DNA of 64,000 nucleotides, from the NCBI GenBank assembly GCA_031002005.1, contig JARYHS010008074.1:344124932-344188931 (forward strand), read 5' to 3'. The DNA is from Vandiemenella viatica. Its lineage: Eukaryota; Arthropoda; Insecta; Orthoptera; Morabidae. The position numbers were made by a program, and so were the translations under genes. This document shows positions 1 to 64,000 of this stretch, piece by piece (within the stretch, counting starts at the first letter, position 1; every line of letters begins with the position of its first letter). The notes beneath the pieces are model-generated. The model made no database searches and had not been told where the DNA came from. It saw nothing but the letters and a program-made list of their open reading frames with translations.

Positions 1-3000
1 CAGCTAGCTCATGGTCTGTAAAAAAAAAAAAATCGGATTCCTATTACAACAGCGGAAAATCAAGGTTAGTCAAAGTCTACAATACGCAGTGTAGAAGCTT
101 CTAAAAACATCTGTGGACCCTAGAAACTCAAAACATAATACTAAAGTCATATTCTATGGCTCGTTTGCTTAATACATGCAATCTCCAGGAAAGAGAAAGA
201 CACCGTTACTTTCCAAAGTTAAACAGAACAGACATGACACCTATTAAGCTTCCATCCCATATTCAGCTAAAAAGAAAGTAATAAAATACGCCACTTCTTT
301 ATCTACAAAGTATAATATTAATATAATTTTCTATCTTTATGTTAGCTACTCATATTAATAATGCAGTATACGTAAAGTCTCGTGCAAATAAACTTACACG
401 GGAAGAGGTGCCGAATTGCAATCAGGTCATCCAGATTTCGGTTTTCGATTTACTTTCTTTTTACCTGATCTAGAGAATGCAAATCGATTGGATCACAACA
501 AATTTCAATATTTTTCATCCGCAGAAATAATGTGCTGTCGCGTTTTTTACAGCCATCTCTCATGACCATAGACTTCACGAGGTCAGTCCAGAAAACAAAC
601 AGTATAGGCTAGTCCCTTACAAAACGTAAAATTATCCGTCTGTTATCGTTAGCAAGTAAAAAAACAACTAACCATTCAAGCAAACTTTAATTAAGATGAC
701 AACAACATGAAACCTAATTTCCTGAACCTTAACTAAAATCGGCTAATCTCATATACTTTACTGCTATATTTTTCCAGTTTAAACACAAGAAAATCAAAGA
801 AGTTTATTTCTTCTTTTTTTTAATTAAAATCAAAGCATTAAAAAAACACTTCTCTTATTCTTACTCTTTTCGTGTAATCGCTCACTTTTGAAATCAGACA
901 ATGGAGGCACGTTGTGACCAGATGAATTAAAAAAAAAAAAATAGGTAGACATTTATCACTCATGCGAAACTAAATATTCCACCCCATAAACAAGTTGGAA
1001 ATTTTTCGCTGAAGAACAGACCATGGGTTCAGAGTAATGTACAACGTGAATTCACCGTGCTCTCTACGGGATAAACGAGACTCATTACCCGGGGTATCAT
1101 CATAGACAGGAAGAATTTAACTTGACTAATTCACTCCTCATTTTGGAAGGATTAAAAGCAGCAGCGACGGTTTCGCTAAATGAGGAAGCAACATAATAAC
1201 AGAGAGTGAGATGAGCGTAAGAAGACGAAAACAATTAGCAGGAATTGGCTCCACGTTGCCGAGAGGCGGAGAAGAAAGCGAGGCGATAACTCGCCTGCTA
1301 ATATAACGAGATGTTAATTTCAGGAGCCAGTAATTCATAAATAAACCGCCTCGATCTCCTCCGACGGCATAACACTTTGAGATAATTAATAAGTAAAAGC
1401 GTGCTGTTCGTTCTTGTCCGTCATCTCGTCTACACCATTAGTGCGAACAGATGTTAACCAGACACAAGATCTGCAAAGTCTCAATATAACCAAAACGCAC
1501 GTCTAGTTGGTGAATCATTTACGAGTTGCTCAACCTTACTTGCATCATAAATAAATACTTAAACTACACGAAAAATCTGTTACAGAAATTATTTTTAAAA
1601 CAAACTACACCTGCTAACTTCTTATCCTTACCTACCACAAAACGCAAACTCTTTCTGCCTGTGTATTAGTACACTTCTGACACGAAAGCTGAAGATCCAG
1701 TTTCAACGGCTCCTTTTTTTAAAGTTGTAAATAAATTATCCAGTCAGGATATTTCGTTACGCTAGATAAAGTAACTATTTTGCAGTGTCGGTTTATTGAA
1801 ATAAATCGTTAAAAACCGACAAAATAGATTTTTTTTACATAAACCGTTAGACGTACTAAAGCATTATAGCCAATTACTACATGCACTAAGAATGGAATTG
1901 TTAAATCAAAATACCTAATTACTCAGCTAGTCAGTGTACAACAGTTGATTTAATTATTACTACATATATCTATTAAAAGAAACACTGCCAATGGATAATT
2001 AACAAAAGTCAACTTTTAATACACAAAGGATGTTTTAATGATAGGAAGTATGCTGTAAAGCTCCTCTGAAAATTTGTTTTACGTAGGCAGCTATCAGCCA
2101 AAAATAAATATAAATGATTAAGAACGACTTTTCAACAATCTTATCAAGTTTTATGTAAGAAAAAACGAATAGGTGAAAAAACTAACAACAAAAAATATAA
2201 AGCCTAAATAATAATGAACCATGCAAGCAAAACCTAGATCCTTATGTAATTCCCATCAATAAATCACTCAAGTTAGGCTCAGTAATTAAAAATGATAAGT
2301 CTAACGAAACACCGACTAAATAGTTCAACGTCATACATATAAAAAAGTATTTACAATTGAAGTTGTAGGATAACAGAAAGGTTATCCCAGAATAAATATT
2401 TTAATATCATTTTATATCTTTGTAATGTTAGAGTTCCATGGCCTGTTGGTATTACTCTTTTAAACGGTTGCTATAGCAACAAGAGATAGCACTAAGGAGA
2501 GCCTGCAAAAGAAGTCCGATTATGTAATTTAAGAGATTTATTTGAAGTAATAAAAGATTGATTTAAATTGTGCAGCGTATAAAGGCTAACTGATTAATTA
2601 TTTGCTTTAGCCGCACACAAGCACAATCACGACAAATAAATATAAAACATCCTAAAGGCAACACGGCACATTCTCAAATGATAAACTAACCATTAAGAAA
2701 TACAACATGGAATGAGATGAGGCAACAAGAAATGCAACAAAGTGTCATAGATAATGACATTCATTACCTGTGAGCTTGAGAGGGCAGTGCAGAATCATTT
2801 TACATTAATAATGCATTTGTTACTGCGTTAATGTTAATTCTCTACATTTAGCTCCACATTTTTATAATCTGTGGGGAACAGTTTTGTGGTCGTAACAGAT
2901 TTTTGGTGATACAGTGCACATTCATTACTTGCAAGAATTTTCTCAGTAAGATAATACGTTTAAATGGATTTTGAGGGACGTGTACAGTTCAGTGATTGTG

Positions 3001-3780
3001 ATCTAGAATACGGTACGTAAGTTCTGTATAAGAATCTTGCACGTCCACGCGGTAACAGTGACAACAGTTCTTTTTCCTCCTCTTAAAACCATTCTATCTT
3101 TCTCCACTTCAGACTTCTTCAGCTTGGCTTCTTCACCTTTTATAACAAACGTTTTGTTGATTCCTTTCTCTCCTTTTCATATTTTCAACTCAAATTTCCA
3201 CACTCTGTACTATCTTAATTATTCCGTTATAGATACAAAGAATAAAACAAACATGATATTCTTCAAAGAAATTAATTCCACAGTGAAGGAATGAAACAAA
3301 CACAATATTTTTCAAAATAAATTAATTTAGACATAATCATGCATACCATTTGGTGAAAAGGAAAACCCTAAGAAAATTTGTTAGTTTTTATTAAAAAAAA
3401 TTAATAAGTATACAATATTTCTGGAATTCTGCTGAGGCCTTTGTGGTTTCTTTCTTATTTTGTACCATCAGCATTGCTTTGGTGATTTTCAGTTTGTTAA
3501 TGGCAGTGAATGCTTGATGTGACAGGATTTAAGGAGTTAAAAGGTTTTTTTTTTTCCTTGTAATTGCTAAGGCTTTCCACTTTCTCTCTGGGTTAACTTA
3601 CCTTTAAATATATGCCCAATTAGTAAATTAATTTTTTTAATATATTTTATTATTGTTAGCCTATTAAAGAGCTATTAATGTTGTCTAAATGATTCACAAA
3701 ATGTGAATTGCAATTCTTATTCCTTTTCTTAAATCTGTGGTAATCCACTGCAAGATAACTCCTATTCTCCTCTATGTTTG
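1..3780. other. AT-rich stretch without recognisable genes
   Basis: Short chance reading frames only. Positions 1085-1420 are less AT-rich and hold several TAAT/ATTA cores (GCTAATATAACG, AGTAATTCAT, GATAATTAATAAG). That could be a cis-regulatory block, but there is nothing decisive. No transposon protein similarity is visible on either strand. Confidence 0.5.
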
Positions 3781-5860
3781 CATTCTTTTGAGTGAATATA
3801 TAAGATAAACAATATTTCCTAAGAATGATATTCCATGCTTTGGATCTGGAGCTTTATCTCATATTAGGAAGAGTTTAGATATTATTCTCATCGGTGTAGA
3901 GTTAAAAAAAGTGTGAAGCAGTTATTTTTACCCAGTAACAAATATCTTTTACACGACTACAACTTGAAGTATGAGGCAGTGTGTGTCTGTCATTTGACAG
4001 TGGCTGCATATGTCAGTTTCTGTTAACTGGATACTGTTTGAGTTTGTGCCTATGGTCTAATTAAACACTTTGTACCAGATTGAATTAGCAGACATCAGTA
4101 TAACTGCTTATGGATTTTTGGCCACAGTTTTTCCATATAACAGACAAGTATTTCATTTATTGTCTGTTTCTGGGAGTATTGCAGTTCATAATTTTATATA
4201 TTAATTTTGTCGTTAAAGGGCAGGTACTTTTGTGGAAGAACTTCAGATAATGTAGTTTCAGGTAGAATACGGGTTAATGTTTTAGTTGGTTTGGTATTGT
4301 GGAGATGCAGCTTTGTGGTATATGAAAGTCAGCCAGACGTGCTGTGATGCCTGGTGTATTCAAGATATTTGTCTGTAGCATGATTTTAACAAAGACAGCT
4401 TCTTACTTTTCTTGTATGCATTGACCAGGTCAAGATCCTCATTTTCCTTTATTAGTTCTAGTATCTCAGTTTTGATTTCGAAGATGTTGCCTTGATGTAC
4501 ACAGAGGCGATCCTGTGTGCTAAAGTGGAGAAACAGCAAATACTTGCGATGCCTACCACTACTTCCCTAGGACATACATGTTGATAAGATGAACTCCGTG
4601 TCCATGCCAAGAGTCCTCAATGAGTAGTGCTGAAGACATGCTCTAGTTTAGGCCAAAAGATGGTGCAAGTTTGTTATTGCACTTCTTTGCAAGCATTTTT
4701 TGGAATTAATCTCCAGGAGGTTAATTTCAAAGCATTATTCCAGTCACGAAGGTTTTATAGACCTCAGACCAGCTCCAATATCCATGATTTTTTTTTTATT
4801 TTTGGTGTGTTCAATACTGTGCCAGAGCATTTACTATAAATATCAATGATCTGTTTGGTGACTTATACGTTCTCGTATTTCTATTCGTATTTTTATTTAT
4901 TTTTCTCGTCATCGTAGTGAATATATCTGCTTAATTATTCATTGCAGTTTCTTCTAAATTTTATTTCCTTAACATTGAGAAAATAAGAAACACAATTTCC
5001 GTTCTCCATCATCCAGCTTCACCAAATAAAATATAATCTAATGTGAATTAATTCCCTTTTTTATTATAACATTCTTAATCATCAGAATATGTACAGGTTC
5101 TTTTCCACAGTAGCTTTAAAATTCAAAGCGAACATGACACGGCCTTCACCAAGCTTGTCTAGTCTTGATCCATCCTTTTTTATCTGTTTATCTAAACATT
5201 TCCTTAGTTACCCAACTCACAGAGTAATTATTATAGTAGCCTGTTATATCACAACATCTGACTTGTCTTTTGTAAATGTTGTGATATCACCATACTCAAC
5301 ATGCAGCTTTCTCCCTTATTTGTGTGAGACCTGTTAGTATTGTTGCAAGGGAGATTGCAAATAGCATCATAAATAAAGGGCATCTATGCCTTTACTGATT
5401 GCTTAATTTTTTAAAATCCACTTGTCTTTTAGTTGATGGTTATCTTTGTGTTACCCTAGTCAGAAGATTATGAATTAAGTAACACCCTCCGAGTCATCGT
5501 TTTCATCAGGAAGTTACAGTTTACTCTGTCAAATGTTAGATGAGGATCAAGCAATACAATGTTGCTCTCCAATCGATTTGTGTTTGTAATAATTATGTCA
5601 CTCAGTATTCTGACAGTATTAACGCAATTGATCTGTTACATTCAGCAGTGGTCTGATAGGGTTTTATGACCTTATCTTCTTTTATATAGTGTTCCAAAAT
5701 GCTGGACAGTATCTTGCAGTCGCTGTTAAGTAAAGGCATTGATCTAAAATCCTTCACAGTCTTAGTATTTCCATTCTTGGGGGCTAACACATTTAGTGTG
5801 GCTATAGATTGTTCTGGAAATGTATTCTGTTCCGTAACTTCTTTGTATTTTTGTACATCT
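3780..5860 (-). mobile_element. decayed L1/Tx1-like LINE, reverse transcriptase and C-terminus
   Basis: Reading the minus strand, the pieces come in the order expected of a LINE ORF2. The RT entry segment is at 5602-5790 (PKNGNTKTVKDFRSMPLLN, the VKDFRP.SLLN motif). Near 5500-5540 there is a degenerate FDRVNCNFLMKTM (usual AFD.VNW.FL). Near 5340-5370 is RCPLFMMLFAISL (usual QGCPLS..LF...). Near 5285 is a decayed YADD-like box (YGDITTFTKDKSDV). A C-terminal TDICSHCQMTDTHCLILQ segment near 3960-4030 resembles the end of L1/Tx1 ORF2. Frames shift repeatedly and stops are common, so this is an old, dead copy. The clade assignment is from motif style only. Confidence 0.65.
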
Positions 5861-6879
5861 TTGAAGTTACATATAACTCGATTTCAATGTCCTCTGAACC
5901 AAAAGATTTGTTCTACATACTTTAAAAAAATTGCTGCATTAAAAACTGGAACACTGTAAAGAACAGTTCATAGTTACAGAAATCTATAGGGGCCTCCCTG
6001 AAAATTTCAGTCTGCTTCTATCACAAAGTCATTGCTACTATGTTTCATAAATAACAAACAAATATTGTTATTTGGAGCTTTCAGTGTTGACTTTCTCAAT
6101 CACAACACTGAGAGACTAGATATGGTAGCCTTGATGTTTTCTTTTAATGTAGCTCCAATTGCAAACTTCTCTACAAGAATACAAAATAATAACAACACTG
6201 CAACTCGTAATTTTTTTCTTAGTATCTCTCTATATAGTAATTTCATATCACTGGCAGAAAAACTACCTCGTATATGATGTTGTCATTGACACAAGAAGAA
6301 GAAGAAGAAGAAAACGTACTCCCAGTAATAAATGGTACCTCTGACTGTACATTCAGCTATTTAGTATCAATTCCAGAAACACTATAACGCAGAAAAAAAT
6401 AAATGGATATACAAAAGAAATATAAATGTCAACAATATAAAACACTGCTTAAATAATGAAAACTGGTCAGAAATGTATACTTCACATGCTGTCAATACAA
6501 AATTTAATTTCTTTTTAAATATATTTCTAATACTTCTTGAAGGCTTTTTTTTTAAACAAAAAAAAAAAAAAAAAGAAAAGAAAGTTGATAATAAACCAAA
6601 CAATTAACTATGTAAAGGGTGGATTACAAAGGGTAATATATTTTCTAGTAAAACTAAAAGGAACTTTTAGATAAAAGTAAGAGAATCAGATAGCTATACG
6701 CTCAGAGCTCGCTATAAACTTTATTCTAAAGAAAAGTAATCTATCTACATAGAGAAAATATAGAATTACAATACAAAAATAAAAACTATATGGAATAAAA
6801 TCAAATATGAAAAAAAGGAAATCTGTAAATCAGTCAAAAATGTAAAAGAGAACAAACTGGATTTTTTCAAAGTAGGCAA

Positions 6880-8370
6880 ACATTTTAAAATATTTGGGGA
6901 ATTAGTCATATTTGATGGACGCCTCCTACATGACCGTGGTTATTTATCAGAATATTGTGAAGTTGTTTGTGTTTTTTACATATTCATCTGGTCTTCCTAC
7001 CTTCCTTCATGGTAAGTGATGGATTATTTTTTCACTATTTTATTTTCAGTGCCTAATGGCATTTTATTTATTTCCCTTATCTACACTATAATATTATTAA
7101 TAACTCACAGTTTTTATTATAAAAATAGCATCCATAGAATTGGTTATATAATTATTTTTATATAATATGCTTGAGGAACTGGATACTAAAACATGCCCTC
7201 CAGGAATTCTTTGTGATGTTGCAAAAGCATTTTACAGTATCAATCATGAATTAATTTTGAAAAAAAAAGAAAGGAATGCAACAGTTTAATTCACACATGT
7301 GAAGCCATATGCAAAAAGTCTTCCTTTTTTATTCCAACATCAGTAAAGATGCTTCAATAGACTGGGAGAGGATACGATAAGGCATTCAACCAGGTTATGT
7401 CCTAGGAGCCCTTCCATTTTTATTGTACATCAATGATTGTACTGGAAACTTAATCCAACAAGGATAAGCTCCAAGTGACACTAACATTAGAATTCATTTT
7501 TAAAGTAATATTGAAGTAACTACTAATCAAGTACTCAGCAAAAGAGCAGACTGGTGTAAGGTATGCACGTTTAAAATTAAATTTTGATAAAACACATTTC
7601 ATTAGGGTTTAAACAAAAAATTATGCCCAGCAAGATTTATGTATAAATCATAAAAACAACACAGTCATGGAAATAAAATTACTTGGCATTAAATCGATAA
7701 GTACCTCAACTGGCAAGAACATATCAAATTATTAATTAAGAAGTTTAGTAGTGCCAAATTTGCATTAGGCACACTTTATCTAACAGCAGATCACAAATTA
7801 ATGAATCAGGTGTATTCCTCTTATTTTCATTCAGTCATGTCTTAAGTCATAATTTTTTGAGGAAACTCTTCAAAAAGCAAAAATGTTTTCATAGTGCAGA
7901 AAAGAGCTGTTAGGATGTCGTGTATAGTAGATCCAAGACTACTCTTAAAAAGGCACAATATTCTTATAATAACTTCTCGGAGTATATATATGCTTTGTAG
8001 CAGAGAATTTTAACTTTTTACACCAATTTCAAAGGTACATAATTTCAATACAAGAAACAAAAGCAACTTGCAGGAAACACAGATGTCACTGTTATTAGTA
8101 AAAGATGGATATATCTGTTTAATAAACTTTGTAAAAGTATAAAACAGTTTATAGATTGTATATTTCAGAGATTATCTTATTGTCAACTCCTCATACTCCA
8201 TCCAAGAATTTGTTCAAAAGAATTTATTGTATCTCATACTCCTTTTGCAAAATTCAATTGTAAAGTTAATGTTTATTTTATTTGTTTGTATTACATAATA
8301 CTTTTTTCATTATGGTTACTGGTATTATTAATCTTGTATGTATAAATATTAAACTTGAAATGTTTCAATT
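6880..8370 (+). mobile_element. LINE relic, RT to 3' end
   Basis: Plus-strand segments follow non-LTR retrotransposon order. CDVAKAFYSINHELIL at about 7210-7260 is motif A, usually D.SKAFD.V.H..L. RGIQPGYVLGALPFLLYIND at about 7376-7435 is motif B, usually G.PQGS.LGPLLF.LYIND. These are followed by a KLLGI thumb segment near 7680, and a LLKKHNIL segment near 7950 typical of the C-terminus in CR1/RTE-style LINEs. The likely 3' end, with AATATTAAA-type tails, is near 8350. Numerous stops and shifts make it non-functional. Confidence 0.6.
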
Positions 8371-9617
8371 CCAGAGGTCCTTCCTGAGAAGGGATCAATG
8401 GAAGAAGAGTAACAAATGAATATGTTTCATCCTTGTCATTTTCTTCTAGTGGTGGCATTGAAAGAGCATTTAAATTTCGTATAGTTGTCAGGAATGAAAT
8501 ATTTTACCTTTCTCTCGAATTTATGTATACATAATGGAATATAAAAAATTTTAAACTATGTGATAAATGGCAAATCAGTAAGTGCTAAACAAATAAAACA
8601 AACCAAAACAATATATTGGTAGCATTTAATGTCAGGATCCTGTCAACATATACCTTGTTCAGGACAATTTAACTTTAGCAAGTTAGTAGGGACAGTGAGT
8701 TTATTACTATTTGTTTGCAGACATGAAAGGTCTACCCTAAGCTGTTATCTGAAAGTGTACTTTACGCACAGTACACGGAGGCCTAGGTAATACCAAAAAC
8801 AGCAGAAAACTGAAACCAAGGTGCAAGGAGGGAGATTTGAACTTGCACTAATTTTTTTACTCCTAATTAGCAGCATAGTTGGCTAACTGTCGTGTGATGT
8901 CATATTTAAAGATGGAACAACATACTAAATAACTCCATCTAATCATACACAAGTTTTGAGTGACTGTACAGTCCTTCAGAATTTCTTGAACTTCCATCAC
9001 AATAATCAGAAGATACATGATAAAGACAGCAGGTGAGACTGGGTCGTAATTCAAATTTCCCAGCCATCTCGATGAAGAAAACAATATAAGATTTGTAAAC
9101 AATATCCAAGGTTGGTTGTTTTCAAAAAAATAGTGCTGCACTTTGACGCTGACGTTAGCCGATTCCACAATTCTGATCTAAGAGTTGTCGGTTTAAAGAA
9201 CAATTTTCAGGTCTGATACTGCACTTTCAGTGATATAAAATCAAATTTAAGTTTACTTATTCACATGCTACAGGCAATAATGAAATAATTATGCTACCAC
9301 TCGCCCAGATGAAGTGCACACATGAATTTTAACTCCAAAAGAACAATTATTAATAATTCGGTGAGTGTCTGATAACAAAGCAACAGTTTTCAGTTACCAG
9401 TCGTGTCTGCTGCCGCTTTAGGACTCGCCGACAACGGGGTCATTAGCATCGCGTCTCCTCTGCTGGTTCTTAATCAAGCTCATGCCGCAGGGCAGATATA
9501 CAAAGCACGAATTCTGAAAATTATATCGAGAATTTTCTGTACAGATCCCGGGATTAAATGGTAGTATTGTTGTGCTCTGTCCCTATCTCTGTATCCTTTC
9601 CTTCTGTCGCGTACTCT
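8371..9617. other. gene-poor stretch
   Basis: No exon, RNA gene or transposon motif could be supported here. A 101-codon minus-strand frame (8863-9168) has no recognisable domain and an ordinary low-complexity composition. Confidence 0.4.
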
Positions 9618-9625
9618 CAAGGAAT

Positions 9626-9882
9626 TTTTTTTTTCTTTCATTAACTTATTGCTTTACACCTCGTCGACGGCTAAGGTAATTAGAGGCGGAATGAGACTGG
9701 AGACAAGGAACGGGAAGGAATTCGGCCATGGCCTTTTTGAATGAAGCATTCCGGCATTCGCCTGTAGTGATCTGGGGAAACCATGGAAAACCCAAATCTG
9801 AATGCCCGGACGAGGATTCGAACGCGCGTCCTCCCGAATGCGAGGCCAGAACGTTAACCATTCGCCCATCACGCTCGGTCCG
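9626..9882 (-). mobile_element. full-length tRNA-derived SINE
   Basis: The insertion is bounded by an 8-bp direct repeat CAAGGAAT (9618-9625 and 9883-9890). Reading the minus strand, the head is tRNA-like: an A-box-like segment GATGGGCGAATGG, and a B box GCGTTCGAATCC about 45 bases later, at about 9810-9822. An internal body follows, then an A-rich tail (the T-run at 9626-9634). Pol III would transcribe this from the tRNA-like head, and mobility would depend on a partner LINE. Related 5'-truncated or degraded copies lie at about 49596-49770, 17087-17150, 17170-17400, 17690-17830 and 58940-59140. These confirm a repeat family rather than a tRNA gene. Confidence 0.85.
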
Positions 9883-9959
9883 CAAGGAATGCCTCACAGC
9901 TGCTGTTTCCCCACGACGGGCGCGCTAGTCATCTGATGACCGTGACAACATTGGCCAAA

Positions 9960-10260
9960 CAGTCACGCCTGCGAGCTTATTCTCGAGTTGATAACCGAGT
10001 GCTGCGGCCAAGATGGCGGCGAGAGCACTAGTGCTAATTGTGTTGGCCCCGGGGCGCCGTAATGGACACAATCAGCACGCGGCCAGCCGCAGGTGCGTCC
10101 GGACACGCGGCAGCAGGCTAATCGTGTTATGGATCCATTTCCTTGCGAGCTCAGTGGAACAGACACACCTCCCGCGTGTCGCAGGTAACGCACTAGCCGC
10201 TACAAAAAATAAGCCCAAACTCGGTTAACAACGCCGGAGAGACAACGCAATAACGGTCGC
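9960..10260. promoter_or_regulatory. GC-rich block, candidate regulatory DNA
   Basis: This block is strikingly GC- and CpG-rich against its AT-rich surroundings. It carries several TAAT cores (GCTAATTGTG, GGCTAATCG), an AAGATGGCGGC motif (YY1/Pho-like) and CACACCT/CAGGTG-type sites. Frames on both strands are short and lack domain similarity. It could be a CpG-rich enhancer or promoter. No gene start is demonstrable. Confidence 0.3.
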
Positions 10261-12400
10261 AATTCATTAATATACGTCACACTGCTCTCAAGTTTCGTGC
10301 ACGGGGAGAGGAGGACGAGTATGAGGCAGTAAAGGCTAAATTCGGTTAGAAATACAAGCAAACTTGGTTATGCACAGCAGATGGTGAATTATTAACCCGT
10401 TAAAAGGCGCGTTTCGGTCATGCGTCGGTCTCTAGTGCCAGTTTTTTCTAAGCGATTCATTGTGAACTGTTCAAACCAATGTTGTTCTCCAGCTTTACTA
10501 TATGGAACTGAACGTCTTGTCTAGGGCTACATTACGGTGGGACGTCGGCATAGTTTCAATCAGATAAAATCTGGAGATGATACACATCGCAGCTGACCGC
10601 TGAAACGACCGGGTCATCCGTGTGTCAATGGGAGTACACCTTACCTGAATACAGGTTGCAGCAATAAAGGACCAGGGTCACCAGAGAGGTAGAACTACTG
10701 CCGCGTTATTACCATCTGCCAAAAAACGATAAAACATGTCACATACTTTGATTAGTGCAATTTTTAAGACACTACTCGGGGTGCAAACCCGGAAAGACTA
10801 TGTTGCATTTACATACCGGGAAAATCTCTGTTCACATATTCACAGAACAGCCAGAAAAACTAAGGCAATAGTCTCAATGATCTCAAAGATGCTCTAATTT
10901 CGACAGGAATCTAATTGGTATTTGACTTTTGGCCCATGTACGGTACATGATTTAGTAAAACTCGTGATACTGGTATTCCATCCTTATAACGAGGAAAAAT
11001 TCAAAACAGAGAACGTATTGGTAAATGTGCAAACCGCAAAAAGATGCTATGAGACAACAAGCCGTTGGAGAGGTTGAAGCTGAAGCAAGAACAGAACACT
11101 TGGTGAACATGCAGCAGCTGAGAAAACGAAAAAAAAAAAAAAAAAAAATGGAAGCCTTGTGATTTTATAAAGGAACCGAGACTCATCAGTCATCACTGTG
11201 GAAGCCTTGTGCACTCGTCTCAGCTTTAGTTTTAAGTTAGCAGAAAGTAAGCAATCAAATCTGGTTTCTATGAGACAGAAAGGTAACATTTAATTATAAT
11301 AGCGACATGTTTCTCCTTGCTTCTATTTCAATTGGATTGGAAAAAGGTTCGGGATAAAGAAGAAAAACGTGGAACATAGGAATTTAAGAAATTAAAATTT
11401 TGGTAAACTGTAAATGTATTGTAAGAGAAACATTTTCGGACTAGAAAGAAGAATAAAATGAAAAATAACTGATGAGGAAAATATGGGTAATAAATCATAA
11501 GTCACAGAGAAACTAACTAACTATAGCAAAAGAGCAAATAAAATACGAAAGAAGGAAAAAGATATAGACGAACGTCAGAAAAGAAAGGAAGGAGGAATAA
11601 GTGAAGAAATTAAATAAACTATAACGAAATTAAGAGGAAAACTACCCAAGAAACGTATTCAGGACGGTAAATTTAAACCCAACAGTATCTAAAGTCGCCC
11701 AAACTCAGTCAACGAAACCACACCGCTGAAGAACGGTTACGTTGCCCACTTACCTCTCGTTAGAAGGGTTTACGGTTTGCTCGGCCTGGCGATAGCAATT
11801 CCGTGTGTGTGTTATATTCATAAACAGCTAATTCATATAAATACGAGCGAGAAACAAATACACACTTGTCGCTAGCTGAGGCCTAATCGTAGAAAGTTTC
11901 ATTAAATTTCCTATTTCTACGTAAGACTCTTTATTTAAATTCAAGGTAAAAAAACAAAAACATAGAAAACTAAACCATTATAACTTGTATTTTAAGAATC
12001 GGAATTATCAATGTCTGAAAATTTCTTCCTGCAGATGGCCGCCTATCTTGTATAGATTCTGACAGTCTATCTTAAAGGTTCTTTATTGCTCGCTGCCACT
12101 ACTCAGTTGTGCAACCACGAATTTTATCTTAAAATGTTTGTTTATTATTTATTTTTTTATTTATTTAACTGTACATTCAGATGGTTCGTTATCTAGAGTC
12201 TACAACGAACCGTTATTTCTTAATACTGTATTGAAATTTATAATAAACAAAAATTTTGTAAAATTAACACAAATCCTATATACTACGAAAATGGTACAAA
12301 CAATTAACTATTATTACTACACACTGTAATTTATCAACCTGTTAGTAAAAAATATTACCCACTAATAATAAATAACTGAACATCTTGAGTTTTCAAAAGT
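10261..12400. other. gene-poor stretch
   Basis: AT-rich sequence with simple repeats, including an A-run at 11131-11148. I see no exon, transposon protein or structured RNA here. Confidence 0.4.
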
Positions 12401-12479
12401 TCGTTTAACGCTGGCATCCATTGAAGAAATAAGCTTCGGTATATTCCAGAAGCCACACTTCCGGCATCAGCGTCCCACT

Positions 12480-13835
12480 TAGTTGTTTGTGTCTCGTCCG
12501 TTTAGAGTATCTTGTCTCATTCCTTAAATGACTTGTTGTGTTCCGGCAGGTTGCTGGCTATGCTGAAGCCGATACCGCTCCCTGGCTGCATCTGACACAG
12601 CATCTGCCAGCTTGTCGAGTTCATTCAGGAGGAGGCTGTCTTTCATAATATCCTTGACAGTTTTCCCCATGAGCTTCATTCTGTACTGTTTGATTTGATC
12701 ATCAACTAGAACACATTCAAACAGTTTGTTCAGGTGTTCCTGGAGATCCACACGCACATAGATCATTCTCTGTCCTATTGATCCTATGAAGATATGTTTC
12801 ATACGGTCCATGACCGGTGAGGAAATGTATTAACCCTCGGGATGGATTGAAGTGCTTCATACGTATCCTCTCTTTGATGTCAGGAAGAATTTCAAATACT
12901 CTCCTTCCTGTTTCCGAATTGTTCCACTGCTGTTGCCATTCATTCAAAATACAATTTTTGATGTCTATCTTCTTGGTTGCCACTTGACCCAGGATTTCTG
13001 TTATCTTGTCTAAGTTTCCTTTTCGTAGCCAGTAACATGCTGCTCTTTTTCTTATTTCCAGATCTAAAGGACATATTCCGAGAATGACTGTAAGTGCATC
13101 AATTGGGGTACTTCCGAATGCGCCTGTAAGACGCAAGAGAATTCCTCGTTGCATTCGTCTGATATCCCTTGCAGGTTTAACCAATCTTAACCTATGCGCC
13201 CATGTGCTCGCTCCATAACTTGCAATAGCTGTGGTAATGGCACCATGATACAGCCTTATAGTCGGCAGTGGGATTAGAAATCTTCTTTGCCCAATGCTAA
13301 TTATTTTGTTCATTGCTGCAGTCGTTCTTTGGCATATATAGTCAATGTGATCTTTGAAATTCCTATGTTCATCCAGAACAACTCCTAAGTATCTTACTGT
13401 TTTGCGCCTTTTAATGGAATTTTCTCCAAGCTTCACAGTGGGGTTGCGTTTCAGTGTTCCTTTCATCAAAATGTATTGGGTTTTTGTTGGTGCTAGCTGG
13501 AGCTTAACTTGTTTACACCAGCATTCCATTACTTTCATTATTTCTTTGGTGTTAGTCTCGATCTCTCTTCTATTATTTCCTCTAACCAGCAGCAAGATAT
13601 CATCTACGAAGGCAACGATTCCTTCAAGCTCTGCCAGACCCATGAGTCTGTTAAGGACAGGTTCCAGAGCAATATCCCAGAATTCTGGGCCACATACTGA
13701 ACCTTGTGGACATCCTTTTGTGAGATGCTTTGTCAGTTTCTGACCAGAGCTCTGAAGTGTTGCAGTTCTTCCGCGAAAGTAGTCTTTAAAGCTCTCATAC
13801 AACACTGTTTGTTTCAAATCAACCAGTGTACACAA
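12480..13835 (-). mobile_element. 5'-truncated R1-like LINE (reverse transcriptase)
   Basis: The minus strand encodes the second half of a LINE ORF2. It opens near RGRTATLQSSG, then motif B GCPQGSVCGPEFWDI, motif C FVDDILLLV, the thumb KTVRYLGVVLDEH, and a C-terminal domain ending in a Cys-rich LCACGSPGTPEQT segment. This is the style of the R1/TRAS/Waldo group. The frame is open for about 370 codons down to 12717. One frameshift at about 12720 moves the last part (FECVLVDDQIKQYRMKL) into another frame ending at 12524. The 5' end stops at about 13835, directly against a mariner fragment, as expected for target-primed insertion with 5' truncation. It is relatively well preserved. Confidence 0.85.
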
Positions 13836-13922
13836 CACATCCTTCACGAAGCCCCACACAAAAAAAGTCACAAATTGACAAATCTGATGACTTGGACGGC
13901 CAGTGAATGTCATCAAATCTTG
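13836..13922 (-). mobile_element. mariner-family transposase fragment, C-terminal side
   Basis: Minus-strand codons read D-LMTFTGRPSHQICQFVTF and then FVWGFVKDV. These correspond to the FGDVHWPPRSPDLSICDFF...WGYLKSKV segment of the intact transposase at the right edge of this window. The nucleotide text around 13860-13922 also resembles 63062-63139. It is the other half of the relic at 15249-15760, separated from it by the Harbinger insertion and cut on its left by the R1-like LINE. Confidence 0.75.
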
Positions 13923-14645
13923 AGCTGCGTATCCACTACGCGCGGCAAACCCTCGAACATTGGCTCGCGCGGCAGCCGCGCATAATGGATAGGCAGTTGC
14001 CACGCGAACCAGCTCGAACATTGGCGCGGTCGAACATGCCGCGCTGCGAGCCATTCATTCTCTGTCGGTCTTTAGGCGCGCGGCAAAGGCCCCCCCACAA
14101 ATTGGCTCGCGCGCAGTTGGGACGCGGTGTCTTTCTTTGATTTGGCTCGCGCGGCACAGCGACAGTTTACTGCCAGGAACAACGAAAAGTGTCGATTTCT
14201 AATACACCTGTATGGTGCGAAAGAATTTTTGTGGAATAGTAAATGTTCAGATTACCACAACAAAACTCTGAGGGACGATGCATGAAAGGAGATAAGTTCA
14301 GATATGGGCTTACCCGTTTCCTACTTAAAGAAGATGACTAAACTTCTGGTATCTGTAATTTTTGAGGCCGATTTAGGAAAATACACACACTATGGATGGT
14401 CTTCATCGGAATCTCACCCACCTTCAACACCGTCTCCTCATCCTCCAATGCAGCCTAATCTGAGACCTCAATCATCACTTGAAATTCCAACTAACGTATC
14501 TTTATCATCACTTGAAATTCCAACCAACGTATCTTTATCTGAATGACATGATTAAATGAATTTATACACCAATTAAATATTCTTGTTCTTATTAGCAACA
14601 GAAAATTAAATTAAATAAAAGCTTCAATATTAACTACAGTATGTA

Positions 14646-14861
14646 TTATTTACTTACCTTTACCCATTGTTTCAGCGCTTCGCATAATGCGTCGCAAATA
14701 TCTGGAACGATTCTTGAAATAGATTGTTTCGACACTCGAAAAAGGTATTGCAGGCTAGTATACGAGTCTTCAGTTGCTAGAAATCTTAAAGTTATTGCTA
14801 GTCTTTCGGCAAATGAAATCGCGTCTCCAAACTTAGTGTTCGCTTTATTCGGCTCAATCAA
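14646..14861 (-). pseudogene. HARBI1-like transposase N-terminal fragment
   Basis: About 71 codons match the DNA-binding helix-turn-helix region that precedes the DDE_4 nuclease domain of Harbinger transposases. LRFLATEDSY and the YLFRVSKQSISRI helix are diagnostic. A full protein is usually 350-400 residues. Here the frame stops before any DDE motif, and I see no continuation on either strand within the element. Confidence 0.8.
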
Positions 14862-15159
14862 TGATTTTACTCGAATTCTACAATAGTCATTCTTTTGAAA
14901 AATTTTATTTTATCTTCAATGGCTTCATTTCTCATATCTTCCATTAGTCAACGTACAATTTCCTCATCCACCAACGCATTTTTGGTTTAGATTTCTTGTG
15001 TATTATGTGATGCCTCACAATGAAGGCGGAAGCTGCTCGTGCACGTGAAACGTCCATGGTCGCGAAAACTGACTGTGCCAGCATTGCTTGCCGCGCAACA
15101 CTGGCTGGGTTGCGTTGCCGCGCCCGGCAGCGCGCTTGTCAACAGAAACCCATGAACAT

Positions 15160-15210
15160 TGGCTCGCGCGGCGATACCTGGCACCAAGACAGGTATCGCC
15201 GCGCGAGCCA
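15160..15210. repeat. perfect 21-bp hairpin inside Harbinger right end
   Basis: TGGCTCGCGCGGCGATACCTG at 15160-15180 is followed by a 9-base loop and its exact reverse complement at 15190-15210. Imperfect pairing extends to about 15149-15221, so the right terminal repeat is present twice, head to head. The left end shows a similar, weaker foldback (13930-13946 with 13976-13992). Confidence 0.85.
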
Positions 15211-15248
15211 GTGTTCGAGGGTTTGCCGCGCGTAGTGGATATGCAGCT

Positions 15249-15760
15249 TTGAGTTCACGCTTTTTCCGAACAAATCTCACAAAGCTGCTATTGATAGCCT
15301 CGCAGTTCGATAGGTAGCACAATTATGTTCAAACCAGACTTCGTGGGTAGTGTTCAATGTAGATGGAACAAAATATAGTAACATCTGAAAAGTTACAGTC
15401 GTCGTGAACCAATCATAATTTTCGAAAAAGCATGCACCGATAATCCCATGTAACGAAATTACACACTTGCTGTTGTGTAGAGGAAATTCATTAACTTCAA
15501 TGGAGTTACTATCAGCACAGAACGATATTTCCGATTTTTGACGTAACCTGCGAGATGAAAATGTGCTTTGTCAGACTCCAACAGCTTGTCCAGAAATTCA
15601 TTATCCTCTTTAATGTTTTCCTTAATTGCTTGACAAAGTTCCAATAGCAACCGGTGATCACTCTAAGTTTTTGTTCGATCTATAGCTTGCAGATTTGAAA
15701 TTTAAATCAACATAGAAAATCACCATCACCTGAAGATAACTGGAGTCCGGTTCAAAAGTT
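15249..15760 (-). mobile_element. mariner-family transposase fragment, central part
   Basis: Minus-strand 15459-15650 encodes LELCQAIKENIKEDNEFLDK followed by SDKAHFHLAGYVKNRKYRS. This aligns with the REFCRIMDE...SDEAHFHLDGYVNVQNCRYW segment of the intact transposase at 62.9-64.0 kb. The first catalytic acid region is altered (DKAH instead of DEAH). Upstream bases to about 15760 retain a DLNFKS-like segment. Stops and shifts make it dead. Confidence 0.7.
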
Positions 15761-15889
15761 TTGTTTCGTAACATTCTGCGGTATAAAGATTTGTTAAAGA
15801 CACCGAACACACACGATTCGGGTGTTTCCATACATCGGAGACAATGACTTAATTTTTCCTGGCGGGAAGCCAAAGGGCATTTTTAAACA

Positions 15890-17040
15890 CACCGTCAAAC
15901 TGGAAGGTTTTCAATTAAAATAACGAAAAAGAACAAAGGCAATAAATTCTGCTACGCTGACGATTTAGCTATCACTGTACAAACTGCCACATTAGAGGAA
16001 GGTGAAAACACCCTTTCTAACGACTTAGAAACCTTGAATGCATATTATAGGAAGTGGAGACTTTGGCCGAACCCGATGAAAACAGCGCATTCCACTTGAG
16101 CAATAAAATAGCTCACCAGCAGCTCAAGGTGAACTTCTGCCACCAGAGAGTGAAACATAATTGCTATCCTAAATATCCTGGCATCACCATAGACAGTTCC
16201 TTAACACTCAAAAAACACCTGGAACACACCAGTCAGAAACTTAAAATATGAAACAACATCATGAAGAAGCTAGCTGGTACTTCGTGGGGAGCTGATGCGG
16301 ACACACTACGAACAACCGCTCTCACCATGTTTACCCTGACGCTGAGTGCTGTGTTCCAGTGTGGCAACGTAGTGCTCACACTAGAAAAATCGACGTCCGT
16401 CTGAATGGGTGTATGAGAGTAATAACTGGCACCCTAACATCCACCCCAGTCCCATGGTTACACCTAATCAGTAAAATACCACGCCAAGAAGCAACGGCAC
16501 GTGAGTGGATAAAACTACACCATCCTGATCATCCACAGAATCTCCCAATCCACGAGGTTCTAAATAACTTACCACCCACTCGTCTTAAATCCATAAATCC
16601 AGTATGGCAAGATGTATTTGACTTTGATGTAAAGGAAAAATGGCGACAAAGCTGGAACTCCGCATCTGTGAAACATCCAGATATTAAAGATCCCACAACT
16701 CGACTTCCGGGATTCCACCGATATAGAGACCAATGGATCAAACTAAATCGCCTCAGAACAGGCCTTGCGAAATGCAACGCCATGCTGTATAAGTGGGGGT
16801 CTTCAGGATCCTCCTGCATTTGACTGCGGTGCTCATTCCCAGAATGTGGAGCATATCATCAAAGAATGACCTCACTAAGAAAGTATGATGGACCATTTGA
16901 AGATGTTTTCAGAGTTACAACTTCCTTCATAGAATGGCTGGAAGAACTGGGCATCAACTTTGCTGCCAACGTACTTGTCATTATATATATTTATATTTAT
17001 TATATTAGTTGCTTAGCCATACGAAAAATAAATATTAAAT
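15890..17040 (+). mobile_element. 5'-truncated LINE, RT motif C to 3' end
   Basis: The plus strand starts with NKFCYADDLAITVQ (motif C, FADD-type), then LNAYYRKWRLWPNPMKT, the KYPGITIDSSLTLKKHLEH thumb, and the VWQRSAHTRKIDVRLNGCMR segment. The end is FDCGAHSQNVEHIIKECPL near 16815-16870, a Cys/His C-terminus typical of Jockey-like LINEs. Three or more frameshifts break it (around 16078, 16250-16360 and 16800). The sequence ends in an AT-rich tail with AATAAATATTAAAT at about 17028-17041. Confidence 0.8.
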
Positions 17041-17086
17041 AACATTTCTGGTATTTCCTTCCAGGGTAGGCTATAATAATCCAATA

Positions 17087-17400
17087 ACCTGGACGACCGG
17101 ACCGGAGAGCCGGTGTCTTCCCGAATGACAGGCTTGAACGTTAGTTAATATCTCACCCAACACATTCACTAAATTATGAAACAAAGAAAGCAAATACTGT
17201 ACTAACTTTTTCTTGTGGCTTTAAGGTCATTCGAGAAGGGAAAGAATTGCTCTTGAACGAATCAACCCTGCATTCACCTGAAGAGATTTCAGAAAATCGT
17301 CGAAAGCCGAAATTTGGATGGCCGGTCGTAGATTCAAATCTGCGTCTTCCCGAATGCGAGGGCAGAATGTTACCGCTCACCAATTATGTTCGGTAACAAT
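17087..17400 (-). repeat. degraded copies of the tRNA-derived SINE
   Basis: Two pieces match the full-length SINE at 9626-9882. 17087-17150 keeps the tRNA head region (TCTTCCCGAATG, CTTGAACGTTA). 17170-17400 keeps body and head, including GATTCAAATCTGCGTCTTCC, where the B box should be, and CCCGAATGCGAGGGCAGAA. Both are diverged and have lost clear flanking duplications. Confidence 0.65.
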
Positions 17401-17689
17401 TGCTCGAGAAGAATCTACTAATACATAACTGTGCCATTCATTTGCATGGAGATGAAGCACATTAAGACAGTACAACCCCTGGCGTCAAGCTACGCATACG
17501 ATTTCAACAGGAGAGCAAAAAGATGCTTTACACGTATTGTTTCGGATACTTCAGTAAATACACAAAAAAGGAAGACTCATTATATTACATTACATTAGCG
17601 TACTTTTTAACATTACGATAATAATATACAGCCCTCACGTCACAACTAAATCGCTATCCAAATAAGTTTGCTATTTTCTGAAGTGGGCA

Positions 17690-17830
17690 TTTCACGGCTC
17701 GCCGTCAACGGGCTCATTAGAGTATTAAGAAGGAATGGGTTATAACAATATCAGCATTCGCCTGTAGTCATTTTGGAAAACCATGGAATACCAAGATTTA
17801 TATTGCAGGACCAGCATTCGAAACAGTCTT
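17690..17830 (-). repeat. SINE body fragment
   Basis: Segments CAGCATTCGCCTGTAGTCAT and TTGGAAAACCATGGAA match the body of the 9.6-kb SINE. The tRNA head is replaced by diverged sequence. Confidence 0.55.
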
Positions 17831-18837
17831 TCCTAATATCTTGGTATCATCTACCCATCAGAGAAGATAGTTTAAAGATACCAATTTTCCTTATTAGCCT
17901 ATTAAGAATCCATGCTAATTCGATAGAATTTTTGATAAATAGTTTTTCAGGATTTTTTAAAACAGCTGAACGCATTTGTGGGGAAACGTAACTGTATATT
18001 ACTTTCCGCTATTTGCAAATAGCACAACGCCAAAAAATGAAAGAAACGGAATGTACGGACACGAAGAAGTTAATTGTGATTTAATGTAGCAACATTCCTA
18101 GCTGTTTCTTTCTATTCTTTTTCCAAGATTAAAATTCTCACAAAACAGGCATTTGCTTTCAAAATCCACAAGCAATGACAGTTCTCAAAGAGTGAAACGA
18201 GAGTCCAGGATGGTGGTCCCTGCAAGTCTGGTACCGATTAAACATGAAGAATGCAATTTATTAATATGTCCTAAGCTTTAAACTAAAAACCGATAATGAA
18301 GGTATTTTAATCTAAACGATAATAGACTATTTACTGTAGCAAAAAGATGGCGTATTTCACTCAGACAAGATGGAAAAGGAAATCCTGACCAACAATTTAC
18401 AATACAAATTTATTTTGGAACTAGCATTTGCCCGCTGCTTCACGCGCGCGTGCCTTGGCAGGTGTAGAAATTATTTACCGATTTTATTCTCTTATCAGAC
18501 ATTAACGTGGAAAGGCATGAACTGTTAATGTATTCTGAATAGTTTCGTTTGTTTCGGTTAATACGTTAGGTTTGGTTTTCATACTGATGTCAGAGAGTTG
18601 TTTTATTCATATTTTAACGTGATGCAATTGATTCAATAGTAGAAAAGGTTCCTGTAAAATTAACAATAGTAATTCGTGGTTGTAATTATTGTGCGAAGTA
18701 TAAACATTTATTGTTTAGAAAGGCTTTCACGGTTCAAACGACATTCTTTCTTCTGTGCGCTTTCAGAAGCTATGGATTTAGCGTATAGAACCCGGTTGGT
18801 TATAGGTCAATCGCTTTTCTCGATGCAGGTTACTTTC

Positions 18838-18982
18838 AGGTTGCTCTAGCTATTTCATCTCGTTCTCTTTGACGTTGCAGACGATGTTGTCGGTCTATTT
18901 CACTCTCATTTAGCCGATTTCGGCGACATCTTTTAGCTGCAGAAGTTGACCCCGACAGATTAGATCTCTTTCGCAAGGGCAT
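18838..18982 (-). pseudogene. short Arg/Glu-rich fragment, possible Helitron N-terminus
   Basis: The minus strand from the ATG at 18982 reads MPLRKRSNLSGSTSAAKRCR, then a charged LNESEIDRQHRLQRQRERDE segment, and stops soon after. Basic/acidic segments of this pattern precede the Helitron_like_N domain in many arthropod Helitrons. Only about 45 codons are present and no Rep or helicase motif follows, so the assignment is tentative. Confidence 0.35.
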
Positions 18983-19520
18983 ATCATAAACTTTTATACT
19001 TACCCAACTCACAGCACTAACAATTAAAACGTTTTCACAGCTGGAATTATCACTATGCGTGAACTTTGGCAGCGAGTATATAGATGAGCATAAACTTGGT
19101 TACAATATAGAATATCTGTGGTAGTAATAAATAATATTATTTCTGAAAGCAATATTTAACTCAGCTAAAACATAATATTTTTAGATGCTGATATGGAGGA
19201 TTCCACGTTAACCGTGGTACCGAAAATTTAAATGGATATATAACAGTTGTAACATTAACAAAGCTGATATTATAATCATTATGTGTAATTTTTTTTGGCG
19301 ATTTTATGTGTAAACTTTGCCTGGGATTATATAGCTAGGTATAAGCTTTGTTAAGGATGTATCTGTGGATATAATGAAAAATATTGTTTCCATGATACTT
19401 AACTAAAAAAAGTTTATTTTTAAATGTGGATACCGAGGATTGCAACATAACCGCGGTGCCATAAATTTATGTAAATATAGCAGTAATCTACGACTTAGTC
19501 CTCTTGGAAGTGTGGTGAAA

Positions 19521-20617
19521 TATAAAAATTCGTTACCAATAATCACAGCATCTAAATTTTTCTGATTTATTTATTTTTTGTTGTTTTTTATTTTTGTTGT
19601 TTGGATATTGGTTTTATTTTATGTTGATACACCATCAATTATTCCTGCTCTAAAATAGAAATTTACGTGAATTGGAGCTACTCTTGATTTCAAATCGTCG
19701 TATCATTACTGTCATTATTTCAGTCAGATATAATTAATCCAAAAATGTCGAGTTGTGATCATGGTACAGTTTATGTAGTAACGTGCATGTAACTGAAACA
19801 ATTATTTCTGAGTGGCAACATTATGGCAAGTTGTGAATCGCTTGAAATGCAACCTGACAGCTGATATGATGCTTTGTGATAGGCCTAAGAGACGATGCCT
19901 GCAGCTTTATAATCTACGCGGTGTAGCATTAGGATATGAAACATTTTTAATTTAAGTTTCTTTCAATATAGCCGTATTTTCTATGTAATTATTTCAGTCG
20001 CATGTAAGTACCTGGCGAAACAACAGCCTGGACCAGATGACAATTGACTCGTTTTGTTTAGCATCAGGCATAACGGGTTTAGTTTTAAAATTTACGCGGT
20101 GTAGAATAGAATTTTAGGATGCCTAGTTATATTTGAAATAAAAATTCGTTACCAATAATCACAGCATCTCAATTTTTTCTGATTTATTTATTTTTTGCTG
20201 TTTGGATATTGGTTTTTATTTTATGTTGATACACCATCAATTATTCCCGCTTTAAAATAAAAATTTACGTGAATTGGAGTTAATCTTGGTTTCAAATCGT
20301 CGTATCATTATTGTCATTATTTCAGTCAGATATAATTAATTCAAAAATGTCAAAATGGATCACGGTACAGTATATGTACTAATGTGCATGTAACTCAAGC
20401 AATTATTTCTGAGTGGCAAAATTATCGCAAGTTGTAAATCGATTGAAATGCAACCTGGACAGTGATGACAGCTGATATGCTTTGTTATAGGCCAAAGGGA
20501 CGATGCTTTTAGCTTTATAATTTACGCGGTGTAGCATTAGGATATGAAAATTTTTTATTTGAGTTTCTTTCAATATATCCGTATTTTCTATGTAATTATT
20601 TGAGTCGCATGTACCTG
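19521..20617. repeat. direct repeat, two copies of about 490 bp
   Basis: The copies at 19521-20010 and about 20137-20617 share long identical runs (for example TACACCATCAATTATTCC and CAATATA(G/T)CCGTATTTTCTA). They differ by substitutions and small deletions, such as the GTTGTTTTTTATTT stretch shortened in copy 2. Both contain an ACGCGGTGTAG motif, which also occurs in the spacer. Confidence 0.85.
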
Positions 20618-20789
20618 AATTTTCGGATGCCAGCCACGAGACATATTAATCGAATAAAGAACTTCCAAATATGTGCAATTCCGCACAAGTCATTATGAAA
20701 GAAGTATGTTTTATTACTTGCTGATATTTATAATAGCTGTTTTTCAGACATCGCTCTTCGAGAAAAAACTGAATTTCGTATTAAGTATT

Positions 20790-21170
20790 GGCTTATTGTG
20801 GCTGTATTGTTCAGCGATCACGTAGCAATTTTGTTCCAGAGACAAACTGTATAACAGTCTACCAGAGACAATACATGTCTTCCAGACCTCAATCACATCA
20901 TTCTCTCCTGTTCACGGTTTCAATCACAACGAAAACGTTTCTACAGGCGCCTCGAACAGCTTTCAGTCAAATTCCCTGCGAGTGTTACCACAATTCTTCA
21001 ATCAAAAAATGTCCAAATCTACAAGGCAATAGTTCGCTTCCTTCAAGACACAGAACTGAAGATTTGAAGCCTCCAATACTCTGTAAGAAGAACATAACAA
21101 ACAAACATTAATGTATAATGCTGGCTAAATGGTCTCAGACCAAAGGGCAAATAAATAAATAACTTTTTCG
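20790..21170 (+). mobile_element. LINE 3' end fragment
   Basis: One plus-strand frame reads DLNHIILSCSRFQSQRKRFY, then the RRLEQLSVKFP and NVQIYKAIVRFLQDTELKI segments. This is the common C-terminus of insect Jockey/I-type LINEs (DLNHI...C......R..L.....PxS). The tail GGCTAAATGGTCTCAG...AAATAAATAAAT at about 21122-21161 fits a LINE 3' end. A different frame (20788-21111) looks open but is a shadow. Confidence 0.65.
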
Positions 21171-21271
21171 TAATTCAACAGACCTGTTACGATTCAAGTA
21201 AATGCTGATTATACTTGATTCACGTATTCTTTTTATTTTGAAGTACTGCGGTTCAGAAAAATGAATCGCAG

Positions 21272-21275
<4 letters not shown>

Positions 21276-21308
<33 letters not shown>
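21276..21308 (+). repeat. A homopolymer
   Basis: An uninterrupted A-run of about 32 bases, perhaps the tail of a retroposed sequence. The bases before it match no repeat I recognise. Confidence 0.6.
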
Positions 21309-21310
<2 letters not shown>

Positions 21311-21619
21311 TAAATCCTAAGGTCTCTTTATGAAAGGAGTGACCGTCTGAATGTGTATAATTATCTGTGGTCTACAGTTTCACATTTCTGAAGTTTTTTA
21401 CTGACTTGCTTCTTGCCATGGTACATATTAGTCGTTAGCTACTTCTGCAGATGTTGATCAGCAACATTAGCTTTAAAAATTTGGAAACACCATGCAAATT
21501 GATGCGGTAGTTTTTGCGTTATTAGAGATCAAGCCTCACTACAAACGCAGCTTGCTTACAGATTTATAATAGTATAGATTCGATGGCGTGGTAATGCCGT
21601 ACACGGAGTGCGTCTAGTA

Positions 21620-21850
21620 TGAGGAGAGCAGACTGTACCGCGGCGGCGCGCCCGGTAATTGCTTTAGCCGCTATAACGCCGCATCTTCAGCAGCTGATAC
21701 CAGCCGCCCGCCGTGAAATATGCATGGACGCTCATTAGACTAGCGAGCACATGGCGCGGCACAGATAAATATGGCAACAGCGGCACGCACGCTGCCTCGC
21801 GGGGCTCAGGCGACAAGGAACCATTATTTGCAGCTACCAGGGTTCCCTAT
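21620..21850. promoter_or_regulatory. GC-rich island with clustered homeodomain-like sites
   Basis: This is a CpG-rich island in AT-rich DNA. It carries GGTAATTGC, CATTAGACTAG, ATATGCAT (POU-like), CAGCTG (E box), AGATAAATA and repeated GCCGC. There is no long frame and no transposon match. Such clusters often mark conserved enhancers, but conservation cannot be judged from one sequence. Confidence 0.35.
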
Positions 21851-24800
21851 CCGTCCTGGAGAGGACGCTTGCCGGATTAGAATCAGCGGTTCTGCATCAC
21901 GTGATCAAGGATTTTAACATTAAAAGATACTCGTCATTAATTTGAAACAGACGGAAACGGTAACAATTGCAGTTGCTCTGTATCATATCGAAGGTAGCAA
22001 CTGATTAAAAACGGAAGTTTTAATCTTAAACCAAGGTACATCCATCCTAAAGCAAATTAATAATCTGATTTTTCTGAGTATTATATCCTGCTGAGGGAAC
22101 TGACTGAAAGGACCGAATGACGGAGTGCAAAAATTAAGATATAACTTTACAGGGATTCATTCAACCAAGTTATCCAACAAGATGGGAAGCAGACTTTCGT
22201 CAAACCTTTTCCCCCCACCCCCCTTGTCTTTTATACCACATACACAGTTATAAATCATTAGTAAACACGTTTAATGCCCATGAAGAAAGACAGTCCACAC
22301 AACCAAAATTTTTTGTAATAAAAAGTTGATATGGGTATTTTGAGGGTGATAGAGTATTAATGCCTTCCTTCATTTATTCAGTGAAGACAAAATTAAAAAG
22401 AAGATAAAATGTTTGCAGGCTTATTTTTATGAGAAAAAGAATGTTTAAATTATCGTTCTGACCTCTAAATTTCAAATTCTGACTGTAGGACTTCAGGGCT
22501 TACTGCAAGGATCTGAACTGGGGAGGGGGGTACAGCTCATATTGGTTTTGAGAGATTTATTTGTTTACACTATTTTTAGTTTAGATTATTAGACTTTAAT
22601 TTTTCTTTCCCTCACTAGGTACTGAGGCTAAGGTTCTGATACTGTAGGGAGGATAGGGAGAAGGGGGCTGGGGAACTAGAGATTAAAATGTTCTAGTATC
22701 AAAGCTTCTGGAAATAGTGGAAATGTTAAGAAGCAAATCACACTGAATTGGCAGGAGTAACCAATTTTTCCTTTAAATCACTTCCTTCCACATATACATC
22801 GGTTTATAGGCAAGTAGCTATCAGCCCTTGCAATCAAACTGAATGAGTTCTCTCTGCTAAATTTTCAGAAGGCTGTCTAAACTTTTCTCTCATGAGCATT
22901 CTTGTCATCACTTTGCCATACACAGCAACTCATAAAAATCAATGGATTTTAAAGAACAGAAGCTTCCCCAATTCTGGTAAAGATGAGGTCAGAGATTGAC
23001 TTCAAAACAATGCATTTAGTAAATGAAATCCACTGGAGAGAGTCCCTAAAATGTTTTACACATTTTTACGGAATTTGGAGAATTCAATGGACCTTGAAAT
23101 TTTAGTGTCCTCTAATGCCATTCCCTCATATGTAGTATGGGTATGTGTGCTATAGGTTCCATACCGGTACAAAGTCAAAATCAGAAATTAAATGTAAAGC
23201 TTTCATCAACATACCCACTGCATTTAATAATTTAAAGTGGCCTGCATGTTTTCTTTGATTTTAAGATTAATTTCTTATATAACAATTTTGTAAAACACAC
23301 ACACACATTAAACTGAGATACCAAGAGCATATAGCAAAGTAAGTATAAGAATCTGGACCAGACACATTTTAAGACTACCGGTACAGGGAGAAAATGGTGA
23401 AAAATTCTCCTCGGAATGAACAGGACATATAAAACAACCTCACGCTCCAATAGGTTGCCAATGGAAAACCTTGGGGCACTATATGGCTTGGGTACAGAAA
23501 ATGGTAAATATATGGAAAATCAATGGTTCATCAATAGTACGAGTTCAAGACATAGTCAGATTCTTATACAGAGAATGAAAGTGGAACAGTAGACAGAATA
23601 ACTTATCTAGACTTCAAGTGTTGGGCTACCTGCTAAAATGCAAATATAACCAAGGAACCCATCATGTATTCATCTAGATTAATTTTAAGAGCTGTATAGT
23701 GTGATTTCCAGCTTAAAAAATTCCAGAACCAAACGTAACTCTCACTGTCAAGACATTCCTCACATGGTTTGCAACAACAGACAATAATTAAAATTTCACA
23801 AAATTTAATGCCATTTTCTCTCAATTTGCCTTGCAAAATTAAACTGGTAAAGCATGATATATTTTCCCACATTTCCGATGCATGCACTTATTTAAAGCTG
23901 AAATTAACTTCATAATTTTTTTAACTGTGCAGAGCTCAGACTGTAAGATAAATACAAGAAGAGAAAAACCGTAATTTATTAATTTTAATTAAAATAAAAT
24001 CAACTTTCAAAAATATATATATATATATATATAGATTAAAAAAAAATCTTAGTGTTAAAGTAAATTCGTGTGGACTATGACCTTGGTGACACAGTATCGA
24101 TTTGCTATTCATTCCACCTCTGTAGTGTCTGGACCAACAGCTTAACTTGAAATCAAAAGCATGGAGCATCATGGTGTAGTCATATTAACAAAGCAAAGAT
24201 CTTAAAAAATCCTGGCTGCACCTAGTTTTGAACTGTGAATTTTTAAAGCAATCACTATAGCCATTTTTTTAACTCATCGTATTTAATATGAAACTCAATA
24301 TGTTATCAATACAACAGCAATGAAGAACTATTACAGTTTTGAAGGCTGATGTAGTCAGTCCCTGCTCTGCTCTCTTTCATCTAATTTTTAATTGGTCAGA
24401 TTTGTCTAGTTTTATTCTTGCCCCCTGATGGATCTTCTGCTTCTACACTTTGCTATCAACAAAATTTTGTTTTGTGAGAATAAGTGAACCAAGATTTGCA
24501 CATTAAAGATGTCTATTTCAGATGGCACTTTGCAGTACCATAAATAGCCAAAACCTTTTCATAATCATCTTGGTAAATTGAACCAAATGAAATATTTCAT
24601 ATATTAATAATACAACCTGGCAAAAAAAAAAAAATCATAATTGGAAAAGTTCTTCTCCCTTCCCCTTCCCCATGCCCGACTCATTATATGTTTACATAGG
24701 TTGCTGTATCCATATAATTTGCATATGAAAGCTTGTAATTTTTTCCCCTTTCCTGTTTTTGCAGAATTTGGTAATACTGTGATATTTGAAATCATTTACG

Positions 24801-24884
24801 TAAGTGCCTTTCTTTCTGGTTACATAATTTACTAGCTGTTCCATGATCCAAAATGTGGATTTTTGCTTCAATGGTGGATTTTCC
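21851..24884. other. gene-poor stretch below the last CHTF18 exon found
   Basis: This region could hold C-terminal CHTF18 exons, but none was recognisable. It contains a CA microsatellite (23295-23307), a TA microsatellite (24012-24031) and several chance frames without domain features. Confidence 0.4.
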
Positions 24885-24892
24885 GATTGATA

Positions 24893-25089
24893 CAGGGCCG
24901 GATTAAGACAGTGCAGAGCCCGTAGCAAATTTGAAGAAGGGAATTGTAGAGCATCACGGGGAGGCTCCCGAGACTCAGGCGTGGGGTCCCCCTAGGAGGT
25001 GCGAGGCCCCTCAAAGGGCACGAGGTCCCCCAGAAGGCATGAGGCCCATAGCATTTGCTAACTCCTTCTACGTGGCTAATCCGGTGCTG
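24893..25089. mobile_element. small hAT-like MITE
   Basis: About 197 bp with terminal inverted repeats CAGGGCCGGATTAAG and, at the right end, the complement CAGCACCGGATTAGC. The flanks GATTGATA (24885-24892) and GAATGATC (25090-25097) match at six of eight positions, which fits an aged 8-bp hAT duplication. The interior is GC-rich and non-coding. Confidence 0.6.
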
Positions 25090-25897
25090 GAATGATCTGT
25101 TTTCATAATATAGGCAATGTAGTCTCTTGAACTATTTATTAATACCAATTTACCTTGTAATCATTTCCAGATTGCCTCTTTCCTGTTGAAGAGATAACAA
25201 TGTTCTAAGGTGTCTTCCTCTTTGCAATATTTGCTGCTAGACAGTTTCTTGTGCTAAGGTGTCAATTTTAACCAGCAAAATGTATAGCACAGTGGACTTA
25301 TGTGCACATTAGTGTTGCTGACATTGATTCAGATTTTGATTGGTTCATACCAACAACAAGAAGAGAACAAGTAGTTTTGTTTTCCTCTAGGATTGTACAA
25401 ACAATAAAACTAAAATAAATAAAACTGAATATATAGCAACATGTCAGTGGCATTTTTTAAAAATGGTTTTAAATAATTTGCTTATGGATAGATGTTAAAC
25501 ATAAAAGTTAATTAACAAACAAATAATAACAATATATGAATAAAATGATACTTGATAGCGTACTTATATTGACAATAGAGAAAAAAAGCCAGCATTTATA
25601 CAATAGCATGATTGCTTCGAAACAGATATAGTAAATTATAACATAAAAGTAACAAATTTGGGACAAGGCTTTTGTATCACAAGAAGAGTGTTTAAATGGA
25701 CATGATACATCAGCATTATGACAAATGAATATTTTATATAGTTTTGTAAAGTTGATGATAGACTGAATATGGATAATGATAATGACATAACAGATGTCCA
25801 TCATTCACTACCATCTTGAAAGAGACCGTTTTTAAAACAAATAAAACTATTTTTAAATTAATCCAAATGTTGTAAATTAAGTTTCAGATCTACTTAC

Positions 25898-26068
25898 CTC
25901 ATATCCTGCATTAGGATATGTTATCTTTGGCCAAGAAGTTGTTGCAAATGTGAAATGCCAAAAAGCAAATGCATATGGCAAATAAGGCATTAATACATAG
26001 CTCTGATTTGTCTGAATAAAACAGTTCATAAAATCAAACATGCAGAACCAATCTAAACTGTCAGCAAT
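25898..26068 (-). CDS. CHTF18: CHTF18 exon, last one detected
   Basis: This 171-nt exon (57 codons, both ends phase 0) begins IADSLDWFCMFD and includes VLMPYLPYAFAFWH and the WPKITYP segment. This corresponds to the CTF18 region with conserved (Q/M)PYLP.AFH. The acceptor is CTTTGCAG and the donor TATGAG/GTAAGTAG. The remaining C-terminal exons, including the conserved tail that contacts polymerase epsilon partners in this family, were not recognised at lower coordinates. Confidence 0.9.
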
Positions 26069-29000
26069 CTGCAAAGAAGAAAAGAATAATCAAAATTTTA
26101 AATGCAGCATGTTCAAACATAAACCAGTCATCAATTTTCCCAATCTGAATATAAATGTAAAAATATTTAAGTATCTTACCTTCTTCAATTGAGGATAACC
26201 TTCCTTCAAATTCATATTCAAGTAGTTTTCAAAAACACCTTGAGCAACTCTTTCATAATCACCAAAACTTTGAACTGTATGAATTATATTTTTCATTCTA
26301 TAACAGAAATTAAGGATAGAATTTCAGTGGTTTATAATTACAGATAATTGAAACATAGAAACTGCAATTAGGTATTGAAAATAAGATAGGATATGGAAAA
26401 AAATAACCAGTCACTTACCACAGTTGTAGGCAAGAGGGCAAGAAAAACACATAACAAAAATCAAGCAACTTCACAATAATTCGTAAATAAGCGTAGTCAT
26501 GTGGGAGGCTGCTTCTATGTGGGAGGATGGACTCTGATGGCATATATGCTGAAGCAAATATTAAAATTGTTGATCTCATGAGTTGTGGCATGAAAAGATA
26601 CAGGATGGCTAAGGCTCTAGGTTAGTACAATTTGTCAGCGGCCATTCATTCCAGAGGTCAGACCTACATATGACGAAGGGATAATGGTTGCAGGTAGTAT
26701 GGTATAAGTTTATCACATGGGAAGTTTCACAGGTGGCATGTCCTATGATGGGAAAACTTTCCGCAGTTACTGGTTTGGAAAGTGGAGGAGGCATGGTGTA
26801 TGTTGCACATTATGCAATGGTATCTATTAGTCCTAAGTTGCCATGACCAGCTGCAAGTGAACCACGCTGTGAGGTGGGTAAATGTGGAAACGGAGGGGCT
26901 ACTTGGGAACAGCCACAGTTCGGTCGTGGGGATTGTGCCTGTGGGTGGGTTTTCACTAGGAATAGCCTACACCTAAAGAGGATGGGCAAGGTAATACTTT
27001 CTGAGTTGTTAGCTGAGGCTGTAAGGGAGCCCACCACAACTGATAATAGGGTTTAGATTAGGTGCTGCTTGTGAGGGGATTAAAAAGAAAAGGCAACCAA
27101 AGGGCTCCATAGTTAGAAAAATCATTAATGCTAAAGAAATAGATGAAGCTTTTGAAACAGTAACAGAGGGAGGCAGATCTGGGAAGGCAAATGTTAGTGC
27201 TGAAAATATCACAAAGCCAGTGATAAGTGTGTTACTGGTAAACTGTAGAAGTATAATGATCAAACCTAATAGAGTTACACGAAACTAAAGTAGTTATAGG
27301 GGTAGAGTCCCGGTTAAAAGAAGGAGTACTAGAAATTGATGTTTTCCCCGGTGGTTAGATATGTAGATGTAGATGTAGGTTACAGAGTGTACTGCAAAGA
27401 TAGAGGAGCAGCTTGGGGGAGATGTATTCATACCGCTTAGCAAAGACTACTACAGTTCACTGGTGTTCAGAGATCAGGACCATGAGTTGCTTCGGGTAGA
27501 CTTCTGGGGAAATAAAAAAGGAAAAGTAAGGGTGTTGGCTACTTAGCATAGTGGAAAAATGAATGATAAAGATGAGGCTCTTGGGAAGAAACTAAAATCA
27601 TATTTAGAATTCAGAAGTGAGCATAGAATTGTTATTATTGGTAGGGATTTAATCTTACCAACTGTCAGCTGGGTAGGAAATAAGATTAATAACACAAAGT
27701 AACAGAGATTTACAAATACCTTAATAAGAGAAGGAGGCTTTACACAAGTAGTTGAGCAGAAAACAAGGGGACCAAACATATTGGATATCTTCCTAATAAA
27801 GCCTGATGATAACCTTATTGGGTGTCAAGTAACTGAAGAAATAAGTGATCACAGTACAGTTCTGATGGATATAAGGGGATTCAGTAAACCAGTGGCCAGA
27901 TTTGTCGGGAGAAATAGATACAATTTTAAAAATGCACAAATTTTGGAACTGAAAAGATATTTTACAGTTAATTTTATTAAGTGGAAGAATGGCACAAGTA
28001 CAGTGGACACGTAGTGGGAAGAGTTCACGGAAATAAAAAAAAAAAAACGGGTGAAGAAATGTTTATTCCAAAACAGAAAATAAATAGAAGTACAAAACCC
28101 ACATACTATAACAGGGAGGTGAGGAGGTTACAGAGGTTGACGAGATGAGAACATTACAAATTTAAGAAATGGCAAGACAATTGGGAATTCTTGAAACAAC
28201 TAAACAAGGTATTAATAATGTCAAAGAAACTGGCTAAGGATGAGTTTATGAAAAATATTACTGGTGCAGGGGGACCACTGACTGATGCATACAGAAATTT
28301 CTATAGCTATATCAGAAAACTGAGGGGAAGAGTGGGTGTTGAGAAAATTATAGATAAGGATGGAGAAGAAGTAACTAAGTATTTAAAAAAGGTAGTTAAT
28401 AAGTAACTGGTTCACTGAGACCATTAGGGACTATTTCAGGAATGGTAAGGGTTATAGCAAAAAATGAGTTTATCTGCACAGTTGGAAGTGAGCAGATTCG
28501 AAATTTGAATATGCAAATGGAGACTTTCCCGGCGTATTGATTCAATAAAAGTTTCACGGGAGTCCAGCCGGATGGTGTCATTAAACGACGACGTCATAAA
28601 ACGGCCACGTGCCGCGAGACCACCAAGACTTTATGGCTTACCGAAGAAACATAAACAGGATGTTCCTTTACGTCCGATCCTCAGTACTATTGGGTCACCG
28701 ACTTACCAACTTACTAAATATCTGACGCGTCTTCTTAGTCCCATTGTGGGGCGTAGCTGCCATTATGTCAAAAACTCTGCTGAATTCGTAAAAACCATAC
28801 AGTCTCTCACTGTTTCAGACTCTGACATCCTTGATAGTTTTGATGTGGTGTCTCTTTTTACTCGTGTGCCGGTAAAGGACACTTTGGACTTGATTCGCCG
28901 TCATTTTGAGCCAAGTACAGCAGACCTCATTGATCATGTACTTACTTCCACCTACTTTATGTATGGAGGGAAGTATTATGGACAATCTGATGGAGTGGCC

Positions 29001-32000
29001 ATGGGATCTCCTCTTTCACCGATGGTGGCTGACCTCTACATGGAAGATTTTGAAGAGAGGGCTCTTGAGAGTGCTACCCTAAAACCCACTTGTTTTTACC
29101 GCTATGTTGATGACACCTTTGCCGTATGGCCACATGGTATGGAAGCGTTGGATGAATTTCTAAACCATCTTAATGACATCCATCCCAACATACGGTTTAC
29201 GATGGAAGTTGAGAAGGACGGGTGCATCCCGTTCATGGACATTTTAATCAAACGCAAACTTGATGGATCTTTGGCACATAGTGTGTACCGTAAACCCACC
29301 CACACTGAAAGTTACTTGGGTGCAACCAGTTACCACCACCCAGCACAACGCCACTCCGTATTGACCACATTGGTGCGCAGAGTGAGAGCCATTTCCGATC
29401 GTGAGAGCTTACCGCTGGAGTTGAAACATCTAAGGACTGTCTTTGATCAGAACGGGTACTCTCGATGACAGATAGAGGGTGCTTTTATCCAGAAGCCACC
29501 AAGACCACCGAATGAACAGATTGAACCACCAAAATCTCTTGCATTTCTGCCATATGCCGGCAACACGTCCGGAAAGATCGGAAGGCTCTTGGCGCGTTCT
29601 GGTATAAAGAGCATTTTTCGGCCACCCGCCAAGATACGTGATGTGCTTCGCTCGGTTAAGGATGATTTGGGCCTAAGAATTCCTGGAATTTATTCAATAC
29701 CTTGCGAATGCGGCAAAGTTTATATTGGACAGACGATCAGAACCATCGCCAAGCGTATCACCGAGCACAAACGACACTTGAGACTGGTGCAAGTGGAAAA
29801 GTCCGCAATAGCCGAACATGCGTTCGATGAAGAACATAAAATAGTGTTTGATGAAACGGTGGTGCTGGCCAGAGTCTCTTCGTTCTGGGATTCAGTAATT
29901 CGGGAAGCATTGGAAATTCAACTTAACGATAATAACATCAATAGGGACAGTGGACTGTATTTAAGTGAAGCCTGGAGACCAATTATTAAGGATCTATGTC
30001 TTAAAAAACAAAAATCTTCCCAACAAGGCCAAATAGAAGCAAACTGATGCCATGGACATAGTTTGCCAGCACTTACGTCTACAGGTTAAGCAACGTTAAA
30101 CGTGGCGAGTGCTTGGATGGGTGACCGCGTAGGGCTCAATACGCAGTCCGCAACACAGATACCCTCGGCTTGCGGTAAACCGGTTAAGCAACGGTGAGCG
30201 TGGTCAGCGCTTGGATGGGTTACCATTTTCCACGATAACAACTTTTCATACGAGCTTCCTGCCAACTACAAGAACCTCTTGAAATGCCTGACGAAGAGGG
30301 AATGCAGCCATCTCGCCAAGCAACGGATTGTGAAGGACTACCCAAGATGGCCCGAAGAATGGCCTGAGGCGCTAGTGTTCCCGACACTGTGGGCCAACGA
30401 TTTCAACATCCAAGAGCACATCGAACTTCTCAAACGACGGTTTCTCCTCATGCCATACCCACGGGACAACTTGCAAGAAGCTGACCCAGCAGAAGAAGAT
30501 GGCACTGAGGAGAACACAGCGGACGAGGAGATACCACAGGAGGAGGGACCAGAACAAGGACCGGTCCTCCCAGTAACGGCGTGGTTCGACGGAGGCTACA
30601 TGGAGCTTATCGCCGAACTGCAAGCCTTCACAGCTGACATCATCCTGGCCATCCCCATCAAGGGCGGTCTGAAATTCATGCCGCAACACCCACAGCAGCT
30701 AAAACTTCTCCACAAGTTTCTGGAGGCATACAACATCGAGCACGCCCCACAGCTGCCAAGCAGACCCGCCAAACTGGTGGTACGGGGACTACCAGGCGAC
30801 ACTACCGAGGAAGCGGTCGCCGCAGAACTGAGTGACTGTGGGATTGCCACCTTCGCAGTCCACCAGATGCGGTGCCCGGGCACCAACGAGCACCTGCCAC
30901 TGTACACCGTACAGCCAGCTGAACGGGTACCAAGAGAAAAGCGCCCTCCGATACTACTCGATAACAAGGTCCGGATAGAGCTGAAGAAGAAGCCGCCGCT
31001 CGCCCTCACCCAGTGCTACCGGTGCAATAATTTCGGTCATCTAGCCCGGGATTGCACCGGGGCACAGAGATGCTTGCGTTGTGGTGAAAACCACAGAGTG
31101 GCGGACTGCCCGCAACCAAGGGAAGCAACGAAGTGTTGCAATTGCGGGGCCACTACTCACGCAGCAAGCTGGGGCGGGTGCCCATCCCGCCTCAACCTCT
31201 GCCGGGCCAAGCAAGCGCCCCCCACCACCACCAGTGAGCAGCATCAACGACGCAGCCAGACGCGGAGGGTGACGAATCCGAGGCCCGCAACGGACGCGAC
31301 CGGACCAGCTCAGAGAGGAGCCGGCCGAGCAAGACACACTCGCCGCACAGCCGCCGAGCAGGACGGACGGGGAGGGCGAATGTCAGCCCGACCTGCAAAG
31401 CCTGATACAATCGATGGCAGATGCCATCACAAAACTACCGCAAATAGTAGCTGAAGTGACTGCGCAAGCAGTTGGGGCAGCATTAACAACAAGATAGCCA
31501 GCAACCAACACCATGAAGCCCAACAGAAATGACAACATTAAAGAAGCAAGGAAAGTAAAAGAAACCTGTAAAAGCAAATAGCTGAAGGCAATGCCAAATA
31601 GGCAAACACTTCTACAAAAGAATTCCCCAACCCAAGGGTTAGGGAAGAACGATGGAGCTCTAGCGAAGCCAGTCTGTTTGTGATTTCGAATAAAATAGAC
31701 CTGATGAAGACAACCGAGCAGGTCGAAACGTCGTCGTTTTATGACACCATCCGGCTGGACTCCTGTGAAACTTTTATTGGATTAGAAATTTGAAATTAAA
31801 TATGAAGATATCATGAAGGAACTGAGGAAACTAAAAAAGCGTAAAGAGGCTGGTGTGGATAATATTACTATGGATGTCTTAAAGATATCAGGATGTGACA
31901 CTTTACCTTGAACATTATTTAAATTGAGTCTGGATACTTGTTGTTCACCAGATGACTAAAAAAGTGCAATAGTAGTACCAGTTCATAAAGGAGGGATGAG

Positions 32001-35000
32001 AAATAATGTTGAAAACTATAGGCTAATTAGCTCGACATCAGTGATAGGTAAATTAATGGAAAGATTAATATGTAACCATATCAGACATGTCAGCGAGGAA
32101 CATAAGTGATTTTCAAGTCGGCAACATGGCTTTAGAAAAGAATATTAATTTTAATCTCAGTTAACAGACTATATGCAAGATACTTCTGATGAAATGGACA
32201 GGGGAGATCAAGTTGATAGTGTAGCACTAGATCTTTCAAAGGCTTTTGACTGAGTGATCCATAAAATGGTGCTAAATAAGGTAAAAACTATTGGAGTTGA
32301 CAAAATGGTGATTTGCTGGTTAGAAGAATTCCTTAAAGGTAGAAAGCAAAAAGTTAGGGTAGGAAATGCAGTATCAAAAAAAGAAGGAGTGAACATGGGA
32401 GTCCCACGGGGTAGTGTATTGGGACAATTGCTATTTGTTATTCTAATTAATGATTTTGTTAATGGTTTACTGTCAGATGTTAGATTGTTTGCAGATGACA
32501 TAATGTAATATAAGAGGATAAAAATGGTAAAAGATTGTAAACAACTGCAGGGTGATTGAGACAGGATAACTAGCTGGTGAGTCAACATGGGATGAAGATA
32601 AATGCAAAGAAGAATCAGCTTATTAGGTACATAGATAAAAAACTAAAGGTTGATTATGATTATAAAGTGTGGAAGGAGCTACTTATTGAAGACTAAAAAT
32701 GTAAATACCTCGGCATAACTTTTAATAGCAGACTTATCTGGGCAGGACACATTGGACAGGTAGTTGGAAAAGGGTTCAAAATCCTTCACCTGTTGGAAAA
32801 AGTGATAATTGGATGCACTAGAGAAGTAAGGGAATTGGGGTACAAAACTTTGGTCAGACTACTGCTGGAATATGGTGGTGTAGTATGGGACCCTCATTTT
32901 GGGTATCAAATACAGGAGTTGAAGGGGGTGCAGATAAGGACTGCCAGATTTGTCTTTTGAAATTAGTGCAAAACACAATTGGTAACTAATATGTTAAAGG
33001 TGCTGGAGTGGGATTCATTGGAGGATAGAAGGAGGGTGAAGAGAGTCATAGGAGTGTACAATTCATATATTGGTGATGAAGCATGGAAAGATATTGGTGG
33101 GAAAATTAAGAGAGGTGCATGGTAGGGTAAAGAGGACCATGACCACAAGCTGGCAATTGATTTCAGGCATAAGGGTGTGGGAAAATTTTCTTTCATAGAA
33201 AAGGGTGTAACGCATTGGAATAAATTGCCAAGAGAAATGATGAATAATTTACTAAAATTACTGGAACAATTTAAAGTAAAAATTAGTTAAATGTAAAAGT
33301 AGGAAATTGCCACCATAGCAAGCATTCCATCGCAATTTTTTTCAGTTATTATTATTACTGTTTGGAAACCTTGGGACTGTCCTGAAAGACAGGGAGACCC
33401 GTGTTTGTGGGCTATGAGTTGGCTGAGGTTAGGAAGTCTATGGAAGGAAGAAAGGAGGAAGGAAGGTAGAGGTAAGGGAGGACTTTAGGGAGGAGGTATC
33501 TTATTTCCAGGCCTTGCCATAGGATTTAGTTAACAGATTCCAGGCCTGGAAACTACTGGTTGATCAGGCTGATTTTGGAGAGAGTGGTTGACAGGACGAG
33601 CAGGTTGGGACGTTGAATGGTGATGTTGTTTCTGAACTAAATTTGGTGGTTATTTGGGGATATCAGAGCTTGGGAGATGTCACTGGAGTGCATTGTGAGA
33701 TCATTTTCCACTTTGATCCACATCATAAAAATGTCATTTATGAACCTGAGTCACAAGAAGGGCTTCCAGTAGTCATTATACAGAACAACTGTCACAGGTA
33801 TCCTACGTATATGGTTACATAAGAGGTGGCCATACAGGCGTCCATGGCTTTGCCACAAATCTGACTGTAAATTTTGCACTCAAAGGAGAAAAAGTTGATA
33901 TATTATGTGGGCCAGGTTGGTGAGGAAAAATGTGCTTGGGGGGGGGGGGAGGACTGTTTGGAGGGCACTGATCAAGGAAATGTTTCATTGCACTAAATCC
34001 AGTGTGGATGTTAGTATACAAAGGTGTCACGTGAAATTAGTAGTCATGGAAATGACCGGAGTAACAAACAGAGATCGAGCGAGGTAATAGGTGTGTGCTT
34101 TTGAGTTGATGATAAACCATTACTGTGAGCAAAGGACCTCATATTTTTAGATCCATATCTATTCTATTGATTGCTACTTTAATAAATTGCAAGAAGTCAC
34201 ATGAAATTCTTTCACCTTCACTGACGAAGAGAAACAACACATGGCACAAACCCCAGAGTTCCCACATGAAGAAGTCATCCAAAAGTCCCCAAACCTGGAA
34301 TACTTATTCGCCCAGTGATAAATTTCAGAAAATCACCAACATATTATGATGCCAAACACATGCAGAAATTTCTCTCACAATATTACACTCCACACAATGA
34401 CAAAACCATAAGAAACACCTCACACCTCATTGACAAGATCAAAGACATAGACATACCAAATTCAGCAACACTATTATCCTTTGACATACAGAACATGTAC
34501 ACAAACATTCTAATCAAATAGACTTTAAAAATTATAGGCCAAAATCTTAAACAAAAACTAATCCCAGACACACACATTGAAGAGGCTTTAGATATACCTA
34601 CACTCCTGACATCACAGAACTACTTCCAATTCAACAACCAGTACTACACACAAAATGATGGCCTACCGATGTGGTCACTGATATCAGGAATAATTGCAGA
34701 TATATTTGTGAACCATGTGGAGAATGAAATATTTGACAACATTGTAAAAAAAACAAAGGATACAACATTATATATTATTACAGCTTTGTTGATGAAATGT
34801 TTTGCCTGGCCAATGAACCTGAACAGAGGATATAAGAATTGCATGCTGACATCAACACAATACACCAAAACATCAAATTCACAATGGAGAAAGAAACAAA
34901 TGGTAAACTAAACTTCCTTGACACAGCCATAACAAGACACAAACAACAACTCTCATTTCAGATCAACAGAAAACTCACCACCACAGACATGATAATAGGA

Positions 35001-38000
35001 ACTGAATCAAACCATCCACAAACTCATAAAGAAGCTGCAATAAAGCACATGCTCCACAGACTGAACAATATCCCACTCAATAACGATAACTACACACTAG
35101 AATTAAACACAATAATCTATATAGCCACCAAAAATGGCAAGTAGGAAAGCAGGGTATACCAACTAAACAACAAAATTATAAGACAAATAAATAAAACTTC
35201 ACACAACACAACCCCATCATCACAAAAGACTTTCAACCACAGTCGATCAACTCCAGACAACACACCACACCCACAACAAAATATTAAGAAATGTTATGTG
35301 ATGACATACATCAACTAAGACACATAAAAATTGCAAATATATTTAAAATAACAGGGATTAAAAATAGCATTCAGAACAGACAACACAATACAGAAAAACA
35401 TTAAAAATAACACACAAACCAATAAAAATTACAACTCAGGAAAAAAAACTGATCAGCCATTTGTAAGAAACATACAGTACAGTGCAATGCATTGCAGTGT
35501 TGTGATACTTACTTACTGTACCGTCTGTGTTGTGATATTCACCAGTTTAATAACCATATAGAAAATGAATCACTTCTTATAAATAAAGAATAAATCACTG
35601 CTGCTCAGAGTGGAGCATATGTAAATGCAACAGACCATAAAATGAGAACCCGCAGAAGATGCTTCTGCAAAAGAAGTGAAATACTTTTGGGAGTTCAATA
35701 AATACTCAAGCATTCAATTGCTTTGGCATTATTTATTCATCAGTATTATCAGCAATTGAGGAAAATGATCCACAACATCCAGATATTAAGTCATACGAAA
35801 GTTTGTTGTTATCTGAATAGAAGAAATTAAGTTAATAAGTTTGAAGATTAAAGATCTGAATGAGTTAGAATGGGACATGTATCCCTAAAGACCAAGTCTG
35901 ATAGCTACACAAATAGTCAACCAACCATAAATAATACAACATTGGGAGGGTGAGATAAGGGCACAGTAGAACAACAGGTAAGTTGTGTCACTTTGATGTG
36001 GGAGGGAAGTGGGCTTACAATGTCTTGTAAGTACTGATCCACTAACACAGTGGTGCATTCAGTGGGAGAACCATAAGTGATAATTATGGTTTTCCAGTCT
36101 TTCTGGGAGTGAGGAGTAAGATAGACTCAGTGATGAGGTCTTGGAGGGGTATGCTGAACTGTATAAAATCTTCAAACCTCTTGTTGCCTGTGAGTGTGGG
36201 GTCACAAGTGAGTGGGCAGTAGCTGTTAGTATCTGACAACTGACGAGGATCCTCAACCAAGTAGACACAATAATTCATGACCACTGTAATTGAGCCAATA
36301 TCGGCAGGGAGGAAAGTCAGTTTTGAATCTGCAGTAAGCTCCCCATTGGCTCAGTTTTTTGAATGGGCCCAGACTGGTGCCACTAGGTAGGAATTTCAAA
36401 AACATGGTAAAAAATTTGTGTATACATATATACTCTACTAAGTAACTAACATAAATGTCAGATGGATCCTCCCACAGAAGGCATAGTAAGTCAGTATGTA
36501 AGAGACAGGAGAACTATTCAAGACCTTACTGAACTAAGGAGCATCCTGTTATAGCTCACAAAGGAAAGCTTCTAAAAATTCTAGCTCCACCTGTATTTAA
36601 ACCCAGGCCTTAAAATTTTTAAGGCAAGCACCTTAGCACTGATTTACCAGACCATATATTTACACACAGGATTATTCAAAAAGCAGAGGCAGATTTTGCA
36701 TTTTTATTTCTAAAAAATTATAAAAGATACAAATATGTGCCACAAGTCGCAGAATAGATGAAGTTTAAAGTTTTACTGTATACATTTCACTTGAGCATTA
36801 TATGTTGCAAGACACACTTCAAATTTCTTGCCATACACACAACAACTCATTCCTAGTTATCAAATTCGTAACTGAAACAATTTGACTTCGCAGTTATTGA
36901 AGAGTAGCGGTCATCGATAATACAAGCACTTTATCTTTTAAGTACCCCCACAGATAAAAGTCACAGGGAATGCACAGTGTACATCAACAATGAATTCACT
37001 TTTTGCATACTGTAGCAAATAAAACAACTTCTCTTGTGGTGCTGCCATTTCCACCTAAACAGACAACAGTGCCATTGGCAGTTGCAAATGGAGCTAATCA
37101 GATAGCAAAAATAACACATCACTTATCACAGATAAAGGGAGGAGAACCAGACAAACACAAAAAGTCACAAACACACTTTACAATATTTCGGTTAACAATG
37201 TTATACATGTAGGACGCGAGACATGGTAGGAGGAATGATATTTACACATCCAGACCTACCACAAGAATAATTCAAAGTGGAAAAATGGATGTATTGTTAA
37301 ATTGTCACTAAAGCCTGCACTTCATTGCAATTAAATATTTTTATTTTTGTCATTTTAAAATCCACACACACTGCTCACTCAAAATTTGTATATAAATATC
37401 ATCCAGTTCAGGAATTGAATCTTATTACTTATTTATACTTATATATTCTCTTCTATCTTTACTCAACCCCTTTCCTTCCTAGTCATTACATTTTTGAATC
37501 CACCATCATCCTTATACACCACTAAACTGCCACAGAAGCTAGCATCAACTTCATCCATACACCCACCAGTAGAGACCCTGTAATTCTGGAGACAATGGCT
37601 ACCTGTTTTTATTTTATTTATTTTTTTGTCTATGCAGCAATGTTTTCTTGGGAAGTAATAGTTCCATCCTACCTTTCTTGATACTTACTTTTTCTTGCTA
37701 ACCAGCACATTTTGTTTCCATCAAATTCATGTTGAGCCATTGTCACAGCCCGTCATCAAAAGGTTATCACTGTATTTATTAGTTAACCAAAATACAATAA
37801 TATATTAGCAAGGATTGAAGAGGATCAGTTAACTGAACTTAAATATGGAGAAACATCCTCTAATATGATATTAGGATTCTACATTCCACACGACCAACTG
37901 TTGGTAATTATACATTTATATTGGCAACTCTGTAGGAATATATTATCTATGCATTCATTCGTTTGTATACTCTATGCTCTATTATACTATGGTTGACAGC

Positions 38001-41000
38001 AAGAAGACAAAAGATGTGTAAGCAAAAGTTGATTTTATTTCTTTAATAAAAGTGGTTACTAAATATAAAAATGAGTATTATTCTTAATATTAAAATGGTA
38101 GCAGAGCGTGGTTTTTAAAAGGACTAAAGTGAAAACAAGGATTTTTGTGTGCAAACAAGAAAAATATAGAAAGATCATCTATGTGAAAATGGCGGCGAAA
38201 AATAGTGATATTAACATTCCAATTTTCGATGGTTCAGACTATAGCAATTGGAAAATACATATTCTCAAGTTCCTACAATTTAAAAAGTGTAAAGATGTAG
38301 TAATGCGACCTAAAACATCTGCCGACGATGCCACATGGGCGATCGTGATATTCAAGCTACCAACTATATTTACAGCGCAATAACGAACAGACTAATTGGA
38401 GTACATAAGTGAAATAGAGATGGCCTACGATATCATTCAAAAGTTTGATGAAATGTATCTGAAAAAGTCGACGGCTTTGCAAATTGTATGCCGACATAAC
38501 CTCGAAAATGTCAAATTGAAAAATTACGCAGAAGTGTCTTTGTTCTTCGACGACTTTGAAAAGTGTGTAAACGAACTGAAACAAGCCTGGGGCGGTAATA
38601 TCAGAACAAGAAAAACTGAATTATATGCTGAAATCTTTGCCGCAGAATTATAGTCATATTGGGGACTTGATTGACGTGCTCCCTGAAAAGGACAGAACAG
38701 TAGATTATTTGAAAAGTAAAATAAAATTGAAAAGGACCGAAGAAGAATCAAATGAGACATCACGTGACAGCTCTAATGCTTTTCGAGCAGAAACTAGGAC
38801 ATCATCAGCGTCACACACAAACTATTTTAAACCAGGTCAGTTTCAAAAAGAATGTCGTACTCGTACTGAATATACACAAAGAGGTCGAGGTCGTGGATAT
38901 TCTATGAATAGAGGTCGCGGATATTTTGGAAGTAGAGGACGTGGATATTCCGTCAGTAGACGAGGTACATATAATGCAAGAAACTTTCATGGACGAGGAC
39001 ATTATAATAATGAGCGACCCAGAAATGATCATCATGAGCAATATGGGAGTAGTTTTCATACAACTATCGCAAATAATACAACAACAAATGAAAAAAATGA
39101 GACAAAAAAAGAGAAATAGAATGGTTACTTGACAGCGGCTGTACAGACCATATTATTAACACGGATGAATACTTTGAATCTTGTGAGACATTAAAGAAAC
39201 CTGTTAAAGTCAAAATTGGTGATGGTAGAATACTACAAGCTGAAAAGATTGGAAATATAAAGGTAAATTTTATGGTTTATGGAAAAAAATCAGAAGTGAT
39301 GTTGAAAAATGTGTTCTATGTTAAAGAAATGAAAGCGAACTTATTAAGTTACTCAAGAATTACAGACAAATACTCAATTGTGTCAAAGAGGAGATTGGCA
39401 AAAATATATAACCCATATAGAAAGGTGATAGGGGTTGCAATTAAAGATGAAAGATTATATAAGATGAGAAGCTATGTGAATGAAAATACCTTGGAAGCAA
39501 ATTTAAGTAAAAGTAAAATGACTGTGAAAGAGAAATTACACCGTACGCTGGGACATGTAAACTTCAATAATTTAGAAATGATGTGCAAGAATGAAACATT
39601 GGAAGGATTGCCTAAAGAGACTGAACAAGAATATTTTAGGTGTGTGACATGCATAGAAAATAAAATGCATAACTTACCTTTTCATAATAACAGAAGAAAA
39701 GCAGATGATATACTACAAATAGTTCATACAGATTTGAATGGTCCTCATCAAACAGTAGGAGACCATGGTGAAAAATACTTTTTAAGTTTTATAGATGACT
39801 ACAGCAAACTGGTTAAAGTCTATTGTATCCGGACAAAAGATGAAGTATATGATTGCTTAGTGCAATATGTTAATGAAGTACAAAACCTCACTGATAAGAC
39901 AGTAAAAGAATTACGTTGTGACAATGGTACCGAATATATAAATTCAAGAGTTTTTCAGTTTGCAAGAGAGAAAGGAATCGTTATAAAACCTTGTCCAGCA
40001 TATGTTCACGAATTAAATGGAACTGCAGAGAGGTATAACCGGTCTCTAATGGATATGGCAAGATGTCTCTTATCAGAAGCTAAAGTTGGAAGAAAATATT
40101 GGCCAGAAATAATTAAAACAGCTGCCTACCTCAAAAATAGAACCTTGACTAATACTATTGAAAAGAAAAGTCCGTATGAAATATTTTTCAAAAGGAAGCC
40201 TACAATGAAGTATCTGAAAATGTATGGCAGTAGAGTCTTTGTATGAATACCAGAAGAGAGAAGAAAATCTAAATGGGACAAGAAAGCAGAAACTGGAATT
40301 TTACTTGGCTATACAGACACTGGATATAGAGTATTAATTAACAACAAAGTAATAGTAGCCAGACATTGTGATATTGTAGAAGAAGACGTGACATTGTGTG
40401 GATTTCAAGATGAGAGAGATGAAAATTTGGAAGAAGGAAAAGGAATTGAAAAGGATAATCCAGAATGTGTGGGAGGAAATGATACAGATACACCAAACAG
40501 TAACAATGATGTAGAAATTGATGAAGACATGGACAGAAAGAAATCAAAAAGACAAGTTAAACCTCCAACGCGATTTGCTGATGAGTTTGGCTATTATTGT
40601 ATCAGTGTAAACTACTGTGATGCTATGACACCAGAGAACTTTCAGGAGGCGGTGAACTGCGATGATGCAAATGAATGGAAGGCAGCCATGGATCATGAGA
40701 TGAACAGCCTAGTGAAAAACAATACATGGACACTCGTTGACAAGCCAACCAAGGACAAAAAGGTGATTGATGTGAAATGGGTATACAAAAAGAATGAGTG
40801 AAAGGTGAGTATAAAGCCCGATTAGTAGTTAGAGGTTTTCAACAAACTGACTGTTTAGATGATACTTATTCTCCTGTAGCAAAAATGCCAACCTTAAAGC
40901 TTTTATTGTCATATTGTTGTCAAAATTCTATGGAAATCCATCAAATGGATGTAGAGACTGCATTTCTAAATAGTAAAGTTTTGTCAGAAGTTTATGTAAA

Positions 41001-44000
41001 GCAGCCAACAGGTTATGAAGATGGCTCTGATAAAGTTTATAAGCTAAACAAATCTTTGTATGGCCTAAAAGAGAGCCCACGTGCATGGTATGAATGTTTC
41101 AACATTTTTTTGACTGAACTAGAGTTTGAACGATGCAAATATGATTACTGTTTATATTTCAAAAAGAAGAAGATATAACTGTTTATATCTTGTTATTTGT
41201 TGATGATTTGTTGATTTGCTGCAGAGACCAAAATGTTATTAACAATATTAAAAACAAGGTTTCAGATAAATTCAAAATGAAAAATTTAGGTAGAGTAAAA
41301 AATTACATTGGTATAGACATTGAGTATAACTATGAACAAAATAACATTTTAACTCTGAGTCAGAACGTTACATTGAATCTTTAGCAAAACGCTATAATAT
41401 TGAAAATGCTAAATTATACAAAACACCTATTGAAATAAATTTGAAATTAGAAAAATGTGAATTAAATGAAGACATCAAGTATAGAAATTTAATAGGAGCA
41501 TTTTTGTATGTTAGTTATGGTACTAGACCAGATATATCATTCTCTGTAAACTATTTAAGTCGTTTTCAAAATTGTAATGAGACACATTTTAAGTATGCTC
41601 TTAGGGTTTTGAAATATTTGTTTTTGACTAAGACATAAACTAAATATTATAAAAACTACGATGCTGATTGGATTGCTATGTTGATTCTGATTGGGCTGGA
41701 GATGTGTTAGACCGAAAATCTACTACCGGATATGTAATTAGATTGTATGGAAATGTTATCTTGTGGAAATCTAAAAAACAAAACTGTGTGACAAAATCTT
41801 CTACCTTTGCAGAATATATTGCCCTGTCAGAAGCAGTAACTGAAATCAATTTCCTAAGAAGCCTAATTAATGATGTATTTATTAAAATTTGTAAACCAGT
41901 AAAAATGTATGAAGATAATTCAGGCGCTGTAGCAATAGCTAAATATGGAAATTTTACTAAGAACTCTAAACACATTGAGGTCCAATACCATTATATTCAT
42001 GAAAATGTCAAAGAAAAGTTTATTGATGTTATTAAAATAGAGTCTGAAAATAATATTGCAGATGTATTAACTAAAGCTTTGGGAAGTGTCAAATTTCTTA
42101 AATTCAGAGAATCCTTAAACATTAAAAATTATAGAATAGTATATTAGTAAGTTGTCTATATGAAACTATCAAGTTTTATGAACCTGTTCTTTAATCTAAT
42201 TTTGAGATTCGGATTACTTGTGTTACCTATAGATTGCAATATAAATGTAAGGAGGCGTGTTGGTAATTATACATTTATATTGGCAACTCTGTAGGAATAT
42301 ATTATCTATGCATTCATTCATTTGTATACTCTATGCTCTATTATACTATGGTTGACAGCAAGAAGACAAAAGATGTGTAAGCAAAAGTTGATTTAATTTC
42401 TTTAATAAAAGTGGTTACTAAATATAAAAACGAGTATTATTCTTAATATTAAAACCAACTATTCAAGGAAGAGTTTTGGAAGTCTTCAAATATGGAGAGA
42501 GAGAACATACAAATTCGAAAACTGTCAGTTGTATCTAAACCAGTTTCCTTCATTTCATTGTATGATAAATAGGTTTTATATATTCACAATGACTCATTTT
42601 AACATATTCTCTGCAGCATACAACATAATCTGACTCTTCCAGTCATATATATATAATCTCTAAAATTATGTATATTTTTGTAACTGAGGTTCCATGACTA
42701 GAGTAACTTGTTATGATAGCAAGAAAAGTTTGTGATGATGGGCAACTGTGTGGGCTAGCTGTATGGGCATAATTAGGCAGTAACAATGGATCAGGCATTG
42801 TAGCGAAAGGCAGAATACATGTGGTGTTATGGAGAAAGATTGTTTAGAGTGTCTCATACTGTGTAACTTTGAGCTGCTGAATTTAACAGTTTATTACCAC
42901 CCAGAATAAATGTGATTTAAAGTGTGTAGAATTCAGTGAACATTACAATTAGTATGAGCAGTCTGGTGGCTCAGTGGTTAAGGCATCTGACTGGAGATCG
43001 AAAGGTCCCTGTCTCGGCGGGGTTTTCATAGGCACTTAACCTGACATTCACCTCTGGCACAACTTGCTGTGTAATGTGAAGTACACCAGAACGCTTCCGT
43101 GGCTCAGATTCCACGTTAAACTGTAGGTCTCCTGTACCCGGTAGGATTGACGAGTTAGGTTAAGGCGGCTACAAGAGGGGGGAAATGCACAGCACAGCCA
43201 GTAGAAACCCTGTCACCAGGTCATTCCGACCACACGGAATAATTATACTATTAATATCATATCCTTAAAATCAGATTCAAGCAGGTACTATCACAAATAA
43301 ATGTGAAAAATTTACATTCTGCGATCGTTCATAGCCTAATTGCAGAATTTATTTTGGACCACAAAATGTAGATTAAAAGGGTAGAACAATCGTAGAACCA
43401 AAAGCAACCATCACATGAACAAACCTGTAACACAATAATGAAAATGTCAAACATAAATGATTACATACACTGAACAAGGTAAAGAAGCAGTTTTGAAAAT
43501 GAATGAGTTAAAAGTGATATTATTACCTTGCTTCTTTAGAATTGTCTCCAAACATCATTTCAGGTGAATCTAAGTCAGGCATTGGTTCAAGTTTACCTTC
43601 TTGTTTTTTTTTTTCAACTAGTTTTCTGTTGGAAGTGAATACTAATTAGCAAAGAAAACCCAAAGATGCAACAAATTAAGGCTAAAGTATCTAAATTAGA
43701 ACTTTATACCTTTTCAGCCGCTGGATTTGGAATATTTCCTGCCATACAGCAAATAAGCCCTTTTGAATATCTTTAAGTCCAACAGTAGATTTTTGTATGT
43801 CAGATAGCCTCACTTCTTTTCCTTGGGCTTTGAAAAAGTGTAATACAGAGAGACACATACGAATATCATTTCGTGTTTTCTCTGCAAGTGCTGTAAGTGC
43901 TCCCAAACTAGTTTTTATCTTCTGTTTACGACAGATATCCTGCAGTCGTTGGGCAAGTCTGGAGGCACCACAAAAAAACATTGCAAAACTACAACCATAT

Positions 44001-47000
44001 AATCCTAAACAAAATGTATAACTTCACAAATATCTATTACTGGGGAAGCAGATGGTTAATAACATCACTATAAAAAATCACAATAAATACAAAAAGTGAT
44101 TAAGAGGGGATAGTGAAACACAAAATCTCTCGAGAAAACTTTTAAATCTGAACTAATATCACCTGAAGAATGAATAATATGTAAATGCTCAGGAACTCTT
44201 CTCAGTCAAATATGTGAGGTCAGAGCAGTCCATGATACTATTAAAACAACTGTGCTCAAGAGTTTCACATAATTCCTTGTCTCTAAAAATATTACACTGC
44301 TGAAGTACAGCATTATGACAGGTAGTTTACGTTTGACACTTCTAAAATTGTATGGCCTTCCTGGTATAGCATCTCCTAACATTTGTCATACAATGATATC
44401 TCAGCTCCATCCATGATATGGATTATGGCCAGAACATTGATGCCTCAGATGAAGTAATGGTTTCTGAAGACCTACTAAGGTATTTCCACAATCATAACAA
44501 CAAGCAAGAATTCAGTGGTGGTGCATAAGAACATATCAATCAGTGTTTAATATCAGATGAATGCCTTTCCTCATGACGATGATTGGGTGAATTCAAAAGC
44601 ACTCACTAAGCTGTTCTCTGGAGTATTAAAGTGCTGACAAATAAGCACAAGTGGGACTATGATCTAGTGAGGGGCAGATCATAGCCTATCTTTTTCAGTG
44701 TAGACTATTTCCATCCAGTTGAAAAGTTAAATTCCTGGTCCAGACAAACCAAATGCATTTCAGACAGCCAAATTTTGGCCAGCAAAAGTTCGCGTGTGTG
44801 GCCTGTTCCCCTTTGCTTTTCTTTTTGCCTCTCTCTGTATTTTGCATTATAAATAAACAAAGGATACATAGCACTAAAAGAACACACATTCAAAATTATG
44901 AATAGGGTTCCACAATATCCCAAATACAATTCACAAATCAATATGTACTGGATTCAAAACAAAACAAAAAACTACTATGATCTTTTAAAGAAAATAATTT
45001 TTCCCTGCTGAAGTTATCTACACTACATGCCTTGCATTAGATAAATTCTCGAACTATATTGCCATTATCATGAGTTTTTTCTATGCATTTCAATGCATAA
45101 ACAGTATAAGCTTCACATAGTATACATGATATTAACTCTGTGCATATGAAATTTAGATATAAAATACAGCATTTGACCCTATAAAAAAATGCAGAATACT
45201 AAAAGCTAAATTTGTAATACATTGCCCCAGGTGCTTCAAGTTTTGAATCTATATTTCTGCACAAAGTTCCTCACAAAACCTTAAAAAATGAAATCTAAAG
45301 TTATAAAAGGTGCCAAAAGAAAGTGAAAAAAAAAATCATTCCAGTAATTCTGTGAAGTGGGGTATAACAGAACATGCTGAAAAAACAATTCTTGGTCAAA
45401 ATTATTAACAAACACTAATGTTTCCAGACTCATATTTGAACTGAACTGTAACATCAGTGGGAAAGAGTGCATCAACAACAAGATACCTCATTTGCGTCCG
45501 CTTGGATCCTTAACATATTTTTTTTTCATGAACCTGGAGTGTTTCTGCAGCATCAAAAAAGGATACCATGGTAATATCTCCCTCCATTTTAAGGGGATCA
45601 CCTCCCTCCTGCCTATCTGACGCCATGTTAATTTAAGCAAGTATTTGACCCATTGACCTATTTGATGCAGGACCTTAATATTTTTACTGAATGTTACATA
45701 ATGCTAGTGAAGTCAACTGTACTAATATGTTCTGTATACATTTTATAGTTTTTAAGAAATACTTTTTTAAATTTATTAATAAAAATATTAAGTTTTTCTG
45801 CAGGATTTTTTTTTTTTTTTTTTTGGACAGGAATACAGGAATATTAATGCTTGTAGTACCAGAGGTGGCTTTTTTTTGTTATGCAGAGTCTCTGAAAATT
45901 TCATTCCATTATCTTTGATAGTTTCTGATATAATGGGGCATATGTACTGAAAATTTTAGTTTGTGGGAAATTGACTTTAAAGAAAACTACTACTTGCAAA
46001 CTCACTTGAACAAAACTAACAGTGTGTTTCAGAGTGTGTTGTTTATGAACAGCAGAAACAAGAGAATACCGTCCATTGCCCTCCAAGAATAGCCAACACA
46101 CTCAGCAGTCAGAAAAAAAAATCCCTAATGTGCAATATAGGGGATATAAAGGTATAAAATATATGCAAAAAAGTGGGTGGTAGGGAAATGTTATTTAAAT
46201 GCCTGAAAAAAATAATTTCAGCAAAATCATTTTCTGGATACTTAAAGAATACCTTAATCTATCAAAATATGATGAAAACCGAAAATCGATTTTTTTTTCA
46301 ACCTAAACCAAAGACTTATTTATGTATGACATTTTAAACCTCGGTTTCTAATAAAGTAAATAAAAGGATGGTACCTTGCGGAAGCAGTAGGTGGAAAATG
46401 AATCACCAAAGCCATCTGACGAAGAGGTCTCAATGCAGGTACATAAACATCATTACATATGCAGATTATAGGCCGCTTCAAAATCACTGGTTTGATCTTC
46501 TTCTTTCCACGTTTCTTGCCAACATCCTTACCAGTTGCAAATTTCACCAGAACTTCAATTGATGCCTGAAATCAACACAGTAAACTGTTATGTATCCTCT
46601 GATGAAATTAAAAAATAATTGCTTAAAACTGAAAAATCTTATATCAGAAAACAAAAATGATAAATTTAAAACAATGAACTACAGTAAAATAGAAAATCAA
46701 ATCAGGTCTCCTTAAAGTGATGAAATTTATAGCTAGAAAAACCTATTAACATAGGAAAAAAATAAATTAATCTCAAATTTCTCTGAAGAGGATATTTTTT
46801 TCCTATAACAGAAACTTTACATAAATTTAAAAATAATTTACATGATAAGCTACATTCTAAGAGATGTCAGTGAACAATGATCAACTAAGTGGCTGCCTCA
46901 CAGTGAAAATAATGTAAGACACAGCAGGTTGAAGCTGCCAATTGTGACACTTCTATTGTGATATGAACACCATTACGATGTTTTAACAAAAGCTTCCACA

Positions 47001-50000
47001 AGGACTTGTGAAGGTACATTGCTAAATTAAAATAATCATATTATTTTAAAAATGAATTTTATTTTTGCTTTATCTTCACTGACACTAGTTGCATGTGAAA
47101 ATCATTTTCATACTTTGAAAAGGAAAAACTTCTTCAATCGCCAACAGTTACTTTAAGTTTTGAAGTCTGTACTGGTAGGTATTGGGTAGCAAAAATTGAT
47201 ATGAAATGATTTATTACGCAATAAAATCCTCTCGGGTTTCCAGCCGGATGGTGTTGTATAAACACAACGTTTCCACAGCAAGCTCTGCTGTCTTCATCAC
47301 GTATCTTCTTGCTGTCGCAAGATGACTGTCACTGCCTCGATTGGCTAATACCTTTTTTCTCCCCTTATATTCTAGAGCACCACTTTCTTGGGAAGCTTTG
47401 CTTGTTAGAGTAAGGTTATAGGTTTGGGGGCATTCTTTATTTTATCACTTTTGGGGAAAACCTGTGACCACAGTTCTTGTGGTGTTACGTAAAAACCGAT
47501 ATAATGGTCTTTTACTCCTCCTGGTTTAAGATACTTCAAGGTACCTTGTATCTGTGCCATGCTTTGGGCTCAAACGTATCAACTCATCATAGCCGAGGCT
47601 CTATATGTTTCTCTTTATATATTTTACTATTTAATTTTTATGCCTGTGTTTTAATTTCACATTTAATGTAGTTTATTCCTGTTTGGTCATAGAGTTGTCT
47701 AACAGGCATGTACATTCTCGCACCAAGGATTATTCTCAAGCAGTGATTTTGTAGTCTTTGTAAAAGTTCAATATTCGAATTTGCCAATATTCCCCAAACT
47801 GGACAGCCGTATAGCATAAACGGCCTTATTACTGTCTTGTATATTTTGCACTTAGTCCGAAGTGTCAGTTCTTTACTACTTAGTATCTGGTATAAGTTGA
47901 TTATAATAAACATTCCTTTTCGAATCCTTTCCCTGAACAGCATCTTTTGGTCTAGTTCGACTCCTAGGTATTGATGTGACTTTGTCCATGGTATCATTTG
48001 TCCATCTATTTTTAATTCAGGTAGTTTTTCAAAGTAGTACTGTTTTTGTAAGTGAAATATACTTGGAGGTGTTGATCGTTACTTTGTTGGCTCTACACAA
48101 TTCGGTGAGTTTGTCGATGAATTTTTGCAGTCTTCTGATGTTTGTGTAATATCTGTATCCGATGGTATATTTCGTCTTATCATCCGCGAATTGGACGAAT
48201 TCAACTTTTGTGTGTGTGTGTCTGTCATGTTGTGTTTCTGCAAGCCCCGCTACCTTTGATAGCTCTGGTTCTTTGTGTCAAGTAGTATTTGTTCTCTCTG
48301 TTAGTGGTGTACACTTTGGAGAGTAAAACCGTTATCAGGGGAAAACCTCCTTGGTGTATGTACAGGACAGGATCTGTGGTTAGGTATAATTTTATTTTTA
48401 TTCGGATTGGTAAAGTATACTTAGGGGAACTTTATACTTGTGCCATCTCTTTGGTTTTTAGTTTCCAACGCCTCTTAGGTTTTCTACCAATTGCCTTGTT
48501 CTGGTCATATTTTTCTGGAATCTATCAGTTTGTTGGAAGATTGCTGTATGTATCCTTGGAATATTTGTCCAGCGATGGAAATTGTCTATTTGAGTATATC
48601 TATTTGCCCGTAGTATTATACGTAGACTTCTATTCTGTATTACTTGTATTTTCTGTACGTGGGCGTTACTTGTCGTTTCCCATACTTCACAACATAGAGA
48701 AAGGTCAGTCGAATTATGGTTTTATTTTGGTATTTATTGATAGTTCCTTGCTATACAGAATCGGATATAGGTTCATTAATATAGCTAGGTTTTATTTAGC
48801 ATTTGTCCTTGATGTGTTGATTGTACAGGAATTTGGAGTCTAGTATCACTCCTAGGTATTTGTGTTTTTCTTTCCAGGGGATTCCATGACCTGCCAGTTG
48901 TAACTGTGTATCCGGTTTGCTTCTTCTTTTTGTGAAGAATACAGCTGCGCTCTTGTTAGCATTGATGCACACCTTATTCTTTGTGCACCATTTCTCTATT
49001 TCTTGTAGTTGTCTCTGCATCCTATTAACTATCACATAGACGTCCTGAACACATACATAGCCACTGTATCACCAGCGAATTGAGCTAAGGTGATGCCCGG
49101 AATTGAAGCGAATTTGTTTACATAGACTTTAAAACATGGTGGCGATATGACTGACCACTGTGGTACTCCCGCAGTCATTAGTCGTTTAGTTGATCTCTGT
49201 CCTTTTACTGACACATAAAAGGTTCGATTCGTCACGTAGTCTGCTATTATTACTGGTCAATCTATGTTTCTTGTTGTAGTTTCTTTAACAGGATATCGTA
49301 ACAAACTTTACTGTATGCTTTCTAGATATCCAGGAAGACAACCGCTGTTGACTTAGAAGTGTTGAAATCTTCGCTTATCAATTTGGCCATTCTATACAGT
49401 TGTAGCAATGCTGATAATTTATTTGTAAAACCAAATAGTTCTAATCGTATTGCCTGATTTTCCTCAAGTTGACAATTAATTTTGTTTTAAGTAACCTTTC
49501 GTATTTTTTAGATAGGCTGCTGAGCAGGCTGATGGCTCTGTAGTTTGTTGGGTCTGTATGTCCTTTTCCTGGTTCGAGGAAGGCTATGATTTTTGCACTT
49601 TTTTTTTTTAAAAAAATTTTTACTCATTGCTTTATGCCTCGTCGACGGCTAAGGTCATTAGAGGCAGGATGGAACTGGGGGACAAGGAACAGGAAGGAAT
49701 ACGGCCATGGCCATTTTGAAGGAAGTATCCCGGCATTCGCCTGGAGTGATTTGGGGAAACCATGGAAAATGCCATTTTCCAGATCATTGGGAAGTAGCAG
49801 TGTAGCATACAGTTATTTATGATTCTTGTTATTAGGACCATTCCTTTTCTTGGCAGTTTTTTGAAGTGCATATTTGAAATTTTGTTATCTTCCGGTGTTT
49901 TGTTGCTGCTAAGTCGCCTGATGATTGTTTTTATCTCCACTGGGCTAATTAGTTCAGGGTTTACTGGGTCTTCACACTTCCTGATGTTTACAGCAATTTC

Positions 50001-53000
50001 CTTTGTTTCCTCTTGTTGCTGGGCTAGGTTTAATTGTATGTCTGGGCTCCGGTGTTGTCCTTCAAAGTGGTCCACCAGTGTTTCTGCCTTTCCTAGTGGG
50101 TCAAAGACCACTCCATTTGGACCAATGTTTGTGTTGTTACTTGGTTTTGGTTCTTTAAGTACTCGAACCAGACCCCATGCGACTCGGTATTGGAGGGTCA
50201 GTTGGTAAATTTTGTCCTCCGATTGTTCACATCTTCTTTCCTGTAGTCTCTTACTTATTTCTCTAGCTTATTTATTCATTTAATGTTTGTCCACTGGAGC
50301 CCTAAATCTTTTCCAAGTTGAAAGTATTTAAGTTCTTCTACCAACGCTGCCTCTTGCTCTTCCCTTTTGGTTTCCAGTAATGTCACTATTGAGGCTTGTT
50401 TGTCGGCTTTTAGGATAATTTTAGTTAGCCTGCCTATTGCTGTATCTATCTGTGTCTTGTTATTCATTACCATAGTGGGGCAGATGTTTTGTTGAAGTAG
50501 GCTAGTGAATTTTTCCCAGTTCACCTGTCTGATTATTTTTGGATTTTTTGGTTGTTTACCCAGTTCCTCAGTTGTAGTAATACCGGGTTGTGATTTGATG
50601 ACAGGTCATTTATAGTCTCTAAATGAATCAGTCTCCTAATATTCTTAGCCATCACTATGTCCAGGACAGCCGGCTGGTGTGCTTTGAAAGTCGGTATAGG
50701 GGTCGGGTCTTCTGGCCCCATGACTGTTAGATTCGTTTTTTCTAATAGTTCTAGTAATCTTTGCCCTTTCACATTTGCCACTCTACTGTTCTATGCCGGG
50801 TGTTTTGAGTTTAGATCACCAGCCATTAGAACCCTCTCAGATGTTGAAATAGCATTTTTAAGTCCTCCTCTGTTAGCTCTTTTCGAGGACTGAGATATGC
50901 AGCTATAAATCTTACTGCTGCATCTACTGAGTTTATGCTCAATGCACTTGCTTCCAAATGTTGCAGTTCTGGTATGATTTTGGGATGGTGTGCGAGGGAT
51001 GACTTAATTATGATTGCCATACCACCATCCCTTTGTCTTTCTCTGCCCTGCCTATATATTGTCATGTTAGGTATGCGGAAATTATCTGCCAGTTTTAGGT
51101 GGGATTCTGTTATCAACACAAGATCTCTTTTTCACCTCTTTATGAAGTCAATGATTTCCTGTTTCTTGTTTTTGATTCTGTTTGCATTAAAAATGTATTC
51201 ATTGATGTCTTGTATTTTTCACATGCTGTGAGCCATTACTCCAACATTTCGCTTAGTCCTTTGATTAGTGCAATGATCTTGCCCCAAACACTTATTGTTT
51301 CTTTTATTTGTTTTACTGTTGTCATAAAGATTGAGATTGTCATTTTAAAACTCAAGTTTACTAGGATGTCATCCATTTCACTAAGATCCTCTATAAAGTT
51401 ATTTCCTTTTTGCCTTTGACTTCCTCAGACTCGTCCTTCCTCTTTTCAGTGCTTCTGCATCTTTTCTTTTTGTTGGTTTGTTTTTATCTTATCTACATAG
51501 CTTTTTCCTGGTTCCACATTCCATTTTTTTTTTGTCTTCTGATTGATTTGTTATGTTGTTGCGGGTACCTTTCTGCTTCTGAATTCTTGTGCCATTTGAT
51601 TTGTCCTCATTTTGTGATTTTGCTTTGGTTGGTCTTAAAAGGGCCTGGTATGCCCGACATCCCTTCCATGAGGCTGGATGTTCCGTGTCACAGTTTACAC
51701 ATTTCGCATTCTCCTGAGGGTTCATTTTACAATCTTTTGTAGCATGCCATCCCACGCATTTCACACACCGACTGGGCATTTAATAATAATTTGCAGTGTG
51801 ACCCAGTCTCTGACATCAATGACATTGGCTTGGTCCCAATCTGGATTTGTAACTTTCCACAGTTACTCTGGTGTACAGTATTCCTCCCATGTGGTATTTT
51901 TCCCCAGGCTTTTCTCCAGGGTTCAGGGTTACACAATAGGTAGCAAGTGGAGTTAGATCCCTTGTATTAAAATCTCTTTTTCTTTTTGAATTGATGTACC
52001 ATTTGTATATCGAAACCATAGTTAACAAGTTCAGTTTTGATGATGACCACTGGAGATTTTTGTGGAAATCCCTTGATTACTGCCTTTGCCTTTGGGGTCT
52101 GGTGAGTACAGAAATTTATTTTCTCCCTAAAGAAGAAACTTCTCACTGATTCATAACTTTCCATGTTTTCTGGATAATACTTTAAGCTGTCACCGAGGAA
52201 GATCACCTTGATATCTCCTTTTATAATGCTTTTAATTTTCTGGTTTAGTGCCAGAAAGTTTACAATCTGATGCCTCACTATTGGTGGGATCCTTGGGTGT
52301 ATGGGTCATTCTGTTTATTCTGTTTTCTCTCTTCTTCTCATTCAGTTGATGCCACTTCATCAATCTCCTCTTCTTGGTCTTCATCGGATTAGTCGGACTG
52401 GTCAGATAATATTGTAAACCTGTTCTCCAATTTCATCTTCTCACAAGAGTTTTGTCGGATTCAGTCATTTCCCTTCCTTTGTTTTGTACTTGACATCTGT
52501 TGTATAATGTTGTGAATTTAAACCCTTTCTGAGGCACTTCGCCTTCTCGTCCAATAGAAAATTTACTGCCGGTAAATACAAATACAGGTCCATTTTATGT
52601 CGCATCCTCTCCCTGTGATGTCCCTTGCATGTCCTGGAAGTTTTCTTGCTCCACACCTTCGTTGTTCTGCTCTTCTTCATTAGTTTCCTTCTTCCGACTG
52701 CCATGCCTACTCCGGGGGTATTGCTCTTGTGCCTTGTTGTTACTGTTAGGATTCCCAGCGACAAGAGCAACCCTAAAGCTCATCGCCCGCAGGATATTAC
52801 CCAATGAATAGTCCCCGAGATGCAAAATCCCTAACAGCTAGGAAGGCAGATAGATGTAGCCTAATGCCATATGCAATTTCCAGTACCTACTCCTTCACAC
52901 CTACACCAAATTCCTTTTAATTCCTTCGATAAACACGTTCGTTCACTAAGAGGCTATCAACTCGGAATGGGCACGAAGGTGCAAATGGCGCCAGTCGGTG

Positions 53001-56000
53001 GCCGCGTAGTAAGCCAGTGCTCTTGATCAACTAGAGCGAGCGGGCCTTCCAGCATTGCACACCACCAGCACACCTGGACGGCCAGGTAGCGGGCGTCATA
53101 GTGAGCCCAAGATTTTGCGAACGATTGCTGAAGGTATAAAGGTAGTTAGACGTGTAACTAAGCCAGTCGAGGTGGTGACAGTCAGCTTGTGACAGCTAGA
53201 TGATACCTGATGATGAAAGCAGAGCTTGCTGTCGAAATGTCGTGTTTATACAACACCATCCAGCTGGACGCCCGGGAGGATTTTATTGCATCAGTAAGCA
53301 GGGAAAATCTCCACTCACGATGATTTATCACTCAAAAACTATGCAACAAAGGACAACAGGGTGGACAGTATTTAATAGAGTAAGTTTGAAAGGACCAAAT
53401 ATACTACGCAACATGAACCCCCCCCCCCCCCCCCACAAACACACAATGCAAGAAAAGGACACAATTTGTTGGGTAGCAAGATGGTGAATAAGTACTCATG
53501 AGTTGCACTGGAGAGAATCCCCATTCAATGGTCATGTGACTTGAGCCAAAATAATACCATTTTGTTTTGTATGAAATAGGCTACAACATGCAGTATTAGA
53601 CCACTTCCAAATTGATAAAAGTATTTTTAAGAACAGCAGTGATACTTTTAATTGAAGATGTTGAATTACATGGTAATTAGGTCAAAGCCAAACCAGTGGA
53701 GTGCAGGTGTAATCGAACAAATGTCATTGGAAATGCATATAGTTGCCGTATATGCCAAAGAAAAGCAAGTAATCTGAGCATTAAAAATGTCATGCTATGC
53801 CCCAAGTTGGACCAAGTGTTGATGAGCATCAAATTTTTATATGCTGAGTGGCATTACAGACTGCACTTAGTTCATTTTCCATGTTACTTGAGGCAAAATA
53901 ATTTCATTTTGTATGAAAGACAATTTAAGACTATTTTGAGGTCAATAAAAAATTGTGAAACTTTGAAAATGAGAATAAAAAATACATACTATGAAAGTGA
54001 AAGCAGAACCAGCATAAAACAGGTAGAATTGAAGGAAATCCTCTTGCTAGTGAAGGGAGGTGTTGTCTCTACCGATTCAGGAAGAAAACTGAGCAAGAGA
54101 AAGCTTTGAGGGACCACAATCATGGCAGGGGAGGGAGTTAATAAAATAGAATTCTGTCCAATTGACATGCACTACCTAGAGGAACTCAATGATAACACAA
54201 TTGATCAGTGTGGGCTTTTTTATTTCTATAAACTTACCCCAAAACCCCTATTGTAGCAGTTAAGGACTGATTAGTAGATTATCAGGTGTACTAAAGTACA
54301 ATATTTTCTGTTTCAATAGCTATTTGTCTAAAGAAATATATATCCACTATAACCACTGGTGGTAATGGCTGTTACTACCTACCCACAGATTTTTTTCAAT
54401 ATTCTTTGTGCATATTCTTTTCATCATAGCAGCAAAATTTTCAGCTTAAGAATGTAGTACTATGACAATATATTTTTAGCTGCCAAGATATGTTAATAGA
54501 AACATTCAATCTAACAAAAGTCATTCTTGTGCAAAATTCAAATGCAGTCGTAGTAAACTGTGAGACTCACATTCATTGGCCATCTTATTTATTACCTATC
54601 TTAAATGTGACATTTTCTCCAATTATTAATTAATTAAATAATTTTAATAATTATTTAACAAATATTAAGTAATTCATGAAAAGGGGATTTTAAAATAAAA
54701 GATTGAACTTTACAAATTGCATTTAGTTTCCACATAACTATTACATGTAGGTATTCAAAAACATAACAGTTATTACAGTTAAATTGCATTTTCCCATTAT
54801 TCACAACTGACATTATACATCCAGTTTATCAATATGATTCCTTATTCCACTCATATCACCAATTCAAAATGTTAAGATTAACTATTGTTTTACCCCTACA
54901 GCTAAACAAAAAATGAAATCAATTTTAAATCACAGCATAATTTAAATAAAGACAAAAAGTTTGTAAAGCAATAGGGAGATTGGTAGGCAACCACACTGGA
55001 AATGTATGTGAGAACATAAGTGGTTTTCAAGTTGACTTCATTGCATTAGACAAGGATATTCATGCAAATCTCAGTTGGTAGGCTAAATGCAAAATTTTAT
55101 TGGATGAAATGTGCAAGGTAGATCAAATGGATAGTGTACCACTAGATAGTTCAAAGCCTTTTGATAGTGAGCCATAAAATGGTGGTAATGAAGGTAAAAA
55201 CTAATGGAGTAGATCAAAAAGTTATTTCCTGGGTAAAAGAATTCTTAAAAGGTATAAAGCAAAAAGTCATGATATGAAATTCAGTATCAAAACAAGTGAA
55301 AATGGGAGTGCCACAGGGTAGGGTTTTTTTGGGACCATTGCTATTCTTTATTCTAATAAATGATTGTGTTGATGGTTTACTGTCAGAAGTTAGGTGGTTT
55401 GCAGATGACATCAAATGGTAGAAGACTGTAAACATTTGCCGGATGATCTGGACAGGGTATCTAGATGCAAAGAAGAGTCACCTTGTTACGTACACAGATA
55501 AAAAAATGGTTGATTATGATTATACGATGGGGAAAGAATTTCTTCTTGAATACTTGAAATGTAAGTACCTTAGCATAACAATTGATAACAAACTCAGCTA
55601 GAAGCACACAAAAAGGTTTCAAAATCCTTCACATGTTGGAGAGTGTGATGAGGGGATGTGCCAGAGATGTAAGGGAAATGAGTTACAAAAATTTTGTAAG
55701 ACCATTGATTGAATATTGTGGTTTATTATGGGACCCACTCTTTTAGTATCAAATACAGAAGTTAGAAGAGGTGCTAGTCTTTTCTGTGGAAATTATTGCT
55801 GAATACAATCCGTAACCAATATGATAAAGGATTCTGAATGGGATTCACTGGAAGATAGGAGTGTCATGGGAATGTACTAGGCATATATTGGTGATAAGGT
55901 GTGGAAAGTTATTGGTATAAGAATTAGGAGTAGTGCATTGAAAAGAAAAGGTGAAAATGACCACAAGTTCCACTCGATTTCAGGCACAAGGGTGTGGGAA

Positions 56001-59000
56001 GATTTTTTTCATAGGTAAGGGGGTTAGCGATTGGAATAAGTTACCAAGAAAAATTATGAATAATTTACCAAAAATGCTGACACAATATGAAGTTGAAATT
56101 TGTAGAGGGCAAAATAGATGGGAACAGCAGAGGGGAAAAATGGCTGTGTAGGGAAATTGCTACCGGAGCGTGTGCTGCATCCCAACTAAATTAAAATTGG
56201 CTACTTGCCAAGTACTTGTTTTGAAATGAAAATTTTGATAAAACTTCATAAAACCTTCAATTGTTTTCACAGCTGACAATTTGAGTTTTACTCCTTTTTC
56301 TGGCTACATTGTGTTGAATTACAGTAACATTTTGACCAAATGCTTCAGGCATTTTCTAGGCTGAATTTAGATTCCTTTGTGGCTGAATATTTTCAGATTG
56401 TCAACAAAACAAATTAGAGACATTTCAGAGATACAAGTATTATGTTTGTAGTCTGGAGTGTGGATGTTTTGGTTTATCTTTCTTTCCAATCTGATGTTTT
56501 CCATGATCACACAAAACACATTTCCATCTGTACTCTCCATCTCTGTTGATATTTAATGGACGTTTAAATACTTCCACTGTCTCTCAGACTATAAACATCC
56601 AGAACATATTGTCTCTGTCCACAACATCTCTAACCGTTCTTTCCAAATGTGTTCTGTGACAGCCAATATAGTGAGTTGACCTAATGTTGCATATCACTGG
56701 TGTATTTTGATTCTTGTATAAACATGCTTCTTGTTTTGCTAATCTATGTCAAAATTTAGAAATTTAAATACACCATAGGCCTGTTTTTAGTGGACAGGGG
56801 TTTTTGACTAATCTTAAGAGTCACTATTAAAAATTAGTCTTTGTCATACCTTGTTAGTAATTGCCCCCTTCTATCTGTCACTCTTTTTACTTAAGGTAGT
56901 TTCTGAATTCAAGACCTGTTTGTCTCCATTTTGATTCTTGCTGCAGGAGAAAATGAAATTTCTACTGCAGTCAAATCAGAGCAAGTGTGATTTCTCTTTT
57001 TCTTGTAAGATATTGTTTCCTGTCATTAAAACAGTATGCTTACTACTGTTGTCTTTTAAGCTGGGTAGTAATGGAAGTCTGCACAAGATATATGTACATA
57101 TTTTGGTTTTTGATTGAGTGGGCTCGATGGCCACTACATTTTTTCTGTGCCAACACATAAAGAAGAAGCTGTATCTCTAATTCTGTTTCCTTTGTATATT
57201 TGATGCTATAGTGTACACTGTTTGTCTGCTCCAGGAACTTCAGCAATTTCTCCTCTCCATATGGCCACATGAAAAACATAGCATTAACATAGTTAAGCCA
57301 GACTGATGGTTTCTTGGTCACAGAATTAAATGTTATGCATTCAAATGCAGACTATCCATCAGAAAACCATCCAGCTGTTCAAATAACTCATCTTACAACT
57401 GGAAATATGTTGAGGAAAGGCAATGGCAAAATAGATTTACCCAATTTTCCTCCATTTCTTCATACTTCGTCCAATGATACCCTTTGTGAACAGTAATATT
57501 ACATCAAAACTGACAATAATAATAGATAGAAGATAGGTTACAGTAACACATTCACCATTAAAGATACAGTAACACAGTACAGCCAAGGTTACATTGAAGG
57601 AATGGGCTGCATGATAGAAAATAGCTTACAAGAACACATCCACTATTACTAATACAATAACAGAGAGAAATCAACCATTGTGCAGCCAAAACTAGGTTTT
57701 ATTTCAAAAATACAAGACCGATTTTGTGACATCAGTGGTAGCTGAGGAGGAAAAAAAGAAATTCCCAATTGCCCAGATACCATAAACAAATATAGTGATT
57801 TTAGGGTTCCTGATACATGGAACTCTATTATACAGATGGAACAAATCACATACTCCCAGCTTCCACTATACCATTGAAACTCACAACATGTCAGACATCC
57901 TGGTTGGCCAGATGGAGCAAAACTTTCAGACAGGAAGTGGGTATACCAGAGAGTACAGAACAGTTCTACCCAGGTTGAAGGCTGCAGCACGAGTGCCGAA
58001 ATATTGGCCTGCTATACAAGGATGTGGCATCACCCGAACAACCAAAAGACCAAAAAAATATATTACTTTGTTTGGCCATCATACTCCTTTCATAGACAAT
58101 TTTTCTTCCCATCCTAATTCACAATACCAATTGCAGATGTAAGAAATAACAATCTACCTACTATATATACCTATAAAACTCAGCCCATGTATAACCATTC
58201 CACAAAACCCAATCACTACTGAGCAGATTTTGATGTAGTTTAACAATGTTAAAACTTAGGATCGAAATTGTTGTTTGCTGTATGCCTTATGTTTTTACAT
58301 TACACAATGCGAAAAAAGTAATTGAAGATCTGAATGTATTGTCATAAAAACCAAAGATGCAATACTATCTAAATGCTACATAACTCATCAGTACAATAAA
58401 ACACAAACTTCATAAAAATATTACAGCGTCTACCGATTCCTTCCTTAAATTTGGTTATTCAATCTTGAAATGAGGGAAAACAAAATAAATTAATAATCAA
58501 GAAAAAATATGCCACAGAACTTTGATGCCATTGCAGTTATCTCAGCAACAAAGCTACAATCTCTTACTACTAACAGTAACCTATGCATAACTGCTCCTTT
58601 TTACATTAAAGTGAAATGTTTGATAAAGCTTCAGTGTAAGCAATAAAAGCAATTTAGGAGAATAATTCTGGATACTTGATATTCAACTGTAAAGATACAA
58701 GAACTCCAGTGCTAGATAAAGCAGCATTATGAGACATATCCAACAAAATCAATTCAGGTTTTGCCAGATTATTCATAAAGAAAAAAAGTTGATGTATTGA
58801 CTTCAGATATGCCAGATCTCAACTCGGACCCAAAGCTTTCCAGTTGTGAAAACCCATTCAACAACTGTATCTTTTGTGTGATGCTGAAGCAAACAAAGTA
58901 CTCCAGATACAATTTACTTGTGGTTTCTTTATGCCTTACTGGCATTGATATGGGAAAGGACAGGGGGGGCAAGGAATGGGAAGAAATTTAACCATAGCTT

Positions 59001-59802
59001 TTTGAAGGAATCATCCTAGAAATTGATTGTGGTGATTTTGTGAAATTGTGGAAAACACAACTCTAAATGCCTAGACAGTGATTCTAATCTTCATCCTCCA
59101 AAATTTAAGGCTAGAATGTTACCTCTCACACAACATTCTTAGTTTGTGGGTATGGAATTTACAAATGCACTTACGATACTTTTTGATCTTTGATCTTCAA
59201 TGTTAGCAGATGTAATTAGTTTGAAATGCAGCCTGGACCAAAATGAAAACTGACATCACAGCATCCAAACCATCACATTGTGCAGGTGAAATAATGATTT
59301 TTATTAATTTTGAAAATGACTGGTGTAAATTTCTTGAAACTGGTAGGCATGTTTCTCACTGGATGGCTAAAAATACTTTATGGATGAGTCAACCCCAAAC
59401 CACCCTTTTCTAGGTAGAGTATGGGTGAATTGAAGTTTGGTTTAATCCCAATGCTGTGAATTTGATGTAATGTAGTAAACATGTTTCTCATTGAAAGACT
59501 AAAAATACTGTAAGGGTAAACCAACCCCAACCCACTCCTATCCAAATACGGTACAGGTAAATTGACATTTAGATTAATTACAGAAATAGCTACTGCAAAT
59601 TTAACAGAACTTGCTAAAAGGTCATTTGTGGGCTCAAATGTAATACTTACTGCAGGAGCACCATCTATTTCATCCAGAACCAAGCAGTTTGGACGTGGCT
59701 GCTCACCCATCACAGCACGCATTTGAGTAGCAGCTTCCAATTGGTTTCTAAATGTTTCTGGGCTCCGATCATCACTCGCATTTAACTCTACCACATTGTA
59801 AC
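25898..59802 (-). CDS. CHTF18: CHTF18/CTF18, clamp-loader subunit (partial gene, six exons seen)
   Basis: This is the large AAA+ subunit of the alternative clamp loader Ctf18-RFC, which acts in the nucleus to load PCNA for sister-chromatid cohesion and replication-checkpoint signalling. Six minus-strand exons (59651-59802, 46375-46565, 43710-43958, 43527-43625, 26180-26297, 25898-26068) total 980 nt, about 327 codons. All have AG acceptors and GT donors, and every junction keeps phase. In order they carry VVELNASDDRSPE, the Walker B NCLVLDEIDGA, the sensor 1 segment RPIICICND, the HFPPTASA segment, the NDIRMCL segment after sensor 1, and the FDNF/ENYL-type collar region. The order agrees with the CTF18 family. 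The Walker A exon and the C-terminal tail were not found; they may lie outside the window or be too short for me to recognise. Introns of about 13 and 17 kb are packed with transposons. RFC1 and ATAD5 are less likely, because the DRSPE...EAATQM...DEIDGAP signature is CTF18-specific. Confidence 0.9.
26180..26297 (-). CDS. CHTF18: CHTF18 exon, collar region
   Basis: This 118-nt exon encodes MKNIIHTVQSFGDYERVAQG followed by VFENYLNMNL. It matches the CTF18 segment with conserved GDYE...G.F.N(Y/F)L. Borders are TTATAG/A and AAGAAG/GTAAGATAC. It joins the exon at 43527-43625 through a split arginine codon across a 17-kb intron holding a Copia element, two Penelope relics and composite A. Only about 110 bp separates it from the next exon. 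Confidence 0.9.
26600..28509 (+). mobile_element. CR1-like LINE, 5' part (interrupted by composite A)
   Basis: Broken plus-strand segments show LHLKRMGKVILSELLAEAV near 26970, as in the esterase-like or preceding region of CR1-type elements. An LLVNCRSI endonuclease opening lies near 27235-27260. The endonuclease end LDIFLIKPDD...ISDHSTVLMDI lies at 27781-27870. A linker follows (AYRNFYSYIRKLRGR). The copy is cut at 28509 and resumes at 31785 after composite A. Many stops. The same family recurs at 54.96-56.2 kb. Confidence 0.7.
28541..28592 (-). repeat. inverted terminal segment of composite A (5')
   Basis: CAATAAAAGTTTCAC(G)GGAGTCC, continuing AGCCGGATGGTGTCAT(T/A)AAACG, is the inverted copy of 31725-31780 with only a few differences. 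It lacks the hammerhead-like CTGATGA half. Penelope-like elements commonly carry an inverted partial terminal copy at the 5' side. Confidence 0.8.
28572..29468 (+). CDS. Penelope-like reverse transcriptase (N-terminally truncated)
   Basis: This 298-codon frame encodes a Penelope RT. RPPRLYGLPKKHK is the Penelope entry motif. DSFDVVSLFTRVPV is motif A, YYGQSDGVAMGSPLSPMVAD is motif B, YRYVDDTFAVW at about 29095-29127 is the catalytic YVDD box, and CIPFMDILIKRK follows. The usual 200 or more residues before this region are absent. The frame starts inside the inverted terminal segment, so the ATG is probably not the original start. It ends at TGA (29466-29468), after which the same frame continues into the GIY-YIG part, so a single stop separates polymerase and nuclease. 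The polymerase motifs are intact. Confidence 0.85.
   Translation: MVSLNDDVIKRPRAARPPRLYGLPKKHKQDVPLRPILSTIGSPTYQLTKYLTRLLSPIVGRSCHYVKNSAEFVKTIQSLTVSDSDILDSFDVVSLFTRVPVKDTLDLIRRHFEPSTADLIDHVLTSTYFMYGGKYYGQSDGVAMGSPLSPMVADLYMEDFEERALESATLKPTCFYRYVDDTFAVWPHGMEALDEFLNHLNDIHPNIRFTMEVEKDGCIPFMDILIKRKLDGSLAHSVYRKPTHTESYLGATSYHHPAQRHSVLTTLVRRVRAISDRESLPLELKHLRTVFDQNGYSR
29469..30047 (+). CDS. Penelope-like GIY-YIG endonuclease domain
   Basis: This is in frame with the RT ORF after one stop. A methionine start is available at 29589, but coding similarity begins at once after the stop (a proline-rich linker, then LAFLPYAG, the usual Penelope linker motif). GIYSIPCECGKVYIGQT at about 29688-29740 is the GIY-YIG motif with the Cys-x-Cys of Penelope nucleases. 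It is followed by KRITEHKRH, SFWDSVIREALEI and INRDSGLYLSEAW, the conserved tail with catalytic Arg/Glu. In this family the enzyme nicks target DNA to prime reverse transcription. The domain looks intact. Confidence 0.85.
   Translation, partial: QIEGAFIQKPPRPPNEQIEPPKSLAFLPYAGNTSGKIGRLLARSGIKSIFRPPAKIRDVLRSVKDDLGLRIPGIYSIPCECGKVYIGQTIRTIAKRITEHKRHLRLVQVEKSAIAEHAFDEEHKIVFDETVVLARVSSFWDSVIREALEIQLNDNNINRDSGLYLSEAWRPIIKDLCLKKQKSSQQGQIEAN
30082..30225 (+). promoter_or_regulatory. two 5S-rRNA-derived promoter-like segments in tandem
   Basis: GTTAAGCAACGTTAAACGTG, then GGCGAGTGCTTGGATGGGTG and ACCGC (about 30083-30131), reproduces the internal control region of 5S rRNA (A box AAGCAACG, C box GCTTGGATGGGTGACC). 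About 100 bp later a second copy (about 30180-30225) reads GGTTAAGCAACGGTGAGCGT, then GGATGGGTTACC. The outer parts of 5S rRNA are missing, so it is not an rRNA gene. It ends some 50 bp before ORF1. A role as a Pol III or hybrid promoter is inference. Confidence 0.75.
30279..31454 (+). CDS. LINE ORF1 (Gag-like, PRE_C2HC and three zinc knuckles)
   Basis: 391 codons of a Jockey/I-type nucleic-acid-binding ORF1. After an acidic linker (residues about 65-90) comes a PRE_C2HC-type domain (KLVVRGLPGDTTEEAVAAEL to PLYTVQ). Three knuckles follow: CYRCNNFGHLARDC, CLRCGENHRVADC and CCNCGATTHAASWGGC. The C-terminal part of the frame is Arg-rich and probably out of frame. Around 31375-31490 another frame gives a helical LQSLIQSMADAITKLPQIVA segment typical of ORF1 ends, so one frameshift is likely. 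This protein would coat the element RNA. No ORF2 endonuclease/RT follows within composite A. It is noticeably GC-richer than the neighbouring DNA. Confidence 0.85.
   Translation: MKCLTKRECSHLAKQRIVKDYPRWPEEWPEALVFPTLWANDFNIQEHIELLKRRFLLMPYPRDNLQEADPAEEDGTEENTADEEIPQEEGPEQGPVLPVTAWFDGGYMELIAELQAFTADIILAIPIKGGLKFMPQHPQQLKLLHKFLEAYNIEHAPQLPSRPAKLVVRGLPGDTTEEAVAAELSDCGIATFAVHQMRCPGTNEHLPLYTVQPAERVPREKRPPILLDNKVRIELKKKPPLALTQCYRCNNFGHLARDCTGAQRCLRCGENHRVADCPQPREATKCCNCGATTHAASWGGCPSRLNLCRAKQAPPTTTSEQHQRRSQTRRVTNPRPATDATGPAQRGAGRARHTRRTAAEQDGRGGRMSARPAKPDTIDGRCHHKTTANSS
31690..31784 (+). repeat. 3' terminal segment of composite A with hammerhead-like core
   Basis: CTGATGA at 31701-31707 and GAAAC at 31725-31729 are separated by a possible short stem (ACC/GGT). 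ACACCATCCGGCTGGACTCC and TTTTATTG follow at the end. Penelope-like elements are known to carry hammerhead ribozyme motifs in their terminal segments. I could not place a convincing helix III and cleavage triplet, so this may be a decayed or non-canonical form. Confidence 0.6.
31785..33345 (+). mobile_element. CR1-like LINE, 3' part after composite A
   Basis: Continuation of the LINE cut at 28509. Segments are KRKEAGVDNITMDVLK, NNVENYRLISSTSVIGKLME, HGFRKEY, VALDLSKAFD, NMGVPRGSVLGQLLFVILIN (motif B), DVRLFADDIM (motif C, about 32480-32508), KCKYLGITFNSRLIWAGHI (thumb), and a C-terminal HWNKLPREMMNN segment near 33215. Frame breaks are frequent. A near-identical family member lies at 54.96-56.2 kb. 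Confidence 0.8.
33600..36350 (-). mobile_element. Penelope-like relic (minus), split by another Penelope copy
   Basis: Reading the minus strand from 36350: an ITVVMNYCVYLVEDPRQLSD segment (the K.G..VVMD..DY....RQL.D N-terminal motif of Penelope), and near 36000-36050 VDQYLQDIVSPLPSHIK (usual ID..L.PLV..LPSYIKDT). After a gap occupied by a plus-strand Penelope copy come VTPLYTNIHTGFSAMKHFLD at 33970-34030 (motif A region) and RFINDIFMMWIK near 33700-33760 (the YVDD box changed to INDD-like). It is heavily mutated. The gap at about 34100-35950 is filled by the element listed next. Confidence 0.65.
34110..35740 (+). mobile_element. Penelope-like relic (plus), different family, nested
   Basis: Plus-strand frames give INFRKSPTYYDAKHMQKFLS, LLSFDIQNMYTNI (motif A), QYYTQNDGLPMWSLISGIIA (motif B with substitutions), a lost YVDD box, then KLNFLDTAITRHKQQLSFQI and HPQTHKEAAIKHMLHRLNNI. 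Downstream near 35290-35420 is KIAFRTDNTIQKNIKNN, the segment leading to a GIY-YIG domain that is itself not present. A terminal-type motif CAGAAGATGCTTCTGC...GTGAAATACTTTTGG lies near 35655-35695. This family is distinct from the Penelope in composite A. Confidence 0.7.
36660..37000 (-). mobile_element. mariner-family relic, transposase C-terminus
   Basis: Minus-strand segments CDFYLWGYLKDKV and ATLQ-LRSQI near 36880-36960 match the C-terminal CDFFLWGYLKSKVY...L.DLK region of Tc1/mariner-type transposases. The left border near 36665 carries ACACAGGATTATTCAAAAAG, which looks like a terminal repeat of such elements. The rest is decayed. Confidence 0.55.
37899..38095 (+). repeat. 5' LTR of the Copia element
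   Basis: It begins TGTTGGTAATTATAC and ends TTAATATTAAAA. It matches the 3' LTR over its full length apart from three substitutions. AATAAA-like signals (TTTAATAAAAG) occur about 60 bases before its end. Confidence 0.95.
38108..39116 (+). pseudogene. Copia Gag, broken
   Basis: The coding start is most likely the ATG at 38189 (MAAKNSDINIPIFDGSDYSN, then W, the conserved F.G..Y..W Copia Gag opening). A stop near 38381 and a frame change near 38625-38650 split it into at least three pieces. The last piece (38625-39116) has no CCHC knuckle. Instead it has a run of Arg-Gly/Tyr repeats (GRGRGYSMNRGRGYFGSRGR) that may bind RNA in its place. Gag would package the element RNA in virus-like particles. 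Confidence 0.85.
39117..40246 (+). pseudogene. Copia protease and integrase
   Basis: The protease motif WLLDSGCTDHI lies at about 39120-39155, with D-S-G in the DSG form usual for Copia. Then come LLSYSRITDK, the GAG_pre-integrase zinc region (H..LGHVN..NL, then C..C), and the integrase core: HTDLNGP (first Asp), FIDDYSK, LRCDNGTEY (second Asp) and HELNGTAERYNR (catalytic Glu). The frame is open from 39272 to 40246, where a TGA interrupts it (SRVFV/IPEERR). The DDE residues are present. Confidence 0.9.
40247..42147 (+). pseudogene. Copia reverse transcriptase and RNase H, frameshifted
   Basis: A linker with acidic stretches is followed by the RT opening AMDHEMNSLVKNNTW and VKWVYKKNE. A stop/shift sits at 40799. 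Then come KARLVVRGFQQ, YSPVAKMPTLKLLLS and HQMDVETAFLN (motif A), and YGLKESPRAWYE. A shift at about 41177 precedes LLFVDDLLI (motif C with the VDD form). After further breaks at about 41383 and 41637, RNase H appears as DCYVDSDWAGD...RKSTTGY, SSTFAEYIALSEA and NSGAVAIAK (41668-42147). Catalytic residues are visible but the frame is broken at least four times. Confidence 0.9.
42258..42454 (+). repeat. 3' LTR of the Copia element
   Basis: Same length and sequence as the 5' LTR apart from three substitutions. It is followed by the target duplicate CCAAC. Confidence 0.95.
42955..43240 (+). mobile_element. second tRNA-derived SINE family
   Basis: The head has a perfect Pol III A box TGGCTCAGTGG at 42967-42977 within a tRNA-like 5' half (GTCTGGTGGCTCAGTGGTTA, AGGCATCTGACTGG). 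A diverged B box (GAAAGGTCCCTGTC) follows. The remaining roughly 200 bp body (CAGCACAGCCAGTAGAAACC near 43190) is not tRNA. The tRNA 3' half cannot fold, which excludes a functional tRNA gene. No clean target duplication was found. Confidence 0.65.
43527..43625 (-). CDS. CHTF18: CHTF18 small linker exon
   Basis: This 99-nt exon is low in conservation and rich in lysine and acidic residues (EKKKQEG, then PMPDLDSPEMMFGD). It is supported by an acceptor (CTTCCAACAG), a donor (GCAAG/GTAATAA) and exact phase agreement with both neighbours. It lies 84 bp from the preceding exon. The following exon is 17.2 kb away. CTF18 proteins have a variable linker at this point, so the weak sequence similarity is expected. 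Confidence 0.8.
43710..43958 (-). CDS. CHTF18: CHTF18 exon, post-sensor-1 lid region
   Basis: This 249-nt exon encodes LAQRLQDICRKQKI, EKTRNDIRMCL and GLKDIQKGLFAVWQEIF. This corresponds to the AAA+ lid helices after sensor 1 and the GLKD..KGLF.VWQE signature of CTF18. The acceptor is TGCCTCCAG and the donor AAAAG/GTATAAAG. The first base completes the arginine split across the junction with the 46.4-kb exon. The last two bases start an arginine completed by the exon at 43625. Confidence 0.93.
43970..46370. other. CHTF18 intron, no recognised content
   Basis: AT-rich intron between the 46.4-kb and 43.9-kb exons. It has a T-run at about 45807-45823 and chance frames only; no transposon motif could be supported. 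Confidence 0.5.
46375..46565 (-). CDS. CHTF18: CHTF18 exon with sensor 1
   Basis: This 191-nt exon starts ASIEVLVKF in phase 0, follows with a lysine-rich linker (GKKRGKKKIK), then RPIICICND, the sensor 1 strand of the AAA+ fold, and the LRPLRQ...HFPPTASA segment. The acceptor is TTGATTTCAG and the donor CGCAAG/GTACC. It ends two bases into an arginine codon that the next exon completes. The joined segment around this junction agrees with the conserved HFPPT..R..RL motif of CTF18 proteins. Confidence 0.92.
47217..47395 (-). repeat. terminal segment of composite B, 3' side
   Basis: On the minus strand this reads from a TATAAGGG TATA-like motif through ATCGAGGCAGTGACAGTC and GTGATGA (47294-47300). 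A 6-bp stem follows (ACAGCA, loop GAGCT, TGCTGT), then GGAAACGTTGTG, ACACCATCCGGCTGG and GGATTTTATTGC. It pairs with the inverted copy at 53125-53293. Confidence 0.7.
47410..48260 (-). mobile_element. second LINE 3' fragment within composite B
   Basis: Minus-strand codons give VEFVQFADDKTKYTIG (motif C) near 48160-48215 and HQYLGVELDQKM (thumb) near 47930-47970. Then come KIYKTVIRPFMLYGCPVWG and NHCLRIILGAR. The frame is open at 47638-47997 and similarity continues to about 47410. Because a complete RT motif C and thumb already occur at 48.8-49.1 kb, this is a separate, 5'-truncated copy in the same orientation. Confidence 0.75.
48290..51240 (-). mobile_element. Jockey/R1-like LINE ORF2 remains in composite B
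   Basis: Minus-strand order: endonuclease (LITESHLKLADNFRI, RQGRERQRDGGMAIIIK at 50826-51119; LDIVMAKNIRR...LSSNHNPVLL at 50533-50781), linker (50276-50524), RT entry (VEIKTIIRRLSSNKTPEDNK near 49900-49960; FPMIWKMA at about 49780). A truncated SINE interrupts at 49596-49770, and IIAFLEPGKG resumes on its far side. Then AGVPQWSVISPPCFKVYVN (motif B), LAQFAGDTVAMY (motif C, with ADD changed to AGD), HKYLGVILDSKFL (thumb) and QNRSLRIILRA near 48540. Broken in many places, but the order is complete. Confidence 0.8.
49596..49770 (-). mobile_element. 5'-truncated SINE inserted in LINE RT
   Basis: Matches the body and tail half of the 9.6-kb SINE (GCCTCGTCGACGGCTAAGGT, then GGCATTCGCCTGGAGTGATT), with the T/A-rich tail at 49600-49620. 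The tRNA head is missing. It splits the LINE codons between WKMA and IIAFLEPGK. Its target duplication is not clear. Confidence 0.8.
51480..52830 (-). pseudogene. LINE ORF1 in composite B (zinc knuckles)
   Basis: Minus-strand pieces show a charged N-terminus (52465-52825), a PRE_C2HC-like segment around 51967-52278 (AVIKGFPQKSP...VQMV-type), and knuckles CVKCVGWHATKDC and CVNCDTEHPASWKGC at about 51640-51780. A Lys/Gln-rich end follows. The architecture equals ORF1 of composite A, but the sequence is a different, AT-richer family. At least three frame breaks. Confidence 0.8.
53125..53319 (+). repeat. inverted terminal segment of composite B, 5' side
   Basis: GGTATAAAGG, GCCAGTCGAGGTGGTGACAG, CTGATGA (53207-53213), the stem AGCA/TGCT, GAAATG (53234-53239) and the CCATCCAGCTGGACGCCC end pair with 47217-47395. 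The outer tail TCAGTAAGCAGGGAAAATCT (53291-53310) is the complement of the tail motif seen in composite A. Confidence 0.75.
53330..54950. other. CHTF18 intron, low information
   Basis: Contains a C-run of about 17 bases (53418-53434), AT-rich sequence, a short direct repeat (53535-53580 and 53880-53925) and the unidentified frame at 53696-54109. Confidence 0.4.
53696..54109 (+). CDS. unidentified 137-codon frame
   Basis: A Lys/Cys-rich frame beginning MECRCNRTNVIGNAYSCRIC with a CxC...C..C pattern, then basic helices. I recognise no family. It has no splice signals I can interpret and no neighbour that explains it. A sequence motif within it (CATGT(G/T)ACTTGAG(C/G)CAAAATAAT) is repeated about 350 bp upstream (53535-53580), which suggests a repeat rather than a gene. 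It may be chance. Confidence 0.15.
   Translation: MECRCNRTNVIGNAYSCRICQRKASNLSIKNVMLCPKLDQVLMSIKFLYAEWHYRLHLVHFPCYLRQNNFILYERQFKTILRSIKNCETLKMRIKNTYYESESRTSIKQVELKEILLLVKGGVVSTDSGRKLSKRKL
54960..56215 (+). mobile_element. CR1-like LINE, second copy
   Basis: Nucleotide and codon similarity to 32000-33345 is high. It includes AFDSEP-type motif A near 55150, the KMGVPQGRVFLGPLLF-type motif B near 55300-55350, a VRWFADDIK motif C near 55390-55420, the KYLSITIDNKLS thumb and the WNKLPRKIMNNL C-terminus near 56030. It is interrupted by frame breaks. The 3' end runs to TAGGGAAATTGCTACCGG near 56150-56165, equivalent to AGGAAATTGCCACC at 33301 in the other copy. Confidence 0.8.
56540..57330 (-). mobile_element. 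Penelope-like relic, RT end and GIY-YIG
   Basis: Minus-strand 57043-57321 encodes WLNYVNAMFFMWPYGEEKLL (the YRYVDDTF.VWPHG box with YVDD changed to YVNA), then FLEQTNSVHYSIKY and ELEIQLLLYVLAQKK. Further down, about 56570-56720 holds a decayed nuclease: THYIGCHRTHLERTV (from YIGQT.RT...R), then DRDNMFWMFIV-ETVEVF and NINRDGEYRW. This is the same general family as composite A. Dead copy. Confidence 0.65.
57331..59640. other. CHTF18 intron with minor repeats
   Basis: Contains a short arthropod-type repeat near 58160-58250 (AATCACTACTGAGCAGATTT, TGATG) and a degraded SINE copy at 58940-59140. A 115-codon frame at 57795-58142 and its antisense frame show no domain. No exon supported. Confidence 0.4.
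58940..59140 (-). repeat. degraded SINE copy
   Basis: Matches the 9.6-kb SINE with many substitutions: GGCAAGGAATGGGAAGAAAT, CATAGCTTTTTGAAGGAA, TGTGGAAAACACAA, and the head region GATTCTAATCTTCATCCTCC, where the B box should be. Confidence 0.6.
59651..59802 (-). CDS. CHTF18: CHTF18 exon with Walker B
   Basis: This 152-nt exon encodes the NASDDRSPE segment and the Walker B motif LVLDEIDGAPA, which binds Mg-ATP. The acceptor reads CTTTTAG/GT and the donor GCA/GTAAGTATT. The first two bases complete a glycine codon from an exon I could not find, and the exon ends in phase 0, matching the next exon at 46565. The downstream extension of this reading frame is intron read-through. The Walker A P-loop that must precede it is not visible between 59803 and 64000. 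Confidence 0.92.
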
Positions 59803-62170
59803 CTAAAAGTTTGTTCAGGTTTAATAGAAATGTAAACTACGGAAAAGATAGATATTGCATACAACCAAGCTAAAAAATAGCCAACATGGTTGTTTTCATT
59901 ATGGTATACTACCAGTATAGTGTTTAACATTCTCTCATGTATGTGATATTGGAGTTTAATAAAGATGACTAAACCAATATATCCATTATTTTACAAATGA
60001 TTAATTTGATTGTTTATGATGGAAACTATATCTAAATTTATATTGAGAAGATATCTACTCTGAAAAACAGTTTTATTGCCTCTGTTTCTAGAGACTAATA
60101 GTATCTAAATTCAATAAACGCTTTTAAATTTCAGAGGATTAAATTTAAAATAAAACGTGCTAAGAGCTCATCACATAAACTGTAAATTGCTGGAAATTGT
60201 TTGCTTCTTGTGTGCTGTGATACATCCATAATCTAACCAAACCATGTGCTAATTTATTTATATAAATATATATCTACTGTTCCCCGAGATAAAAGAACTG
60301 ATCAGTCCTTCAAACAAGACTTCCCTATTCAGAAGTAATATACATGATAGAACATATAGCTAATGCTGAATTAATTGCAGCGTTGGCAAGAATTTCCTTT
60401 CACTTATGTTGCAATCATCAGTACAGAACTGCCACTCAAACTCAAAATGTTTCATTTTCTTATTCATATACCCCAAATATCAGTTTCATATTTTTTCTCA
60501 CAACACAGATGCCTTCAGCTTTGGTATGAAATATGCTTGCTTCTTCCACTGTTATCAAATCCACCTTGCACAATCGTATACATAAAATGAAATTATTTTG
60601 TGTTCTGAAGAGAAAATTTCCCTATGTCTATGAACAAATGTAGGTAAAAATAGGACATCATTGTCAAAATGTGTTTAATTTTGAAATTTATAAGTGTATT
60701 TTATATTTAACAGTTTTTAAAAAAGTATTTTAATCTAATCATGAATTATATTCGTTGAACTATGATCAAATGATTTACCTCCAGATCCAAATTTTGATCG
60801 GAATGTGTCTGCCTATGCTGACAACATATTGTGATATTTAAATCTGGAATGACTCTTAATTTACTGATAATTTTTTATCTATTTTTTTCCCTTGAATGCT
60901 TCATTCAATCACATGGTGATTTACACTTTAAAATTGATATATCCCTTTTAGAAAAATTTTTAGCCTGAACAAACCAAATATCAAAATGTCTGTTTTAATG
61001 AGTACTATTTATGAAAATGAATGCAAGAAATGGCATTAACATAAAATTTTTACTTTCAGATTTTTACATTTCTTTGCGATCACAGTTTATTTTTTAGTTG
61101 AAAGTTGGTTTCTTATTAACATTTGCTTAGTATTATTTACTTGCTATGGTTACAGGCTTTGAACTGTCCTTTTTAACAGTTTGTGGGAAACTTATTTATA
61201 CTTAACAATATGTAGTGGAGAGAGGAAATACGAAATAAATGAGGCCCTTCCATGGTTTTGTCCACTTTGTTTTAGGGATAGGAAACTTACAAAGCATGAA
61301 TAAAAGAACAGGGAGCTAGGAGCAAGGATCGGGGAGAGGGCAAAATGATTAGACACATTCAAGCTCAGCCTATAGAAATGGGAAGGAAAGAATAAGGGTT
61401 TGGTGAGAAGGGTTAGTTTGGAGATAGTAACAGCTCATAGCAGAAAAACTTAAAATCAAACAAAGAAGCCAAACATTACAGAATTTGTGAGGAGAAATAG
61501 ATTCGACCTGTTATCAGAGTGAGAGGTAGGGAGACGAATTGACTCATATAAATGTAAGAGTAGGTAAGGTACAGCAGGCTTTTAAGAATACACACGTGGA
61601 AGTAAAAAATAGAAACAAAATGGTTCTGCTACAAAATAGTAGACACTGAAGAGGTGGAGGCCCACTTGTGCATGATCAATTAGGGACAGGCTACCATGTA
61701 ACTAGCTTTTTTAAAATCTAGTGCCACATTAGGAAAGGTGTAGAGGATAAAGGTTCACTTTGTAGGGGATTTACTAAGAAGGACATGGCAGTGATATTAG
61801 GGGTTCAGGAAATAGTATTGATAGAAATGGGAGGGACCTGAAGAAGATTGTGAATGAGATACAAGATACCACAATGGAACTAAAGGTGCAGTTACACACT
61901 CAAGCTGTTAGCATAAACTGGTTTGCGCAAGTAAATTGTTGCATGTAAATGCAGGCATGAAGTTTGCGCAAGCCAAAAAGTTTGGCTTGAGAAAAATCTG
62001 GCACGACAGAAAATCGGCTTGAGGTTAGAGTGTCAGCATGAGCATCTAAGCAAGGCTCAAGCCACAGCTCCAAACTTGCACATGTGCACGGGTGGTAGTG
62101 ACTTTCAACCAGCTGTTCCTCTGACCTTACAAGCTGGCAGTTATCTGTTAATTAATCTTATTCACATATC
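59803..62170. other. upstream CHTF18 intron, no exon found
   Basis: The exon carrying the Walker A P-loop should lie upstream of 59802, but I could not find a GPPGxGKT-like segment on the minus strand here. AT-rich sequence and short frames only. Confidence 0.4.
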
Positions 62171-62174
62171 TTAT

Positions 62175-62745
62175 TATTTACTAGCAGAGAACCTGGTGTT
62201 TCTCGGGGGATGGATATGAAAGTTCAGATGTTTTATCCTGTTAGAACGGACAGTTGTAACTATTCTTCATCATCATAAACTTTGACTGATTTTGCTACCG
62301 CTTTCAAAATATTTGTAAAAAACTGAATTGTTACACATTAAAATTTTCTTATGGGGTGATGAGGGAGAGGGAGTTGGTTTTGTAAACCGAATGTAGACAG
62401 TATTTGCCTCTTCGTTTTAAAGTATAAGTGTGCAAAGTTCCATCCATATCGGATAAAAACTGTGGGTTTGTATAAGGAACATTGACAAAAATTAAGGTAG
62501 TTGAAAGAAGGAGAGGGGTAGGGTTTACGTAAACAAAACATACACAGAATTTTTCTGTTTGTTTTAAAGTGCAAGGCGGGTTTGCATAAAAATAAAGGGG
62601 TGTAAAGAGGGATAAGGTGGGTTTTTTATATTTATTTATTTTTTTAATCAGAAACATTCTCCATGAAAAAATATATATACTGTATGTGCCAACTTTCATG
62701 TTGATCGGTCTATTAATCTCATATATACCAGCATCCATTTTTATA
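62175..62745. repeat. arthropod repeat with duplicated internal segments
   Basis: Starts near ACTAGCAGAGAACCTGGTGT, a motif style frequent at ends of insect repeats. Two related segments (about 62358-62440 and 62505-62585) share GAG(G)GAG...GTTT and TCGTTTTAAAGT / TTGTTTTAAAGT. It ends near CCAACTTTCATGTTGATCGG. The family is not identified. Confidence 0.4.
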
Positions 62746-62747
62746 TA

Positions 62748-64000
62748 CAGGGTGGTGCAGAGGAAACGCATGTTTTTCAATATTGAATTACTGGGACACA
62801 ATGGGTTGAAAATAATAAAAACAAGTATGATATGATAGGTTTTTTTAATGCAGTTTTTGAAATTACATACCATATTTAGGTTCGGAAAATAATGTCTTTG
62901 AGATGACGTCCTTCTTGCTGGATACAAATTTGGATCCTCTTCTGAAAATTACGGACGGCTCTCTCCAACATTTCATTCGGCACGGCTTCAATTTCCTGAT
63001 GAATGGAATTCTTAAGGTCATCGAGTGTGTGAGACTTGTTGATGTACACTTTTGATTTCAAATATCCCCACAAAAAGAAGTCACATATCGACAGGTCGGG
63101 TGAGCGAGGGGGCCAGTGAACATCACCAAATCTTGAAATCACATGTCCTGGGAACATTTGTCGAACCCCTGCCATTGATGCTCTCCCCGTGTGAGCTGTG
63201 GCACCACCCTGCTGAAACCAAATGTCTCTCATGTTCTGCACTTGACGCCTTTCAAGTTCTGGACGAAGGAAGTTGTTTAACATTTCAACGTAGCGAGCTG
63301 ATGTAACAGTAACTGCAATTCCTTCCTCTTCAAAAAAATAGGGTCCAACAATCCCCAACTTTAAAATGCAGCGCCACACTATTACCTTTAAACTGTGCAG
63401 AGGTCTTTGGTGTAATTCTTGTGGGTTCTCTGATGCCCAATACCGACAGTTTTGAACATTGACGTAACCATCAAGATGAAAATGTGCTTCATCACTCATG
63501 AAGACTGTAGCATCTGGATCTTCCGTAAACATTTCATCCATTATGCGACAAAACTCTCTGCGCTGTACAAAATCCCCTTCATTAAGCTGCTGGATGATCA
63601 TTATTTTGCACGGATGGAACTTGAGGTCATCATGTAAGATGCAGTGAAGCGAACGACATGACATACCCAGCGCTACAGCATGTCGTCTAGTCGATCGTAT
63701 AGGACTAGTAACAACTGCCATTCTGACTCGGTCTACAGTTTCCGGAGTACGAACTGAACGGGGAAGACCAGGTGGTTTCTTTTTCATCACAGAATCAGTA
63801 CTTCTAAACGCTGCAACCCATCGGAGTACGGTATTTCGATCAGGCTCTGCACCTCGACGTCCAACTCTAAAATATTGACGGAAAAGACGTTGCACTGTGA
63901 CTACAGAGTCACTGTTTCTAAAAAACTGCTCGACAACGAACACACGATGTTCTACGCTCCAACGCTCCATAGCGACTGAAACGGCATTGTATGGGCCGTC
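62748..64000 (-). mobile_element. mariner-family DNA transposon, cut by window edge
   Basis: The left terminal repeat CAGGGTGGTGCAGAGGAAAC begins at 62748, directly after a TA dinucleotide, the Tc1/mariner target. The single transposase ORF fills the element on the minus strand (62876-63970). The other terminus lies beyond 64000. Two other relics of related transposases occur in the window (13.84-15.76 kb and 36.7-37.0 kb). Confidence 0.85.
62876..63970 (-). CDS. mariner-type transposase, full-length with altered catalytic site
   Basis: 364 codons, uninterrupted. The N-terminal helix-turn-helix region (ERWSVEHRVFVVEQFFRNSD, then the RNTVLRWVAAF helix) and the GLPRSVRTPE linker precede the DDE core. 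The first catalytic Asp is in MSDEAHFHLDGYV. The second should be in WFQQDGAT but here reads WFQQGGAT, a GAT-to-GGT change. The third acid region is WPPRSPDLSICDFFLWGYLK. Length and order match insect mariner-like transposases of the WGYLKSKV group. The ORF is intact, so the copy is young or selected, but loss of the second Asp should abolish cutting. The start is the first ATG of the frame (MERWSVEH), as in family members. Confidence 0.88.
   Translation of the reverse strand: MERWSVEHRVFVVEQFFRNSDSVVTVQRLFRQYFRVGRRGAEPDRNTVLRWVAAFRSTDSVMKKKPPGLPRSVRTPETVDRVRMAVVTSPIRSTRRHAVALGMSCRSLHCILHDDLKFHPCKIMIIQQLNEGDFVQRREFCRIMDEMFTEDPDATVFMSDEAHFHLDGYVNVQNCRYWASENPQELHQRPLHSLKVIVWRCILKLGIVGPYFFEEEGIAVTVTSARYVEMLNNFLRPELERRQVQNMRDIWFQQGGATAHTGRASMAGVRQMFPGHVISRFGDVHWPPRSPDLSICDFFLWGYLKSKVYINKSHTLDDLKNSIHQEIEAVPNEMLERAVRNFQKRIQICIQQEGRHLKDIIFRT

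Follow-up and report, generated by a model that had tools for sequence, protein, structure and literature searches.

Organization of the Composite Locus

Within the window, by which the whole analysed stretch of 64,000 nucleotides from Vandiemenella viatica is meant, positions 28510-31784 hold a composite (composite A) in which a Penelope element (PLE) and a piece of a LINE-like gag gene lie together inside a CR1-like LINE; its features, in window coordinates, are the following.

28500..28509, no strand: target duplication, left copy GAAATTTGAA; the CR1-like frame is continuous through one copy
28510..28594, minus strand: inverted PLE tail arm, of which 28510-28539 is an outer tail extension
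28599..29465, plus strand: PLE reverse transcriptase (RT) domain, 5'-truncated, RVT_1 (2.3e-10); in-frame TGA at 29466-29468
29469..30047, plus strand: C-terminal part of the PLE ORF, GIY-YIG motif GIYSIPC...VYIGQT (by eye)
30081..30133, plus strand: 5S rRNA-like segment 1, a normal part of the PLE pLTR (score 24, shuffle maximum 16)
30179..30224, plus strand: 5S rRNA-like segment 2, a normal part of the PLE pLTR (score 21, shuffle maximum 14.5)
30229/30230: left junction of A, sequence GGGTTACCATTTTCCACGATAACAACTTTT
30230..31661, plus strand: remnant of a gag-only retroelement, gag codons 66 on, then the 3' end region
31495-31497, plus strand: gag stop codon in A (by eye)
31662..31784, plus strand: PLE pLTR start region and tail, with the AGCGAAGCCAGTC site; 3' end just after TTTTATTG
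31701 and 31704, plus strand, within 31662..31784: hammerhead-like core and PLE ORF start codon, respectively
31785..31794, no strand: target duplication, right copy GAAATTTGAA

The perfect 10-bp duplication reported in the first-pass annotation directly bounds 28510-31784; when the CR1-like flanks are joined via one copy of GAAATTTGAA, the open frame ADSKFEIKYEDIMKELRKLKKRKEAGVD is restored, and the repeat is therefore a target duplication, marking one insertion event or a nested series. The same annotation had taken it as proof that the chimera predated its insertion; this argument fails, because the whole stretch is flanked in the same way whether the gag piece came before or after, and caution is needed more generally, an outer target duplication giving no date for a chimera. 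A second CR1 copy in the window (54963 on) begins too late to be used as an empty site. A 9-bp direct repeat, GCCAAATAG (30028 and 31593), became an initial candidate for an inner target duplication since its joined flanks gave an open PLE frame; it was rejected because of its frequency by chance (at least nine shared bases in 421 of 4940 random stretch pairs, the alignment score being reached by 93 of 4940) and because host copies place the breakpoints elsewhere.

The PLE Body, Arms and Tail

A Penelope-LINE chimera with Penelope-type terminal segments is indeed present. Pfam recognizes an RVT_1 domain in the PLE ORF (E 2.3e-10), and the inverted terminal arm (28540-28594 versus 31728-31782) matches at 95% over 55 bp; about 30 extra bases outside this arm are shared with composite B of the window and with other PLE copies. 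A protein search matched 2186 of the 7998 scored candidates, with homologs in insects and other animals, the best-scoring of them showing 56% identity with 93% of the query covered. The RT/GIY-YIG ORF of the earlier annotation is upheld as far as the RT is concerned, but it is 5'-truncated and divided by an in-frame TGA; the second frame, after the TGA, shows a GIY-YIG motif by eye, while Pfam returned nothing at E<=1 for the 192-aa piece containing it. Homologs align through the GIY-YIG region, and PF01541 is present in a few of the 120 that were listed.

The tail corresponds to the beginning of the PLE ORF (MKITEQVVETSSFYDTIRLDSRETFIESIRRESLHLH...), as seen at L039 (host-genome loci are given L numbers), where the frame is open over the 299 codons translated; it encodes the PLE N-terminus, and in A the pLTR and inverted arm carry a tail overlapping the ORF start. 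The right end of A lies about 76-81 nt into the PLE ORF, and the PLE at L040 ends after 38 codons (114 nt).

A search of the host genome (3.72 Gb) with a 3275-bp query returned 142 matches from the 40 scored of 6703 candidates, and the counts given here refer to listed matches. PLE homology in A stops at 30229; likewise, leaving A aside, the list contains 48 PLE-body matches, of which 44 end at query 1719-1720 (window 30228-30229) and the remaining four at query 1666-1696, and a same-strand tail match lies downstream in 42 of the 48 (after 75-114 bp in 41, after 532 bp in one). The order in ordinary PLE copies is RT-EN, both 5S segments, a short spacer and the tail; none of the 48 crosses the 30229/30230 junction of A into ORF1 and none enters the gag coding part, L040 alone carrying the 3' end of the gag unit, before its tail. 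Adjacent pairs among these matches are all head-to-head (10/10), outward-facing arms being common in this genome.

The two 5S-like segments, scored locally against a Drosophila 5S reference sequence, exceed the best of 1000 shuffles (24 and 21 against 16 and 14.5), the best score elsewhere in the window being 14; weighing against them, a 15-base C-box pattern with up to three mismatches gave three matches, a number equalled in 11 of 100 shuffles. Rfam returned no match at E<=1 in 24000-40000, neither 5S nor hammerhead, and for three short stretches it gave matches far under the gathering scores of the families, none of them 5S or hammerhead; the CTGATGA...GAAA core at 31701 stands without an Rfam hammerhead match. 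Both segments are contained in 44 of the 48 listed PLE-body matches and are thus ordinary PLE sequence: they were correctly noticed in the first-pass annotation, but they are a normal part of the PLE pLTR and not separate, foreign components. A diverged PLE at L030 also has two 5S-like segments, 83% (44/53) and 72% (33/46) alike; the neighbouring coding part being 67% alike (101/151), only the first of them stands out.

The Gag-Only Element

A search of the host genome with the ORF1 stretch gave 52 matches from the 40 scored of 780 candidates. Its own family, its own duplications and its zinc knuckle identify this stretch (30230-31661) as the remnant of a separate, multicopy, gag-only, LINE-like element. 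The complete unit, found at L029, extends from GAGACGTGAGACG to GATGGAGCTCT and includes a poly(A) tract; the N-terminus of its gag reads MPRDFKNPH. In other copies the 3' end is similar to that of L029, with unrelated flanks beyond it. Duplications of 10-13 bp belonging to the unit itself were found in four of the 12 copies of which both flanks were inspected, namely GTTCTCATGTC (L031), CCGGCAGCAGT (L012), GGCCACCCTG (L013) and CACCGCCGTCCAC (L030), that of L030 by script and the other three by eye; none was recognized in the other eight, in several of which the 5' end is extrapolated. An ORF2 (endonuclease and RT) is absent from the five duplication-bounded units (L029, L030, L031, L012, L013), which hold gag only. 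An ATG-initiated gag ORF of 521-525 aa is present in five of the 19 unit copies tested (L019, L020, L024, L025, L026; A, L029 and L030 are among the 19, and L027 is left out).

Jockey/I-type LINEs have an ORF1 that is a zinc-knuckle gag, and HeT-A is a gag-only element without EN/RT. The unit resembles the former in its zinc knuckle (zf-CCHC, above cut-off in A, E 6.3e-05, and in L025) and the latter in the absence of EN/RT; PRE_C2HC gives a match below cut-off (E 0.047 and 14.2 bits in L025, the cut-off being 22.1), and the dispersed targets with duplications set the unit apart from HeT-A. For the ORF1 of A, 4285 candidates yielded no homolog at E<=0.001, and the intact gag of the unit has four among 8000 scored. 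The Jockey/I-type ORF1 originally described in A is accordingly a LINE-type zinc-knuckle gag, but its start is missing (the 5' UTR and the first 65 codons, with 194 coding bases lost, the last codon partly) and it is frameshifted near 31380 (by eye). Lacking a complete reading frame, the gag piece in composite A is best seen as a passenger.

Recurrence of the Unit-PLE Junction

At L029 a PLE pLTR runs to GGAGGC AGCGAAGCCAGTC, is followed by the whole unit and continues with AGCGAAGCCAGTC TGTTTG and the PLE tail; lying between AGCGAAGCCAGTC repeats inside the pLTR, the unit is a nested insertion at this locus, where a LINE also adjoins the PLE 5S segment. The 3' junction of A is identical to that of L029; a 33-bp pattern of it, allowed up to three mismatches over 3.72 Gb, matched A, L029 (exactly) and L034 (three mismatches), with none in the reversed control. 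L039 and L040 are one PLE with two direct pLTRs, in both of which the same truncated unit, about 110 bp long, occupies this site, a locus missed by the 33-bp pattern because of a one-base gap; the L040-type junction reads GAACGATGGAGCTCTGCGAAGCCAGTCTG. At L034 both inverted arms carry the unit-tail junction, the unit measuring about 150 bp or more in one and about 22 bp in the other. In the simplest reading, L039/L040 and L034 indicate that the PLE copied composite pLTRs; neither the L034 nor the L039/L040 insertion, taken as a whole, showed a flanking duplication. The 3' end of the unit is therefore located at this PLE site, within a few bases, at four loci (A, L029, L034 and L039/L040), and the unit-PLE junction, though rare, is not confined to one locus.

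The 5'-junction pattern (24 bases, three mismatches) gave seven matches, and its reversed control one; the four matches examined are L029 (exact), L039 and L040 (one element) and L041, whose sequence beyond the match is not PLE-like. The first-pass annotation had proposed to look for a chimeric family in loci sharing both internal junctions of A: the junction from ORF1 to the tail does recur at L029, L034 and L039/L040, but the left one (30229/30230) occurs in no other scored match of the two host-genome searches and is known from A only. It had also held that, if no other locus shared both junctions, a target duplication around the ORF1 segment alone would mean a nested insertion; the gag unit has such a duplication at L029 and is nested there, but composites were apparently copied in L034 and L039/L040.

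An intact gag is found at none of the four composite loci, the longest gag ORF of L029 being 263 aa and L034 and L039/L040 holding the 3' end of the unit only. This leaves the proposal of a Penelope polymerase mobilizing a Gag-coated RNA unsupported. A functional two-gene PLE, whose polymerase would mobilize RNA packaged by the gag protein, could be suggested by the repeated pairing of gag units and pLTRs in two PLE families; against it stand, besides the lack of intact gag at all four loci, the truncated and shifted state of A and the fact that none of the 48 listed PLE-body matches reaches the gag coding part (L040 having the unit 3' end only), and we regard it as extremely improbable.

The second PLE family is that of L030, where another gag unit (gag') ends near a similar CAGTC site of the diverged PLE. 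Among 47 gag' matches, 26 end at query 845-870, the apparent 3' end of the gag' unit, and three, one of them L030, continue into the PLE tail; given these proportions, the interpretation of gag' in L030 as part of a true two-ORF PLE family was not adopted as the default.

Unit Lineages and Private Divergence of Composite A

The units of A and L029 are 94.5% identical; nevertheless, 10 informative sites (split support 99) place that of A with L031 and L012, against none that place it with L029, so that A does not descend simply from the L029 composite. The L031 and L012 units sit elsewhere, away from this PLE site; the pattern reflects either repeated hits on one site or an exchange of units. 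In sequence, the L034 unit resembles those of A and L029 at about 81-82%, the L034 PLE tail being 93-97% like four ordinary copies. From these differences it follows that one PLE family was joined, at nearly one site, by units of at least three lineages. Three processes could each account for this: repeated insertion into a preferred site, template switching that exchanges units, or template jumping where the PLE RNA starts. At L029 and L039/L040 the site is duplicated, which speaks for insertion at those loci.

Template jumping would require that the PLE RT, having reached the 5' end of its RNA at the start-site-like CAGTC, jumps onto a gag RNA, starting at its 3' end, the same junction then arising repeatedly without any insertion. 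Such jumps would account for several unit lineages joining one PLE position by their 3' ends within a few bases, for the gag unit of L030 ending near a CAGTC-like site of a diverged PLE (with three of 47 matches crossing, L030 included) and for the LINE joined to the PLE 5S segment in L029. However, L029 and L039/L040 have pLTR on both sides and a duplicated site, as in target-primed insertion, and CAGTC is a putative PLE start only; on balance this explanation is unlikely.

Private substitutions in A amount to 25/1469 (1.70%) in the PLE and 15/858 (1.75%) in the unit, in other copies ranging over 0.28-2.56% and 0.82-5.28%, respectively; this equality fits a joint arrival, as a coarse comparison and not as proof. 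The inverted arm of A carries no gag sequence, so that a later nested insertion followed by a deletion could still explain A taken alone. According to such a scheme, a PLE entered the CR1 first, the gag unit came later at the preferred pLTR site and a deletion removed the left part; the differing unit lineages of A, L029 and L034 at this site are what repeated hits would produce, and the unit is known from other places as well, with duplications of its own. The equal (if coarse) private divergence of PLE and unit in A speaks against this order, as do L034 and L039/L040, which indicate composites moving as PLEs; we consider it possible, although rather doubtful.

Proposed History

Composite A is, with good probability, a 5'-truncated PLE insertion whose pLTR carries a nested second retroelement that was co-mobilized with it; this order of events is a likely one for A itself. 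The similar suggestion made at the outset, namely a LINE fragment nested in a Penelope 3' region and then co-mobilized, is thus the best fit overall, with the same reservation about order. As exemplified by L029, a gag-only LINE-like element would first have entered a PLE pLTR just upstream of the start codon, duplicating AGCGAAGCCAGTC. The PLE enzyme would then have reverse-transcribed the composite RNA from the tail, starting within the first codons of the next ORF, a step to which L039/L040 and L034 point and which may be extended to A. In the copy that became A, the product would skip from gag codon 66 to the 5S-like pLTR end, by template switching or through a later deletion, and copying presumably continued through EN and RT until truncation. 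Finally, the anatomy of A suggests that the same tail also served to prime the other target strand, which would yield the inverted 85-bp arm and the 10-bp duplication in the CR1-like LINE.

A far more speculative extension, to which we assign very little likelihood, is that gag-only retroelements repeatedly dock at the PLE start region in two PLE families and that a parasitic or cooperative partnership exists, PLE machinery spreading gag units and the gag of intact units aiding PLE RNA. The co-mobilization history suggests that PLE pLTRs can acquire protein-coding segments from other retroelements and transport them to new locations, pLTR capture being a possible route to new retroelement architectures.

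Comparison with Known Systems

The transduction of host DNA by PLEs is described in a review (PMC6431247); in the open-licence literature, no Penelope and Jockey chimera with template switching was found. For the Poseidon PLE of Anolis, the published account (PMC11167929) reports that reverse transcription starts at two adjacent sites, mostly 111-118 nt into the ORF, and that both target strands are cut and extended. The PLE described here is similar in having its tail inside the ORF start and 3' ends that match internal initiation sites (L040 at 114 nt), whereas neither a captured gag element nor 5S-like pLTR segments figure in the part of the Poseidon account that was consulted (PMC11167929).

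The Penelopes of Adineta vaga, as far as the corresponding excerpts go (PMC3846280), have an inverted pLTR that includes the first ORF codons, an optional 31-bp tail and duplications of 8, 9 and 10 bp; Pen1 carries captured spacers of 0.9-1.5 kb before the 3' pLTR, and an NRPS gene was mobilized between Penelope pLTRs. Inverted pLTR, tail, pLTR extending over the ORF start and captured DNA are thus shared features; unlike what these excerpts (PMC3846280) describe, the DNA captured here is itself a retroelement with a gag, and several unit lineages of it share nearly one pLTR site. This near-fixed junction across unit lineages bears on the distinction between site-preferring insertion and template jumping in PLEs.

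5S-like segments and joined elements

The terminal repeat (pLTR) of the Penelope-like element (PLE) in composite A, the PLE with a gag remnant, regularly includes the following component:

30081-30133 and 30179-30224: two 5S rRNA-like segments

Two such segments are likewise carried by a diverged PLE at another host locus (L030:4190-4291); the segments cover the A-box to C-box region and may be promoter elements of Pol III type. In a further host locus, L029, a Jockey-like LINE with gag, EN and RT (L029:515-4545) abuts the second 5S-like segment of a PLE pLTR with no gap, a join which looks as if template switching had occurred. At L030 the gag unit, a separate multicopy LINE-like element, has inserted into another gag gene, on one side of which lies the EN/5S end of a PLE and on the other a PLE tail (the ORF start region at the 3' end); two diverged PLE tails, each with gag-type sequence upstream, lie in L030:785-7445.

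Other elements in the window

47207-53300: composite B, Jockey-like LINE ORFs (minus strand) bracketed by inverted PLE tails
9737-9856, 17253-17372, 49678-49801, 59002-59121: short dispersed repeat starting GCATTCGCCTG

The inverted tails of composite B are 84% identical over 140 bp, and the 9-bp repeat ATGATTTAT at 47206 and 53320 is possibly a duplication flanking it; its interior holds, besides the LINE ORFs, an additional (second) RT C-terminal fragment, the LINE being interrupted by one copy of the short repeat. PLE-like protein fragments of other families, detected as tblastx matches to the RT of composite A, occur at 34270-35144 and 57181-57526.
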